Shown here: positions 1 through 64,000 of the stretch, piece by piece
How the letters are laid out: each line of letters begins with the position of its first letter
Numbering within the stretch: the first letter of the stretch is position 1
Origin: Liolophura sinensis
Taxonomy: Eukaryota > Mollusca > Polyplacophora > Chitonida > Chitonidae
NCBI RefSeq assembly: GCF_032854445.1
Contig: NC_088300.1
Coordinates: forward strand, 17,949,191-18,013,190
Direction of reading: 5' to 3'
DNA length: 64,000 nt
Made by a program: the position numbers and the translations under genes
The notes under the pieces: model-generated
Database searches by the model: none
Seen by the model: the letters and a program-made list of their open reading frames with translations, nothing else
What the model was told of the DNA's origin: nothing

Positions 1-641
1 TAATTAAATTTTAGCTTAATCAGCAGTTCTGAAATTTGGATGACTGAATTGATTACGGCTTAACACCCCATCAGTAGTTCTGAAATCTGAATGACTGAAT
101 TGATTATGGCTTAACACCCCATCAGTAGTTCTGAAATCTGATGTGAATACATACAGTTCAAATATATGTTATAGTGTTAGAATGCAAAATATATCACGAA
201 TTCTGATGATGGTCAAGTTTACAAAAAGAGAAAACTGGGCAAACACTACAGCAAATTGATCCTCAAAAGTCAGTTAAAACTTGCTGGCTTCCTCTCCGGA
301 TGGTAGTGGGTTTCCCCCAGGCTCTGCCTGGTTTCCTTCCACCATAATGCTGGCCACCATTGTATAAGTGAAATATTTTTGAGTACAGCATAAAACACCA
401 ATCAAATAAATAAATAAATCAAATGATGGGCTGATGAAGTACTTGGCATACTTACTATGGTTGCCTTTTTTTCATTAAAGTTGTGTCAGAATTTAGCTTT
501 GTTCTCTGGCTTCTAATGTAGAGACCTACATGTGCTTTAAAGTTAGTGAAGTTATTATAATGAGTTCTGAAGTTTATTTACCTACATGTATACCACACTT
601 ATTAACAGGACTTACGCGGGAATATCACTGAAAAGACTTAC
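1..641. other. ASRGL1 intron with SINE
   Basis: This stretch lies 3' of the last visible ASRGL1 exon and is read as intron. It holds a SINE copy at about 290-422 and three short near-copies of the phrase 'cagtagttctgaaat' in 1-140. I see no further asparaginase exon here. Confidence 0.5.
290..422 (+). mobile_element. tRNA-derived SINE, 3' part
   Basis: The body phrases 'tttccttccaccataatgct' and 'gaaatatttttgagta' are followed by an (aaata)n tail at 404-422. The same body and tail recur at 8515-8695, 14850-14992, 49535-49775 (inverted) and 56195-56425. The tRNA-like head is missing here. Confidence 0.65.
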
Positions 642-2003
642 CTGTCTCTAAAGAGAACATCAACGGTCGTTCGAAATTTCATGAATCTCTCCCAAGATTT
701 GCGAGCATCGTCTGTGACTAAAGTGGATTGTGGTACGGTCTCAACACCACGCTCCTCAGCAAACTTATTGGCCCCTTCTCCCACCAGTAACACGTGATCT
801 GTCTAAAATTTGAATTCAGAGTGAGCTCCATACATTTATGCCATAGTGGTTGAAAGAAAATCAATTTAAGCAAACTTAGTGTAAGACTACTTGAGTTGTC
901 CAACGAGGCCTGTATACCACTTCTACAACCAGAACGACAGCAGGTGAATCTCAGAAACTAACATCTCACATGTCCTGGGTAATTGAGAGATATACTTAAT
1001 GGAATGGTCCCCTGAACAGAACTTGGATTCTTCACCATGTAAACTCTTCATTTTTCATAAATTCGACTTCACTTGCTTGATGGATTCAAGTTGGCAAGTT
1101 TCCTTGTAAAAAGTAACAAACTTTAGAAGAGAAATGCCTTAAAATTGAGTGTACAGGTATGTCACTTGTACCTCCTCCATGATAAGACGGGCTAACTGTA
1201 TTGGGTTTTTGATGTTCTGCACACAGGCCACAGCTCCAGCATTCAGTTGTGATCCCTCCATGATGACAGCATCCATTTCTACATCTCCAGCAGAGTTCAA
1301 AACTGAGCCAGTTCCTGTAAACCATACGATCCATCTGAATAAGTGACTATCTCAGAATGGATATGTGTATGGAGAATTCAGGACTAAGCCAGTCTCTTAA
1401 CCACAGGATTCATAAAAATAAGTGGCAGACAAATGGATATATGTATGGCGAATTCAGGACTAAGCCAGTCTCTGCAACACAGGATTCATGAGAATAAGTG
1501 GCAGACAAATGGATATATGTATGGAGAATTCAGGACTAAGCCAGTCTCCTAAACACAGGATTCATAAGAATAAGTGGCAGACAAATGGATATATGTATGG
1601 AGAATTCAGGACTAAGTCAGTCTCTGAAACACAGGATTCATGAGAATAAGTGGCAGGCAAATGGATATCTGTGTGGAGAATTCAGGACAAAGCCAGTCTG
1701 CAACACAGGATTCACAAGAATAAGTGGCAGACAAATGGATACATGTATGCAGAATTGAGGATTAAGCCAGTCTCTGCAACACAGGATAGGGACGGATTGG
1801 GTCACCCTAAGAACTTATTGTGAAGACTGATTTGTTATCAGAAAATACTTATAATTTTGATGCCAACATATAAGTTTAAGGCCTGTATATGATGCTTAAG
1901 TGGAGATAAAGAAACTACTGTTTTTCTTTGGGTGTTACAGAAAAAAAAAACAAACACTCATGATCACTGCAAAAGCAAAATGCAGTAAGTCTCAGATAAA
2001 AGC

Positions 2004-2059
<56 letters not shown>

Positions 2060-2728
2060 AGATTTTCAAGACTGAGTGACAGCAGGATAGCTATACTTGA
2101 GGGTGAGACAAACAACAGGTGTGTAGAATTTAGGGCTGTGTTGGATTTAAAGATAGAAGAGTGAAGAGAGAGTGTGGAGAATTCAGGACTGACGGCCAAG
2201 CCAAAAGCAGAGTACCAAAGCTTGTATCAAATTAAGACTTGTGGATTTTGAATTCAAATCTGAGCAGACTCAATAGAAGCATGACAAAAACTTCTGCCTC
2301 AATAAAAGCCTGAAATCAGGTTCCTCTTCTTCTACAATAAATTTTGTATAATTTGACACTATTTCACAAAGGATCCACTTAAGATGAAGTGGTCCAGTCA
2401 TGTTATAAACAAATACAACATAAATAAATAAATCAATCAATAAGTAAATGCATAAATAAATAAGTAAAAGTAAATAAACATTTAAAAAAGAAAATAATGA
2501 ATTTGTACACATACTGAGAATGTACTGTCCTTGCTTACCCGCATCAAACACTGGGTCATCTTCCATAAGTGTGATGGCAGCTTCTACCGCCTGCACAGCG
2601 CTGCCTCCCTGCTGCAGAACTGCATAACCTGCCCTAGCTGCAGCCTTCACCCCAGCTACACTTGCTTCTGCCATGTGGTCTGGAATCGCCCATGCCCCAC
2701 CATGAACTATGATGACAGGGGTTACCAT
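642..2728 (-). CDS. ASRGL1: Isoaspartyl peptidase/L-asparaginase, N-terminal part (3 exons; continues past left edge)
   Basis: This is an Ntn-hydrolase that splits L-asparagine and isoaspartyl dipeptides, normally cytosolic. Exons on the minus strand are 2539-2728, 1172-1314 and 642-802, all with GT-AG sites and phases that join (1, 0, then 2 going out). They give 164 residues. The start ATG at 2728 opens with MVTPVIIVHGGAW, the family N-terminus with its HGGAW motif. FDAGTGSVLN spans the first junction and matches the conserved FNAGxGSVL region. DAVIMEG and GAVA follow in exon 2. Exon 3 reads DHVLLVGEGANKFAEERG and is family-like. The catalytic threonine that becomes exposed by self-cleavage should lie in exons to the left, outside the window, so activity cannot be judged. 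A minisatellite abuts the acceptor of exon 2. Confidence 0.9.
1340..1790. repeat. Minisatellite, about 76-bp unit x 6, in ASRGL1 intron
   Basis: The word 'gaattcaggactaagccag' or a close variant starts at about 1374, 1451, 1526, 1602, 1678 and 1752, giving six units of 74-77 bp. The unit resembles the adjoining stretch 1293-1372, which is the 5' edge of ASRGL1 exon 2 plus its acceptor. 'gagttcaaaactgagccag' at the exon edge corresponds to 'gaattcaggactaagccag' in the unit, and both continue to 'ggatat.tgtatgg'. The array therefore looks like tandem copies of an exon-intron junction. Confidence 0.8.
2006..2057. repeat. (TA)n microsatellite
   Basis: An uninterrupted AT dinucleotide run of about 52 bp lies in ASRGL1 intron 1. 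It also explains the (IY)n open frame on the minus strand, which is not a gene. Confidence 0.95.
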
Positions 2729-5700
2729 ACCAAACCTACAGGTTAATATTCCCTACACATGAGCACAAGACTTTTTCTTTAAAACAAAATACAAAAATAT
2801 GGATTTCTCACAATTTATATCGTTATAATAATTACATATCCCAAAAGGTACTCACATGTACAGTGAGGGTCTAACAGTATGTTCCTTTTGATTAACACAC
2901 AACGAAATCTACAGGAACGTTTAATACCTGAAGTGACAAAGGTAATACACAGGCTAGAGTAGGATAAGAGATAAGAGACCCAGATAAGAAACCCTGAAAT
3001 TAAATACCATACAGTACAGCTCAGTCCAAAAGTCAAAGCCAAACAGGAGATTAGCGCAATCCTAAAAGCCTTGCAAGGACTTTGTAGAGGGCTTGTATAC
3101 AGACAGTCACCTGCAGAGTCAGTGATTCGTCCACTGTGACAGATCACACACATGGTGCGCCTATTCTCTGGCTGTGGGAAGTTGATGACGGAAAATATAG
3201 TTTTGTTTGAAGAATTTAAAAGATTTTTGAAACACTAACACAATACATGAAACTGAAGCAAAATATCCAATGTGTGTGCTTTTGATCGCAAAGTGTCGGT
3301 CTTCTTTTAAGTAGTGATTTACGAGTGAGTCCAATCCAGATTTGTAATGGATCACCACAACTGCTAAAACCAGCTCATTCTTTGTACAGTACCCATAACA
3401 AATTAAAAGATGGACAAATATCTTGCGTTTTTTCGTAGAGGGTTTTCCATGTTGTGGGAGTCCTCTGCCAGTGAAAAATTATTTACCACTCAACAAGGGG
3501 ACTGCATCTTTTGCCTGCAAACAAGGATACGTCTGCAAACACAACTATATTCACGCCTTGCGACGATAATCCTACGCGCCTCAGCAGGTCTCCAACATGG
3601 CCCAGAAGAGGGTTTGTCAGGTGCCAGTGGAGCGTTATTCAGTATCTCAGAGCACGATACGAGCATTAAACAACTGGCTTTTAGTCTGAGCTGTACTCTA
3701 TGTATACATGTAGCTTAACAAATATTATGAAATGCCTTCCTGAACTAGTAATATTACCTGGCTGGCCTTTTTTAGCCCAACTATAAACCAGGTCAAAGTC
3801 TCACTCTAAACGCAGTATTTCATGGACTTGACAGGAACAAGTTAAATTCACATAAATATTCATGTGACATATATTCACGTTACACGTTACTCAGTTTGAT
3901 TAAATTTAAACATTATCAAGAAAAAAAAATACAAGGTAAAGCTGCTACCATTGATATGTAAGCTTCAATACACATGATTCGGGATATAGTATGGATATCT
4001 ATATTATATCCCAGATATGACAAAATCTTTGCAGTTCATGTTTAAGAAGACGGTAAATTCCAAGGGCCACTTGACAAAAGTGATGGTAGGCTAAGCTGAC
4101 TGTAACTATCACGACGCATAAAAACATATAATGTCATGTTAAATAGTCAGCTTAGCCCACAATCGCTTGCAAGAGGTCCCTAACTTCACTACGTTATTAA
4201 CAATATATTGCATTACTTCATCATGGCAAGCTAAAGGTATTGGAAAAACATGAGGTACATCTATGTACAGGGTTAGAACACATACAAAGGGGCCAATGTA
4301 GTATGCATACAACATGCCCTGGTGTTATCATTCTGAACTATGTGATTAGATTGCTTAATCAGAGAGTGCAGATTGCTCAGATGTAACAAGTAGGAGAGTG
4401 CTGTAAATTTATGGAAATATATATTTTTGAGGACTGGTGATTATTTACTTTACCCACATCAACTAATCTTCATTATAAAAATCAAGTGAGACAGTGCATT
4501 TATCGCTACGTTTTTATATCATTCCGTTCACTACCTTGATCAGATGGCTGCAAGTCTTCCTACCGAAAAGATCATTGTTATCCAATCAGATACATACCAG
4601 TTCAAGTTGGCAAAGGATTTATGCAAATAGAAAATTTCAGACAAGCCAGTCAAATGCTCTGTGCAGTGAAAGCACTTATGAACACTGGGTTGATTAAAAT
4701 GAAAAGGTGATCAAATGGTTTAGAAGTATTTAGACATCATGTTTATTACAGCAAACCTGCAACTGGGCGCCCATTGCTGTCTTTATTCCTCACTCCTCGA
4801 AGGAGTGAAAAGTGCTTTTATTGTCGTATTTTACCTGCCAATGGCTGTGAATGCAGAAAAACTATGCATTTTGTTGCTGTTCCACCTATGCTGTCACAGA
4901 AACTACGATTTGATTGGATAGTGGATATTTATTAATATTCATCAGCTTATGCGTCCAGTGGATTGGTTGTTTCTGCCCGTTGGATCAAGCTAGTCAACAC
5001 AGCTGTATGCAAAATGTTTAAACTGATAAAATGACATAAACTTACATGTAGGTTATTTCCATGCAGTAGAGGTAAGCTTCTTTACAACACATAGGTTTAA
5101 TAAACACACAAATGACTGTAACAATGACTGCCAGATACAAAACTTGCATACTTCTTGCATCCTGCATATTGGAAAAAAAAAGCAGAAAAACCCAATTAGC
5201 AGAATCCCAATAGTATTTTAAACATTGCTTAGCCAAATACATTAACTTGTGTGCGCAGTTACATGCATTATGTTCAACAGCATGTACAACTGTACTTTTG
5301 TCAGATTTATGCGATTATTATTCATGATCTCAAAACCCTTGACAAACATACTGTACATGTATTTGTAAACTAAAGTAATGAAGTGATACACAATAACTAC
5401 ATATATATCATGAAATAAAAAATTTGCGAAGTAACCAATGCAAGTATTGTCGCAAACAACATACCAGTCTAGTAACATGGTTTTCATGTTGGCATTCAAA
5501 TGGTAAGGTTATAATAGTTTCATACTGAAAATCTGAAAACATTTTGTTTAAAATGCTTCACAAAATTAATACAGTGAATCTGTAAGCCTTTTTGAATATA
5601 TGTGAACTTATGGCCAGGGTGCCAGCCTTTACTAGTTACTTAGTTACTCAGCAAAAGGATAAGGAAGTACCTGGTGTCAGTATAACCCAATATGAGGGTT

Positions 5701-6897
5701 ACTGTCACCATATATTTCAATATCCTGTAGCTACATGTAGGTAACAGTGTAATAAATTTATCATCGAACTGCAGAGAGCAAGCACATGTGCCATTCAGTC
5801 ATGCAATTCATCATCTGATGTTGGAGAAAAAGAAAAACCTGTAAACCACACACCCACCCCACCCCCTTTTAACAAAAAGACACATTAATCTGAGCTATAT
5901 AAATACAGAAAATTTGATTTCATCAGAGAATATAGATTGTTTTGTCAAAAATCTCCAGTGCCGCCTCTTTAAGCAAACCTTGTAATGTGGGAACTGAAGA
6001 ATTTCCTGTATGCTGACCAGAGCTGGGCAGTTTAACCTTTTTTGAAGCCTGGCTCTGCAAGCAGCCAAGTTTGACGTAGTTGTGATCTATTAACTGCAAC
6101 AGACGTTTCTGAAACCATACATTTACACATTTGGTGTTGTTTCTCACAGGAACTCCTAAAACTCCATTGCTCGAATGAGGGTTACCCCACTTGGCAACTA
6201 ATTAGCTTAATTTATTGAAACGATCATTACCGTAATACCTTTTTGTTCTTTCATCTTCTTTTTATGGGCCTCCTTTCTGTCCTTTCCATACTGGCAATCC
6301 AAGACATTTCTGGTTAGGATTATATCAGAAGCCAGTTTTTCTCTCCAGTACACTCTAAACTTTTGAGTGGGCGAAAACTGGGTAGATCCAAAATTTCGTT
6401 TTGCAACTTTCCATACAGCAAATTCCCAATGAGTACCTTCTTACCTTCATATGGCACAACCAAATCAGACGACTGCTTCACAGAAGTTCGAGTTAATGCA
6501 CCATGAGAACAAAGATGCCCAAGGGTAAGAGGAGGATATGTTGGACTACATCCAAATGGCTGATGGATGTAGTGTGAAGACTTGAATATACCACAAGATG
6601 TTGTGTTGCTGTATATGACGTTTTTAGTTAGATTTTGCCCCCAAACCAACTCCAAGAACAACTCAATTATGTGCTTGATGTCTCAGAACTGTCAAAGGCT
6701 CTCAGCTAGGTCTGTGGCACATAATTTCTTGTGGAAATTGACAGGCTTTGAGGTATTCGTGGGCAAGGTACGTCAGATAATGAGGGATGTCTTTCGTTTT
6801 TACTAACTTCTACTGTTCATGGTGCATGGTAGTGCACAGGTACTAGGCCCGAGGCCATGTAAGTCTCTTCAGCAGGTTGGAGGGTGGCCTTCATCAA
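2729..6897. other. Intergenic between ASRGL1 and the mitoregulin-like gene
   Basis: No gene is firmly supported here. The part next to 2728 should hold the ASRGL1 5' UTR and promoter. There is a hairpin element at 4062-4191. A minus-strand AATAAA at 6211-6216 could end the mitoregulin-like transcript. Short open frames at about 3598-3690 (plus), 4530-4710 (plus) and 5923-6660 (minus) are discussed under the rejected items; competing frames at the same places look equally protein-like. Confidence 0.5.
4062..4191. mobile_element. Foldback (MITE-like) hairpin element, about 130 bp
   Basis: The left arm starting 'agggccacttgacaaaagtg' is an imperfect inverted copy of the right arm ending 'cgcttgcaagaggtccct'. 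The cores 'gctaagctgact' and 'agtcagcttagc' are exact complements. The loop is about 45 bp. No coding capacity. Confidence 0.65.
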
Positions 6898-7074
6898 TCA
6901 AGAGCTCGTGGCCACTCTTAACTGATGTTGTGTGTCATTCAGCCTGTTCAACAATCGGTCCCTTTTCCTCTGTAAATATCTAACACGGAATGACTTCAGT
7001 TTGTAACCTACCACGACACCAGCAAGAAACGATAAACCCAGTAAAATAACCGCCCCACGGTTTCCTGACGCCAT
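6898..7074 (-). CDS. MTLN: Mitoregulin-like mitochondrial membrane microprotein, 58 aa
   Basis: A single-exon 58-residue frame. Mitoregulin is a vertebrate microprotein of the inner mitochondrial membrane that supports fatty-acid oxidation and respiratory complexes. Here residues 6-24 form one hydrophobic helix (AVILLGLSFLAGVVVGY). A highly basic amphipathic tail follows, with RVRYLQRKRDRLLNRL and then T-Q-x-x-L. Vertebrate mitoregulin has the same order: hydrophobic helix ending G-V-x-x-G-aromatic, then R-x-RYL-x-x-R-x-RL-x-x-x-L-x-x-TQ-x-x-L, and about 56 residues. I chose the ATG at 7074 because 'aaaATGGCG' is a good start context and the length matches. An upstream in-frame ATG at 7116 would add 14 residues with no family match. 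A possible polyadenylation signal lies at 6211-6216 (minus). The assignment is by recalled similarity only. Confidence 0.75.
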   Translation of the reverse strand: MASGNRGAVILLGLSFLAGVVVGYKLKSFRVRYLQRKRDRLLNRLNDTQHQLRVATSS

Positions 7075-8514
7075 TTTCTTGTGTGCTATCTGTTGTGACG
7101 AGTAAGTCGAGATCACGTGCTATGTTAGCTCACACATCTTGAGACAGTCCACTCGTACCTGGGTTAGTAGATGGTATAACAATAAGTTTATTCTGAAAAG
7201 TTGGTTCCTTTACGAATTAAGGATTAATATCTCCCTGATATTCTAAAAACAATGCCTAATAATAATGAGAAATTATAATCGGCACAGCACGGACACCATT
7301 GTGCGCTCCACCCAAAGCAGGGAAAATAAGCATTACCTCTCCGAATATTTTAACACTATCGGTATTGGTCAAAATTCTTGAAAGTTTATGTCTATTCACA
7401 TTTACCAAAATGGAAAGTGCAAATTTCAATAATTTAATAATATATATGACACAAACTGCCGTATCCAGTAGAAATAATACAAGTAACATCCTAATATTTA
7501 TCGCATTACTACGTATGCATCTTGTAAATTTCAACAGAATCACAAAATCTTTGTAGTTCACCTTTAATGGCACACTAAATCAGCAATTTCCATGAGAAGG
7601 TTAGAATTCTTCTATTATCAGCAACATCTCATGATGAAAGACCAAATCATAACAAAACTCAAATTACATATATGAAAAATATATTTAATCCAACATTCAA
7701 CATACAGCTGAAAGTTGGCTTGATGCCAGGAGTGTTTCGTGATGTCAGGAAGCAGTAAGCTTTTCCATGGACTTTATTTGCATGAAGGTGAGACAAATAT
7801 AACGAAAAATGGACAATAGTGTATGTGAATTTTACATACAAATATTAACATCTATCACTTAAAATAGCATGGAAATTGGACAAATGGTTGTTTTACCTGT
7901 ACTTTTTCAAACATGTTTCTTGATCCTAACATTATGTCATTATGACAAACTAATATTTTCTATTTTTAGATTCTGGGTTAACATCATGCTCCAGGATTTT
8001 TCACTTATGCATGTATGATAGCAGTTAGTTTTCTGGATGGAGGAGGCTAGAGTGCCTGGAGTAAACAACGGATCTTTAGTGAGTTATTGCCTGTGTCACC
8101 TGTGACACATCATACTGGAGGAAAGCTAGTGGTCTCCAGTGAATTTGATGCAAGACAACACACAGGCCACCATCGACTACTTATTGCCCCCAATATCTCA
8201 AGAAGAATGAAAGCACTGCAGGTGTAGCTAGAAATTTTCCTGTCTGAGAATAGTACTGAACCCAACTCTTCTGTGAGCTATGCTTACACATAGGGAATGA
8301 ACAGGAAGCCATTTAACCACTTGGCTAAGAATTGAAGAGTATGCAATGTCTCTGATCATGTAACACATATCTGATTCACAAACATTTTTTCCTCCAGTAA
8401 TATAGTTACATGCATCAGTACAAAAGTGCACATACTAAGCACCTATAAAACAGTTATCTGACTGTTGCTTATCGCCATATTCAAGAGGTTTTATATGTAA
8501 CTTACAAGACCTCT

Positions 8515-8695
8515 GTGGGCTTGGGCTGGCTTCCTCTCCATCCGTACATGGGAAGGTCTGCCAACAACCTGCAGCTGGTTGTGGGCCTCCCCCTGGGGTC
8601 TGCCCAGTTTCCTCCCACCATAATGCTGGCCGCCATCTTGTAAGTGAAATATTCTTGAGTATGATGTAAAACACCAATCAAATAAATAAATAAAT
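8515..8695 (+). mobile_element. SINE, 5'-truncated
   Basis: The body is 'cttcctctccatccgtacat ... ccaccataatgctggccgcc ... tattcttgagta', followed by an (aaata)n tail at 8679-8695. It is one of the best preserved copies in the window. The short open frames across it on both strands are not genes. Confidence 0.75.
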
Positions 8696-9298
8696 ACACG
8701 ACACAGAACACTGGAGGGTCCAACATATCTACATGTGATCTACAGATATACAGAGGTGGTCTTCCATGAAGATTACTCAGCCAAAATGGTCACAAATGCA
8801 TCTTTGAATGCTCATTGTCACCAAGGCTGCACGAGAAGTGAGAGAACCAGGTCATGAGGATACATGTAGCAATGTGTAAATATTGCACATATACATGTAG
8901 CACTAGTTATCTGGTAAAAATGTTAGTTATATACGTACAGGCGATGATGTACAGTAATACATATTTGCACTGCACTGCTTTTGTAATAGAGTTACTGGAA
9001 CCAATTATTTGGCTGGTAACAAAGCATAGTGTTTTTTTTTTCCATACATGTTCAAAGCACATCACAAGCATTAGCCCTATTTAAAGCTCAAGTCCTCAAG
9101 AAGGGAACAGTTTTACATGGTGTAAAACCCCTGTGGACAGATACACAACAGGCTCCAGCTGTGCTAATGAATCAGTAGTACAAATGCTAATTATATTGTT
9201 CAGACTAGCTTGACGGTCACAAATAGTACACCTTGTCACTCCCCACTCCAGTTTAAACACAAGACAATGTAAATACACTGATTGAGACATTCATCAGA

Positions 9299-9457
9299 AA
9301 GCAGTTGGAAGCACATCTCAGAGACTGGAAGAAACAGTGTTCTGGTGATTCTGATCTCCTGAACAAGGCCGACATCGCGCCCATTGAGACGTCCCTCCAT
9401 CAGCTGTCATTGTTCTCTGATGCTAGGCGCAACATGTCTGCAGATCCCAATTGGCTT
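9299..9457 (+). CDS. Possible terminal coding exon of an unidentified plus-strand gene
   Basis: After 'gacattcatcag', a usable acceptor, a plus frame runs 52 codons to a TGA at about 9455-9457. It includes DLLNKADIAPIETSLHQLSL. The stretch is more GC-rich than its surroundings, and an AATAAA follows near 9507. I do not recognise the product and found no convincing upstream exons on this strand. It could be a real last exon, a decayed gene copy, or chance. Confidence 0.25.
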
Positions 9458-9958
9458 TGATACTGGAAGCGAGTTTTCCTTAGCCCGTTATACAGGTGGC
9501 AGCACTCTTGAAATAAAAAGAAAAAGAAAAAAAAAGCCAATCTGTAGATAAATGCTGTTATTAGCCAATAATTGTACCTGATTATACATGTGACATTTGT
9601 ACCTGTTAACATATAAACATGAAATCTAATTTAATAATAAACAATGTTTTATACTAGTGAAAAGACTGTAGTTTAGGATATTAGTACGCATGCCCGTCCC
9701 TGGCAATACACAAGAACATTTATGACTGAAACGCATTGCAGTAAGGAGAATCAGAATTTGTCATACCCGGCAACATTAGTTTTTAGGATTTCCTTCTGTT
9801 GACAAAGTAACACATATATCTTTAAGAATCACTATAAGCTTAAGACATACAGGAGGATTATATTAAGTCCCTTGCCTTCATTCTCACTTGCTTTGAAATT
9901 ATTATAATATATACATGCACTTTCTTTTGAGGCAACCAGTCATTGTTCCATCTACCTT

Positions 9959-12900
9959 TTATGCATTCTCCTTCAAATCATAGTCCCCCTTAGCACCTCT
10001 GTCCCTCGTCTTGGTTTTGTCCAGTCTTCCTGACCGGTGGGGCTTCGGACGACTTCTCTTACTCTGGCTTTTATCCTGGGGCTTCTTCACATTCAACAAC
10101 GGGTGGATTTCTGCCAAAAGCAAACTGGTCTGTTACTAAGATCAGATGGTCAATGTACAAGATGCACATGTACGACAGACAACCCATCATGTGCTGAGGG
10201 CAAGCAATTGTTACATACATGTGCTGGGCCAATTTTCAAACCCTGTAGTAATCTATCTCACTTCGCTTACCATCTATGGGAGCTTGAGGTAGATCCACAT
10301 CTACTGGTTTAACTTTCTTTTTCTTTGGTACAGGCTGATCTGTTGTCTCCTTCCTCTTCCTCTCCTGGTGGACCTGACTCTCTTCTTGAGGCTAACACAA
10401 ACAGATGCAGAATAACGACCAGAGATTTTCACTGACCCTTCTATTGGATACACCACGCAATGCACCATAGCAAACATAGATTTCCACAGTCTCTTTTTGT
10501 AGCTTACGCTGCGTTCCGTAGCAGGCCTATGAGTCATATTTTAGAGTTCACGCTGTGTGAATCTTGTTCTTTCAACCTCATGACTCGTATATATCATTCG
10601 TGAACTTGAAAGTTATCTGAAGTATCAAGTTTGTGACCTTCACCTTGGGAAGTTTAGCAAAGATTGCAAATGAGGAACAGGCCCATGAAAAGTATACTAA
10701 GATGTCAGCTAACCATTGTTAAACCTTCTCACCCTCTGTCCATGCATGTCATCGATATCACTGCAGTAAAACAACAACATCAACGAGTTACTCACTGCCA
10801 GCAAGACAGAGGCATAAACTGCCTACACAGTTGCCATCTCATTTCGTAGGCATGAATGGCGAAACTGTCCGAATGATTCAGCCTAGTTCCTTTGACCAAA
10901 TTCACAACAAAAAGGTGTTAATGAGGGTTACTGAAGGCAGCATTACACCCACAAGTATATATAGGCTTACCCAACAGCAACAAAATTGGATCCTTAGATT
11001 ATATTTATACTCTTGTGTGAATGATAGTGAATGAAGTTCAAACAATGTTGCTCTCAAGATTCAATAAACCATATTATCCATCAAGTCAGAGAGACTTATT
11101 AAAGATATAACATTTTAAGACATTTTGCCATCTAGTGCATGGAAAACACTGCATTGCACAAGTCCCAACCACTAAGGTTTCCATCATATTTCCAAGCTTT
11201 CCTTCCTACTCACTGTTTCAGTGGGCATCTGTGGCCAGCCCTCTTCTGGCTCATCAATCTCTGGAGACACAGGCAAGAACATGAGGGCCTGTTCATCTTC
11301 ACCCTCTTCATCACTACAACAACAGCAATAACAACACTTACAATCATCAGCAACAGTTAAAACCTCCTCGTATACAAAGCAGACATCAAGAGGAATAACT
11401 GTGATGTTTGATGATAACCAGATGAGAAAAGTTGTGTACTCAGGACAATGATAGCAGACAGCTGGGGAGGGGGAGGGGGTGTTTAACTGTTACCTGCTCA
11501 CAAAGGCTTGGATAGGTTCCACTGAAGTCACATCCACTTCCAAGTCCTCTTCATCCAAACCTGTATAATCAAAACCACACATCAGTCCAAATACGCCTCA
11601 CCATAAATTCAACATTTCTTAAATTAACATTTCTCTTTTTCGAAGTTAACTTTATAGAATTTATTTATTTCATTATGATGTTTAACGCTGTACTAAAGAA
11701 TTTTTTCACTCATACGATGGTAGTCAGGTATGCCAGATACCAAAAAATTTTCCTGACACAACTATTGTTGTGTCAACAAATGCAGGAATTAAGCATAGAA
11801 CCTCATTTATCAGAGGTTATAAATGAAAGCTTTAACTTGAACACAGATTGTTTCTGCTCTGTCTGACTGTACCTTTGGTCTCCTCTTTTTCCTTGTCCTC
11901 ATCTTCGATATCAAACTCTGACTCTCTCTCTTCATACTCCACATTCTCGTCCAGCTCTTTGAAGTCTGGAGCAAAGGCACTCCAGTTTTCCTGTTTTACA
12001 CAAACAGAATACAGAGTTATATGAAATTGAAAGGCATTCTTAAATGTGCAAATCCCCTTCCTACAAAGGGACAATATGCTGCATTTTAAATCTGTCTCGT
12101 AATGAGCTATCTTGACCACCACCAAAACTTGAAGAAAATGTCCACAGCCTAAGGCTTGTGCGTAGACAAAATTTCATCCAAATCCCTACGTTACTTTTTC
12201 CACATTATTATGTTTGCTGACAAACAGACAAAGAAATGAAGGCTGAAACATAATCACCTAAGATGGAGGTAAAACATGTCAAATATCTATAACTATTACA
12301 TGATCATAAAATGTTACATTGTAATAACAAACACAGACCATGTAATGCATGCTCCAGATCTCTAACCATAAGCCCTTAACAAGTCGAGTACAATGATTAA
12401 AATATAAAACCTCCAGGTGTTGTTTGTTCATAACGGTGGTGAAGGTGGTATAAATTATGAATAATTAGCAAACATCTACAAATCAACTGAAAAAAAAAAA
12501 GCATTTATTCAAGACTATTTCTCTTACAGGACGGTGGCCTGGCTAATGCATGGAGAAAAATTACACACAAACAAACCTAATGACTAAGCTGTAGTCAACC
12601 TAGCAGGGTCAGATTTAAACAACAGATGATGGTTTATCTAAAAAATTTCAAATAGAATCCTTGCATTCCCAGATTTACAGCTCTTGGAGAACAAAGTTAA
12701 ATTTTCATTTTGTAAAAAAATCTTAATACCTGTACAGGGCTGCAATTTTCAGATGGGAACCACAATTTTCTTTTATTTACATGTAGGTATGGCTAAGTTT
12801 ATCATTGTTAGACTAGGGGTGAGCTTACTTACAACTTGATTCTGTGCCCATATTGAAACCAGGCCACTGGATATAGAGCATATGATTGGTCTGACAGGAT

Positions 12901-15900
12901 GCCACTGAAAGCAAAAGGGTAACGTTTGACAAACACTGATGCAAATCAGTTAACATAAATGTACATGCTGGAAGGTATTGAAATATGTATTTGGTGCAAA
13001 ACAGTTTGATCTGAAAAGTCTAGTGGAATACATTTGTCTCCATTTTTTGGCAATCCATAAAAGTACAAGTCTGAGTACACTGACTGTTGGTTGAGAAATA
13101 TGCGGATACGCCATACTCAAGACAGCTCAACCTACAGTCAGAGACCAGCACATTTGGCTAAATAGTGTGCAACAGGTAGGGGCCTGAATAACCACTTCTC
13201 CTACTTAGCTGGTCATATCCACATCATAGCATATCCCCTTCCAATTGCCACACAACTTTTTATCTTATGTCCAATACAGTATCATGTCTCCAGGTCATGT
13301 GGTACAGTCATGTTTTTAAGATGGCCGGCATGTATTTCAAATGGGTGAATACAATTTTGGGTACGTGCCTATAAGCAGACTTTTTTTCTGTCTTTTTTTT
13401 TTTTTTTGTTTTTTAATTTTTTGGAATTGGGCTATATATAGTGCAATAATTTTGCACTATCTTAAATAAAGTTGACTACGAAAAAAAAAAGTCCAGGGGT
13501 TTGACTGTTGGTGACGATTCAACTTTTCATGTGACCTAGTCAAACGACAAGACTAATGGTGGTTGTGTTCAAATAACTGGCAACAGTATGGCCTGGAGGC
13601 ATTTTACGCGTGAAACTATACTTTCTTGGATTATCATTACAAAGTTTTGTGTGGCAATTGGAAGGGGATATGTTATGATGTGGATATGACTAGTCAGAGG
13701 TAGGTGAAGTTGTTATTCGCGCCCCACCCTGTTCAGGGGTAGAAAGAAGAAAGACCTAAACAGCCACTACCATTTTTTCTGATGTGCTTGGTAACTCAAT
13801 AAATTAGGTTTTAATCTGAAATTCTTAGATGGCCATGGGGTGCAACATGTTAAAGATACTGGAAACGGTATGTCAGGTCACTCATTCCCCACAATATATG
13901 GTCATAAGGTAAACAGGCTTCGGGTGGTGTAAGCAAAATCATTTCAGGTTAAAGAGATAACTTCCATCTAATTGATCAAACTGATAACATAGTGGAAATT
14001 TCGATTTTCTCAGTGTGAGCAATCATGCTTAATTTGAACTGCAACATCTTGGTTGTGAAACATCACAAAGACATAAAGTTATGTCTTATCGACGCATATA
14101 TATTTAACCTGCCTGGTGTTGTCTTTTCTTTTATGAGCCAAAGAATAGTACATACCACAACATCTAATAACAGTTCTCCTTTAGTGCCATGGAGAATTTT
14201 CACCAAATTCCCAACACTCTTCTCCCAGATGTACAGAGCGTGCTGTCTCGCAGAACCAGCCACAATAAATTCCCCATCTCCAGAGAAACAACATTTCTTC
14301 CACAAAGTCCTGAAATCAAAGGCTTGCTCATGTGAGATCTGATTTTCACATTTCAACAACTTTGTAAGGGTCCACATATACATTATATTGCTGATAATCA
14401 TAATATCTCCTTGTAGCAGCACTACCCTAATGCCGATGCTGACTCACTGAAGTATCATAACAAACTACACTCAACCTGGAACTCGAAAAACTCTTTCTGC
14501 CTGTATCAAGACAGTCCAAAGCTATGAACTCTTTTGTTCTGTCCTTTATTACATTGCAATTATCGGTGTATGTGTACTCATAAAACACCCAGATAGTACA
14601 CAAACACAGCAATGTCACATAAGAGAACGATGTGTTCTACTGAAATTTGGATCCTTTTGTGTACATTGTAGCTTGCCCTAGAGTGTCCCATTGCAAACAC
14701 ATCAAAACTGAACTCAGCATTGGTGAGGTTTATAGAAGGAGCAGCCCCAACAGAAAGCTACAGTCAGTCCAGCAGGAGCTGGATGTAAGCATTCAACTTC
14801 GCTGTCACTGAGACATGGTCTTTAGAACAATTTTGCTTGTGCTGGATTACTTTCTGACTGTACATGGGAAGATCTGGCAGCAACCTGCAGATGGTTGTAG
14901 GCTTCCCTGGCTTAACCCCACCATAATGCTGGCAGCCGTCATATAAGTTAAATTTTCAATTAAATGAAAAAAAAAATAAATAAATAAACCTGCTGATCAT
15001 CCACAGACTTAGAACACATTATTTTTACAGTAATACAAATACTTTACTATATCAATTTATCATTGAAAACCTACATATTGCTATAGGTCTAGTACCTACA
15101 TCCAAAATCATATGGTTTCTGTACAGATAACCTACTTGTTATCTAGATCCTGTAGATTCTATACAGATAACCTACTTGTTGACTAGATCCTGTAGATTCT
15201 ATACAGATAACCTACTTGCCGACTAGATCCTGTAGATTCTATACAGATAACCTACTTGCCGACTAGATCCTGTAGATTCTGTACAGATTACCTACTTGTT
15301 GACTAGATCCTTTAGATTCTGTACAGATAACCTACTTGTTGACTAGATCCTGTAGATTATGTACAGATAACCTACTTGTTGACTAGATCCTTTAGATTCT
15401 GTACAGATAACCTACTTGTTGACTAGATCCTGTAGATTCTATACAGATAACCTACTTGTTAACTAGATCCTGTAGATTCTGTACAGATAACCTACTTGTT
15501 GACTAGATCCTGTAGATTCTGTACAGATAACCTACTTGTTGACTAGATCCTGTAGATTCTGTACAGATAACCTACTTGTTAACTAGATTCTGTAGATTCT
15601 ATACAGATAACCCACTTGCTGACTAGATCCTGTAGATTCTGTACAGATAACCTACTTGTTGACTAGATCCTTTAGATTCTATACAGATAACCTACTTGTT
15701 AACTAGATCCTGTAGATTCTGTACAGATAACCTACTTGTTAACAAGATCCTGTAGTTTCTCTACACACAACATACATGTTTCTGTACAGATAATGGTAAC
15801 CTACTTGTTAACAAGATCCTGTAGTTTCTGTATAGGCTCTGGTTCTCCATCACGTCCACATGCTAACACCTCCCCACTCTCATACACACGGATAATTCTG

Positions 15901-18900
15901 TCAGCAGAGTTTACTAAAAAGCAACTGGAAAACAAATGGGAGTTACATAATTATTTGAAATAACTTCCACTCAGCACCTCTGGGTAGCAGCCCTCAAGAT
16001 GAAAGAACAATTAATAGTATACCAATTGTACAAACAACTTTTTTTTGTTTCCATACATGTAAGTATGACATTACGCAGTCATGGAAAATTATGGTCAGGA
16101 AAGTCTGAAAATACCTTACCCTACCTCCAAATTACATCAGCAATCACTGGCTCTCATAAAATCAGTTGCTTCTTGCTTTTCAAATTTTGAATAAGAAAGT
16201 ATGAAATCAGCCAATTAGAGGATAATTTCTATACCCGGACATACTAAAATGGATGTACACATTAACTTAACATAGGCAAAGGAACACTATTGGTAAACAA
16301 ACTTACTTGCCTCTCCTAGCAAATTCTATAGATTTTATGGACGTGGCATTTAGCGTGCCTGTTGTAACACGGAATGATGCCACCAGCTCCATTGATGTCT
16401 CCTTGAAAACCAACACCTGCAACATAGAACAAATTCTCTTTCTAACTGTGGCGTGAATGCCGAAGGGTTTCTCAAAAGTGTCTTTAATTTAATGACCGAG
16501 TAGGGCATTTATTTTTTTTTTTTTTGGGCTGTGTCAGTTTCTCAGAGCTCGTCTTAAATCTCTCTGACAGGCATAACTTCTAAGACATGTCAAGAACGTA
16601 GTTTTGGAAGAAAATTGGAACTACTCAATGGAAAGTGGTAAAAAATGTAGATACAGCAAAAACAACACAAGCATGGAAGAAAGGTGGATAAGCGTGTGAA
16701 TACTTCCCTGTTCCATATTTTGTAGCAGGTTACTGAAAAGTGGAAAATTTTTTACCCGTGGCTTATCACGGCGTCTATGGGTCAAAATTGCTATCATATT
16801 TGCAGTTTTTTTCATGGTCATGACTGGACTTTAGCCAAAGTACAGTCAAAAGTTGCAATCTGTCAATGGCATAGATTTGTTCAAACACTCACGCTACAGT
16901 AAATGAAATAGTATAGATGCACCAAAGCTAAAATGAATATCTGAAAACATTAAAATATGTTTCTTGCCAACATTGGAAATCATCTGTTAGTTATGCACAT
17001 ATCCACAAGTATTACTTACATGCCAAATTGTTCTTTATATTAAAACAAACTTGTTACTATTACAATTATTAAATATTAATATTACAATTTTTTGCCTCTT
17101 ACATTCAAACTTGCAAATTTACATTTTACGCACTTACTTCAGTTGTTGCCTGACAATCCCTGCGGAATATAATTAGTATATTAGGCGCAATAAAGCCGAA
17201 CAATCACATTTTCCAGATACAGCTTTGAGATCCCGACTTGTATACAGCAAAAAAATGTTGTATATTTCTATTTAACAAGTATAATTTGGTTACCCGTCCT
17301 TTGGCATTTCCTGTATATATGTAATCTCCTCTTCTATCAAATGATGCCACTATATTCAGGTCAGACTGTAAGCAGAGGAACACAGAAAAATGACAATTTT
17401 TCCTCTCAAATTTACACAATAACGCTTCCTCTTAACAAGTAACAAACTATCAAAGCTCTGCAAAACACTTCTGTAAAATTAAGATTGCATAGCAGAAAGA
17501 TTTTAAAAAAGGCATTCAGAGAATAACGAGAGCTCACCTGATTGAACAGTTCATAAAACTGCACAATGTTCAAATCATGTGAGACTTTCAAATATTGACC
17601 TCTAAACTACAATAAAGTAGAATGTTTGACACTGTCATACACAGATATTATTCTGTAATAAGATAGTGCTAAGATCTTCCCATTAAATCAAAAAGAAGGG
17701 CCAATATTATTATACTATTACAGCTATAACTTTTTATCGTATGCATATGGACAGCAAAGCAGTGACTTAGTATGTTATGGAGTTGTATATCATCGTGGTG
17801 GTAAGAGACACTATGGGGAGTTCGTGCAAAAATTTATATCAGAGGTTTTTGATATGCAAATCATGAAGTGCATTGTTAATCCATGTATTATGGGAGGCAA
17901 ATACTACCCTGTGAATGCCTGAGGATACGTTGAGCTATGAGGTAAAAAAACTTCCTTGGTCTTTGATATGTAAATCTCTAACAACTGGCTATCTGTGTAC
18001 TTTGGGTGGCCACTGCAACCCCAAAATTGATCAAAGATTTTAATCAAACTGTACCCCACTCTCCTTACTTCATTCAGGTGAGCTAAAAATTACTGTAAAA
18101 ACGCTGTGACAACATTCTCAAGAAGCTATGTCAATGGTTATATATTAACTAGTTTCCAAAGAGTGACAAGTATAAACTTTAAACACAATATCAAAAATAT
18201 AACCAAATTGTCTCATGCATGCCACTGATGTTAGTGTTACATCCTACCTCATCATCAAGGGGAATAACTTTGTGTGTACTATTGAGGTTCATCAGCACAG
18301 CTGCATGTTTCATTGGACACACCAAAAACTTCGCACTGAAAACATAAAAAATGTGCCTCATTACTTGACATTTCATAAACTGAATGATAATCTACACATA
18401 TATCTAATAAGAAGAGACACTGGAAGAATGTAACTGCAAAACATATACGTACATTCTAATTTACAGGCTTCAAAAAACCTGAGTTTAGGTGTCAAAACAT
18501 GTAGTACACATAATCTGCATAAAACTACCAAGAGTAATCTGTGATATAATACTTTACAAATCACAAACTCACAATGCGACTAAAATGCAATATTTACAAC
18601 AAATAAACTTTCAAATTCACAACAGAATCTGAGTTTTACAATGACAGTCCTCTACATAATACTATGTTCCTGTGACTTATAAACAATCTTAATCATTCAC
18701 ACTGTAGCTCCATTGTATTGAAAAGATGGACGTACCTGTCACGTGGGTTGAACTGGACTTTGAGGATGGGGGAGGGAAATCTGAATGTACGATCACAGTC
18801 CCCTGACACCACGTCCCACACTGATACAGTGTTATCTGTAGCCGCACTTAGCAATTTATGTCCATTTCTGTTCCAGCTAAGGAAAACAATAAATAACAAT

Positions 18901-21900
18901 AAATACCTCTGAAATCTATCTGGGTAAAATTTCAGGAATGAGCGTTTTTTACAAACACTACTTCTCCTCTACTTTTCAGAGTCAGAAAGATTAGAAAGAA
19001 TAATTATTCACACTAATGTCTGTAGCTAAGTTGAATGATTTCAATAAAATTTGAAAATGAGCTGTTTTCTGTAATAACACTGAGCCTATTAAAGGAATAA
19101 ATGAGTATCTCTTCACCTGATATATACAGTGTGTAGTAAATGTCTCACAAGGTTTGCAAACATCAGTTACACTAGTCATACTGCCAGCAATGTAACACAG
19201 TTGCTGAAGGGACAGACATAAAGAGATAAGCCATACAAGTGCATTCGTTCACATAACAACCTACCTGAGAGAGCAGACAGGGTGAACATGTGCACCAATC
19301 ACCTTGGTAATGCCACGTGTCAGGAAATCCCACAAGACAATCCTTCCATCATTACAACCCACAGCCAGAAGTGTCCCTTGTCGGTTAAAGGAGCATGTTA
19401 CTGCGATGCTCACACAGTCCAGGGCTCCATCAAAATCCTAAGTCCAAAGTTAAAAAACAACATCAATAACCTTCTCTAACCTCCATTCAAAAACAAAAAG
19501 TAAATAAATCTGCAATTACAAAAACCAGCAATTTAGTACTGCTTCTTTATCACTTAAATATACTGAGTCCAGCCACTGCTAGGTAAAGGACTTTGGGTAT
19601 GTCTGACAAATTATATCTAATTATCTGCTTCCCATACTATATCACCACATATTTTTGAAGCAAACTGTCTTCGGCAAGTTCTATATATTAGAATCAAATG
19701 CTTCACATTGCACTGCTTTAGGGCAGGACATAACATTCCAGTAATATATGGCATGGGGAGACTAGGTAACAAATGTTTCCAAAACCCATTTCAATGTCTC
19801 ATCAAAAACAAAGTTCTTAGGGTTAAGGAGACAACCACGAATGGTAGGAACAAGTTATGATGGTAGTTTTGAAACAAGGTTTAATGGTCAAAGAAAATGA
19901 AAAAATTGGCCATTGAAGGAAGATTTTTTCTGTAGCTGTTATCCTCACCTCAGGGAAATTCTGTCCAAAGGATTCTGAAACATTAAAGTAAGAAAAAAAG
20001 TTAGCTGTTTTTGTAAGCAGTTAGATATGTTTGATGTGATCTTAACCAGAACCAACAGTGGTATAATAACAGTGCGATCCCCTCGGCTAGGTACTGCTGA
20101 CTGAGAAGATGTCAGGTAAGAAACACTACGGAGGCTGTAAGTGCAGATGGACAAATACAATGTCTAATTTTTCAGGCTAGCTGCATTGCTAACTCGCTGT
20201 CGTCTTTTCCGTGGTGATCTGAAAGTTTTTGCTATTGCTGCTGTGCTCAACTATATTGTGCATGATGTAACTTTCAGAAATATTGCAAGAATGATGCATT
20301 GTGGCTAGACATTTAAATGCCTATGGCAAGAATAACAACAAATCAAGAGACCTGGTGAGACATTTGGATTGCTGACCTACTCAAGCGACAAGTTATGTAA
20401 GATCTATACACCAGGCTGGGCAGCTAGCTACAGCAGGTATGTTAAGCAATGTCTACATATTGGATTTATCAAGAGTAACCATCCAGGGAGGAAATTGATG
20501 ACCTTGGTTGATGGGCTCATGGTGAGTCTCAGGGCAAGCATCTATAACGGGCCAAGTTAACTTTAGCAAGTTGTTATAGGGCCTATTAGAGTTACGAGTT
20601 CTCAGGAGTTCTGCGTGGGGGGTGCTCACGCATATACCGGAAGCTGGGGTTAGAACCCCGGTGGTACACGGCCTTCATGCAACCACAACTTCGGGCATAC
20701 ATGCGAGCGCCCCCACGCGAGAGTCCTGTGAACTCGTATCTCTCATAGGCCCTACATACCCACAGTATATAGTGTGATCATATTACAACGCTGAGTAGTT
20801 CAATTAAATTTCAACAATTTCTGAAATTTACTTGCCTTAGCTTTTGATCACTAAGTTGAAAAATCCAGTCAGTCCATTACACAAAGTACTTTGCCTCGTT
20901 TGCAGAATGAATTAACCTTTATTGAATCTGGGATATAGTTAGTTGCAGAATGTAACTCTTGGTATCGACCTATACAAAGTGTTTGGAGAGTTAAGGGGAA
21001 TAACTGCTTCTACTGTGTCAGACTGACGGTAAACCACATTCACCGCAACTTCACACCCATTAAATCTTCCCTAGCATAAATTTATGTCAACCAAGTGTTT
21101 CCCATAATCAACTAACCTGTTCTGAGTCTTGCCGAACCAAAAACGATCCACGACAAATTCAAAATATATATGTTTTCAGACACTACACCCATTTTGATCA
21201 CTTGTGCAAATGAATGAGACTGAAGTGCCATCTAATGACATGGGAAGTGAACCAGCCAAATGGACGACTAGACTTGCCTAGTCTTACTATAACAATTGCA
21301 TTAGGTATTACCTCCCCTGAACGACCTTACTTTTTTCTAGGCTCAATCACATGACTTGTATGTATGACTATCAGAACGAAATATAGGCCACAGTGTGTGT
21401 AGTGCCTGAAAATGTATTTATTTTGTGAATTTTTGCGGTGGTCATGGATCCTTTTTGTTTCAGTGAGACTCAGAACAGATTAGTTCATTATGGAGACCAC
21501 TTAGCTGACATCGATTTTTGCTAGGGAAGATTTAATGTGCATGTGAAGATGCGGTAAGTGTTGCTTACCGACATCAGAAGCAGTTGTTGTGTGGGTCAAT
21601 ACCAAGAATTACATCCGCAACTAGGGAAATAGTTTGGTATACTAATTACTATATACCAGATTGAACTAAACACTGAGGGCACAACTCGCAATGCATGGCA
21701 GAAGTTCTACGAAAAATCAGGCTGTTCTTAGGCCTAATTACACACATTGCCACAATCAAAGTACCGAGTGCCAAAAGCATTTGGTCACTCACAGTCAGGA
21801 GTGTATCTAAATTTACATTTGTCAGGTTGCTTCTGCTCAACATGGTGCAACAACAACAACAACAGCAGCAACAACAATGAGAATCAAGGACGAGCTTTGG

Positions 21901-22013
21901 AAGAGCTACAATGTTTTGACACCTTTGTAGACACAGTGACAGCACTCCAAACATTCAATAATGGAAAAACTTAACGATTAATTGGTAGGCATACCTAACA
22001 ACTCCAAATTCAT
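9959..22013 (-). CDS. RBBP5: Retinoblastoma-binding protein 5, complete (15 coding exons, 510 aa)
   Basis: RBBP5 is a nuclear WD40 protein of the WRAD core (WDR5, RBBP5, ASH2L, DPY30) that activates MLL/SET1 H3K4 methyltransferases. Minus-strand exons: 21995-22013, 19949-19974, 19265-19437, 18736-18876, 18248-18335, 17294-17365, 16307-16416, 15805-15924, 14156-14309, 12833-12904, 11873-11990, 11494-11560, 11214-11313, 10271-10391, 9959-10110. All have GT-AG sites and fitting phases; the sum is 1533 nt, against 538 residues in human. The start [15 protein letters not shown] crosses the first junction. WD40 blades cover about residues 20-325, for example [17 protein letters not shown] and [16 protein letters not shown]. 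The acidic stretch [14 protein letters not shown] (activation and ASH2L-binding segment) follows, then EVDVTSVEP at about 372-380, the WDR5-binding motif. The tail is basic. The shorter C-terminus is the main difference from vertebrates. Confidence 0.97.
11655..11735 (-). mobile_element. SINE fragment in RBBP5 intron
   Basis: 'tttatttatttcattatgatgtttaacgctgtac', then 'ttttttcactcatacgatgg', is the inverted 3' end of the same SINE family. Confidence 0.5.
13175..13740. mobile_element. Non-autonomous DNA element with long terminal inverted repeats, RBBP5 intron
   Basis: The left arm at about 13180-13262 (containing 'gtcatatccacatcatagca' and 'tatccccttccaattgccac') matches, inverted, the right arm at about 13645-13735 ('gtggcaattggaaggggata', 'tgatgtggatatgac'). 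The arms are about 85-90 bp with few differences. The interior is AT-rich, with a poly-T run and no coding capacity. It lies between RBBP5 exons 10 and 9. Confidence 0.75.
14850..14992 (+). mobile_element. SINE, 3' part, in RBBP5 intron
   Basis: 'gtacatgggaagatctggca', 'gcaacctgcag' and 'ccaccataatgctggcagcc' are followed by an A-rich (aaata)n tail. The body matches 8515-8695. Confidence 0.6.
15131..15799. repeat. Minisatellite, 40-bp unit x about 16, next to RBBP5 exon 8 donor
   Basis: Units starting 'cctacttgtt(g/a)actagatcc' fall every 40 bp from 15131 to 15731, sixteen in register, with a degenerate remnant at 15771-15799. The true 3' end of RBBP5 exon 8 plus its donor begins at 15800 with 'cctacttgttaacaagatcc', the same sequence. 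On the transcribed strand each unit carries 'caacaagtagg', nearly identical to the real donor 'aacaa|gtagg'. The array therefore consists of copies of the exon's 3' edge and 5' splice site. Confidence 0.92.
20577..20754. mobile_element. Foldback palindrome element, about 178 bp, in RBBP5 intron 2 (largest-intron side)
   Basis: It begins 'tagggcctattagagttacg' and ends with the near-complement 'cgtatctctcataggcccta'. The arms pair over about 80 bp, including 'cgtgggggg' with 'gcccccacgcg', leaving a very short loop around 'gttagaaccccggtgg'. It has no reading frame, and is probably a MITE. Confidence 0.75.
20996..21592. mobile_element. Foldback DNA element with arms of about 170 bp, RBBP5 intron 1
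   Basis: The left arm at about 20999-21175 and right arm at about 21415-21590 are inverted copies. For example 'attaaatcttccctagca' on the left pairs with 'tgctagggaagatttaat' on the right, and 'ctgttctgagtct' pairs with 'agactcagaacag'. No transposase frame lies between them. Confidence 0.75.
21848..21877. repeat. (CAA)n/(CAG)n microsatellite
   Basis: A short CAA/CAG trinucleotide run in RBBP5 intron 1. It accounts for the poly-Gln, poly-Asn and poly-Cys open frames seen across it. Confidence 0.9.
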
Positions 22014-22547
22014 CCTCTATAGCAGCATAAGTACGTTGTTAAAGCAGACGAGTTCAATAATATTCCTTGATGTAAACCAAGCCAGGGAGAAACGATTAAT
22101 TTTGCTTATAAGACCAAATAATTCTGTTTTCTAGTTAAAAATCGAAAGTCATGAAAATGTAGCATCCTTAAAAGAAAGCACCAAAAAGATAAGGAGATAA
22201 TTTGGAACCTGTTATTTAACCATTATGTGTGTTATTTCAATCGATCGTTTATATACACAGAGTGCTCCCGTTGTAAATTATTTGCCGCTCTTCTGTGTAC
22301 GAGTCAAGCCTTCATGCTAAAGGTACGAGTTGTGAATTGGATGAAGTGTCAAATTACGATCTGTAGCATGTGCGTGTGTGGCTTTCCTTAGCCGACGTCT
22401 TTCCCATCAATCACAGTCTCTGTGGGCAGAGGAAGAGGGAGAGAGAGAGGGAGTTAGAACACCACGAGGAGTGGTACGTAAAACTTTCTCTCCAGTTAGT
22501 TAGGTTAATGTCGCAAGGCTCCAGCCGAGAGCGTGACCAAATCTGCA
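22014..22547. promoter_or_regulatory. Head-to-head gap between RBBP5 and the fibrillin-like gene; probable shared promoter
   Basis: The RBBP5 ATG (minus, 22013) and the matrix-gene ATG (plus, 22548) are only 534 bp apart and point away from each other, so both 5' UTRs and the core promoters should fall here. There is an AT-rich 'tttatataca' at about 22248 and a GA-rich run at about 22430-22456. No classical element is clear enough to name. Additional 5' UTR introns would weaken the shared-promoter reading. Confidence 0.5.
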
Positions 22548-25500
22548 ATGTGTCGTCTGCTAAATCTATTTTGTCAACATCATGTATTGTTGTCTGTGAA
22601 AGTTTTGGTTTTCATCAGTTTATTTTTCTTGGGAGTACTTGGCTCGGAGACAGAAAGACAAAGAAGGTAACACCAGTCTGACATATTTATATTGTTTTTA
22701 TTGTTAAAGAGATGATCAGTTTGCTGAAAAAAAAATTTATAACTAGGCGTACGTAAATGTGTCTCGGTTGATCATGTAGATCTACTCTTTCACTTTTGTA
22801 GAATAATAAAAATAGAGGATATAGTTATTAGACTATTTGGCAGTGAATGATGAATGCTATAAATGTTTTTTCAAATAAGATATGGGCAACTGTAGCAGTG
22901 GATTGTATGCTTTTCACACTGACCTTGCTGTCCATTCTTGTATTTATCTACTTCACTGTATAATATTATTTTTATATATAGACCTATCAATTTATTATTA
23001 TTTTTTTTTTTTTTTGATTGGGGTATTATGCAGTGCTCAAGAATTGTGTTACTATAAATGAAAAGTTTTGTTTTAATAACATGATTTACATGTTATTGCA
23101 CATACCAGTAACCACATATGATGGAAAAAGCATGCAAGACACCATCAGCCAGTGTGGCAACAAAAAGGCAACAAATTTAAAAGAATTATTAATATCATAT
23201 TTAAAGAACTACTATAATATATATGATCAAGATGTTTCAAGGTATGACACATTCATGAAATTTAGCACCTACACTGTACCTTTTTTCTTGTTATGCTTAA
23301 CCAGTCATGGACAGGACTTCACTGTAGTACCTATGATCTATGAAAGTTACGTTTTCTATAGTACCACTTGTTGATTTTGATACTTTTTTTCCCCAAAATG
23401 ACAGTATGTGCTTATTAATAGGTTAGCCCAGAATTGACTCAGACAACACAGTACTGTATCATGGCTTCACTTTGACCAAATGTTATGTTTCCCATTCAAT
23501 CATGGCCCAGCCTCTACATGTACATATTATAAAGAGAACATTGCACCATGAAGTTTGAATATCACAGATCATGAGATGTTTGTTATGAACGATGAAAAGG
23601 AAACTCCACTCTACTCCACTTTTCAGTCGTCATTTGTCTCTGTCAGGAACAATATTGTTGCATGGTACCCGTGGTTAAACTTTTAATGCTGTGCAACATT
23701 TTTTTTTTTTCAGTTGAATTTATAAATAGATAGGTTATTTAGATAATGGGTTGTGTTTTGTTGACAGGAGAATTTACAACAAAATATGCTCTCTAAAGAT
23801 AGCTAGTTCAATAAAAATCAACATTAAAACCAAAGTTTTTCTACATTTCATTGTTATAAGATGCTGTGACATGGTCAGTCACAACACAGATGCCGTCCGT
23901 CACTGTATTAGGTCCTGGTGATAGACCGATATGTATCCCCTTGCAGGCAACCCAATGTGTGCAGCGATGACCCTGATAATCCATGTTGTCCGGGTTGGAA
24001 GATATCTGAAACGTCAGGACTTTGTTTAACAGGTAAGTTACCTGAACCATTTTATTAGTCTGCAGATCTATACATGTTGCTCTTTAGGTCTTAAATAAAT
24101 GAAATAAATTTTGCTAACCCATATGCATGCATACAGCATTGGTACATCTAGGCCATTGATCTTGCGAAGCATAATGAACTGGTACATAAATGTTCTATTA
24201 TCAGACCAGTTTGATATAAAGATCTGGCATTTGGCTCAGTGGTAGGGCATGAGACTTCAAACCAATGGGCAAAAGGCTCAATTTAATCCCCATCCTGGAC
24301 AGAATTTCTAGGTTACCCTGCCCCTATTGTTTGTAATGAATGTAAGCAAACCACAGCACATACATCTTGCATTCATGGAGTACTTACTTACAACATATTT
24401 TGTGTGCAAGCCTGTATGTTAAGCGTGGGAAAGGTCATGAGTAATTTGCCAAAGATTGCTGGTTTACTCTGAGAACCTTGGTTTCCTCCACCCGTAAACT
24501 TGATAACTATTATAGAAAGGAAAAATGCCCGAGTTTTGATCAGTAAATAAATGCATATGCTTATTATCACATGTACATGTATGGCTATCCCACAGATAAA
24601 GTATTCACTTGCATTTGGTATATTGAAATTAATGAGTAAAACTTACATGTGTAAACCAATAAACTGAAGAAAATGCTCATGTCAACTGCCAGTGATCATT
24701 TTTCAAACGCTAAGCAGAATTGAATTGTGACTAGAAAAGTGCATTTGCTTTAGAGGGGTTTTATGCAAGTATTTTATGCAATCTTTATAAAACAGTCAAT
24801 AAATTACTATAAAATATGTTTTAAGTTATATGTACATAATGAAAGAAGAACTAATGTGTAAAGATATCATGCAAGAGGCAACATTCTGTTCTTTTATCTT
24901 GGAATTCATGGACTAAATCTTGACATGAAATTGTGGAGGAAGGTTTTTGTATTTATTTATTTATTTGATTGATGTTTTACGCAATACTCCAGAATAGTTG
25001 ACTTGTATGAGGGCAGTCAACATTATGATGGGGTGAAACCGAGCAGAGCCAGGGGTAAACTCATGACCATCTGCAGGTACCTGGAAGACCTTCCCTGGTA
25101 TGCCCAGAGAGAAAGCCAACATGAGCTGGACTTGAACTCAAAGGGACAGCATTCGTGCCCCCACATGTTAACCACCTCAGCCGCAGAGCCCCCCACCCCA
25201 CCCCATCCCCCGATAAAACGGATTGAACAATGACAGGAAAAGCAGTTATAAAAATGTGACTCTCAATATTCATGGAAGTATATGTATGTGTCAACCTACA
25301 TTGTTAGCAGCTCAGCCAAAGGTCATCTCAGGCGTCGCAAACAGTAACACGAACATTGTCTTATATGACAGAAGTGTCTGTTGAGGTCAGCCAGCATCAC
25401 CGCTGCCATATATCTTCATGATGGTTGAGTTTCAAGGGGTTAATCTATTATGTAAAAAAACAGTCAACTGCAAGTCATAGCATTAAAGGTTCTAGTTGCT

Positions 25501-28500
25501 GTGAAAATCCCCAAAATGTAATTTTGGACAATCTGTTCATTGTGTTTTGTGGACTTTCTGTCAAATTGTAAATACTTGTGTGGCTTGTGTTACATTAGTC
25601 TCTGTTAGTGTATTCCAAATGTAAGTCATATTCCTGCCTAATTAGCAAGAATGTTAGCTGTATTCAGAGTACATGTACTTAGATATGCATTATTAGGTAA
25701 TAATGCATAATATCAAGTTCTGAGATGCTCAAGCAGTCACTAGATGTAGTTCACGTTCACATACATGTAGCGTAGGTGAACTGTGATCTGACTGCTTTCA
25801 TAGTTTCACTGTTTATAGGTGGCTGGTACTTACATATGCAATGGTATTTTGTCTCTGTCTACTGTTTTGGCAACAACCGTGGCCCCTGTGTTCTTTCTAA
25901 CGACTCTTCCATTACATGTATTATCTTGTGTATATTTAAAGACACTAAGACTAAGAGGTTGCTTGACTTGTACCATAAAATGACTAAGTACCAGCTTCGC
26001 TAAGGAAAACAGCTAACAGCCTAGTATCTTCGAGTACCATTAGCATGGCCTATATACATGTACTGTTGTTTCTTCTGAAATTCCTGTGTCTTGCGAGTCT
26101 GATGCATGATGTACACATGCATGTATGAATAGTTACTGTAATATTCTCATGTATTCTCTTGTGGACCTCTTGATACAAACTGTATGTAGATCTACCCTAA
26201 TTCTTCATCCTTTTCAGTGTCTTTGCAACTAATATTTTGAACATTCTGAGAGAACCATAGGGTGTAGGGAACTAATTTGCACATTTTCATCAAGCTTAAG
26301 CGAATCATGTTAGCATCATTGTGATAATAATTGTTTGCTTAAATTCATTGCAGCAAAAGTTCTTGCATATAAAGTTTAAATTTACATTCAGTGAATACCT
26401 CAGTGGAAGTTGAAACTAACTTTGTATTATAAAATAAAGAATTTGTAGTCATAATTGACTTCTGAAACTGGTCAGATGAGTCACACCCAAGCCAATCATA
26501 GTTTGTGTCAGATGTTGGTTTACTTGTAAGATTTGCTATCTTTGACTGTGAGTAGTACTTATCGGTTGATGATTCACACTGATCGTGACTTTCTCTGTTT
26601 CTCCATAGCTGTATGTGAAGATGGGTGTGGACAGGGAATCTGTATTGGGGCCAATCTCTGCCAGTGCCCCGATGGTTCATTGGCCAACTACTGTCAAGGA
26701 GATACCAAATCTGCAATAAGAGATGTGTCTGAAGAAAAAGCCACACTCCCTCCAGGTAAACTAAAAAAATTGTCTGTCAGAAAAGTAACATCTACAGTCT
26801 AGTTTTCTTCTTTGGCCCCCTTTCCCAAAATTTTATGTGTATAGATAAACAGGAAAAATTTTAAAATTTTGAAACTTGTCAAAAGGTTGATGGTTTCCCT
26901 CTGGCATTCCCCTTTTCACCCTGGCCATCATTGTAAGCAAAAAATTAATGAGAGTTCATTAAACAACAATCAGATATATAAATACCATTACATATTGAAA
27001 TTGGAAATGTTAAACTAAGTTATTCTCAGCCTTTTTCTACAAAAATGAAACTGTGTTACATATTTTACACTTTTATATGCAACAAAATTAACTGTACATA
27101 ATACACATACTTTCTAAATTCTGTTGTAATTGTGCAGGTTTATAAGTCAGGTATCAAGATTAACAGCTTCATTTACATACACAAGCTCACCATTGCTGAA
27201 TACAGATACATGTAACCTTTGTTTAAATAACCTATGTCCATGTGTATGTACAGATGACTTCCATCATATAAGTGAAATATTCTAGGTTACTTGTACTTCT
27301 TAAAACTCCTATCACATGAATAATTAATTCTGTCAAAAACTCGACACCTAACATATTAAGCTCTTAAGGGTGAAAACTTCTTGCCAGCACAGCACATCTG
27401 TCATGGTCAAGTTTTTTGTAAATATTTACTTTTTTGATGAGCATGTGTTTTATCCATTCGCATCTTCTGGAGGCCGTGTCAGGCAGCCACATGGAAGGGT
27501 AAAGGGAGAATTCCTGCCTGGAAATGACCCAGATCCCCCAGACAACCTGGCCTCACTCTCTGCTATCTGTTAACTCTAAACATACCAAACACACAAGCAC
27601 TAAAATTGTATACAATCTCCCAGAGATGGCTTTTTTTATGTTTTTGTCATTTCCTCATTCAAAAAGAAACCCTAAAAACAGGAACAAATGTTGTGCAAAA
27701 AGTAAATCAAAATGTATACATGTACATCTATATATTCTTATTGTCACCTTTATTATTGTAAATGTATCCGTAAATACAATATGTACCCAGTACATTTCAT
27801 ATAGTACATCCACCCACATGCATGATTACAAAATTTGAAACTTCAGGCGCACGTACATGTACTTTGCATCAACATCTGCCCAACCTGACCTTCAGGACCT
27901 TATGCATGAGGTTCCATCAGCATGATCTTGGTAACATCTTTGAATATAAAGGTCTGTTGATAAGATTCATGCAAATGTTCACTTTATCCAGTGACCCGCC
28001 ATTGGCAGTAGGTTACATTGTAATGTGTGAAAGTACATGTGGTGCTTCAGCAAAAGTGATGGGTATTAATTTGGTTCCATCCCTGTGGTGTAATAAGGTT
28101 CACTTGTCTTACATCAAATTTGAAAAAACAACGATATTCTCTTTGCAAATTTTTAATATTTAATAAATTTTCTGATTCCAACTACAGCGCATCCATTGGT
28201 TTCTGAGAAATAACTGCCGTAAATATTGTTGAGTTTGCTCATTTCTTGGTGGAGGTTCATTTTGTTTATCAGTGGGATGGGTGCATAATTTTTTTTTTAT
28301 ATTTAATGATATTTTCAGATGTTCAAGATCTATTTAGATTCAAAGACGCGACCTCATTTGTCAAGAGTCTTCATGGTGTTCGCAGCCAGTACTTTATCTT
28401 GTCTGTTTCAGTTAAAGGATTGAGGACTAAATCTGAAAATTATCAAAATAAATGAAAGAACTATTATCAGAAATTTTACACAATTTCCTCACTCGTGCCA

Positions 28501-31500
28501 ACAAAATAAATTTTAAACTGCACATACAGTTTACAGAGATTATGTCGGGGAATGCATTGGGCATTTTCTCCAAATTATTTCTGCCTTAAAAGGGTCGGGT
28601 TTTATGGTTATCACAACTATCAAATTTGACCTGAAATTTCACTGAAAAAAAGGTCCCTAGAAAAAGGCCAATAAAGGTTATCGTAAATTACTTTAGGAGA
28701 TAAAACTTAAATATTATTTCACAATGATGTCACCCTTAACTGTCTGAACAAACATCATCCTTCCTGAAAAATACTTGACCTTCCAAACTATTGGGCACCC
28801 AAACTAGCCAAGTTATAGTAAAACTAGCGAGTAAAATATGACAAAATATAATGATTTACATTTTTGTGTCATTCACAGGCTTAAAAGCTTTCAGAAAGCA
28901 TTATTTTGAGTTGCATTTTATGAATTTTCTTTGTTTAAATTGTATTGACCATACATGAAGTTTGGTATCAGGACCTTTAATTTTTTTCTTGATATAGCCC
29001 TGCCATATAGTAAAATATACATGTATGTACAGGATGTGTCCTGATTACTTTGTAAGTTTCAATGGCTGCTGGAAATGAAGTGAATTTCTGAAGTCTTTGT
29101 GCTAGATAAGAAAGTGACATCTAAACTCAGAGTCAAAGCCAATATCTTGTTGTAAACTAGCCCACTTTATCCCCATACATGTAGCTTGTCTTCAGTGCTG
29201 TACAGGGTACAAGGTACTTTACTGTACAAAGGTTAAGGAATTACCAGGCCTCCTCCATGCCACCGAATAATTTTTTCATTGACCTATTCTAACTCTGCCC
29301 TGGGAGCACAGATTACACCCTGCTGATGTGTGTAACCTGGGACTGACTTTGAAGAAATGGCTTGTTAGTATTATGTTGTAGCTGTTTTTTCATGGTGGGG
29401 GTGGGGGGAGGAGGCTAGTTAGCTTGATCTGTGTTTCTGAGACTCTAGTAGTTCTTATGATACCACAAGACTTAGTAGCAGTGTGTCATCTGGGAGTGGG
29501 CAATGTGCTGGTCATTTGTGTACACACCATACTTCCTGCGACCAGATGGGGCTCACTAGATACAAGGTCCATATCAAAGCTAGATGTTTACCTTGAAACT
29601 ACCCACATGGTGTCCAGTAAACACAACACTCCAGGGGCGAATTAACTCCAGACTTTCAGACTCTGGACGCATGGTCTCTGAACACAAAAGAGCTAGGAGA
29701 CATTCATGAAATAAGAATTGGACTTTGTCCAGTTTTCCACCTTCCTCAAAGTACCAGTCTTATTAACCCTCATTAATGTCTTCACCAAGATTTCTTACCA
29801 TAAATCAACTGTTAATGAGCTGCTGGTACATTCCATTAAGTTCTTTTGATGGGAGGACCAGACTTTTGATTGGAGGAATAAGGGAAGCTAATTATTCTAG
29901 TTCTGCTTACAGTAGGCTGAATGGTTCATGGAAAACTGGATTTGTCTGTCCTGAGATCCCCCTTAAAAAATACACAATTTTTGTGTTAAACTGAACATTT
30001 TCTGTACGATGTTGCTTCTAGATACCAGCAGTATACTTACTTGTACATGTAATTAAGATACATGCTTTCTCATTAAGAAAAACCCTTCTAACATCTTTTC
30101 CCCCTATCTCCCATCCTCAAGAAATCATGCCGTCCCCCTGTTTTATTACATGTGCCCTAATTCCTCAGCTCTTTTTTATATAAAAGAGCAAATTTAAGTG
30201 CAATTTATGCAAATTTTTAATTTAATTTTGGAAACAAAACAACATTGGTTGGATTGGCCAATTTCAGGCCTTTACAGAAAGTATAATTTTATCAGACCAC
30301 ACAGAGTAATTGCACCCAGAATTTGCTTGAATAAACACCTCGCAATCATGCCAAATGGTTGAAGAATTACAGTAAACGCATATATGTGCAGATTCCTACT
30401 TAATCAAGTGAACACTTTGTAATATTTATTTCCTTTGGAAGCTTTTATCTGAAACAGTACAGGTACTTGGTATAAATTTTTTTTCTTTAGCCCACTCATT
30501 TAATTCCTGGCTCCAGATTCTCCTGTTCTCACTGTACAATGCCCTTGGAGTCAGTAAGCAGTCAGTGACTTTCGAGTCTCTGCATTCTGCATCATTCATT
30601 GAAGATCACTGTCTTCCGCCAATATGGTGTGCACATCTGTATCTCACATGTGGGAAAGTTTGTCAGCGGGTGGGTTGTTTGCCACTCTGGTTTCATCAAC
30701 CCACAAAACTGATTGCCATAGTATAATTATAAAATTTTTAGTATGGTCGCATTCAGATGAATAAATAGAATTTCTGGCAGAGACATGTACCGGTAACTTA
30801 ATAATTAAATTGTCAAATTACTGAGTTTAGTAAATTATTTCTCATTTGTACTCATTTGAATTGTACATACAAGGGTGTCTTTTCGTTGCAGATTTGTCAC
30901 CATTCACACATGCCTTTCATTAGTAAAGCCTCCCACGCTGATTTGGAAAATTACTTTACGTGTCACTGTATTAAAATATATAAAGGGTTGCTACATTAAT
31001 CTGGCCAAGTTATCAAATTACTCTCCATAATCAAACAGATCTGTCTATATGTGGCATATTGCCTGTGCAGCTTTTCTGGTCAGTGCTTGTATTATGCTAG
31101 ATATATTTTGACATTTTTATGAAATTCGGATATGAAAAAGAGTGGTCTGTGCAGAGAAACATATGTTTATATGAATGCTCATATGGTTCTTAGTGGGTGT
31201 TTATTATCATATAAACTTTGCCAGAAGGAGGATAGTGACTATATAAACAGTTAGCATAAGTGTATTAGATATTTATAACCAAGGCCACAAATACATGTAC
31301 ATGTACTTCATACCCGTGGTTTCTCAACACTTCTATGCACTGCAGTGACAGTCATGTATCGAAGCAAAATGTAGGACTGCAAATTTTTTTTTCTTTTCCT
31401 TTCTTAAAGTGGATTTTGCTATCAACATTTCTAGATTCATTAAGGAATTAATAATAGAAGCAAAATCTTTTCTTTATGTTATCTTCTCACATTGCTTTAA

Positions 31501-34500
31501 CAGTCCATCTATGTTTTTTGTTCCATATGTTTAACATTCAAAATTCAGAATAAAAAGCCAACACTGTTTATGTTTGGCCACCTTGTTAAGTCTCACTAAG
31601 AGTTCGTAGGTCAACCTTCTGATAATTTTTTTTTTCAGTCAACAGACAGTCCTGTCCAAAGTATATGTATGGCTAACAAATTCCATGTGATGTAAAAAAG
31701 TACATGCATATCTCTGATAAGGCAAATGTTTTATTTCAAATACTTGTATTGCTACTGGCACATGCAGAGAGGCCCTATGCTGTTAATCTACACGCACTGC
31801 AATTTTCCTTCTAATTGCTTCAGAAACTGCACCATTGAATTATGCTCCATATATTAAGGCCTTGTACAAAAGGCAACCGTCCTTGTGTAGTGACTGAAAC
31901 ATGTATAAAGATTAAATGCTAATACAGGATATCCGGACTTGCATGTGCTTTAGATTGACATTTAAAGAACAGAGTAAGAAAGAGGAAATGCCTATAAAAT
32001 ATGAAGGAAATGCCTGTGAAATATTATTGTAAGAACAGTTGTACAGTGTGGTTGTAAACAATAAAACCTAAGCCATGAGTTACGACTTGTTAGTGTATCT
32101 TCTTAAGGTTAAGAGACAGCCACACTCAAAAATATTTCGAACATGCTGTCTGTTGAGTCTTCAAGTCTGAAAGCCAGTTCAGAGAGTTTCTTATACTTTT
32201 GTCTGTTGGACAACAGATGATTTCCTACTGGTTATGTAAATATATTTACTTATTTATTTGATGGTTGTTTAATTATATACCCAAGAATTTTTTATTTATG
32301 TGATGGCAGTCAATGCTATAAATGGAAACCTTCATGCCCAGGGTAAACCACTAATCTTTGCCAAATTACTGACCTCCCCATGTACACACCCTGATTGAAC
32401 AAATGTTAACATGTGTAAAATGGCTGCTTCTTGCCACTAAGTCCCCGTGATCAGTTAAAAGGTCAAAGGGAATTTACAAATTCCCTATCCAAGTTCGGGT
32501 TTGGACCCATACTTCATTCATCCTAGCTAGAAATATTGAAAAGGAAACTGTTTTGTTGGAAGTGATGGTGTAAGGGTCAACAAATTAAATAGACACAAAT
32601 ATAGATGCATTTACACATGTAAGCACTATTAAGTGTGGTCTAATTAGTAAATTAATACCTGTTTGTCAAGTCAACATGGTGTGTATGTACAGTGTATGTA
32701 AATCTCTGTTTATATCTCATTGCTAGCACTACTGTCTGTTCCATCTGTTTAATAGTACAGTTTCTGAGTCAGTCTCATAAAAAAATAAGAAAAGAAATCA
32801 GATAAATGAGAAAAAAAAGGAAAAAGCATTCTGTAGATATTTGAAAGAGGGAGTACCAACCTTCTAGCTAATGCATCCTTTAGTTTGGGCTATTTTGCAT
32901 TCAATTTTAGTTAGACTGAAGTCAGTCTTCAAAATGTATGATAAAATTAAAAGACATACATTTAGATTTATTGACTTAAAGTTGCACATGAACATAGTTG
33001 TTTGTATCTGGACTTTCATTTCTCTGCTGCAGAGTATAAGTATGACAAATCTGTGGCCCAGGGGAGGGGTCTTGGGTCAGCATCCAGCCAAGAATTCTCA
33101 GAGATTAGCCCCTCTTGTGAGGATCTGGGATGCCAGCAGAGATGTGATATGAGTGATGGCATCCCACACTGTAGCTGTGGTCCTGGCTACACCCTACACT
33201 CAGATGGCTTAACCTGTACTGGTAAGATATGTAAATGTTTAGCAATTAGCACTTAACCATAATGTTACATAGATACTTTTAAGCTTTGTTCATCATGTTA
33301 GAAATATGAACATGAAAATAAGGTATATCAATTTCTGTCATAAATTATTCCAATTTTATATTAAATAAAAACATACAAGCATGCTAAATTGAAGTTGGAA
33401 AAGTGGAAACTAGCAAGTAAACCTTTACACTCTGTTCAGAACTTCAGAGTCATAACAGGGTATGTTCTTTATCTCTTTCATTGGAAATATGTTACATATT
33501 TTTGTTATTGAGAAATGCCACAGAAGTTAAGTTTTTGACTGTTAAAACGCTAATAATGTTGTGCCAGGTCTACTGATTTATATATGAAGATGTATTGTCA
33601 GCGTATCCTCAGGTGCAAAGTGAAATATTTTATTCCATTGATAGTTTGCATTAGTGGTTGTTTACATACTATTTACTAAATCTCTCTAGAATTAACTAGG
33701 AAACTGTGAACAATAGCACAATACATCTGAACTTACATGTATTTGTGTGAAACAAGAAAATCTCTTTTCTTCTAAAGGATTCTATCAACTAGAATTCATT
33801 TGTGGAAGTAAAGATTTGGTATTGGTTTTTCTTGCAGTTTTATGTGTCCTAATAATATGTCCAATTAATACCATCTACCTCGCTTTTCATGCTCATGTTT
33901 TCAGTTGTAAAATGCCAAACCAAAGTCTTTACAAATACATACTAACTCAACCAGTTTTGAAAACACAACTACAGTACGTTAGTAATGAGGCATACTTCTC
34001 AATGTACAATGTGATGGATTTAGCTAATAAATTCTTATAAAATTGGAAGGCTTTCCAATCCCACATAGCCATAGAAATGCTGTAATTAAAAATATAAACA
34101 TAGAAAGATTTCAAAAACGCCAAAGTTATGATTCTTGACGATAAAAGAAGTTAAGAAAAGGACAAACATGCATTTTATCCAGACTTTCTACCCTCATTTT
34201 AGTCACCACAAATCACCTAAAAGGCATCTCTCAAAGACCAGAGCTTCGTGGGCTAGGCGGCCAATGGACTTGCCTACTATGGGCTGTAATAGTCTGACCC
34301 CTTCTTAACAGTTGGCATGATGCACTCCTGATATGCCTATTAATTATATATGTAAATACTTTTTCAGATGTTGATGAGTGTGTGCAGTATGCCCATATAT
34401 GCAGCCATAGTTGTCGCAATATAGCTGGAGGGTTTGTGTGTGATTGTCAGTCTGGGTACAGGCTTCATTCAGATGGGAGAACATGTAATAAGGTAGAGGA

Positions 34501-37500
34501 GCCTGTCACAGGTATGTATACATCTGAAAGTTTCTATGAGTGGCTGGGAGAAGGCAGTGGTCTAATTGTTGCTTGCCTTTCGATCGCAAAGACACATGAG
34601 ACGCAGGTTCAAACCTGGCTTCAGACAGAAGATTTGTAAATTCCCCAGCTCTCACTACATGTAGTGACAATAAGTGGTTTATGATGCTCGTGTATCCATT
34701 TGTCATTTGTATGGCATAGTTCATCAGTAACTTGCCAAAGATCGATGGTTTACCCTGCGTAATCCCGACTCATCCAACCATAATACTGACCCCCATCATA
34801 TGAGTGAAGAATTCTGAGTATGGCCTTGAACAAAAAGCATTTAATTTATGAGTAACCATGAATTCCTGTGGAATTTTGTCTGAAGTCCACACAAAATGCT
34901 TGCCTATTTTCTTTTTTGAAAACACACTTTTTTTTTTTTTACAGACACACCCTCCGCTGAAGATCCCTCTGCAGTTCCTTACCACTGGAGACAATATATT
35001 GATGACATGTTAGACCCTCATAAGCCATCACCAGAAGAACCAGCCCAGAGGGCCACCCAGCCAAAGATGAGCATTAAAGCCAGAGTAAGGACAACTAAAC
35101 AGAGGGGCATCCAAGAGCCATATGTACCTCCATCGGAAGGCACGGACACTCAGGACAGACCCTCATTTGTTGAGCATGATTCATCCAGACAACCAACGCA
35201 CCTTCACGGAGGCCATCCTTCATTACCACACCAGCCTGGCCCTGGCTTTAGAAGTGAAACATCTGGACATGATCCTTACAATCTGCCTTCACAGTTTAAT
35301 CCAAATGCTCGATATGAGCAGCTTCCTCCTGAGTTGACCAAGCAAATGTTTGGAAAATATGATCGCAAGAAGTTGGTTCCATTTGACTTTGAAGATCAAG
35401 AATATCAAGAACCATTTCGAAAGGGTGGTCCATCAGCAGAGGGACCTGGGTCAAGAGCCATATTCTGGGAAGAAATCCCAACTGACATTGCAACGACACT
35501 CACCAAAGTTACCCCCTGTGGGTCTGGGTACAACTGCCCTGATGCCTTACCTGAGTTTGCTGACCCTTCTTTCCAAGTACCTGATTTGGCTGATCCCTTT
35601 CTTCAGGCTCCTAATCCACCCCTAGAACCTCCTCCTGCTGTGATACCAATTGAAAAGCAGAGACTCGCAGACCGAGGCAGCTTGAACAAACCGCAAATCA
35701 AAACGAAGAAGGTGAGTCGACGAAAGGAGCATAGACCCAGGGGACATAAACATAGGAGGAGACACAGGAAGGGCAAAACTCGCAACAAGAAGACTAAAAC
35801 TGATAAAACCAAACCATCACCTTCTACTTACTTGAAGAAACCTACAACGTCAGCTTCTAACAGTAAAAGCAAGTTGGACGGAGAGCAGTGGCAGAAGGAT
35901 GGGAAGGCTTGTAGAGGAGACTTGTGCTATTTTCCTGAAGAGTCTGAGGAAGAAAATGTAACACCATTTGGTGTTGTTCAAACTGATGACTTTGGTCAAT
36001 GTCCAGAGGGATTTGAACTTTTGATTGTGAATGACTTTCAAGTATGTAAACCACTCGCAGAGCTTGCAAGATCCCGAACATTTCCAGCTGCTCTTCCTAC
36101 AATGTCTACCACTCCGCACCAGACAGCTAAAGAGACTGGCAATAATGTAGATTCTGACATAGCCATTGACTTGGAGAGTGAAGTAGAATCTGTCAAGTCT
36201 GTACCATCAACACGACCTCCATTTATCAACTTCTGCGTAAAAGAAGGCAAAATCATGATCATTACAGCAAAAGGGATACACTGTAAACACAAATCTGAAG
36301 AAAACATATTTGTTGATTGTGAAGAACATGAAGTCTATGTGGAGACTGTAGCTGGATATATTTGCAGGGATCCCTCAACAGAAGATATCTTGTCCACCCC
36401 TATCCAGTGCCCTTCTGGGCACACCTTGATAAAGACCAACACTGGGTATGAATGCAGAGGAACAGTGGTTCTGGAATCATCCTGTCCTGAAAACTATGAA
36501 ACTGTGCAAACCATGTCAGGAACAATATGTAGCCCCTCATCTCCATTTACGTCCACAGGAAAGACCACTTGTCCACCAGGTACAGTCCTAACAGAATCTG
36601 AGAAAGGAACCGAGTGTCTCCACATAATAGATGAACTGTTAGCAGCAACAACTGTTGTATCAGATGACCTTGTCACAACGGACCATCCCAGGGAGTACCC
36701 TATAGGGCTGCCTCCTAAACCAGATGTGCCCACCACCTCACCTGTACCTGACTTAACAACTGCGTCCATACTTTGCCCACCTGGTCAGATCGGTGTACAA
36801 ACTGACACAGGTCCTGTTTGTAAGTACTACACAAAATTGGAGAGAGGCAGAGGAGATCTTCCACCCTTTTGTCCAGAAGGAAGGACAATGATGAACACAG
36901 AGTCTGGACTACTCTGTATCGGAGCTTCAGTAATGGTCGAGTATGATGGACCAGTTACACTTTTATACAGTGAAACAGAGGAATCAGGCCCGAATATCTC
37001 ACCTTGCCCAAAGGGACAGGTTTTAGTTAGCACAGAAGATGGGGAAAAGTGCCAGGACCTCCAGCGCCCATTTGTTTTACCAACTGATGATATACTACTT
37101 GTGCGAAATGTTTGTCCACATGGACAGGTTGCCGTTAACACATCTGATGGATCTGAGTGCCGTTGGATTGGCATAGAGAAGGAAACTGGCCCTGAGCCTC
37201 TATGTCCTGAAGGGTGTTCAATCCAGCAGACTAACTTTGGATTGCTGTGTATTAATGACACCACAGGTGAGCCTGCTTTAGATGGTAACTTTTCCTGTCC
37301 TGATGGGCAGATAGCTCTTTTCACTCCAAAGGGCAGTATGTGTAAATCAGAGGGTGTCATTGTTGGGAAAATATTAACTGTTACTGAGATAGATGACCTT
37401 CAAACAGAACCAGGATGTGGTTTAGATAACCTTGTGTTTCAAACACTGGCTGGACCCCTCTGTCTAGATAAAGTGTCTAGAGAACCTGTGATTCATGAAG

Positions 37501-40500
37501 AGAAAATCTGTCCTGACTCTGAGCTTGGAGTACTTTCTCCATCCGGTGTTGTCTGCAAGCTGAGATCAGACATTTTGCTTTACACTTTGACGTGGGGTTC
37601 TTGTAGTATTGGACAAACAGTTGCAGCAACAGAGGCAGGATCTATATGTGTATATCAGGATACCAAATATCCTGTGTTTGATGACAGCATACCATGCCCC
37701 GATGGCCAGGCTCCAGTTGTGACACCATCTGGAACATTTTGCAAATTGAGATCAGCCATAGTGACTTCATTTGAAGAAACGGATGCATCAGGAGGATGCC
37801 AATCAGGGCAGACAGTTCTGGAGACAGCAGCAGGTGCCATTTGCATCAACAGTGAAACGCTGCTCCCAATTATCGATGAAAGCATTTCGTGTGCTGAAGG
37901 ACACGTGCCAATTGTTACCCCAGGAGGGACATTCTGTAGACATCGGTTATCGTTACTGACAAGACTATCAGAGAAACAAATATATGCCTGTGCTGATGGT
38001 CAGACGATTGTGGAAACAGAAGCTGGGGCCATTTGTATCCATAGTGAAACTCTGGAACCAGTCATTGATGAGAGTGTATCGAGATGTCAGAATGGCCAAG
38101 CAGCTGTGGTTACGCCCTCAGGGACTCGGTGTAAGCCAAGATTATCCATTTTGACAAGATTGGTTAAAAAACCAAAAGGCGATATTAAGACTGAAACAGA
38201 AATTTCCACTCATTCTTGTGTTGAAGGACAGAAAATTCTTGAAACAGAAGCCGGAGCAATCTGCATCCACAGTGAAACACTACAACCTGTGATTGATGAG
38301 ACTGTATCTTGTATAGATGGGCAAACCCCTATTGTAACTCCTACAGGAACTTTATGTAAACTTCACTCTGCAATACTTACCAGGTTAACTGTAGATGAGA
38401 GTGATAAGCATGAAATTTCTACAGAATTTGAAACACTGTCATGCAGTGAGGGTCAAGAGGTTTTAGAAACAGCAGCAGGTGCCATCTGCATTCATGGAGA
38501 AACTTATCAGCCAGTCATCGATGAATCATTGTCTTGTCCTGATTCTCAGGCACCAGTTGTTACACCTGCTGGAACTTTGTGTAAACTACGCTCATTAATA
38601 CTGACACCATTGTCGGAAACACAACTACAAACTTGTGCAGAAGATCACAAGGTTTTAGAAACAGATGCTGGACTAATTTGTATTCATAATATGACTTTAC
38701 AACCCATTGTTGATGAAAGGGTATCATGTCCAGATGGTCAGGCACCTGTTGTGACCCCAAATGGAACATTGTGTATCCTTCGTTCTGCAATTTTACAGAA
38801 GCTCCCTAAGGTTGAAGGACCAGTCTGTGAAGGACATCAGTTGCTGGAAACAGAGGCTGGGGCTGTTTGTTTTCATAATTGGACAATGCAGCCCATGATT
38901 GATCAAGACTCTGTTTGCCCAGATGGACAGATATCAGTTCTGACCCCAACGGGTGCATGCTGTAAACTTCACACTGCAGTCCTAACAATTTTAAATGAAA
39001 ATGGCACTTTGACAACACAATCTCCTGTACCATCTTGTGACGAAGGCCAGAGAATATTGAAAACAGAAGCAGGCATTATCTGCATTCACACGAACACTTT
39101 ACAGCCAGTTGTTGATGGACGTATAACATGCCCAGTTGATTATACACCTATTATCACACCAACAGGTTCGGTTTGTACTCGTCATTCAGCTATATTAACA
39201 AGACTGTCCGAAACAGGAACTCTATTTTGCACTGAAGGACAAGATATTCTAGAAACTGAGATAGGTCCCATTTGCACACAGGGTGAGATATCAAGGCCCA
39301 TTGTTGACCACAGCTTGTCTTGCCCTCAAGCAGAAACACCTACTGTAACTCCAGTGGGCACGGCATGTATGCCAAGTTCTATCATAGAAGGACTTTTAGA
39401 ACAAACAGGTGAAACAGGTAGTTGTGGTATAGGAAGAAGAATACATGAGACTGAAGGAGGTCTGATTTGTGTAGACAAAGAAACTGATCAGCCAGTGATA
39501 GATGAGGGCATGTTCTGCCCTGAGGGACAGGCAGCCGTTGTGTCTCCAACAGGAACGTTTTGTATGCTTCATGCCATTATCTATGGTCGACTGTCAAGAA
39601 TACCTGCAAAAAGCACTTACATGTCCATGACGACTCCATCAACACCGGAATCTTGCCAAGATGGGCAATTTGTACTTCAGACAGATGCGGGACCAATTTG
39701 TGTTTATGTGGAAACCCAGGATGCAGTTGTGGATGTGACCGTATCCTGTCCAGATGGACTGTTGCCAGTTGTGGCACCATCAGGGACGTTCTGTTTGCTG
39801 CAGACAAAAATATTTGCAAAGCTTTCACAGCTATCTGTCAAAACTAACGATTCATTCTCTGAGAACATGGTGAATGTTACTGAGGAAGAAAATGCTTGTG
39901 GTGAAGGACAGAGAGTTCATAAACAGAAATCACAAGAAATATGTGTTTATGAGGAAACTTCAGAACCAGTCTTAGATTTTAGCATAACTTGTCCTAAATC
40001 TAAAATTGCTGTATTGACACCAACTGGATTTGTCTGCAAGTCACAGAGGTCAATTTATGGTAAGAAGAAGTTTGTGAGTGAAATCACAAAATCAGCAATG
40101 GAGGACAATGACGTAGATGAAGTAGATAGAGAACTTAGTTGTGGCTCTGGAAGCAAAGTGTATCAGACTGAAGATGGATTAATCTGTATTGATACAGAAA
40201 CAGAAGAGCCAATATTTGATGAAAGTGTAACCTGCCCTGATAGCAAAGTGCCATACGTCACACCATCCGGCACAGTTTGTAAACTAAGACTGCGTGAAAC
40301 TGATGCAGAAGCATCAAGGAAAGACAGATTTGAAGAAGATTTAGCAAATACATGTGGTGATGGCCAGAAGATGCTTTCAATCAGTGCTGGAGTCATTTGT
40401 GTCCATGAAGATTCTCTGGAGCCCGTTATTGATGAGTCAGTGTTTTGTCCACAAGGCAAAGTAGCTGTACGGACACCATCAGGTACATCTTGTAGATTAG

Positions 40501-43500
40501 AGGAAAGAATTTTTGTGACCAGCACTACTGAATTTACCACGCTAACCACTGCTGAAGCCACCACGCCCACCACTGCTCAAGCCACCATACCCACCACTGC
40601 TCAAGCCAGCACACCCAGCATTACTGTATCAACCAAAAGCACAGTACCCACATGTCCACTCGGTGAGAAATTAGTCATTCGGCAAAATCAGTACATTTGT
40701 GAGATGGAACAATCACTAACAACACAGACCACTATTTCAGAAGCACCAACATGCGGTGAAGGACAGATTGTTGGGGAATCTGAGCTAGGGATGGTTTGTC
40801 TTTATCATCACTCTCTTAAAACTGTCATTGATGAACAGGTGGAATGTGATCTAGGTGACATTGCTGTTGTAACCCCTCATGGAACTGTGTGTATGTTGCG
40901 AACTGTGATATTAAAAGAGTCTGCACCAACGACACCTCTATCAAGACCAGCACCAGCGCCAGCACCTACTGCAAGTGTTCCAATATGCCCAAGAGGACTA
41001 ACTCCTGTGTTGAGAAATGGACAGTTTGTTTGTAGACATGTGATTGTGAGCAAAGCTAATGTGGAACCTTCCACTGCTCGCCCTGAACAAACAGAGAGGT
41101 GTGATGTGGGTCAAAGGATTTACCTTACGTCTGTAGGTAAAATTTGTGTTCAAGAACACACATTAGAGCCAGTAATTAACAGATCTGTGAGCTGCTCCAG
41201 TGGTGACGTGGCTGTTTTTACACCATCTGGAGTGGCTTGTAAAAACAGGACAGCTATCTACCAAAGCTTGCCAAATCCAACAGAGGCTCCAGAAGTGACA
41301 GAGACCTATCCTGATGTTGATAAGGGCTGTCCAGAAGGTCAAGTGGTTGTGTCCCACAATGGTCAGTTAATCTGCAGGCCAGATGATGAGGTGAACACTG
41401 GAGGTGAATGTCCTCCAGGATATCAAAAAGTTATGATTGAAGGTTTAACAGAGTATCAATGTCAGTATGTTGGTTTTAGTACAGACAAGGGCTCCAGGGA
41501 AGCAGAAAGGAACTATGAGCGGAACCTTAAGTGTCCATTTGGGCTTGTTTTGACGCATACGCCCAATGGGCCAGCATGTAGATATCCGTCCAAGACAAGT
41601 AGGACTGCTGGAACTGGTGCTGATGATCTACCAGCAGGAGCTAATAATATTCCGGACAGTAGTTTTATACCACCAGTAGTTACAGATCGAGGACAGCCTT
41701 GTAGTGGAGGAACAAACTGTGGAGGTGAAAACACCAGGCCACATGGTCAGACTGTCACATGTCCAGAGGGTGTGAACTGTGTTGGCTTCCGACCTGGTGT
41801 CCATGTTCCGGTGGCCCCTTGTTTGCAAGGAATAAACTGTGCTGTACCTGTCGTAAGGACACCTGTGGTTAGCTCTGGGTGTTTCAACGGAATTCAAATC
41901 GCCAATGGTCAGCCTTGTGCTAGTATGCCTGGAGTCTTTCCTCAACTCAGTAACACACCATGTGGATCAGGATCTAACTGCGGGATTCCTTGCTCTACTA
42001 GTAACTGCCGTGGTGGGGCTGTGGTCCCACCCATGTACAATGGTTGTGGGAACGGAGGCACTACTGCTGGAGGGTGTGGTATCCAACCTAGACCATCTTA
42101 TCCCTTTTCTGTCACGCAATCCTGCAGCAATGGGTTTCAGCCTTATCAAAGAGGGAAAATTTACATGTGTGTTCCACTGAAGATTCAGGGGTTATGCGGC
42201 AGTAACGTAATGCTGAAGACCCTCCTTGGTTCAGAGAGGTGTAATGGTGTCCACCAAGCAGTTCCTCCTCATCGTTCCATCACTCCCTGCACTCTGAATA
42301 ATGGCTACCCTATCACGGGCAAGTTGTCCTCTGCCTGTACCCCACTAGACGGCCTCACGCCTGTTGAGGGAGCTGAAGGAGTGTGTAGAGCTGGAGAGCA
42401 GTTGTTTCAGTCAGCTAGAGGTAGGACTGTGTGTCTCCCTGTCTCCTCAATTGCTGCTACATCAGCTCCGGAGGTACAGCAGGAGGCACTCCCTACATGC
42501 AGAACTTCAGAAAGGCTGGTGAAAACGGACAGGGGTTACATCTGCCAAAGATTGCCCTCCTCAGGATGTAACCCAGAGTGTGCAAATGGAGGGACCTGTG
42601 ACAATGGGGTGTGTAGGTGTCCCAGGGGGCTCTCAGGCAGCAGCTGTCAGACAGGTGAGTCTCCCAGTTCAGTGTTCTGAGCAATTTTATGGTAGTTACA
42701 TGTACAAAACAACCTCTTATTTCACAAATTCAGATGTAACTTCATGGGCAAGAAATCCAGCCACATCTACAAGTAAAAAACAGACAACATCATTTCTGAA
42801 AACAATTGTCAAGAAATTGTTTTACATAAATTTCTGAAAACATACATCAATGTAGCTATGTTTGAAGTGTGTGTGATACATAGCTGATTATAAGCTAGAT
42901 GCGAGTACATATATATACATATACTCAGTGGAGGTATTTTAGTGTATTTACGTGCCTACCAAAGGCAAGTAGTGTATATTTATGCTAAATAGTAATTAGA
43001 GAATGGTGTCTTTGGTAGATTTTATTTCACAAAAGGTGGAATGCAACGACTTGAAACATGCTGAAGCTTTATTCGTTATTTTCTTTTACAATTTGTTTAC
43101 AGATATTGACGAGTGTAAACGTCTGCCAGAGAGACACTGCCATTACAAGTGTATGAATGGGTTTGGTAGTTACAGATGTGTCTGCCCCACTGGCTATACA
43201 CTTAACGCAGACAGGCGCACATGTAAAGGTAGGACGTCTGAACACATCATGGATAGGAGAAATGGCATGATTAATATTAACCCTACAGCTTCAAATAAGT
43301 AATAAACATGTTCAGCCTACATGTAGTTGATGGCATCATGCAATGCTGTTGAAGCTATTACAAGTGACAAAAGTCTTCATAAGGGAAGGCCGATGAAGAA
43401 GGCTATGGTTTTGGTTGAAGTTAACTGCAGTAATTTGATAAATGATTTTGTATGTTCAGACCTAGCAAATTATTAGGTTAACATTTATATAAGCATTGAT

Positions 43501-45983
43501 CATAAATTATTTGATTGGTGGCCAGATTAAGCTGGGGACACACTTGGCAGATTTCTTCGCTTGTAAGGATGAACTTAATCACCTGCGAAATATGCTGATG
43601 ATATTGGCAGCATAGTTGCAGACACACAAGGTGGATATATCCATTGATGGGGATCAGTGGGTTATGTCATGTGACCTAGTAAACCATGTGACACAAGCAA
43701 TATTTCATAGTTCAACACAATTCCATTTTGTTTGATGAGTCAGCTCAATTGCAGAAATTCGCTGGAGCGCACGCACTGAATGGACAGAGTGAAATTACCG
43801 GTGTATTTCTTCGCTAGTATCTGACATATTTGATACAGGCGAATTTCGAGGCAGACAAGATCGCCAGCGAAATACACCGTCGCCAGTGCGGACACACTAG
43901 GTGGATGTTCAGAAATTAGCTAAATACACCTGTACAAGGCTAAAAAGCCGTCAAATTTGTAATCAGCTTGATGGTGGGAGGAAACCAGCCAGATTATGCT
44001 TGTTGCTAATGTATAGGAATATGTGTTACTTGTTGCTAATGTATAGGAATACGTTTTTTCCAGCAATAAGATGCACACCAGAGTGTAGAAATGGTGGCAC
44101 TTGTGTGGGAGGAGTGTGTAGATGTACTGCAGGCTTCACAGGAAGGCAGTGTGAGATCGGTAAGGGGAGATTTGCGGCACTGCTTTCTGACAGGGTTTCT
44201 TTTGTCCAGAGAGAGAATTTGTCAGATAATTTTTTTGGCAAGAAGGCAGCTTCAGATCAAAGGATTTTGCAAAGGGTCATAAAGGAAGCATTTGTGGCTA
44301 TTGGTCAGAAGCAGGTCACCCACAGGAGGAAGTAGTAGATCCTTGAGAAATACAATGCAGATATAAATAGTGATAGAGCTTTTAGCATATATTATATTGC
44401 TCGTTGCCTAGTGTTTGCTGGTATGGCGTTAACTAACAAATACATGTACTTTATTTGACCTCTGATTTTCCCCAACTGTATGAAGCTGTATTTTAGAGGC
44501 AAATAGATGTTGTAAAACATTACTTGTGGTGTGGGACTTTCCTCTCTGAGGGTATGATCCTGCCTACCTTCTAAACAAACCTCATAACACCTTCATAAGA
44601 TCAGTTGGACTCTCAGAATCAGGCAAAATGAGTAAGTCATGGATGGAAGTCAATTACAGTAAATAAAGATTGTCTGGTGTGTGCTGTTTCAGATGTGGAT
44701 GAGTGCTCTGGGAGAGAGGGCTTATGTGAGTATCAGTGTCGTAACACAGTCGGAAGCTACACCTGTGTGTGTTCTGCAGGTTCCCGCCTCAGGGAAGATG
44801 GCAGATCTTGCGAAAGTAAGTGCTATAGAACTAGTACCAGGAATTTCAGCCTCACCAAACACATTGTACATGTGTTTTCACAAAATCTATATTCATATGT
44901 AGTACATTGTTTTCACCTCATCTAGCATCATGTACCTAGTTTTCAACCACATGTGTCTGTCATGTGGTCAACGGTTTTTACACCCGTCACTTCGGTTTAG
45001 TTCACCTGTAAACCTTACCCTCATTGTATAAGTAGAAAATTCTTGAGCATGCTGTTAATCACCAATTAATCAAACAATTAGCCTCACCAATAGATTGTAC
45101 ACGCACCTCATTTTCAACTTCACAAAGAAGTTTTCAGCCTCGTCCAACACGTTATTTTCAGTGTTTTTCAGCTCCACCTAGCACAGTTTCCCCCTTTCTT
45201 AGCCTCATCTAACACATTGTTTCTCTGCGTTTTCAGCCTCACATAACACATTGTAACTCCTTTTTTAGCCCCACCTATTGACATAGTGTTTAGTTTTCAA
45301 CCTCACAGGAAAACACTGTATGATCTTTTCAGCCTCAACAAGCACATTTAGTACATTGTTTTAGCCTCAGCTAATTTACTGAATGGTGTCTCTGTGGTAC
45401 TTATCTTTCAGGACAGAGCTGCATGCCTTCATGTCAGAATGGAGCCACTTGTAAGGACCATCGCTGCTTCTGTGCCCCGGGCTATTATGGTGTCAGCTGT
45501 CAATTAGGTAAGATATTTAATCAGTCTGATTTGCCATTAAAATATTTTGAATTTTAAAATATAATGCATGATTTGTTTGAGTGAGACAATGACTGAAATA
45601 TTATTATGAATGTTTTATGTTTATGAAGATAACCCTGTCCGTTGACTGAACCAGTTTAAAGACAACCAAACAATTGTAGATTTAAGAAGCTAATGCATTA
45701 AGTCAGTAATGTTATAATGTGATGCTTCATTCTCGCACACATGATGTTTCAATTTTGACTTGCTTAATTTTTGCTTTCAGATATCAATGAATGTTTCCAC
45801 TTCCGACCATGCAGTCACCTGTGTCACAATACCAAAGGTAGTTATGTCTGCGCCTGTCGATCTGGATTCCGATTGGCTTCAGATGGTCACATGTGCCTTC
45901 GGAATCCCTCACCAGAGAGCCCCACCAGACGCAGACGAAGACCCAGAACCACACGAAGGAGAAAAGCCACAGCATTAGGGTAG
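22548..45983 (+). CDS. Giant secreted matrix protein: fibrillin-type N-terminus, about 50 two-Cys repeats, EGF/cbEGF C-terminus (about 3012 aa)
   Basis: Exons: 22548-22666, 23947-24032, 26609-26755, 33033-33221, 34368-34511, 34945-42654, 43103-43228, 44064-44159, 44693-44815, 45412-45507, 45781-45983. The sum is 9039 nt. Intron 1 is phase 2 and all others are phase 1, which is typical of shuffled extracellular modules. Residues 1-32 form a signal peptide ending FFLGVLGS, followed by a furin-like RQRR at 37-40. Residues 41-115 match the fibrillin unique N-terminal domain plus first EGF in every cysteine gap (NVC-x7-CCPGWK-x7-C-x4-C-x3-C-x4-C). EGF modules follow in exons 4 and 5 (DVDEC). Exon 6 (residues 229-2798) holds linkers, a basic stretch, an RGD between cysteines, the repeat array and a Gly/Cys-rich part. 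Exons 7-11 alternate cbEGF (DIDEC, DVDEC, DINEC) with plain EGF and end in an Arg-rich tail. No fibrillin TB (8-Cys) domain is visible. It is likely an extracellular matrix structural protein; function is inferred. Confidence 0.88.
24225..24570 (+). mobile_element. tRNA-derived SINE with A-box-like head
   Basis: The head 'tggctcagtggtagggc' fits a tRNA A box, and a decayed B box ('ggctcaatttaatcc') follows. The body continues with 'ccaaagattgctggtttac' and a short aaataaat tail. It is too degenerate to be a tRNA gene. Confidence 0.6.
24950..25195 (-). mobile_element. SINE, inverted, nearly full length
   Basis: It begins with the inverted tail 'tttatttatttatttgattg', then 'acgcaatactccagaatagt', 'gaccatctgcaggtacctgg' and 'gttaaccacctcagccgcag', the inverted tRNA-like head. 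It is a diverged copy of the family at 49535-49775. Confidence 0.7.
30590..30740 (+). mobile_element. SINE fragment
   Basis: 'tctcacatgtgggaaagttt' followed by 'ccatagtataattataaaa' matches the body of the SINE at 60270-60625 ('cacatgtgggaaagttcttc ... ccatcgtataattgaaaaa'). Head and tail are decayed. Confidence 0.45.
32240..32530 (-). mobile_element. SINE, inverted, diverged
   Basis: 'ttatttatttgatggttgtt', 'acccaagaattttttattta' and 'ccactaatctttgccaaatt' are in the order expected of the inverted SINE. The head is represented by 'gttcgggtttggacccatac'. Confidence 0.5.
34530..34850 (+). mobile_element. tRNA-derived SINE just upstream of the giant exon
   Basis: A B box 'GGTTCAAACC' occurs at about 34607-34616 after an A-box-like 'gtggtctaattgttgc'. 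The body includes 'cttgccaaagatcgatggtt' and 'aaccataatactgaccccca', then 'gagtgaagaattctgagta'. It lies in intron 5, about 100 bp from the giant exon's acceptor. Confidence 0.65.
34945..42654 (+). other. 7.7-kb single coding exon of the matrix gene
   Basis: The acceptor is 'ttttacag' at 34937-34944 and the donor 'ACAG|gtgagt' is at 42655. It is open for 2569 codons with phase-1 ends, so it could be skipped without a frameshift. Order: Pro/charged linker (35000-35500); the first PCGxGxNC motif (about 35515); basic stretch (about 35697-35820); C-RGD-L-C (35910-35927); two-Cys repeats (36000-41579); Thr-rich linker (about 40520-40645) inside the array; Gly/Cys part with four more PCxxGxNC-type motifs (41690-42060); two last two-Cys repeats (about 42380 and 42500); EGF module (42565-42654). 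An exon this long is rare in animals. Confidence 0.9.
36000..41579 (+). repeat. Protein-coding array of about 50 two-cysteine repeats (C-x2-G-x5-T-x2-G-x2-C)
   Basis: From residue about 581 to 2440 I count 51 segments of the form C-x14-C with Gly at the fourth place, Thr about tenth and Gly thirteenth, for example CPDGQAPVVTPSGTFC and CADGQTIVETEAGAIC. Three (near 40650, 40985 and 41410) are imperfect. Between about 37602 and 40503 the segments alternate in two types. Type A is C-x-EGQ-x2-LETEAGAIC, followed by IHSETLQPVIDE. Type B is CPDGQ-x-PVVTPSGT-x-C, followed by KLRSAILTRL. This makes 14 A/B pairs averaging about 69 residues. Early and late copies are more diverged. I do not recognise a named domain; mollusc lustrin-type Cys repeats and ephrin-receptor-like CPxG modules are only loosely similar. 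Confidence 0.9.
43532..43900. mobile_element. Possible MITE in matrix-gene intron 7
   Basis: The left end 'ctggggacacacttggcaga' and right end 'ccagtgcggacacactaggt' are imperfect inverted repeats, and both are followed internally by 'ttcgc'/'gcgaa' words. GC content and CpG differ from the flanks. The arms are poorly matched, so this is tentative. Confidence 0.4.
44840..45375. repeat. Degenerate tandem repeat with acceptor-like words, matrix-gene intron 9
   Basis: The phrase 'ttttcagcctcacctaacac' followed by 'attgt' recurs with changes about ten times at irregular 35-60 bp spacing between the exons at 44815 and 45412. A SINE tail remnant interrupts it at about 45000-45075. Each unit contains a polypyrimidine tract and CAG, so each resembles a 3' splice site. 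Confidence 0.6.
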
Positions 45984-47575
45984 TTGGTTTTAATGACTGA
46001 GGTACTGATATATTAGGCTTTAATTGTTATTAAGGACATGGGTCTTAGTATCCCTTTGTTCCCTCTGATATCTGTTGGATGTACATGTATCAGATACATA
46101 TATTGGCTCATTTCTATGTGCATTTATATGTTTGTTTCTGTGTGTTATTTTTTAGCCATTTTTCTGATTTTGGCTTTCTGTTAGTGTCAGTTATATTGTT
46201 TATCACTTTCATGCTAAAACTTTGGTTAATGAAGTTGTCACTAGTTTTTATGTGATAGTCTAGTGGAAATAATAGTATTTATCAGTTTCATATTGGAGCT
46301 GTAGTTATTGAAGTGTTTGTTTGAAGTACTGTTATTCACATTGATTGCTTGAATGATATGTTATTAACAATCGTGACATGTACATCCCAGATGTAAAAAT
46401 GAATACTAGTAAGCAAGTATTTGTCTGGGTGATGTGGTGAGTGGAGGGGGTTCATGCATCAGTATACAAGTGGAAGACTGTCAGAAAATATAAATCTACA
46501 GGACTCAGATCTGAATACTTCTATGGTCACTGAAGTAGTTTAGTGGAATATTTCACTGAGCAGTTTTGTACATGTTGAAAAGAAAACCAAATACCTTTTC
46601 GGATAACTTTTGACTGTTTATCTTGATGGAGAATACTTTAAATTATATTTGTAGAATAGTTTTCTTGTAACATTTATCAGTCCATCTTATGTTAAACAGA
46701 CCATTAGGATGCAGTAGTGTGCTGTCACATGTTTATGATGACAAATGGTCATGATGTACTGACTTCTTCATGTTTGGAATAGCTATGAAATTCTCTCTGA
46801 TCTGTATGGCTCAATCCTTATACTTCTGTGTCAATGTATTTAAACTGCTCCTGGTTTCACATTTACCAACAGGAATTCTCATGAAAACTGAATACTTTTT
46901 TTTCAAGTTGTTTAGTTTTGATACAAGCAAGCAAATGTTGTCACCTCCATATTGAACCATTAGTTTTACGTCATTTGCATTCATCTACCTCATACTGTTT
47001 TAGCACTTTTTGCCCTGTAGATCTAGTCAGTGGTTTACGCAATGTATTCATCTCCGTGTTACTTTAACATGTAAGGTACAGATACTACATTTTTTTATTT
47101 CTTTTATGCTAGTTCTCTCTGGGTAATTCACCCAAGAAGAAGATAACTGTTTCACTTCCAAGACAATCGAGTTTCACCTGAGGAGTAACCAGCCCCATTG
47201 ATTCTTTCCAATATGATTTGTGGTTTATTCATTGCTCCCACTGCCTGTTCATCATTGATTCACTACTGTGGTTATTGCTAGAAAAATTGTCTGTTATTAA
47301 GCCTGTTATTTTGAGAAGGCCAGGTTTGTGTCTTGTGTTTTATGTAAGACAGGCTAGGCACCATATGGTAGGCCTAGTGCAGGTCACAACATTGTCTACA
47401 GACCCTTTTGGTCAACTTTGGTACAGTATCATATGATACTGAAAATGATTTAATATTTTTAGCATGAGTGGACATAATAGCTTTAAATATATTTAACTTG
47501 TACGCCATTTTATTACTCAAAAGTATGTATATACTACAGGTATTTTTTAATAAAGTGTTTCACGTAATATAAATA
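45984..47575 (+). other. 3' UTR of the matrix gene
   Basis: About 1.6 kb follows the TAG at 45981-45983 with no further coding exon. AATAAA at 47549-47554 is the best candidate polyadenylation signal. The 3' end is placed by this signal only. Confidence 0.6.
47549..47554 (+). terminator. Polyadenylation signal AATAAA
   Basis: A canonical hexamer after 'tattttt', about 1.57 kb past the matrix-gene stop. It is the first clear candidate in the UTR-like stretch. Confidence 0.6.
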
Positions 47576-49534
47576 GGTTTAATTTATTTGTGTTTTATGA
47601 GCATGCAGCAAGTTTGATTTTGGGAGGGCAAAACTGAGAGAGGGCATTGCATCAGAATTTAATAGGTCGTATACTTGTACATGTACCTGCATTACATTCA
47701 GCCAGACAAAATGTCAAAGTGACTTTGTATATGTGTGCTAACAACCTCCTTGTATAATAAATAGCATATGCTTGACTAAACCTCCAAACACTACTGGAAT
47801 ATGAACAAACCATGACCACTTAAATTACCTTTGCTGGCCATTGGTGGCACAGGATGGATATGAATAGGCTATTGGGAATTGAGGTGTCATGCCTGGTATC
47901 ACGTAATTCACAAATGACATTCCTCCTTATTGAAAAGTCGTCATTTTTTCTTCACTTGTGAAGAGACTTGATTTCATTGAAAGTCCTCTAAGGAATGTCT
48001 ACCTCCTGGAAATGTTCACAGCTTAAGAGGCGAGTTGCACCCATGAGAAAATGTGTTCCTCTAGAATCGAGATTCAATGCTTTGTATATTGTACCCAATG
48101 CAAATTATCGCTTTGTCTTTAACAGAATCCCCAGAATATGACGTGCTAAGAGCTAGAAGTGAACTTCGCCAAAGAATGTGCTGGGGTTTAGATGTGTGAT
48201 GTATGGACTGTCTGCACATAGTGAGTCGAGAGACAGTTTTCGTAGATCAAGTCCATACATACAAAGGCTTGCCTACTACTACATGCAAAGAGAATGTTGT
48301 ATGGGCCTATCACAGGTGGTTGTATATGTAGCTAAAGACGATTTCTAATGATAGAGGGAAGATAATTAACCACAGAAAACCTACACCAAGGGAATAGGGT
48401 AGTATGCAACATGGAGGAAATGGGCATGACACGGAATGGAAATGTCTAGAAATATAACCAATTAAGAGAGGATTAATTAATACCACAAGGACAAACACAC
48501 ACGTGTCACATGAGACAAGCCAGGTTGTACATAAACCCTACACTGCGTGGTAATACATGTGTATGCGTGTCGAACGATGCGAGTTCACTGTAGTGTCAAA
48601 CATATGTCGGGTTATTCAAAACCTTCAGTGAATTAAGTGTTGTCGGGAGCGTTATCTGACTACCCCTGGTTGGATCCTCTTGTTCACCAAGGCTTCACCG
48701 CCTGGCGTGGCAGGCTATTGATTCAATAGAATACATATTCTATTATTCTAACAGGATTTTATGTTCAATATGACAAAATACTGTGTTGCAATAACAGAAT
48801 ACATTCTAGCATTACTCAGACAACAGACTTTCTGTTAAAGGTAACATTTTAATTTTTTGAGTGTACATTGTTCAGTTGAATAATGGTTGAATGATTTGAG
48901 CATAGATTTGAACGTTCTCAGAATTATCTGGGACGACATCGTTGTTTGGAGTATTGAATACGGTATAATGAAAAGACCCAACTGCATGTTGGAGTACGTT
49001 CATTTGGAAGGCTCTGTAAATGCTTCCTTGGATTACAGCTGTAAGGTTTTATGCGCTTTAGAAGTAAGGCGTAAAACACCAGTCAAATAAATAAAACATA
49101 ATTACATGATCTAATAGTAACTCCTCCATCTGCATTGTCATAAACCCTATACGTTACTGATCAATACTCTCAGTATTTCTCAAGAAAAAATTCAACACGA
49201 GTTGTAACAATTATATTGACATCGATGTCCTTTAGTTTATTTGATCGCCCATTTGACAGGCAAAATGTCTTTCAATGACGCATAGTCGCATCGCATCATG
49301 TTTGGTGTTAAAAGACTATGTTCAGGAGTGAGATAAATGTCGTCCCTTAATATATGGTGCTAACTCCAACAGCATGGAATGACAATGTATAGTGGGCCTG
49401 TATTTAAAAAAATCGACTGAGATAAAAGGATGCGTGTATGTGAAAAATCCAATGCATCAAAAAACGGTATGTCTGAAGAGAGTGGATCTACTCAAACTCA
49501 ATCTAAAAGGCATGTTAAAAAACAGTATTTAATT

Positions 49535-49775
49535 TTATTAATTTATTTATTTGACTGGTGTCTTACGCCGTTCTCAAGAATACGACGGCGGCCAGCATTA
49601 TGGTGGGAGAAAGTCGGGCAGAACCCGGTTGAAACCCATCACCATCCACAGGTTGCTGCCAAACCTTCCCCAAGTACCGCCGGAGAGGAAGTGAGCATGT
49701 GCTCAACGCGATAGCATTGGTGAGAGGCTCCTGGGTCAATGCGCCCTGCTGGCGTGCTAACCACCTCGGCCCCCA
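49535..49775 (-). mobile_element. SINE, inverted, full-length looking
   Basis: The order is inverted tail 'tttatttatttgactggtgt', 'tcttacgccgttctcaagaa', 'gcggccagcattatggtggg', 'aggttgctgcc', then 'ggcgtgctaaccacctcggc'. The last is the complement of a tRNA-like A-box head. It is the most complete copy in the window. Confidence 0.8.
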
Positions 49776-49998
49776 TGCTTCATTTTTCATCGAAGACATA
49801 CGAATCAAGACTGACGTTTTACGTAAGGGTATTAGGCAGAGTTTTCGCCATGCTGTTGTATGTGACCAATAGGGCCTATTAACCTAAATTAAACCATTGT
49901 TGTGACGTGACATCAGTGTTGTACACTGGATTATTTTTGACGAACCCAGACTTGGGAGTCTGGATTTGTTACGTTACACTTCAGCTGAGTCCCTGTAA

Positions 49999-50385
49999 GA
50001 TATCGGTGCTGTCTGCTTGTGGGCTTGTAAAAGACATTTAGCTGCTAAAGGCCATATTTAACCAATTGTCCCACAAACAACTCATCGGTGACTTGAATCG
50101 GTGCTGCCTGCTTTTCGGCTTGTAAAAGATATTTAGCTGCTATAGGATGTATTTAACCAATTGTCCCACAAACAACTCGTCGGTGACTCGAATCGGTGCT
50201 GTCTGCTTTTCGGCTTGTAAAAGACATTTAGCTGCTATAGGGTGTATTTAACCAATTGTCCCACAAACAACTCGTCGGTGACTCGAATCGGTGCTGTCTG
50301 CTTGTGGACATCTAAAGGACATTTAGTTGTTATAGGCCATATTTAATCAATTGTCCCACAAACAACTCGTCGGTGATTCGAACCC
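49999..50385. repeat. Tandem repeat, about 95-bp unit x 4
   Basis: 'atcggtgctg(t/c)ctgctt' recurs at about 49999, 50097, 50192 and 50287. Each copy is followed by 'gacatttagctgctat' and 'ccaattgtcccacaaacaac'. It lies outside any gene and has no coding frame. Confidence 0.85.
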
Positions 50386-51054
50386 AATTAAATACTGCTG
50401 CTGTAATTGGCACGCCGTCAACTATTCGGGTGAGCTTTAGGGCAGGCTCTACAGGCTTGATGTTTGAAGGGATTATAATCTTAACCATATCAGAACACAA
50501 ACATGAGCAGGTAATCTATCCGCCTGCTTGCGTACAAGCTCACCTATATAGTGTAAGTTCATATCACTCGTCCCAAAGGACAACGGGACGCAATCTGTTG
50601 AATACATAAAGATATTTTTTGCAGACTGGCAAAGGAATAATATACACGTGCAGTCTATATTTACACATTATGAAATCAGAAGAAAATGATAAATTAAAAG
50701 TATCTTTTAAGGCCTCATCTAGTATTTTAGCCACTCCAATTGCCGCGAGGAATAACGTGCAGATAAACAGTTCGTATATACCGTCAATGTAAGAGATTAA
50801 AAGAAACATGTAGCACCAAGTAAAATAAAGTAAATTTGATAATTATTACAACTGTTTCGAATAATCGCCCACGCATAGAACAAAATCCGTTGAATATTTC
50901 ACCTGTTTACTACCTAGTGCAATCCTGGACATAAAATATATCACAGGTTCCTTCAACAAATCCCATAGAACTTTGGAACCATATCACATTAAATAGTCAA
51001 GGGGAGAATACTCTTGTCAAACACGTGTTGAGTTAGTTTTGTTCGGTGATGTCT

Positions 51055-51265
51055 GAATAGCTTTTAACGGCGTACTCAAGAACTTTTCACTCATATACAT
51101 GGTGGCGGTCAGGTATATGCATGGATGAGTCATGGAGCAACCCACCACCTTTCGCTTCCTATACATGACAAACCTTTTTATTTAAAGCTTCTTTGCCAGG
51201 CTGAATTATAGTGAGGATTCGAGCCTGCGACCCCATAGCTCAAGGGCAAATCTTATGCGACAAGA
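51055..51265 (-). mobile_element. SINE, inverted
   Basis: 'ttaacggcgtactcaagaac' and 'tcactcatatacatggtggc' are the inverted body. 'ggattcgagcctgcgacccc' is the complement of a good B box (GGCTCGAATCC) in the tRNA-like head near 51218. Confidence 0.7.
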
Positions 51266-52079
51266 CCAGCCATGAAAGTTATGACTGTAAAAGCATTACT
51301 GCAAAAGCAAGACTGCAACTATATTAAAGTTAAAAGAAAAGAATGGCATACTTTTCGAATAAATATGATAGCGAGTTGTTTGAGTGTAAAATATTACTGT
51401 TCAATTATCATACAAGTACATGCGCAGTGGGGTAGACATTCTGGATGTGGAAAACGAGCGAAGACGACGCTTAGGCACCGGTAGCTCTTGAATCACAGAG
51501 ACTTCCGAGGGAATAAAATGAGAAAATTATGTGACAATGCTTATCCAGCCTTCTGGTCCTACTACATGTATATCGGCATATATTCCAAAACCCCAAATAC
51601 TCAGTGTATATACAGACGAAGATTTTCCAAAACCCGAATTATAATGCATGTAAGATTTTGCTGCTGTAAGCGCTGGGTGAGTGGAGGGAGGTGTTGCCTA
51701 TGCTGCCATTATTTGTTTGTTACGTGTGTGACATTACCTATATGTATAGCTTGAATCTCTGTCATTACACGATGTTTCTGTTATTTGAATGTTAATACGT
51801 TGTCGCGTCTTCCCAGTCACAGCAGGCCTATATGTGATCGCAGGGTGTAATGCGCGGAAAGGAAAAAGGTATCATTGTATGGGTAGCTCTATGCAACGTT
51901 CATGCTCGACGGAAAGATGTTCAAATATGTTTAAATTCTGTCAAGGATTTATTTGTGTTAAAGAAAGACTGTTTAGATATTTCTTTTGTGATAAAGACAT
52001 ATACAATTGTTGTAGACCGATGCGCGTAACACTGCGACAGATCTGCAGTTATTATATACCTGTATTTCAATGAATGCAT

Positions 52080-52640
52080 TAGATTAATTCGTTATCAGGA
52101 ACGGGTTAATCCATTGGATCGATGAAAGTGCAGTCCATGATCACACAGGAAGTTTTTTGTGAGCGTACACAATACATGCGTACATATGTATGTGTGAAGT
52201 TGCGTATAGGCCCTATATGCTGTCCGTTATAAAACTACTGCATGTATGAGGGATGCCTACGGGTCATTGTACTTTACGCAGAAAAGACTACCGCAGCTAG
52301 GTCCAGCTATAAATCATGTATATAGCAGTCTAAAGTTAGACTGACATCCACGTGGGCTTCAACGTGGGCTCCAACAGCTGACCTCTGACCGATACACGTA
52401 TACTCTCAAAAAAGCTTCATTTAAATCCATCCCCTAGCTGAGGGACAGAGGATTGTATTTTCGTCTAACGGATTAATCCGTTTCTAAGAACGAATTATTA
52501 AATTCGAATTAAACCGTAATCGGGAACAGATTAGTTCGTGAAATTGATTGCATTTTTATCTATCTAACAGATTAATCCGTTTCTAATAGGGAATTATTAA
52601 ACCCGTTCCTCATTAAGTCCGAAAATGCAATCCGTCATCG
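52080..52640. repeat. Repeat cluster with perfect 16-bp palindrome
   Basis: 'aacggattaatccgtt' at 52467-52482 is its own complement, and a one-base variant lies at 52566-52581, about 99 bp on. Both are followed by 'tcta(a/n)..gaattattaaa'. The words 'aggaacgggttaat' (52098) and 'attaaacccgttcct' (about 52597) are inverted relative to each other. The layout suggests a decayed foldback element; edges are uncertain. Confidence 0.5.
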
Positions 52641-54555
52641 GATGATTCCTTTGAGGGTTTATCATGGGAGCTAGTGTTGCACGGTGCTCATCGCCATTCA
52701 GAATTGAAGAGGTTATGGAGGAGTGACCTCATTCATTTTCCTCATAAAATATTCGCATGTGACGGTCCGCATGTACTCTCAAAAAGGCAATATTTACCCT
52801 TCTGTACATATGTTTGTGTGCCTGGTGATGTAAACAAGACGTATATAGCATGCAGGTATACAATATTGTATCAATTTTTAGTGAGTGTGAGTACCAATAT
52901 CCATAAATACGATTTATATGCATTTTTGATACAGTTAATGCATGTGCCTAGCTGAGGTACACATCTTGTATAGCTTTTGTACCCTCTTTATGTTTAGTAT
53001 ATATAATTTGTGTATTGTATATAAATGTACCGGTATTAATGTTTTGTCAATTATATTATTTACTTGTTGTTGACATTCTGTGCCCCGTATGGAGCCTCAA
53101 TACCGTCGCGTATTCTTCTTTCAATATAATCGAATTGACCACATGCATAGTTATTCGCAGTTCAATTTGACACGACTTTGACCTCGCCACTGACCTGTGC
53201 TATTATGGCAGAATACATGTATCTGTATGGCCCTGAATAGTTCATGTGCGGTGTCAAAACTTAAAATAGCTGAATTAGCACAGAATATCTACACAAGGAT
53301 TTCTCTCCACTCAGAAGATGCCGTGTGTACCCACAAACCATATAACAGCAATGCGCTAACCGTGTGGACTTTGGACTCTGGGAGGTGGAAAAAACTGGAA
53401 TGCAAAGTTAGTGGGGACTGACTGTGCAGGTTTTTTTTTTACATGTCAACGGCTTTCAAACAAGGCCAGGATATCAGCGCTTTTCACGGATTATCACACG
53501 AGATCTGTTGCACCTTAAATCAGCTGCTGTCTAGCAAGAGTTTATAAAGCAGGTTAGTCTTTCAACTTTGTTATTTATCATCAATATTTGATGTTACTCA
53601 CTTGCGGGGTGTCATATGTCGAATATATACACATGACTACACCGTTCATGTCTGTGAAAACAAATTAATGTTCGGCATACGCGATGTACCTGTGCGACCT
53701 GCGGCCTCGTACTCAAGTAGCCGAAAGGGCACATTCTGTCAACTTATGATACAACAACATGTATTTATTTTTTAATTTCAAAATTGAAAACCAGATAGCC
53801 TTAAAATATCAACCCGCAGAATCATGAAATAAAGAGGGCGTTACATATACGCCTTCAAACTGCCGAATCAAAACGCACAATTTGATAGAATGTCGCTTTT
53901 AATTTTTGACAATTAATTTTACATGGTGAAAATGCTAATGAGTAATTTCTTTTGTATGATATAAAGAGTATAGTTTATAGTGCTTTGTGCAGGTAGATTT
54001 CATATACGGGGTAACGACGGGAATAACTCTCACTTAGTGTATACGACGGGGATAAAACTAAAACTGGGTCACCACGGACAGGCAGGGTGTGATGGAGGTG
54101 TGTGCTGAAACTATTTAATATTCAGTAGCCTTCTGGCCAATGGAATCGTTGCCTTTGTGCAGCGTGGCACATACAATTTACCTTTGGCGGGGTTGAGCTA
54201 TTCACAACCCAAACATGTCTTTTTGTGTTTTGCGTAATGGTGAGATAAACACAATGTATACACACTCAACAGATAAAGGCAGTGTGTACAGACCTTCAAG
54301 TGAACCTACCTTTTGTTGATATAGACTGTTTCTAGAATATAAAGTTGCATGTGACATCATCACTCTGACAGAACAATAGCCATACTCAGCCATATTGGAG
54401 TCCTTTTAACATGGGTTGATATAGCCACATTACTCCAATATGGCTGCCAGAAGTGGGTCATCCACCTCCCCCCCCCCCCACAATATGGAATACATACCAT
54501 ACACTACTTTTTATCTTCAATAACAAAAATTGTCTGTGTTTTTCTTCTTTTTCAG

Positions 54556-54609
54556 GTTACACATACTTTTATGTGGCAGTTAACGAACTAAAAAGCCTAG
54601 TTTTATTTG
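54556..54609 (+). other. Possible non-coding 5' exon of the acyl-CoA synthetase
   Basis: A strong acceptor ('ttcttctttttcag') and strong donor ('TTTG|gtaagt') bracket 54 bp on the plus strand upstream of the synthetase. An acceptor 'ttcacaacag' at about 56761-56770 precedes its ATG, implying that an upstream UTR exon exists. Only the splice-site quality supports this one. Confidence 0.25.
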
Positions 54610-56194
54610 GTAAGTATTTTAACAGACACAAAAGATGATCTGTTCCTATATAAATTTATCAGGAGATGGATTAATTGTTAGGAAGTCTGAAAATATTGTG
54701 ACATTAAGTTACTCCACCACATAATTCACCCCCAAGCTATCTAAGTTCTCTGTTCCCCACCTTCCTCCCACACCATCCCCATCATTCTTCCCTCCTTCTT
54801 TTCTGTAGGTTTGCCTGGGTGTAATCAAGTTACAGGGCCCTGTAATGTGGTATACTGGTTTCACCTGAGTAACCACATGCCTGACCCAGCTATTCACCTG
54901 TATCAGGTGTAATTATTGGTGTTTTGTAACACTAACCTATTAAAATCTGAATTCTAGGTCAACCATTGAAATAGCTGGTAAGCATACAAGGTCATTTATA
55001 CAGGGAAAAGTCAACACAAGGCTGTAGGGATGTTTGGGTTGATAGGCTGTGTGAAAAGGCTTAGCGGCTTATCGTCTTTTATAGCTTGTCAACTTTTATA
55101 TTTATCACTCTACTGTCATGCCTGATTTACAATCCTCAAAATAATTGTGAACACTTGACTTGTCACATTGCATTGCTGTGTGTGGATTAAACTAGAAACT
55201 GTGTAATATATAATATATAAAAAAGTGTAACAGTATATTGAAGCCTTTTCCTGTATTTAATGTACCCTAATTCTTCAACCTTTTTGTCCACCTCAGCAAC
55301 CAGTATTATGAAGCATTCTGGGAGAACTAGAGGACATAGAGAAATAATGTGCACATTTTTATGAAGCTTGCATCTTTAGTGACGCAAACAAATTGTTTTT
55401 AGCATCATTTTCATAATCATTTTGTGCATAAATTCCACTGAAAAAGTGCTTTAGTGGGTAAAAATGTTGAAGATTTCATTCAGGTGCACTATGGGCTTTT
55501 CTCGGCCAGACAGACCATGTGACTCACAAATTCCCGTTTACAGCAATATGCTCCAATATTACAAATCTTGCGTGATAATGCATGAAAAGCAGATAGTGCA
55601 CCGAGCTTGAAGATTAACAGTATTCAGTTTGTATGTATACATGTACCTGTACATGCATGGGTTACATATAGCCTGCCATAAAATTACACTTTAAGAAGAA
55701 TTGCTCAGTAAATTTGTGGCATTTCTAAAGCGCCAGTTTGCAGTATTGTGCAGAGTGATAAGTGTATATTGTGTATACCTTCAAGGATAGTGGAGACTAG
55801 GATAAAATAATATAATATACCCAGGCAGGACAAAAGCTGGCCAAGACACACCACCTCTGGTGTAACAGATTGATTTTGAAGTTGCACAGCTTGAGTACTT
55901 AAGCTTTTGAAAGTTGTATTCAGGTCGGCGAGAAAAAGTCTATACATTTCTGATATAATGCATAAGGGTAATTTTGCACTAAAGTGAGTAAATATATTAT
56001 GTGTTAAAATGGCTATGTGTGTTTGCTAAAACATGAACTTATGCATAAACATGTACTTAAAGGCTGAAGGCCAGTAGGACTAACATAATGTCATGATATT
56101 GATGTAGTGAAAGGTGTACAAATATAATATGCTAACCTGATAAACAGGTTTTAAGATTTTGTTAGGTTCAGTTGGAGTGAAGAGACTTCCATTT

Positions 56195-56425
56195 CATTAC
56201 ACTGGGCCTCGGTGACATAGTTTCCAATGTGATCAGATCACTGTGATTTCAAATCTAGCTCTTCTTACTTCCTCTCTGGCTGTTTGTGGGAAGCACTGCC
56301 GTTAACCTGAGGATACTTGCGAGTTTCCAAAGCCCATTTTTTCCTCTCACCATAGTGCTGGCCATGGTAGGAAAAGTGAAATATTCTTGAGTAAAACTTC
56401 AATCAAATAAATAAATAAAATAAAT
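56195..56425 (+). mobile_element. tRNA-derived SINE
   Basis: A head-like 'gggcctcggtgacatag' starts it. The body is 'cacttacttcctctctggct'-like, then 'tcaccatagtgctggccatg' and 'gaaatattcttgagta', ending with an (aaata)n tail at 56402-56420. Confidence 0.65.
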
Positions 56426-56792
56426 ATCTGAACACTTTTGATTACCGGTCAATTCTCAGTATATACCAGTACATACATGTTGTTTTTGCGTGTCTATTAT
56501 CATGTAGATCCAGCTGTTCATATTTCATGCACCTTTATGATATTTAATGGTTCATAGTACTGATATATAATTTCTTTCTCTATCTGTAGAAATAACTTTA
56601 TACTTTCTGTACTCTGAATGTTGAAAATTTGAATGGAAATCTGTCCAGTGTACATATTTCAACAAAGTAATGGAAATAATGATGATGCAGCAGTAAATGG
56701 ACAAAATTTCTCATTTCCAAAAAAAATTTAAAAATTCCACTGTCTTAATCCTTTGTTTTCTTCACAACAGGTAACAACTGAAGAGAGCCAAT

Positions 56793-59700
56793 ATGATGTC
56801 TGTGCCACTGAGGAAAACTTTGACACCAATAGAGAATTGCCAGTTTAGAAAACAACTTCAGAACCTTATCTTAAGGAATTTCATCCCAGGTGGTAGTGCA
56901 AATTACCCACGATGCCTCAGTGGTATGACAACGAGATTGAAAAGACATCCCTGTGCGGTGAATGACCAGCCATGCATTGTGCGCTCGCTCCAGGATTCTG
57001 CAACTTCTCCAGTTATCTCCCATAATAATATCATTCGTAGTCGTCAAGAAGATGTTGAGATTCCCAATGTCTCCCTTGTGGAGTATATATTCTCAAGGAT
57101 TGACTCCCATCGTCAAGATTCCATTGCTTTGGTAAGTATCAAATTGGTTTGCATTCAGTATTTGTGGCATTTGAATTTCGAGAAATTTTTTTCATGTCTT
57201 GTTAGTTAGACTCACTTTTGTGGGTTGCCCATTTTTTTTTTATCTGACAGTTCCAGTAATATCTGGATTAACTTTCTAAAATAACTATACTGGCCCATCC
57301 TTCACCTCTGTTCTCTGCTGTTACAGTATCATGCTACAACTGGCCCATCCTTCACCTCTGTTCTCTGCTGTTACAGTATAATGCTACAACTGGCCCATCC
57401 TTCACCTCTGTTCTCTGCTGTTACAGTATAATGCTACAATTGGCCCATCCTTCACCTCTGTTCTCTGCTGTTACAGTGTAATGCTACAACTGGCCCATCC
57501 TTCACCTCTGTTCCCTGCTGTTACAGTATAATGCTACATCTGGCCAGTCCTTCACCTTTTTTCTCTAATGTAACAAGATAATGGTACATCTGGCCAGTCC
57601 TTCAACTTTTTTCTCTAATGTTACAAGATCATGGTACTACTGGCCAATCCTTCACCTTTTTTCTCTAACGTTACAGGTTAATGGCACATCTGGCCAGTCC
57701 TTCACATTTCTTGTCTGTTGTTCCAGCTTAATGGTACAACTAGCCAGTCATTCACCGTTGTTCTCTAATGTTCATAGGACAGTGGTACAACTGGCCAGAC
57801 CCTCACCTCTGTTCTTTGCTGGTACAGGTTAATGATACACCTGGCCAGTCCTTCACCTCTGCTCTCTACTGTTCCAGGTTAATGGTACAACTGGTCAGTC
57901 CTTGACCTCTGCTCTCTAAAGTGACAGGTTAATGGCACAACTGGCCAATCCTTCACCTTTGCTCTCTACTGTTCCAGGTTAATGATACACCCGGCCAGTC
58001 CTTCACCTCTATTCTTTATTGTTCCAGGTTAATGGTACAACTGGTCAGTCCTTGACCTCTGTTCTCCACTGTTCCAGGTTAATGGTACAATTGGCCAATC
58101 TTTCACCTCTGTTCTCTGCTGTTCCAGGTTACTAGTACACCTAGCCAGTCCTTCACCTTTGTTCTCTTATGTAACAGATTAATGGTACAACTGACCAGTC
58201 CTTCACCTTTGTTCTTTACTGTTCTAGGTTAATGGTACAATTGGCCAATCTTTCACCTCTGTTCTCTGCTGTTCCAGGTTACTAGTACACCTAGCCAGTC
58301 CTTCACCTTTGCTCTCTTATGTAACAGGTTAATGGTACAACTGGTCAATCTTTCACCCCTGTTCTCTGCTGTTCCATGTTACTAGTACACCTAGCCAATC
58401 CTTCACCTTTGTTCTCTTATGTAACAGGTTAATGGTACAACTGGGGAGTCCATGACATTTGCCCAGCTGAAAGCATCCGTCAGGAAAGTTGCCAGTGCCC
58501 TGACAAGGCTGAGGTATAAGAAAGGTGACTGTGTGTGCTTGTTCTCACCCAATGTACCCGAATTCTGCATTATGTTCCTGGCGGTGTCTGCTATTGGAGG
58601 TATTGTGACCACAGCAAACCCGCTCTATAGTGCAAGTAAGTACAGTACAGACCGCTTCAGTAAACAGAAATAAGCGAGTATTTTTTTCTGTGCTAGTGTT
58701 CGCCTATTCCATCAGCGGGAGGATGTTGGAACATTGTAAAGGCCTGGATGTAATGATGTGTTATTACAGTTACATGTAATTTCATTACATTCACCTCACA
58801 TTTCACTTGTGCTGTACATAAATGTAGACTGTAAATACCGTGGAATGAATCCCTGGTATAGGAAAAATACCAAAATAAACACCAAAGCTACAGTTTCTCT
58901 GATGAGATCTTGTGTGTTGGGGAGAAGTTTGATTTTTCAATATCGATACTGAATAAATATTTGCATATACTACATGTAGTAGAAGTAAGGCCCAAAATTC
59001 TACACCCAGATATGGCTGATGATACATGTAGGCCTATACACCATCCAGCACGTTGTTTTATCAATGATCCTAGGATTGTTAGTTCACTGATAATCTTTTT
59101 TGCATTTTGCTACATGTATGCAAGTATTCATGTAATACAAAGAGCATTGGCAAACAACTGGACATGAATACATAAATCTGCTGATGACAGCTTATATTAA
59201 TTAACAACCTGTGTTTTTGCTCAGAGGAGCTTGCTCAACAGCTTAAACACTCTCAGTCTGTGGCTGTGGTTACAAAGGAGGCTACTGCAGACCTGGTGAA
59301 GGAAGCCTGTGCCTCTCAGACAGCTGTCAAGGTAAGTATACCATTTGCTAGTGTAAAATTAATTGGTTCAAATGAGCACTGGAACCTGTACTGCTTGAAG
59401 ACAAGCTTCGTTATTATTTGTTTGATGATGTCTGTAATTCAAAAAATTTAGTTGTGTTCGCATTCCCACTGCTTCAGAGTACTTTGCATAAAATTCCCTA
59501 AATGCTGAACAGTGCGGAAGGATATAGCAAGATGATCAGTGTTAAAGTCTCAGATATTATACAACTTACACTTGACTCATCAAATGAAAATTGGATAAGA
59601 CTGGTTTATTTATTTAAGATTGCAGCAAGTCACATACCTTTGTTCTGTTGTCATTTGACTCTGACAAGACGATACAAAAAGTCGCATCATTTGAATGTAG

Positions 59701-62700
59701 TTTAACCAACACAGATTGTTGTCTGTGCAAACTATGTATATTAATTAACTGAGTAACTTTTGAGACAGTCATGCATGCATGCAGTATCTTTGCCGTATTA
59801 AGATCTCAGCCGGTTTTGCAGTCTACCATAAAAGCTTGAACAGGTTCATTCACCTCTTTGGAGCTTTGTTAGGCATGTTTTTCTTGATCAGGAAATCATT
59901 GTGCTGGGAGAAGCAGAGGGATGTCGGCCATTTTCCTCCCTACTAGAGGATGATGGGAAAGCCTTCCCTGAGAATGTGGACATTGATCCCAGAAAGGACA
60001 TTCTAGTACTGCCGTACTCCAGCGGTACTACAGGGCTCCCAAAGGGAGTGATGCTGTCCCACAGGAATGTCGTCTCTAATATTGTTCAACTTGGGTGAGA
60101 ACCTACATTGATTGCATGGTTAGATACAACACTGGTTCGTAATTAGATTGAGGAAGCTTTAAAACTGGGCAATGTTAGAAGATGTAACAATTTCAAGACA
60201 GCAGCTGAATGGGTCCTTAATTTCCTATTGTTTACTTTTGACACTTGTCCCATGCTTGGCATCAAGTTGTAATCTGGTTTCAGATGGTTTAATAACTATA
60301 CTGACCACATGAGGTACAGGTTCAATCCCAGCCTTTGACAGGGAATTTGTTGTTTAACCCAGCTCTCACTGTGTCTGGGGCCTCGGCTTGTGGCATGGTG
60401 ACAGAAATTGAATAAGCCGAGCCATCAACGACACACTTGTGAACATTCAACAGTTCTACATTTCAGTGAAGATCGATTGTCTTTTATCATTACCTGGTGT
60501 GGATATTTGTACGTCACATGTGGGAAAGTTCTTCACTAAACGGCCAAAGGTTGCTGCATTACCCGACTCTGGCTTACTCCATTGCCATCGTATAATTGAA
60601 AAAATCCATCAACAATCATAAATTAAAATACACAGTTAAATCTTTATGCATAACCAGGTTCCTCGGTCATCTTGCCCAGTCCCCTTGTAATCAAGGTTTT
60701 AGTCTGTTTTAGCATGACTGTTTTCCTGTCTTCAGAAATGCTGTCCCCCTGTACACCAGTGACTCCATGGTGGGCGTTCTCCCTTTCTTCCATATCTACG
60801 GCATGGTGGTCACCCAGTTTGGTGCTCTCCGTGATGGCTGCTCTATGGTGACACTCCCCAAGTTTGACCCCCAGGAATTTCTCAGTGTTATGGAAAAGTA
60901 CAAGGTATGTGTTGACAATATTGGTCAATAGCTGAGACATCTCACAAAAACTTCATTGTCTTGCACTTTGGTCCCTCGTTAACTTAATTGTCCACTTGTA
61001 TAGATGGGATGTCAAAATTTTACCTACCCAAAGGCCAGCCAACTAATAAATTACACCACAGGAGACCCACAGGAGCGGCTTTCCAGTACTTAACAGTAGC
61101 AGTGGGAATGTACCCTTAGCTCAGTTGGTACAGCCCTAAACTTCAGCTTCTCCGAGGTAAAATCTTAGTGTGAGCGATGTAGTGAAATCATAACAGTTAT
61201 CTCCCCTGTTCTAGGTCAGTGTAGCTCCAATTGTTCCACCAATTGCCCTGTACCTCAGCAAGCATGAGTCTGTGGCAAACTACGATCTCAGCAACTTACG
61301 GATGATCATCAGCGGGGCAGCACCCTTGGGGGAAGGTTTACAGCACGATCTCGCTGATAGACTCAAGGTCCCAAATATTCTGCAAGGTAGTCGTCTGCTT
61401 TATAGGTTTACTTACATCTGTTGAGGATAGGCCTACCGGTATTCTGTTTTTCTTCATTCATGCCTCATGAATTTTATGTGATTCCCAAAAGAAGCAATAG
61501 ATATTCAGATATTCTGAGAAACTTTATCAGGTAAAATGTATGATGGAATAGTGCCTGGAAACACAATGTCACAGTAATATTGGTGTATTACATGCTTAGG
61601 CTATGGACTGACAGAAACCAGCCCTGTCACCCACTGTGACAACTTCCCTCCCAAGTTTGGCACTGTGGGGACTTGTCTCGCTAATACAGAGGCCAAGGTG
61701 AGTGTGACAGTCTCCTGAAATCTTGAAATCTTGAATTCTTGAACTCATGAACTCTTGAACTCTTGAACTAATTGTAATCAGAATTTTTAAGGGTGTAAAA
61801 ATTCTGAATGATAACTGTTCAAAAGGACATGAGGGTATAAAGTTATCTGTTAAATCTTCATTCTTTTGCCAGCCTTACTATTGTGCCATTAACTGTTTGT
61901 GCCATTCCACAGTGATCATACCTTGGTCACACACAGATACATTCTGGTGCTGACATATTGTTGTATTGATGGGTTTTCTGGGTTGAGGAAAACTACAGCT
62001 GAACATTTCTTGCTGCAAATGGAAATCTACATCATGTAGGCACTTTTCACTTTATAAAATAAAAGTGTGTTGTGCAGGTACTGGACACAGAGACAGGTGA
62101 GCTGCTGGGACCAGGTGAGGAGGGAGAGCTGTGTGTGAGGGGGCCACAGGTGATGATGGGATACCTGAACAACCCCCAGGCCACCCAGGACATGATCAGG
62201 GATGGCTGGCTTCATACAGGTGAGAATGTTTACAGGTGTGTTGGACTGAAAGCAATTGGTTTTCCAAGAAGTAAGTCTGCAGGTTGCCTCAAACAAGTAA
62301 GTTTTATATCAACCACCATTTGAGACAAATAATCTAGAGGGCCCGGTTGTTCCATAGAGTTTTATTAGTTACATGGTTACTGAGTGATGGGATATGCAAA
62401 TGTAAGATGTCAATAATCCTAACACCTGAGTAACCATGTAACAAATTTATCCTGCAAAGACCCATCAATTCAGTGCAGAGGACCGATGATAATGTATAGG
62501 TGAACTGCTTCAGGGATTTGACCATCATATTCACACAACCCAACAAAGAGAGATAACCTACTCAGCAGACAAATTTGATGTCGTCTGCAGGACTTGAGAA
62601 TATATCTGTACCCCACGTGACCGTGGTTGTCCAATAAAATGTGGAGTATTTTGTCTGGTGCCAGATAATAACAAATAGTGGTGTTGAATCATATTATGTA

Positions 62701-63552
62701 TTTACGATTTGAACAAAACCCAGCAAACAGTACAGTTGTACAGAGACGAAAAGGAACAACAGCAGATTTAGTTCACACTTATGATGTACTGTTACACAAT
62801 TATTTTTGGGCTAAGAACAAAACTGAATACTTAGCTTTAAGTCAAATCTGGCATTAAATCTTAAGACAATTCTGAGCAACTGGGCCCTGGTGTGTTGGAT
62901 TGATGATGATGATGGGTTCTCAAACAGGTGAGTTGGACATTAACCACCAGGTAAGACAAATACATAGTCTAAAGATGCGTTATATTGATGATAAGTAAGT
63001 CTGATATCAACCACCAGGTGAGAGAAATAGTGTACAGGTGCGTCAGATTGATGGTGACGGGTTCTTCAACAAGTAAGTCTGATATCAACCACCAGGTAAG
63101 AGAAATAGTATACAGGTGTGTCAGATTGATGGTGGCGGGTTCTTCAACAAGTAAGTCTGATATCAACCACCAGGTGAGAGAAATAATGTACAGATGTGTC
63201 AAATTGATGGTGATGGGTTCTTCAACAAGTGAAGTTTGATATCAACCACCAGGTGAGAGAAATAGTGTACACGTGTGTCAAATTGATGGTGATGGGTTCT
63301 TCAACAAGTAAGTCTGATATCAACCACCAGGTGAGAGAAATAGTGTACACGTGTGTCAAATTGATGGTGATGGGTTCTTCAACAAGTAAGTCTGATATCA
63401 ACCATTGAGGCATACATGTGCATTGATGATCAACTCTTGTTTCAATCAGAGAACATGTTTTGTTTTCAGGAGACATTTGTCACTATGATGAGAATGGCTG
63501 TTTTACTGTGACTGACAGACTGAAGGAGCTCATCAAGTATAAGGGTTTCCAG
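56793..63552 (+). CDS. Adenylate-forming acyl-CoA synthetase, 4-coumarate-CoA ligase/luciferase type (9 exons; C-terminus off right edge)
   Basis: It activates a carboxylic acid with ATP to an acyl-AMP and then to the CoA thioester. Exons: 56793-57131, 58428-58635, 59225-59331, 59892-60094, 60736-60904, 61215-61386, 61600-61697, 62078-62219, 63470-63552. Phases fit throughout and give 507 residues. Motifs: P-loop [11 protein letters not shown] at 260-270; FFHIYGM in exon 5; YGLTET at 401-406 (A5); DGWLHTGD at about 474-481 (A7); [13 protein letters not shown] at 495-507 (A8, the hinge). The C-terminal lid with the catalytic lysine lies beyond 64000, so a peroxisomal C-terminal signal cannot be checked. 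[17 protein letters not shown] near residues 88-105 is where 4CL proteins usually begin. The first about 85 residues are therefore an extension with basic character, perhaps a mitochondrial presequence. The ATG at 56793 follows an acceptor-like site. Confidence 0.92.
57277..58427. repeat. Minisatellite, 50-bp unit x about 23, ending in the real acceptor of synthetase exon 2
   Basis: Units run from the TGGCC word through 'ccttcacctctgttctctgctgtt(a/c)cag' to 'gttaatggtacaac'. In-register copies occur every 50 bp, for example at 57328, 57378, 58128, 58178, 58228, 58278, 58328 and 58378. The final unit is the true intron-exon boundary at 58428 ('taacag|GTTAATGGTACAACTGG'). Each unit holds a polypyrimidine tract, an AG and a copy of the first exon bases. 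50 is not a multiple of three, so single-unit alternative acceptor use would shift the frame. Confidence 0.93.
60270..60625 (+). mobile_element. tRNA-derived SINE in synthetase intron 4
   Basis: B box 'GGTTCAATCCC' at about 60319. The body includes 'acccagctctcactgtgtct', 'cacatgtgggaaagttcttc', 'ccaaaggttgctgcattacc' and 'ccatcgtataattgaaaaaa'. It is the same subfamily as 34530-34850 and 30590-30740. Confidence 0.6.
62925..63410. repeat. Minisatellite, about 78-bp unit x 6, synthetase intron 8
   Basis: 'tcttcaacaagtaagtctga' recurs at about 63071, 63149, 63227, 63306 and 63384, with 'tatcaaccaccaggtgagag' after each and a partial first copy at about 62925. The unit resembles the donor side of exon 8 (62212-62340). 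That stretch reads 'acag|gtgagaatgtttacaggtgtgttgga', then 'aacaagtaagttttatatcaaccacc'. Each unit has two consensus-like donors (CAGGTGAG and CAAGTAAG). The 78-bp period, a multiple of three, explains the open frames on both strands. Confidence 0.88.
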
Positions 63553-64000
63553 GTCAGTCCATTCACAAAATGTGAAGATTGGGAATGATGGCGATTTAAT
63601 TCTGTAGTGTATGTAATGTAAATATGTATGCGCAATCAAACAATTAGTACAAACCCACCATTACAGTTTGTAAGATTTCATTATTTTCAAGAGGAAAAAA
63701 ATGCTGAAACACTTCACATTTCTCACAAATTGAACGATTTTTAAGTTTCCTCAGATGTGGGAAAAAATTTATTCTGCTCGTAAAACAGGAATATAAATTG
63801 GTGTGGCCTTACATATGAAGAAAAATGATATTTCATGACCAACTTTAACAGCATTGAAATGTGAGCTAGATGTATTCCACAAAACAATGTGTTTAGAAAG
63901 TTGTGGAAATATTGGAGCAGTTTATGTATTTGCAGTACCAGTCTTTGTGTATATTTCTCAATGACGATACCCGATGTGGCGTTAAGCCATAATCATTCAT
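63553..64000 (+). other. Start of synthetase intron 9
   Basis: The donor 'CAG|gtcagt' is at 63553. The rest is AT-rich with no recognisable exon. The exon for the C-terminal lid domain should lie to the right of the window. Confidence 0.6.

Follow-up and report, generated by a model that had tools for sequence, protein, structure and literature searches.

A two-cysteine repeat array in a putative fibrillin-related matrix protein from the chiton Liolophura sinensis

The two-cysteine repeat array found in a 64,000-nt stretch of DNA of the chiton Liolophura sinensis (here called the window; all positions refer to it, and all features described lie on its plus strand) probably forms the middle of a secreted extracellular-matrix protein related to fibrillin, a reading to which we give a probability of roughly 0.6. 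As predicted from the sequence, this protein would start with a signal peptide, a furin-type site, a fibrillin unique domain and EGF1, and would end with short EGF and calcium-binding EGF (cbEGF) domains in alternation, followed by a basic tail with RxRR. In the middle, an unnamed module with four cysteines and ~50 residues, present 18 times, appears to take the place of the TB domains and long cbEGF rods of fibrillin. According to the structural models, the module would consist of two hairpins, A and B, with variable linkers, and single hairpins would occupy both flanks of the array. What is said below about disulphide pairing, secretion, assembly, mechanics and tissue is what we infer from this architecture.

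The array is housed in a single open frame (34920–42677, 2586 codons). Its assignment to one exon in the initial annotation is supported by consensus splice sites at both ends and an open phase, which predict a giant exon of 7710 nt containing the complete array (34945–42654, phase 1-1). The same exon encodes a highly basic cluster (35706–35807), a candidate heparan-sulphate-binding stretch, and the motif CRGDLC (35910–35927), i.e., an RGD between two near cysteines and a candidate integrin site. RGDL occurs a second time at 36849.

By splice prediction, the giant exon belongs to one gene that can be spliced from a predicted signal peptide to a stop, yielding a frame of 3012 aa that is open throughout; this gene model joins introns of up to 6.3 kb by splice logic. 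The predicted first coding exon (22548–22666), located by hydrophobicity and a phase-2 donor scan, encodes the signal peptide and, once spliced, ends in the furin-type motif RQRR. This motif is uncertain because the exon, whose donor gtaaca is weak, is one of 2 candidates and was selected after a first scan, in phase 1, had given four starts, none of which was adopted. It is followed by a putative fibrillin-type unique N-terminal (FUN) exon with four cysteines (23947–24032, PNVC...CCPGWK; Pfam Fibrillin_U_N, E 1.5e-4, 22.1 bits and under the curated cut-off of 26.2) and by an EGF exon resembling fibrillin EGF1 (26609–26755; EGF_FBN_1st, E 0.0014, 18.6 bits and under the cut-off of 26.7), for which fibrillin-1 was the best PDB match (E 0.029). 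An EGF-like domain exon (33033–33221, phase 1-1; cEGF, 26.1 bits, just under the cut-off of 26.6) and a cbEGF exon (34368–34511; EGF_CA, 41.6 bits, over the cut-off of 27) precede the giant exon, at the 3′ end of which lies a teneurin-type short EGF (42567–42653; EGF_2, 24.2 bits, cut-off 22.1). Further downstream, cbEGF exons at 43103–43228 (EGF_CA, 41.1 bits) and 44693–44815 (34.3 bits) alternate with short EGF exons at 44064–44159 (EGF_2, 26.2 bits, and EGF_Teneurin, 25.4 bits, both over cut-off) and 45412–45507 (EGF, 26.5 bits, over the cut-off of 21.5). The last exon (45781–45983) combines a cbEGF (EGF_CA, 34.6 bits) with an arginine-rich tail containing RxRR and an in-frame stop. EGF exons were found on both sides of the array, as had been claimed, and the EGF-bearing product with its predicted signal peptide agrees with the earlier notion of a secreted protein.

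Nine of the ten introns in the model are phase 1, so that the giant exon and the EGF exons 3′ of the FUN exon constitute 1-1 modules. The 6.3-kb gap between the EGF1 exon and the next exon could mean that two genes lie side by side, one short and similar to the fibrillin N terminus (22.5–26.8 kb), the other coding for the repeat protein. We consider this arrangement distinctly improbable, as the junction across the gap has the same phase, 1, as those beside it and joining across it leaves 3012 codons open.

Joined to each other, the FUN and EGF1 exons matched fibrillin-1 (2m74) in the PDB with an E value of 3.2e-9, followed by the next match at 0.037. With fibrillin the repeat gene shares the predicted signal peptide, the four-cysteine FUN plus EGF1 and the presence of cbEGF domains. 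However, fibrillin possesses about 40 cbEGF domains in long tandem runs, whereas only four domains among the ten pieces scanned here exceeded the EGF_CA cut-off. Fibrillin also has TB and hybrid domains, neither of which was among the matches listed in a Pfam scan of the giant frame, and a genome search for the TB domain (PF00683), in which weak matches could be missed, returned none within the window. Of the 13 matches listed in that search, 12 were over the cut-off, all on another contig, C8, where a fibrillin with TB domains and a FUN exon of its own is located. Moreover, the C-terminal unique domain of fibrillin has two cysteines, in contrast to the repeat product, in which no cysteine follows the last EGF. 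Motifs of the furin type R-x-[KR]-R lie near both ends of the 3012-aa product, as in fibrillin: RQRR at residue 37, which depends on the predicted exon, and RRRR at 2995–2996, which is part of the arginine-rich tail. A published survey that covered 78 fibrillins in 39 organisms describes furin motifs in both terminal domains and a single fibrillin in the molluscs sampled (PMC3306419).

Judged by its sequence, the chiton appears to have, in addition to the fibrillin locus with TB domains, a further gene that resembles fibrillin at the N terminus and differs from it in the middle; if confirmed, this gene would be a natural case on which to test which parts of fibrillin are enough for assembly. 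In the whole-genome FUN search, which listed 11 places, the FUN exon of the window came no higher than fourth (19.8 bits, E 0.66), behind, among others, two places that lie outside the fibrillin locus; when this exon itself served as query, the search missed its counterpart in the TB fibrillin of the chiton. Another FUN-like place (C8:19434820) was rejected, as none of its plus-strand frames over 9.9 kb contained C-x-C-x2-G or CC-x-GW.

For the repeats themselves, a six-frame search of the window gave 28 exact matches to the pattern C-x2-G-x5-T-x2-G-x2-C, each of them in the array frame. When no more than one of the three landmarks was allowed to be missing, C-x14-C was counted 43 times in this frame, whereas 1000 shuffles of its residues gave 0.154 on average and never more than 3. 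The repeat array reported in the initial annotation is thus confirmed, but its 51 pattern-fitting segments between 36000 and 41579 hold for a loose count only, because they consist of 28 exact matches, 14 segments with two landmarks, 6 with one and 3 whose spacing differs from x14 (C-x14-C is kept with one or two landmarks in 20 of the 51). Since these segments supply 102 of the 104 cysteines in frame residues 361–2220, there are almost no orphan cysteines. Ten single segments make up the N-terminal part of the array (36000–37160), three stand at its end (41328–41579) and two (at 40653 and 40986) are interspersed among the A/B pairs; their isolation from other segments favours cysteine pairing within the segment. 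Past the end of the array, between it and the C-terminal EGFs, C-x5-C mini-loops (41697–41981) and three degenerate segments (starts 42123, 42384 and 42498; 42123–42545) were recognized.

The remaining 36 of the 51 segments sit in eighteen A/B pairs (37194–41276) of the form C-x14-C-x15-C-x14-C with small length variants, in which Pro and Gly are invariant besides the cysteines. Fourteen pairs had been counted before, and the alternation described then is borne out: A, B and single segments form distinct classes, with within-class exceeding between-class identity by 0.135, a difference reached in none of 1000 label shuffles (maximum 0.037). Structure prediction of one pair, already proposed in the initial annotation, yielded two β-hairpins (AlphaFold; strands 8–13, 16–21, 39–44 and 47–52; mean pLDDT 87.6, pTM 0.70). 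For two tandem pairs pTM was 0.43 and linker residues 59–65 had a pLDDT below 50, a disorder that may stem from the shallow alignment of 12 rows. As one pair folds confidently and the tandem linker is of low confidence, the folding unit seems to be the A/B pair with its four cysteines, the pairs being joined flexibly and each hairpin probably closed by its own disulphide. The suggestion that every C-x14-C closes a small loop fits the one hairpin per segment in the model, although the folded unit looks like the pair; likewise, the flexibility of the proposed long rod is retained, yet the two pTM values suggest flexible beads instead of a rod.

The segments had been regarded as an unrecognised family, and the Pfam and PDB searches indeed provided no credible relative in these libraries. 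PDB matches of the array to HTRA2 (E 0.12–0.71) and one match in a PDB profile search with the pair alignment (E 0.58) were taken as chance. There is a substantial, though lesser, possibility that the segments are degenerate EGFs, that is, C5–C6 hairpins multiplied in place after loss of the N-terminal loops. An EGF domain has six cysteines and a segment two, but the C-x2-G bend and the two-stranded, Cys-ending hairpin occur in both. On a profile of 54 segments, 45 C5–C6 hairpins from the chiton fibrillin locus outscored 28 other same-frame cysteine loops (AUC 0.946) and 756 six-frame loops (AUC 0.921). However, the AUC dropped to 0.758 against 70 six-frame loops with Gly at position 4, a residue by which the EGF hairpin set itself had been selected, and the EGF hairpins attained at most 10.9 bits, compared with a segment median of 24.5. 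The best Foldseek match of the pair model was an EGF structure (EMR2), with CD97 third, but at E 0.87, probability 0.20 and TM 0.32; the other top matches were mostly unrelated, such as Hfq, and none of 209 matches had E ≤0.001. Pfam returned one EGF-type match (E 0.36) in 18 pairs and none in 18 singles, and the repeat hairpin, without a significant match in either search, is longer than its EGF counterpart.

Lustrin-type repeats are cysteine-rich and belong to a molluscan protein, properties shared with the chiton array. The likeness drawn to them earlier was not upheld, as scans of the array frame, the 18 pairs and 18 single segments, run with an E limit of 10, listed no match to Pfam Lustrin, though Pfam filters remove most matches with E >0.1. 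The DPY module of Drosophila Dumpy has about 21 residues and is situated between EGFs, whereas the chiton array has units of about 50 residues and no EGF interruption, which sets the two apart by description. Common to both is a small module multiplied in a huge EGF-bearing matrix protein (PMC2930355). Titles and abstract beginnings of mostly open papers on chiton and mollusc fibrillin, cysteine repeats and lustrin contained no description of the repeat. Protein searches of the chiton's own genome, which score the best candidates only and could miss a weak relative, gave a weak match at C8:13587192 (E 0.1); candidates on C13 (E 1e-4) and C11 (E 0.0018) were dismissed as a tandem repeat and for 12 internal stop codons, respectively. 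If confirmed, the fibrillin-related gene would provide a protein context for a repeat domain unnamed in the libraries searched.

In such a matrix protein, a furin-type protease would trim both ends, the fibrillin-type N terminus and the EGF domains would mediate association, and the array would serve as a long spacer, disulphide-hardened yet jointed and therefore extensible. The basic cluster and the RGD sites near the array start may tie the protein to glycosaminoglycan and cells. More tentatively, an ancient, unnamed double-hairpin domain with four cysteines might have replaced the TB/cbEGF architecture in a further lineage of fibrillin-type proteins, molluscan or perhaps more broadly spiralian, resulting in a microfibril-like fibre with a jointed, extensible middle of stapled hairpins versus a calcium-stiffened rod. 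Chitons make several mineralised tissues, and a study on Cryptochiton radular teeth names "fibrillin" among their structural proteins (PMC6351634). Still, it seems unlikely that the protein is associated with biomineral in the matrix of shell plates, sclerites or the radula: the Cryptochiton protein may be the TB fibrillin, Asp plus Glu reach at most 36 per 200-residue window, so there is no very acidic block at this scale, and a chitin-binding domain was not among the Pfam matches listed for the giant frame and ten exon pieces. The fibrillin-related protein, if confirmed, would be a candidate for chiton matrix studies.

The repeats appear to be old and kept up by selection. At residues that copies have in common, codon identity was 0.433 (1565/3611), compared with 0.391 (sd 0.012) in 300 sets of redrawn synonymous codons; with 43% vs 39% agreement, silent sites are nearly saturated, and the likeness of the copies therefore mirrors protein constraint. 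Purifying selection was computed for the array as well, pN being lower than pS in all 153 comparisons (means 0.39 vs 0.73). The tandem layout and central copies up to 71 percent identical might suggest a coding repeat that expanded recently, is under weak constraint and has no domain function, but the near-saturation, the uniformly lower pN, the invariant Pro and Gly and the confident predicted fold render this extremely improbable. The recent amplification of central copies assumed in the initial annotation is not supported, silent sites being nearly saturated in central as in outer copies; alike tandem protein repeats thus need not imply recent duplication. Nevertheless, some copies may be younger than the rest, because the observed codon identity slightly exceeded every one of the 300 redrawn sets (maximum 0.423) and the adjacent pair 1239/1303 shares 19 of 28 codons, attained in 1 of 500 redraws.

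Within the six frames of the window, exact matches to the two-cysteine segment pattern C-x2-G-x5-T-x2-G-x2-C numbered 28, and all of them lie in a single open frame of 2586 codons on the plus strand (34920–42677), with none outside it. When the pattern is relaxed to C-x14-C with two or more of the landmarks Gly, Thr and Gly, the frame contains 43 matches; shuffling its own residues 1000 times gave 0.154 on average and never more than 3. The initial annotation had described 51 segments of the strict pattern at 36000–41579 and 14 A/B pairs of adjoining segments. Its count holds, but the strict pattern does not (28 exact, 14 two-landmark, 6 one-landmark, 3 with other spacing), and the pairing is likewise real, with 36 segments making 18 pairs instead of 14. 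The pairs follow the layout C-x14-C-x15-C-x14-C with small length variants; their 18-row alignment has six invariant positions, namely the four cysteines (by selection), a Pro and a Gly. With the shared cysteines left out, mean identity was 0.40 for A-A, 0.45 for B-B, 0.22 for A-B and 0.23 among single segments (S), and the three represent distinct classes, as the observed identity contrast was reached by 0 of 1000 label shuffles. Successive pairs are separated by 15 to 86 residues, and the two longest gaps each contain one single segment. A Thr/Ala-rich 24-base tandem repeat (40536–40617) was found in the linker after pair 16; its O-glycosylation is a guess. Repeated C-x5-C mini-loops adjoin the main array at 41697–41981 and also occur at 35517.

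Searches for named relatives bear out the earlier view of an unrecognised family as far as Pfam, PDB and Foldseek are concerned. The whole frame gave a sole Pfam match under E 0.01, a teneurin-type EGF at the 3′ end that lies below its own model's cut-off, and the 18 pairs and 18 singles submitted singly (E up to 10) gave scattered lone matches, the best at 0.044 and 0.076. Nothing credible for the repeat was found in PDB by sequence or by profile, and none of 209 Foldseek matches of the pair model against PDB reached E ≤0.001 (best 0.87). The repeat is thus without a name in the Pfam and PDB libraries searched, and in protein searches of the chiton's own genome strong matches were confined to the window gene. 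Each segment nevertheless resembles the C5–C6 hairpin of EGF domains. A profile from 54 segments, tested on 45 such hairpins of the chiton fibrillin locus, ranked them above 28 other loops in the frames of that locus (AUC 0.946) and above 756 six-frame cysteine loops (0.921). Against the 70 of these 756 that likewise carry Gly at position 4, the AUC was only 0.758, which is the fair figure because the EGF set was chosen with Gly at that position. We read the segment hairpin as similar to the EGF hairpin, and it is possibly of EGF descent.

The predicted structure of an A/B pair (18 alignment rows; mean pLDDT 87.6, pTM 0.70) comprises two hairpins and a short helix, and such a pair resembles a single small domain. 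Two tandem pairs (12 rows) were modeled with pLDDT 79.6 and pTM 0.43, with inter-pair residues 59–65 below pLDDT 50; neighbouring pairs appear to hold no fixed orientation to one another, a result that a shallow alignment could also give. A disulphide presumably closes within each hairpin, because, of the 104 cysteines in frame residues 361–2220, all but two (102) belong to the 51 segments, and because the single segments lie by themselves; two cysteines per segment were a selection criterion and by themselves are no evidence for pairing.

Over 153 comparisons between copies, means were 0.39 for pN and 0.73 for pS, with pN below pS in every case. Codons were identical at 1565 of 3611 residues common to two copies (0.433), vs 0.391 (sd 0.012, maximum 0.423) in 300 sets with synonymous codons redrawn from the frame's own usage, i.e., silent sites are near saturation with a small excess of shared codons. 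The central copies are therefore not fresh duplicates, contrary to the recent amplification initially proposed, and their likeness is kept by selection on the protein. The adjacent copies of highest identity, 1100 and 1175 at 71 percent, agree in 15 of 40 codons (redrawn mean 0.39); the sole outlier among 17 adjacent comparisons was 1239/1303, with 19 of 28 codons, matched by 1 of 500 redraws.

Splice logic gave eleven exons, from 22548–22666 to 45781–45983, with a giant exon of 7710 nt and a predicted open product of 3012 aa; nine of the ten predicted introns are in phase 1 and the first is in phase 2. For the signal-peptide exon there were two candidates; the one chosen (22548–22666) has a weak donor site. 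The predicted N terminus runs from a hydrophobic stretch through RQRR to PNVC...CCPGWK. Joined, the exons for the fibrillin-type unique N-terminal domain (FUN) and the first fibrillin EGF (EGF1) matched fibrillin-1 (PDB 2m74) over residues 2–57 without gaps at E 3.2e-9 (runner-up, E 0.037). Alone, each matched a Pfam model but stayed under its curated cut-off, the FUN exon with Fibrillin_U_N at E 1.5e-4 and the EGF1 exon with EGF_FBN_1st at E 0.0014. In the genome-wide FUN search, the window's exon was fourth of 11 places (E 0.66), behind the fibrillin locus (C8:8792728, 38.7 bits) and two places outside that locus. Searching with the window's exon did not retrieve fibrillin's own FUN exon. 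The FUN assignment therefore depends chiefly on the match of the two exons together and on EGF1 coming next. Twelve of the 13 TB matches listed were above cut-off, all at C8:8.80–8.88 Mb. In the window gene, which has a fibrillin-like head, TB domains, a cbEGF run and the fibrillin C terminus were looked for and not found; it should therefore not be classed as a fibrillin, and we read it as a fibrillin-related second gene, carried on C6 (window at 17949191–18013190), in addition to the locus on C8.

For fibrillin, a survey describes furin-site processing of both terminal domains and states that fibrillin-1 must be processed to enter the matrix (PMC3306419). The predicted signal peptide, the predicted cleavage at both ends and the fibrillin-type head suggest that the protein belongs to the matrix and assembles through its ends. 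Its central part would form a long, jointed string of pairs stapled by disulphides. Before the array, a highly basic cluster (35706–35807) may bind heparan sulphate, and CRGDLC (35910–35927), an RGDL between two cysteines, may bind integrins. A second RGDL, near the array start (36849), may do the same.

Outside the predicted exons, the window holds tandem arrays at 1356–1787 (unit 76 bases), 15117–15780 (40), 50002–50382 (95), 57289–58451 (50) and 62993–63404 (78). On contig C99, COX1 was matched seven times at intervals of about 15.5 kb, with one more match on C632; C99 holds a head-to-tail run of mitochondrial genomes, probably an assembly artefact. Finally, an open frame on the minus strand of the window (2273–2752) reads by eye like what we take to be the N terminus of an isoaspartyl peptidase/L-asparaginase.
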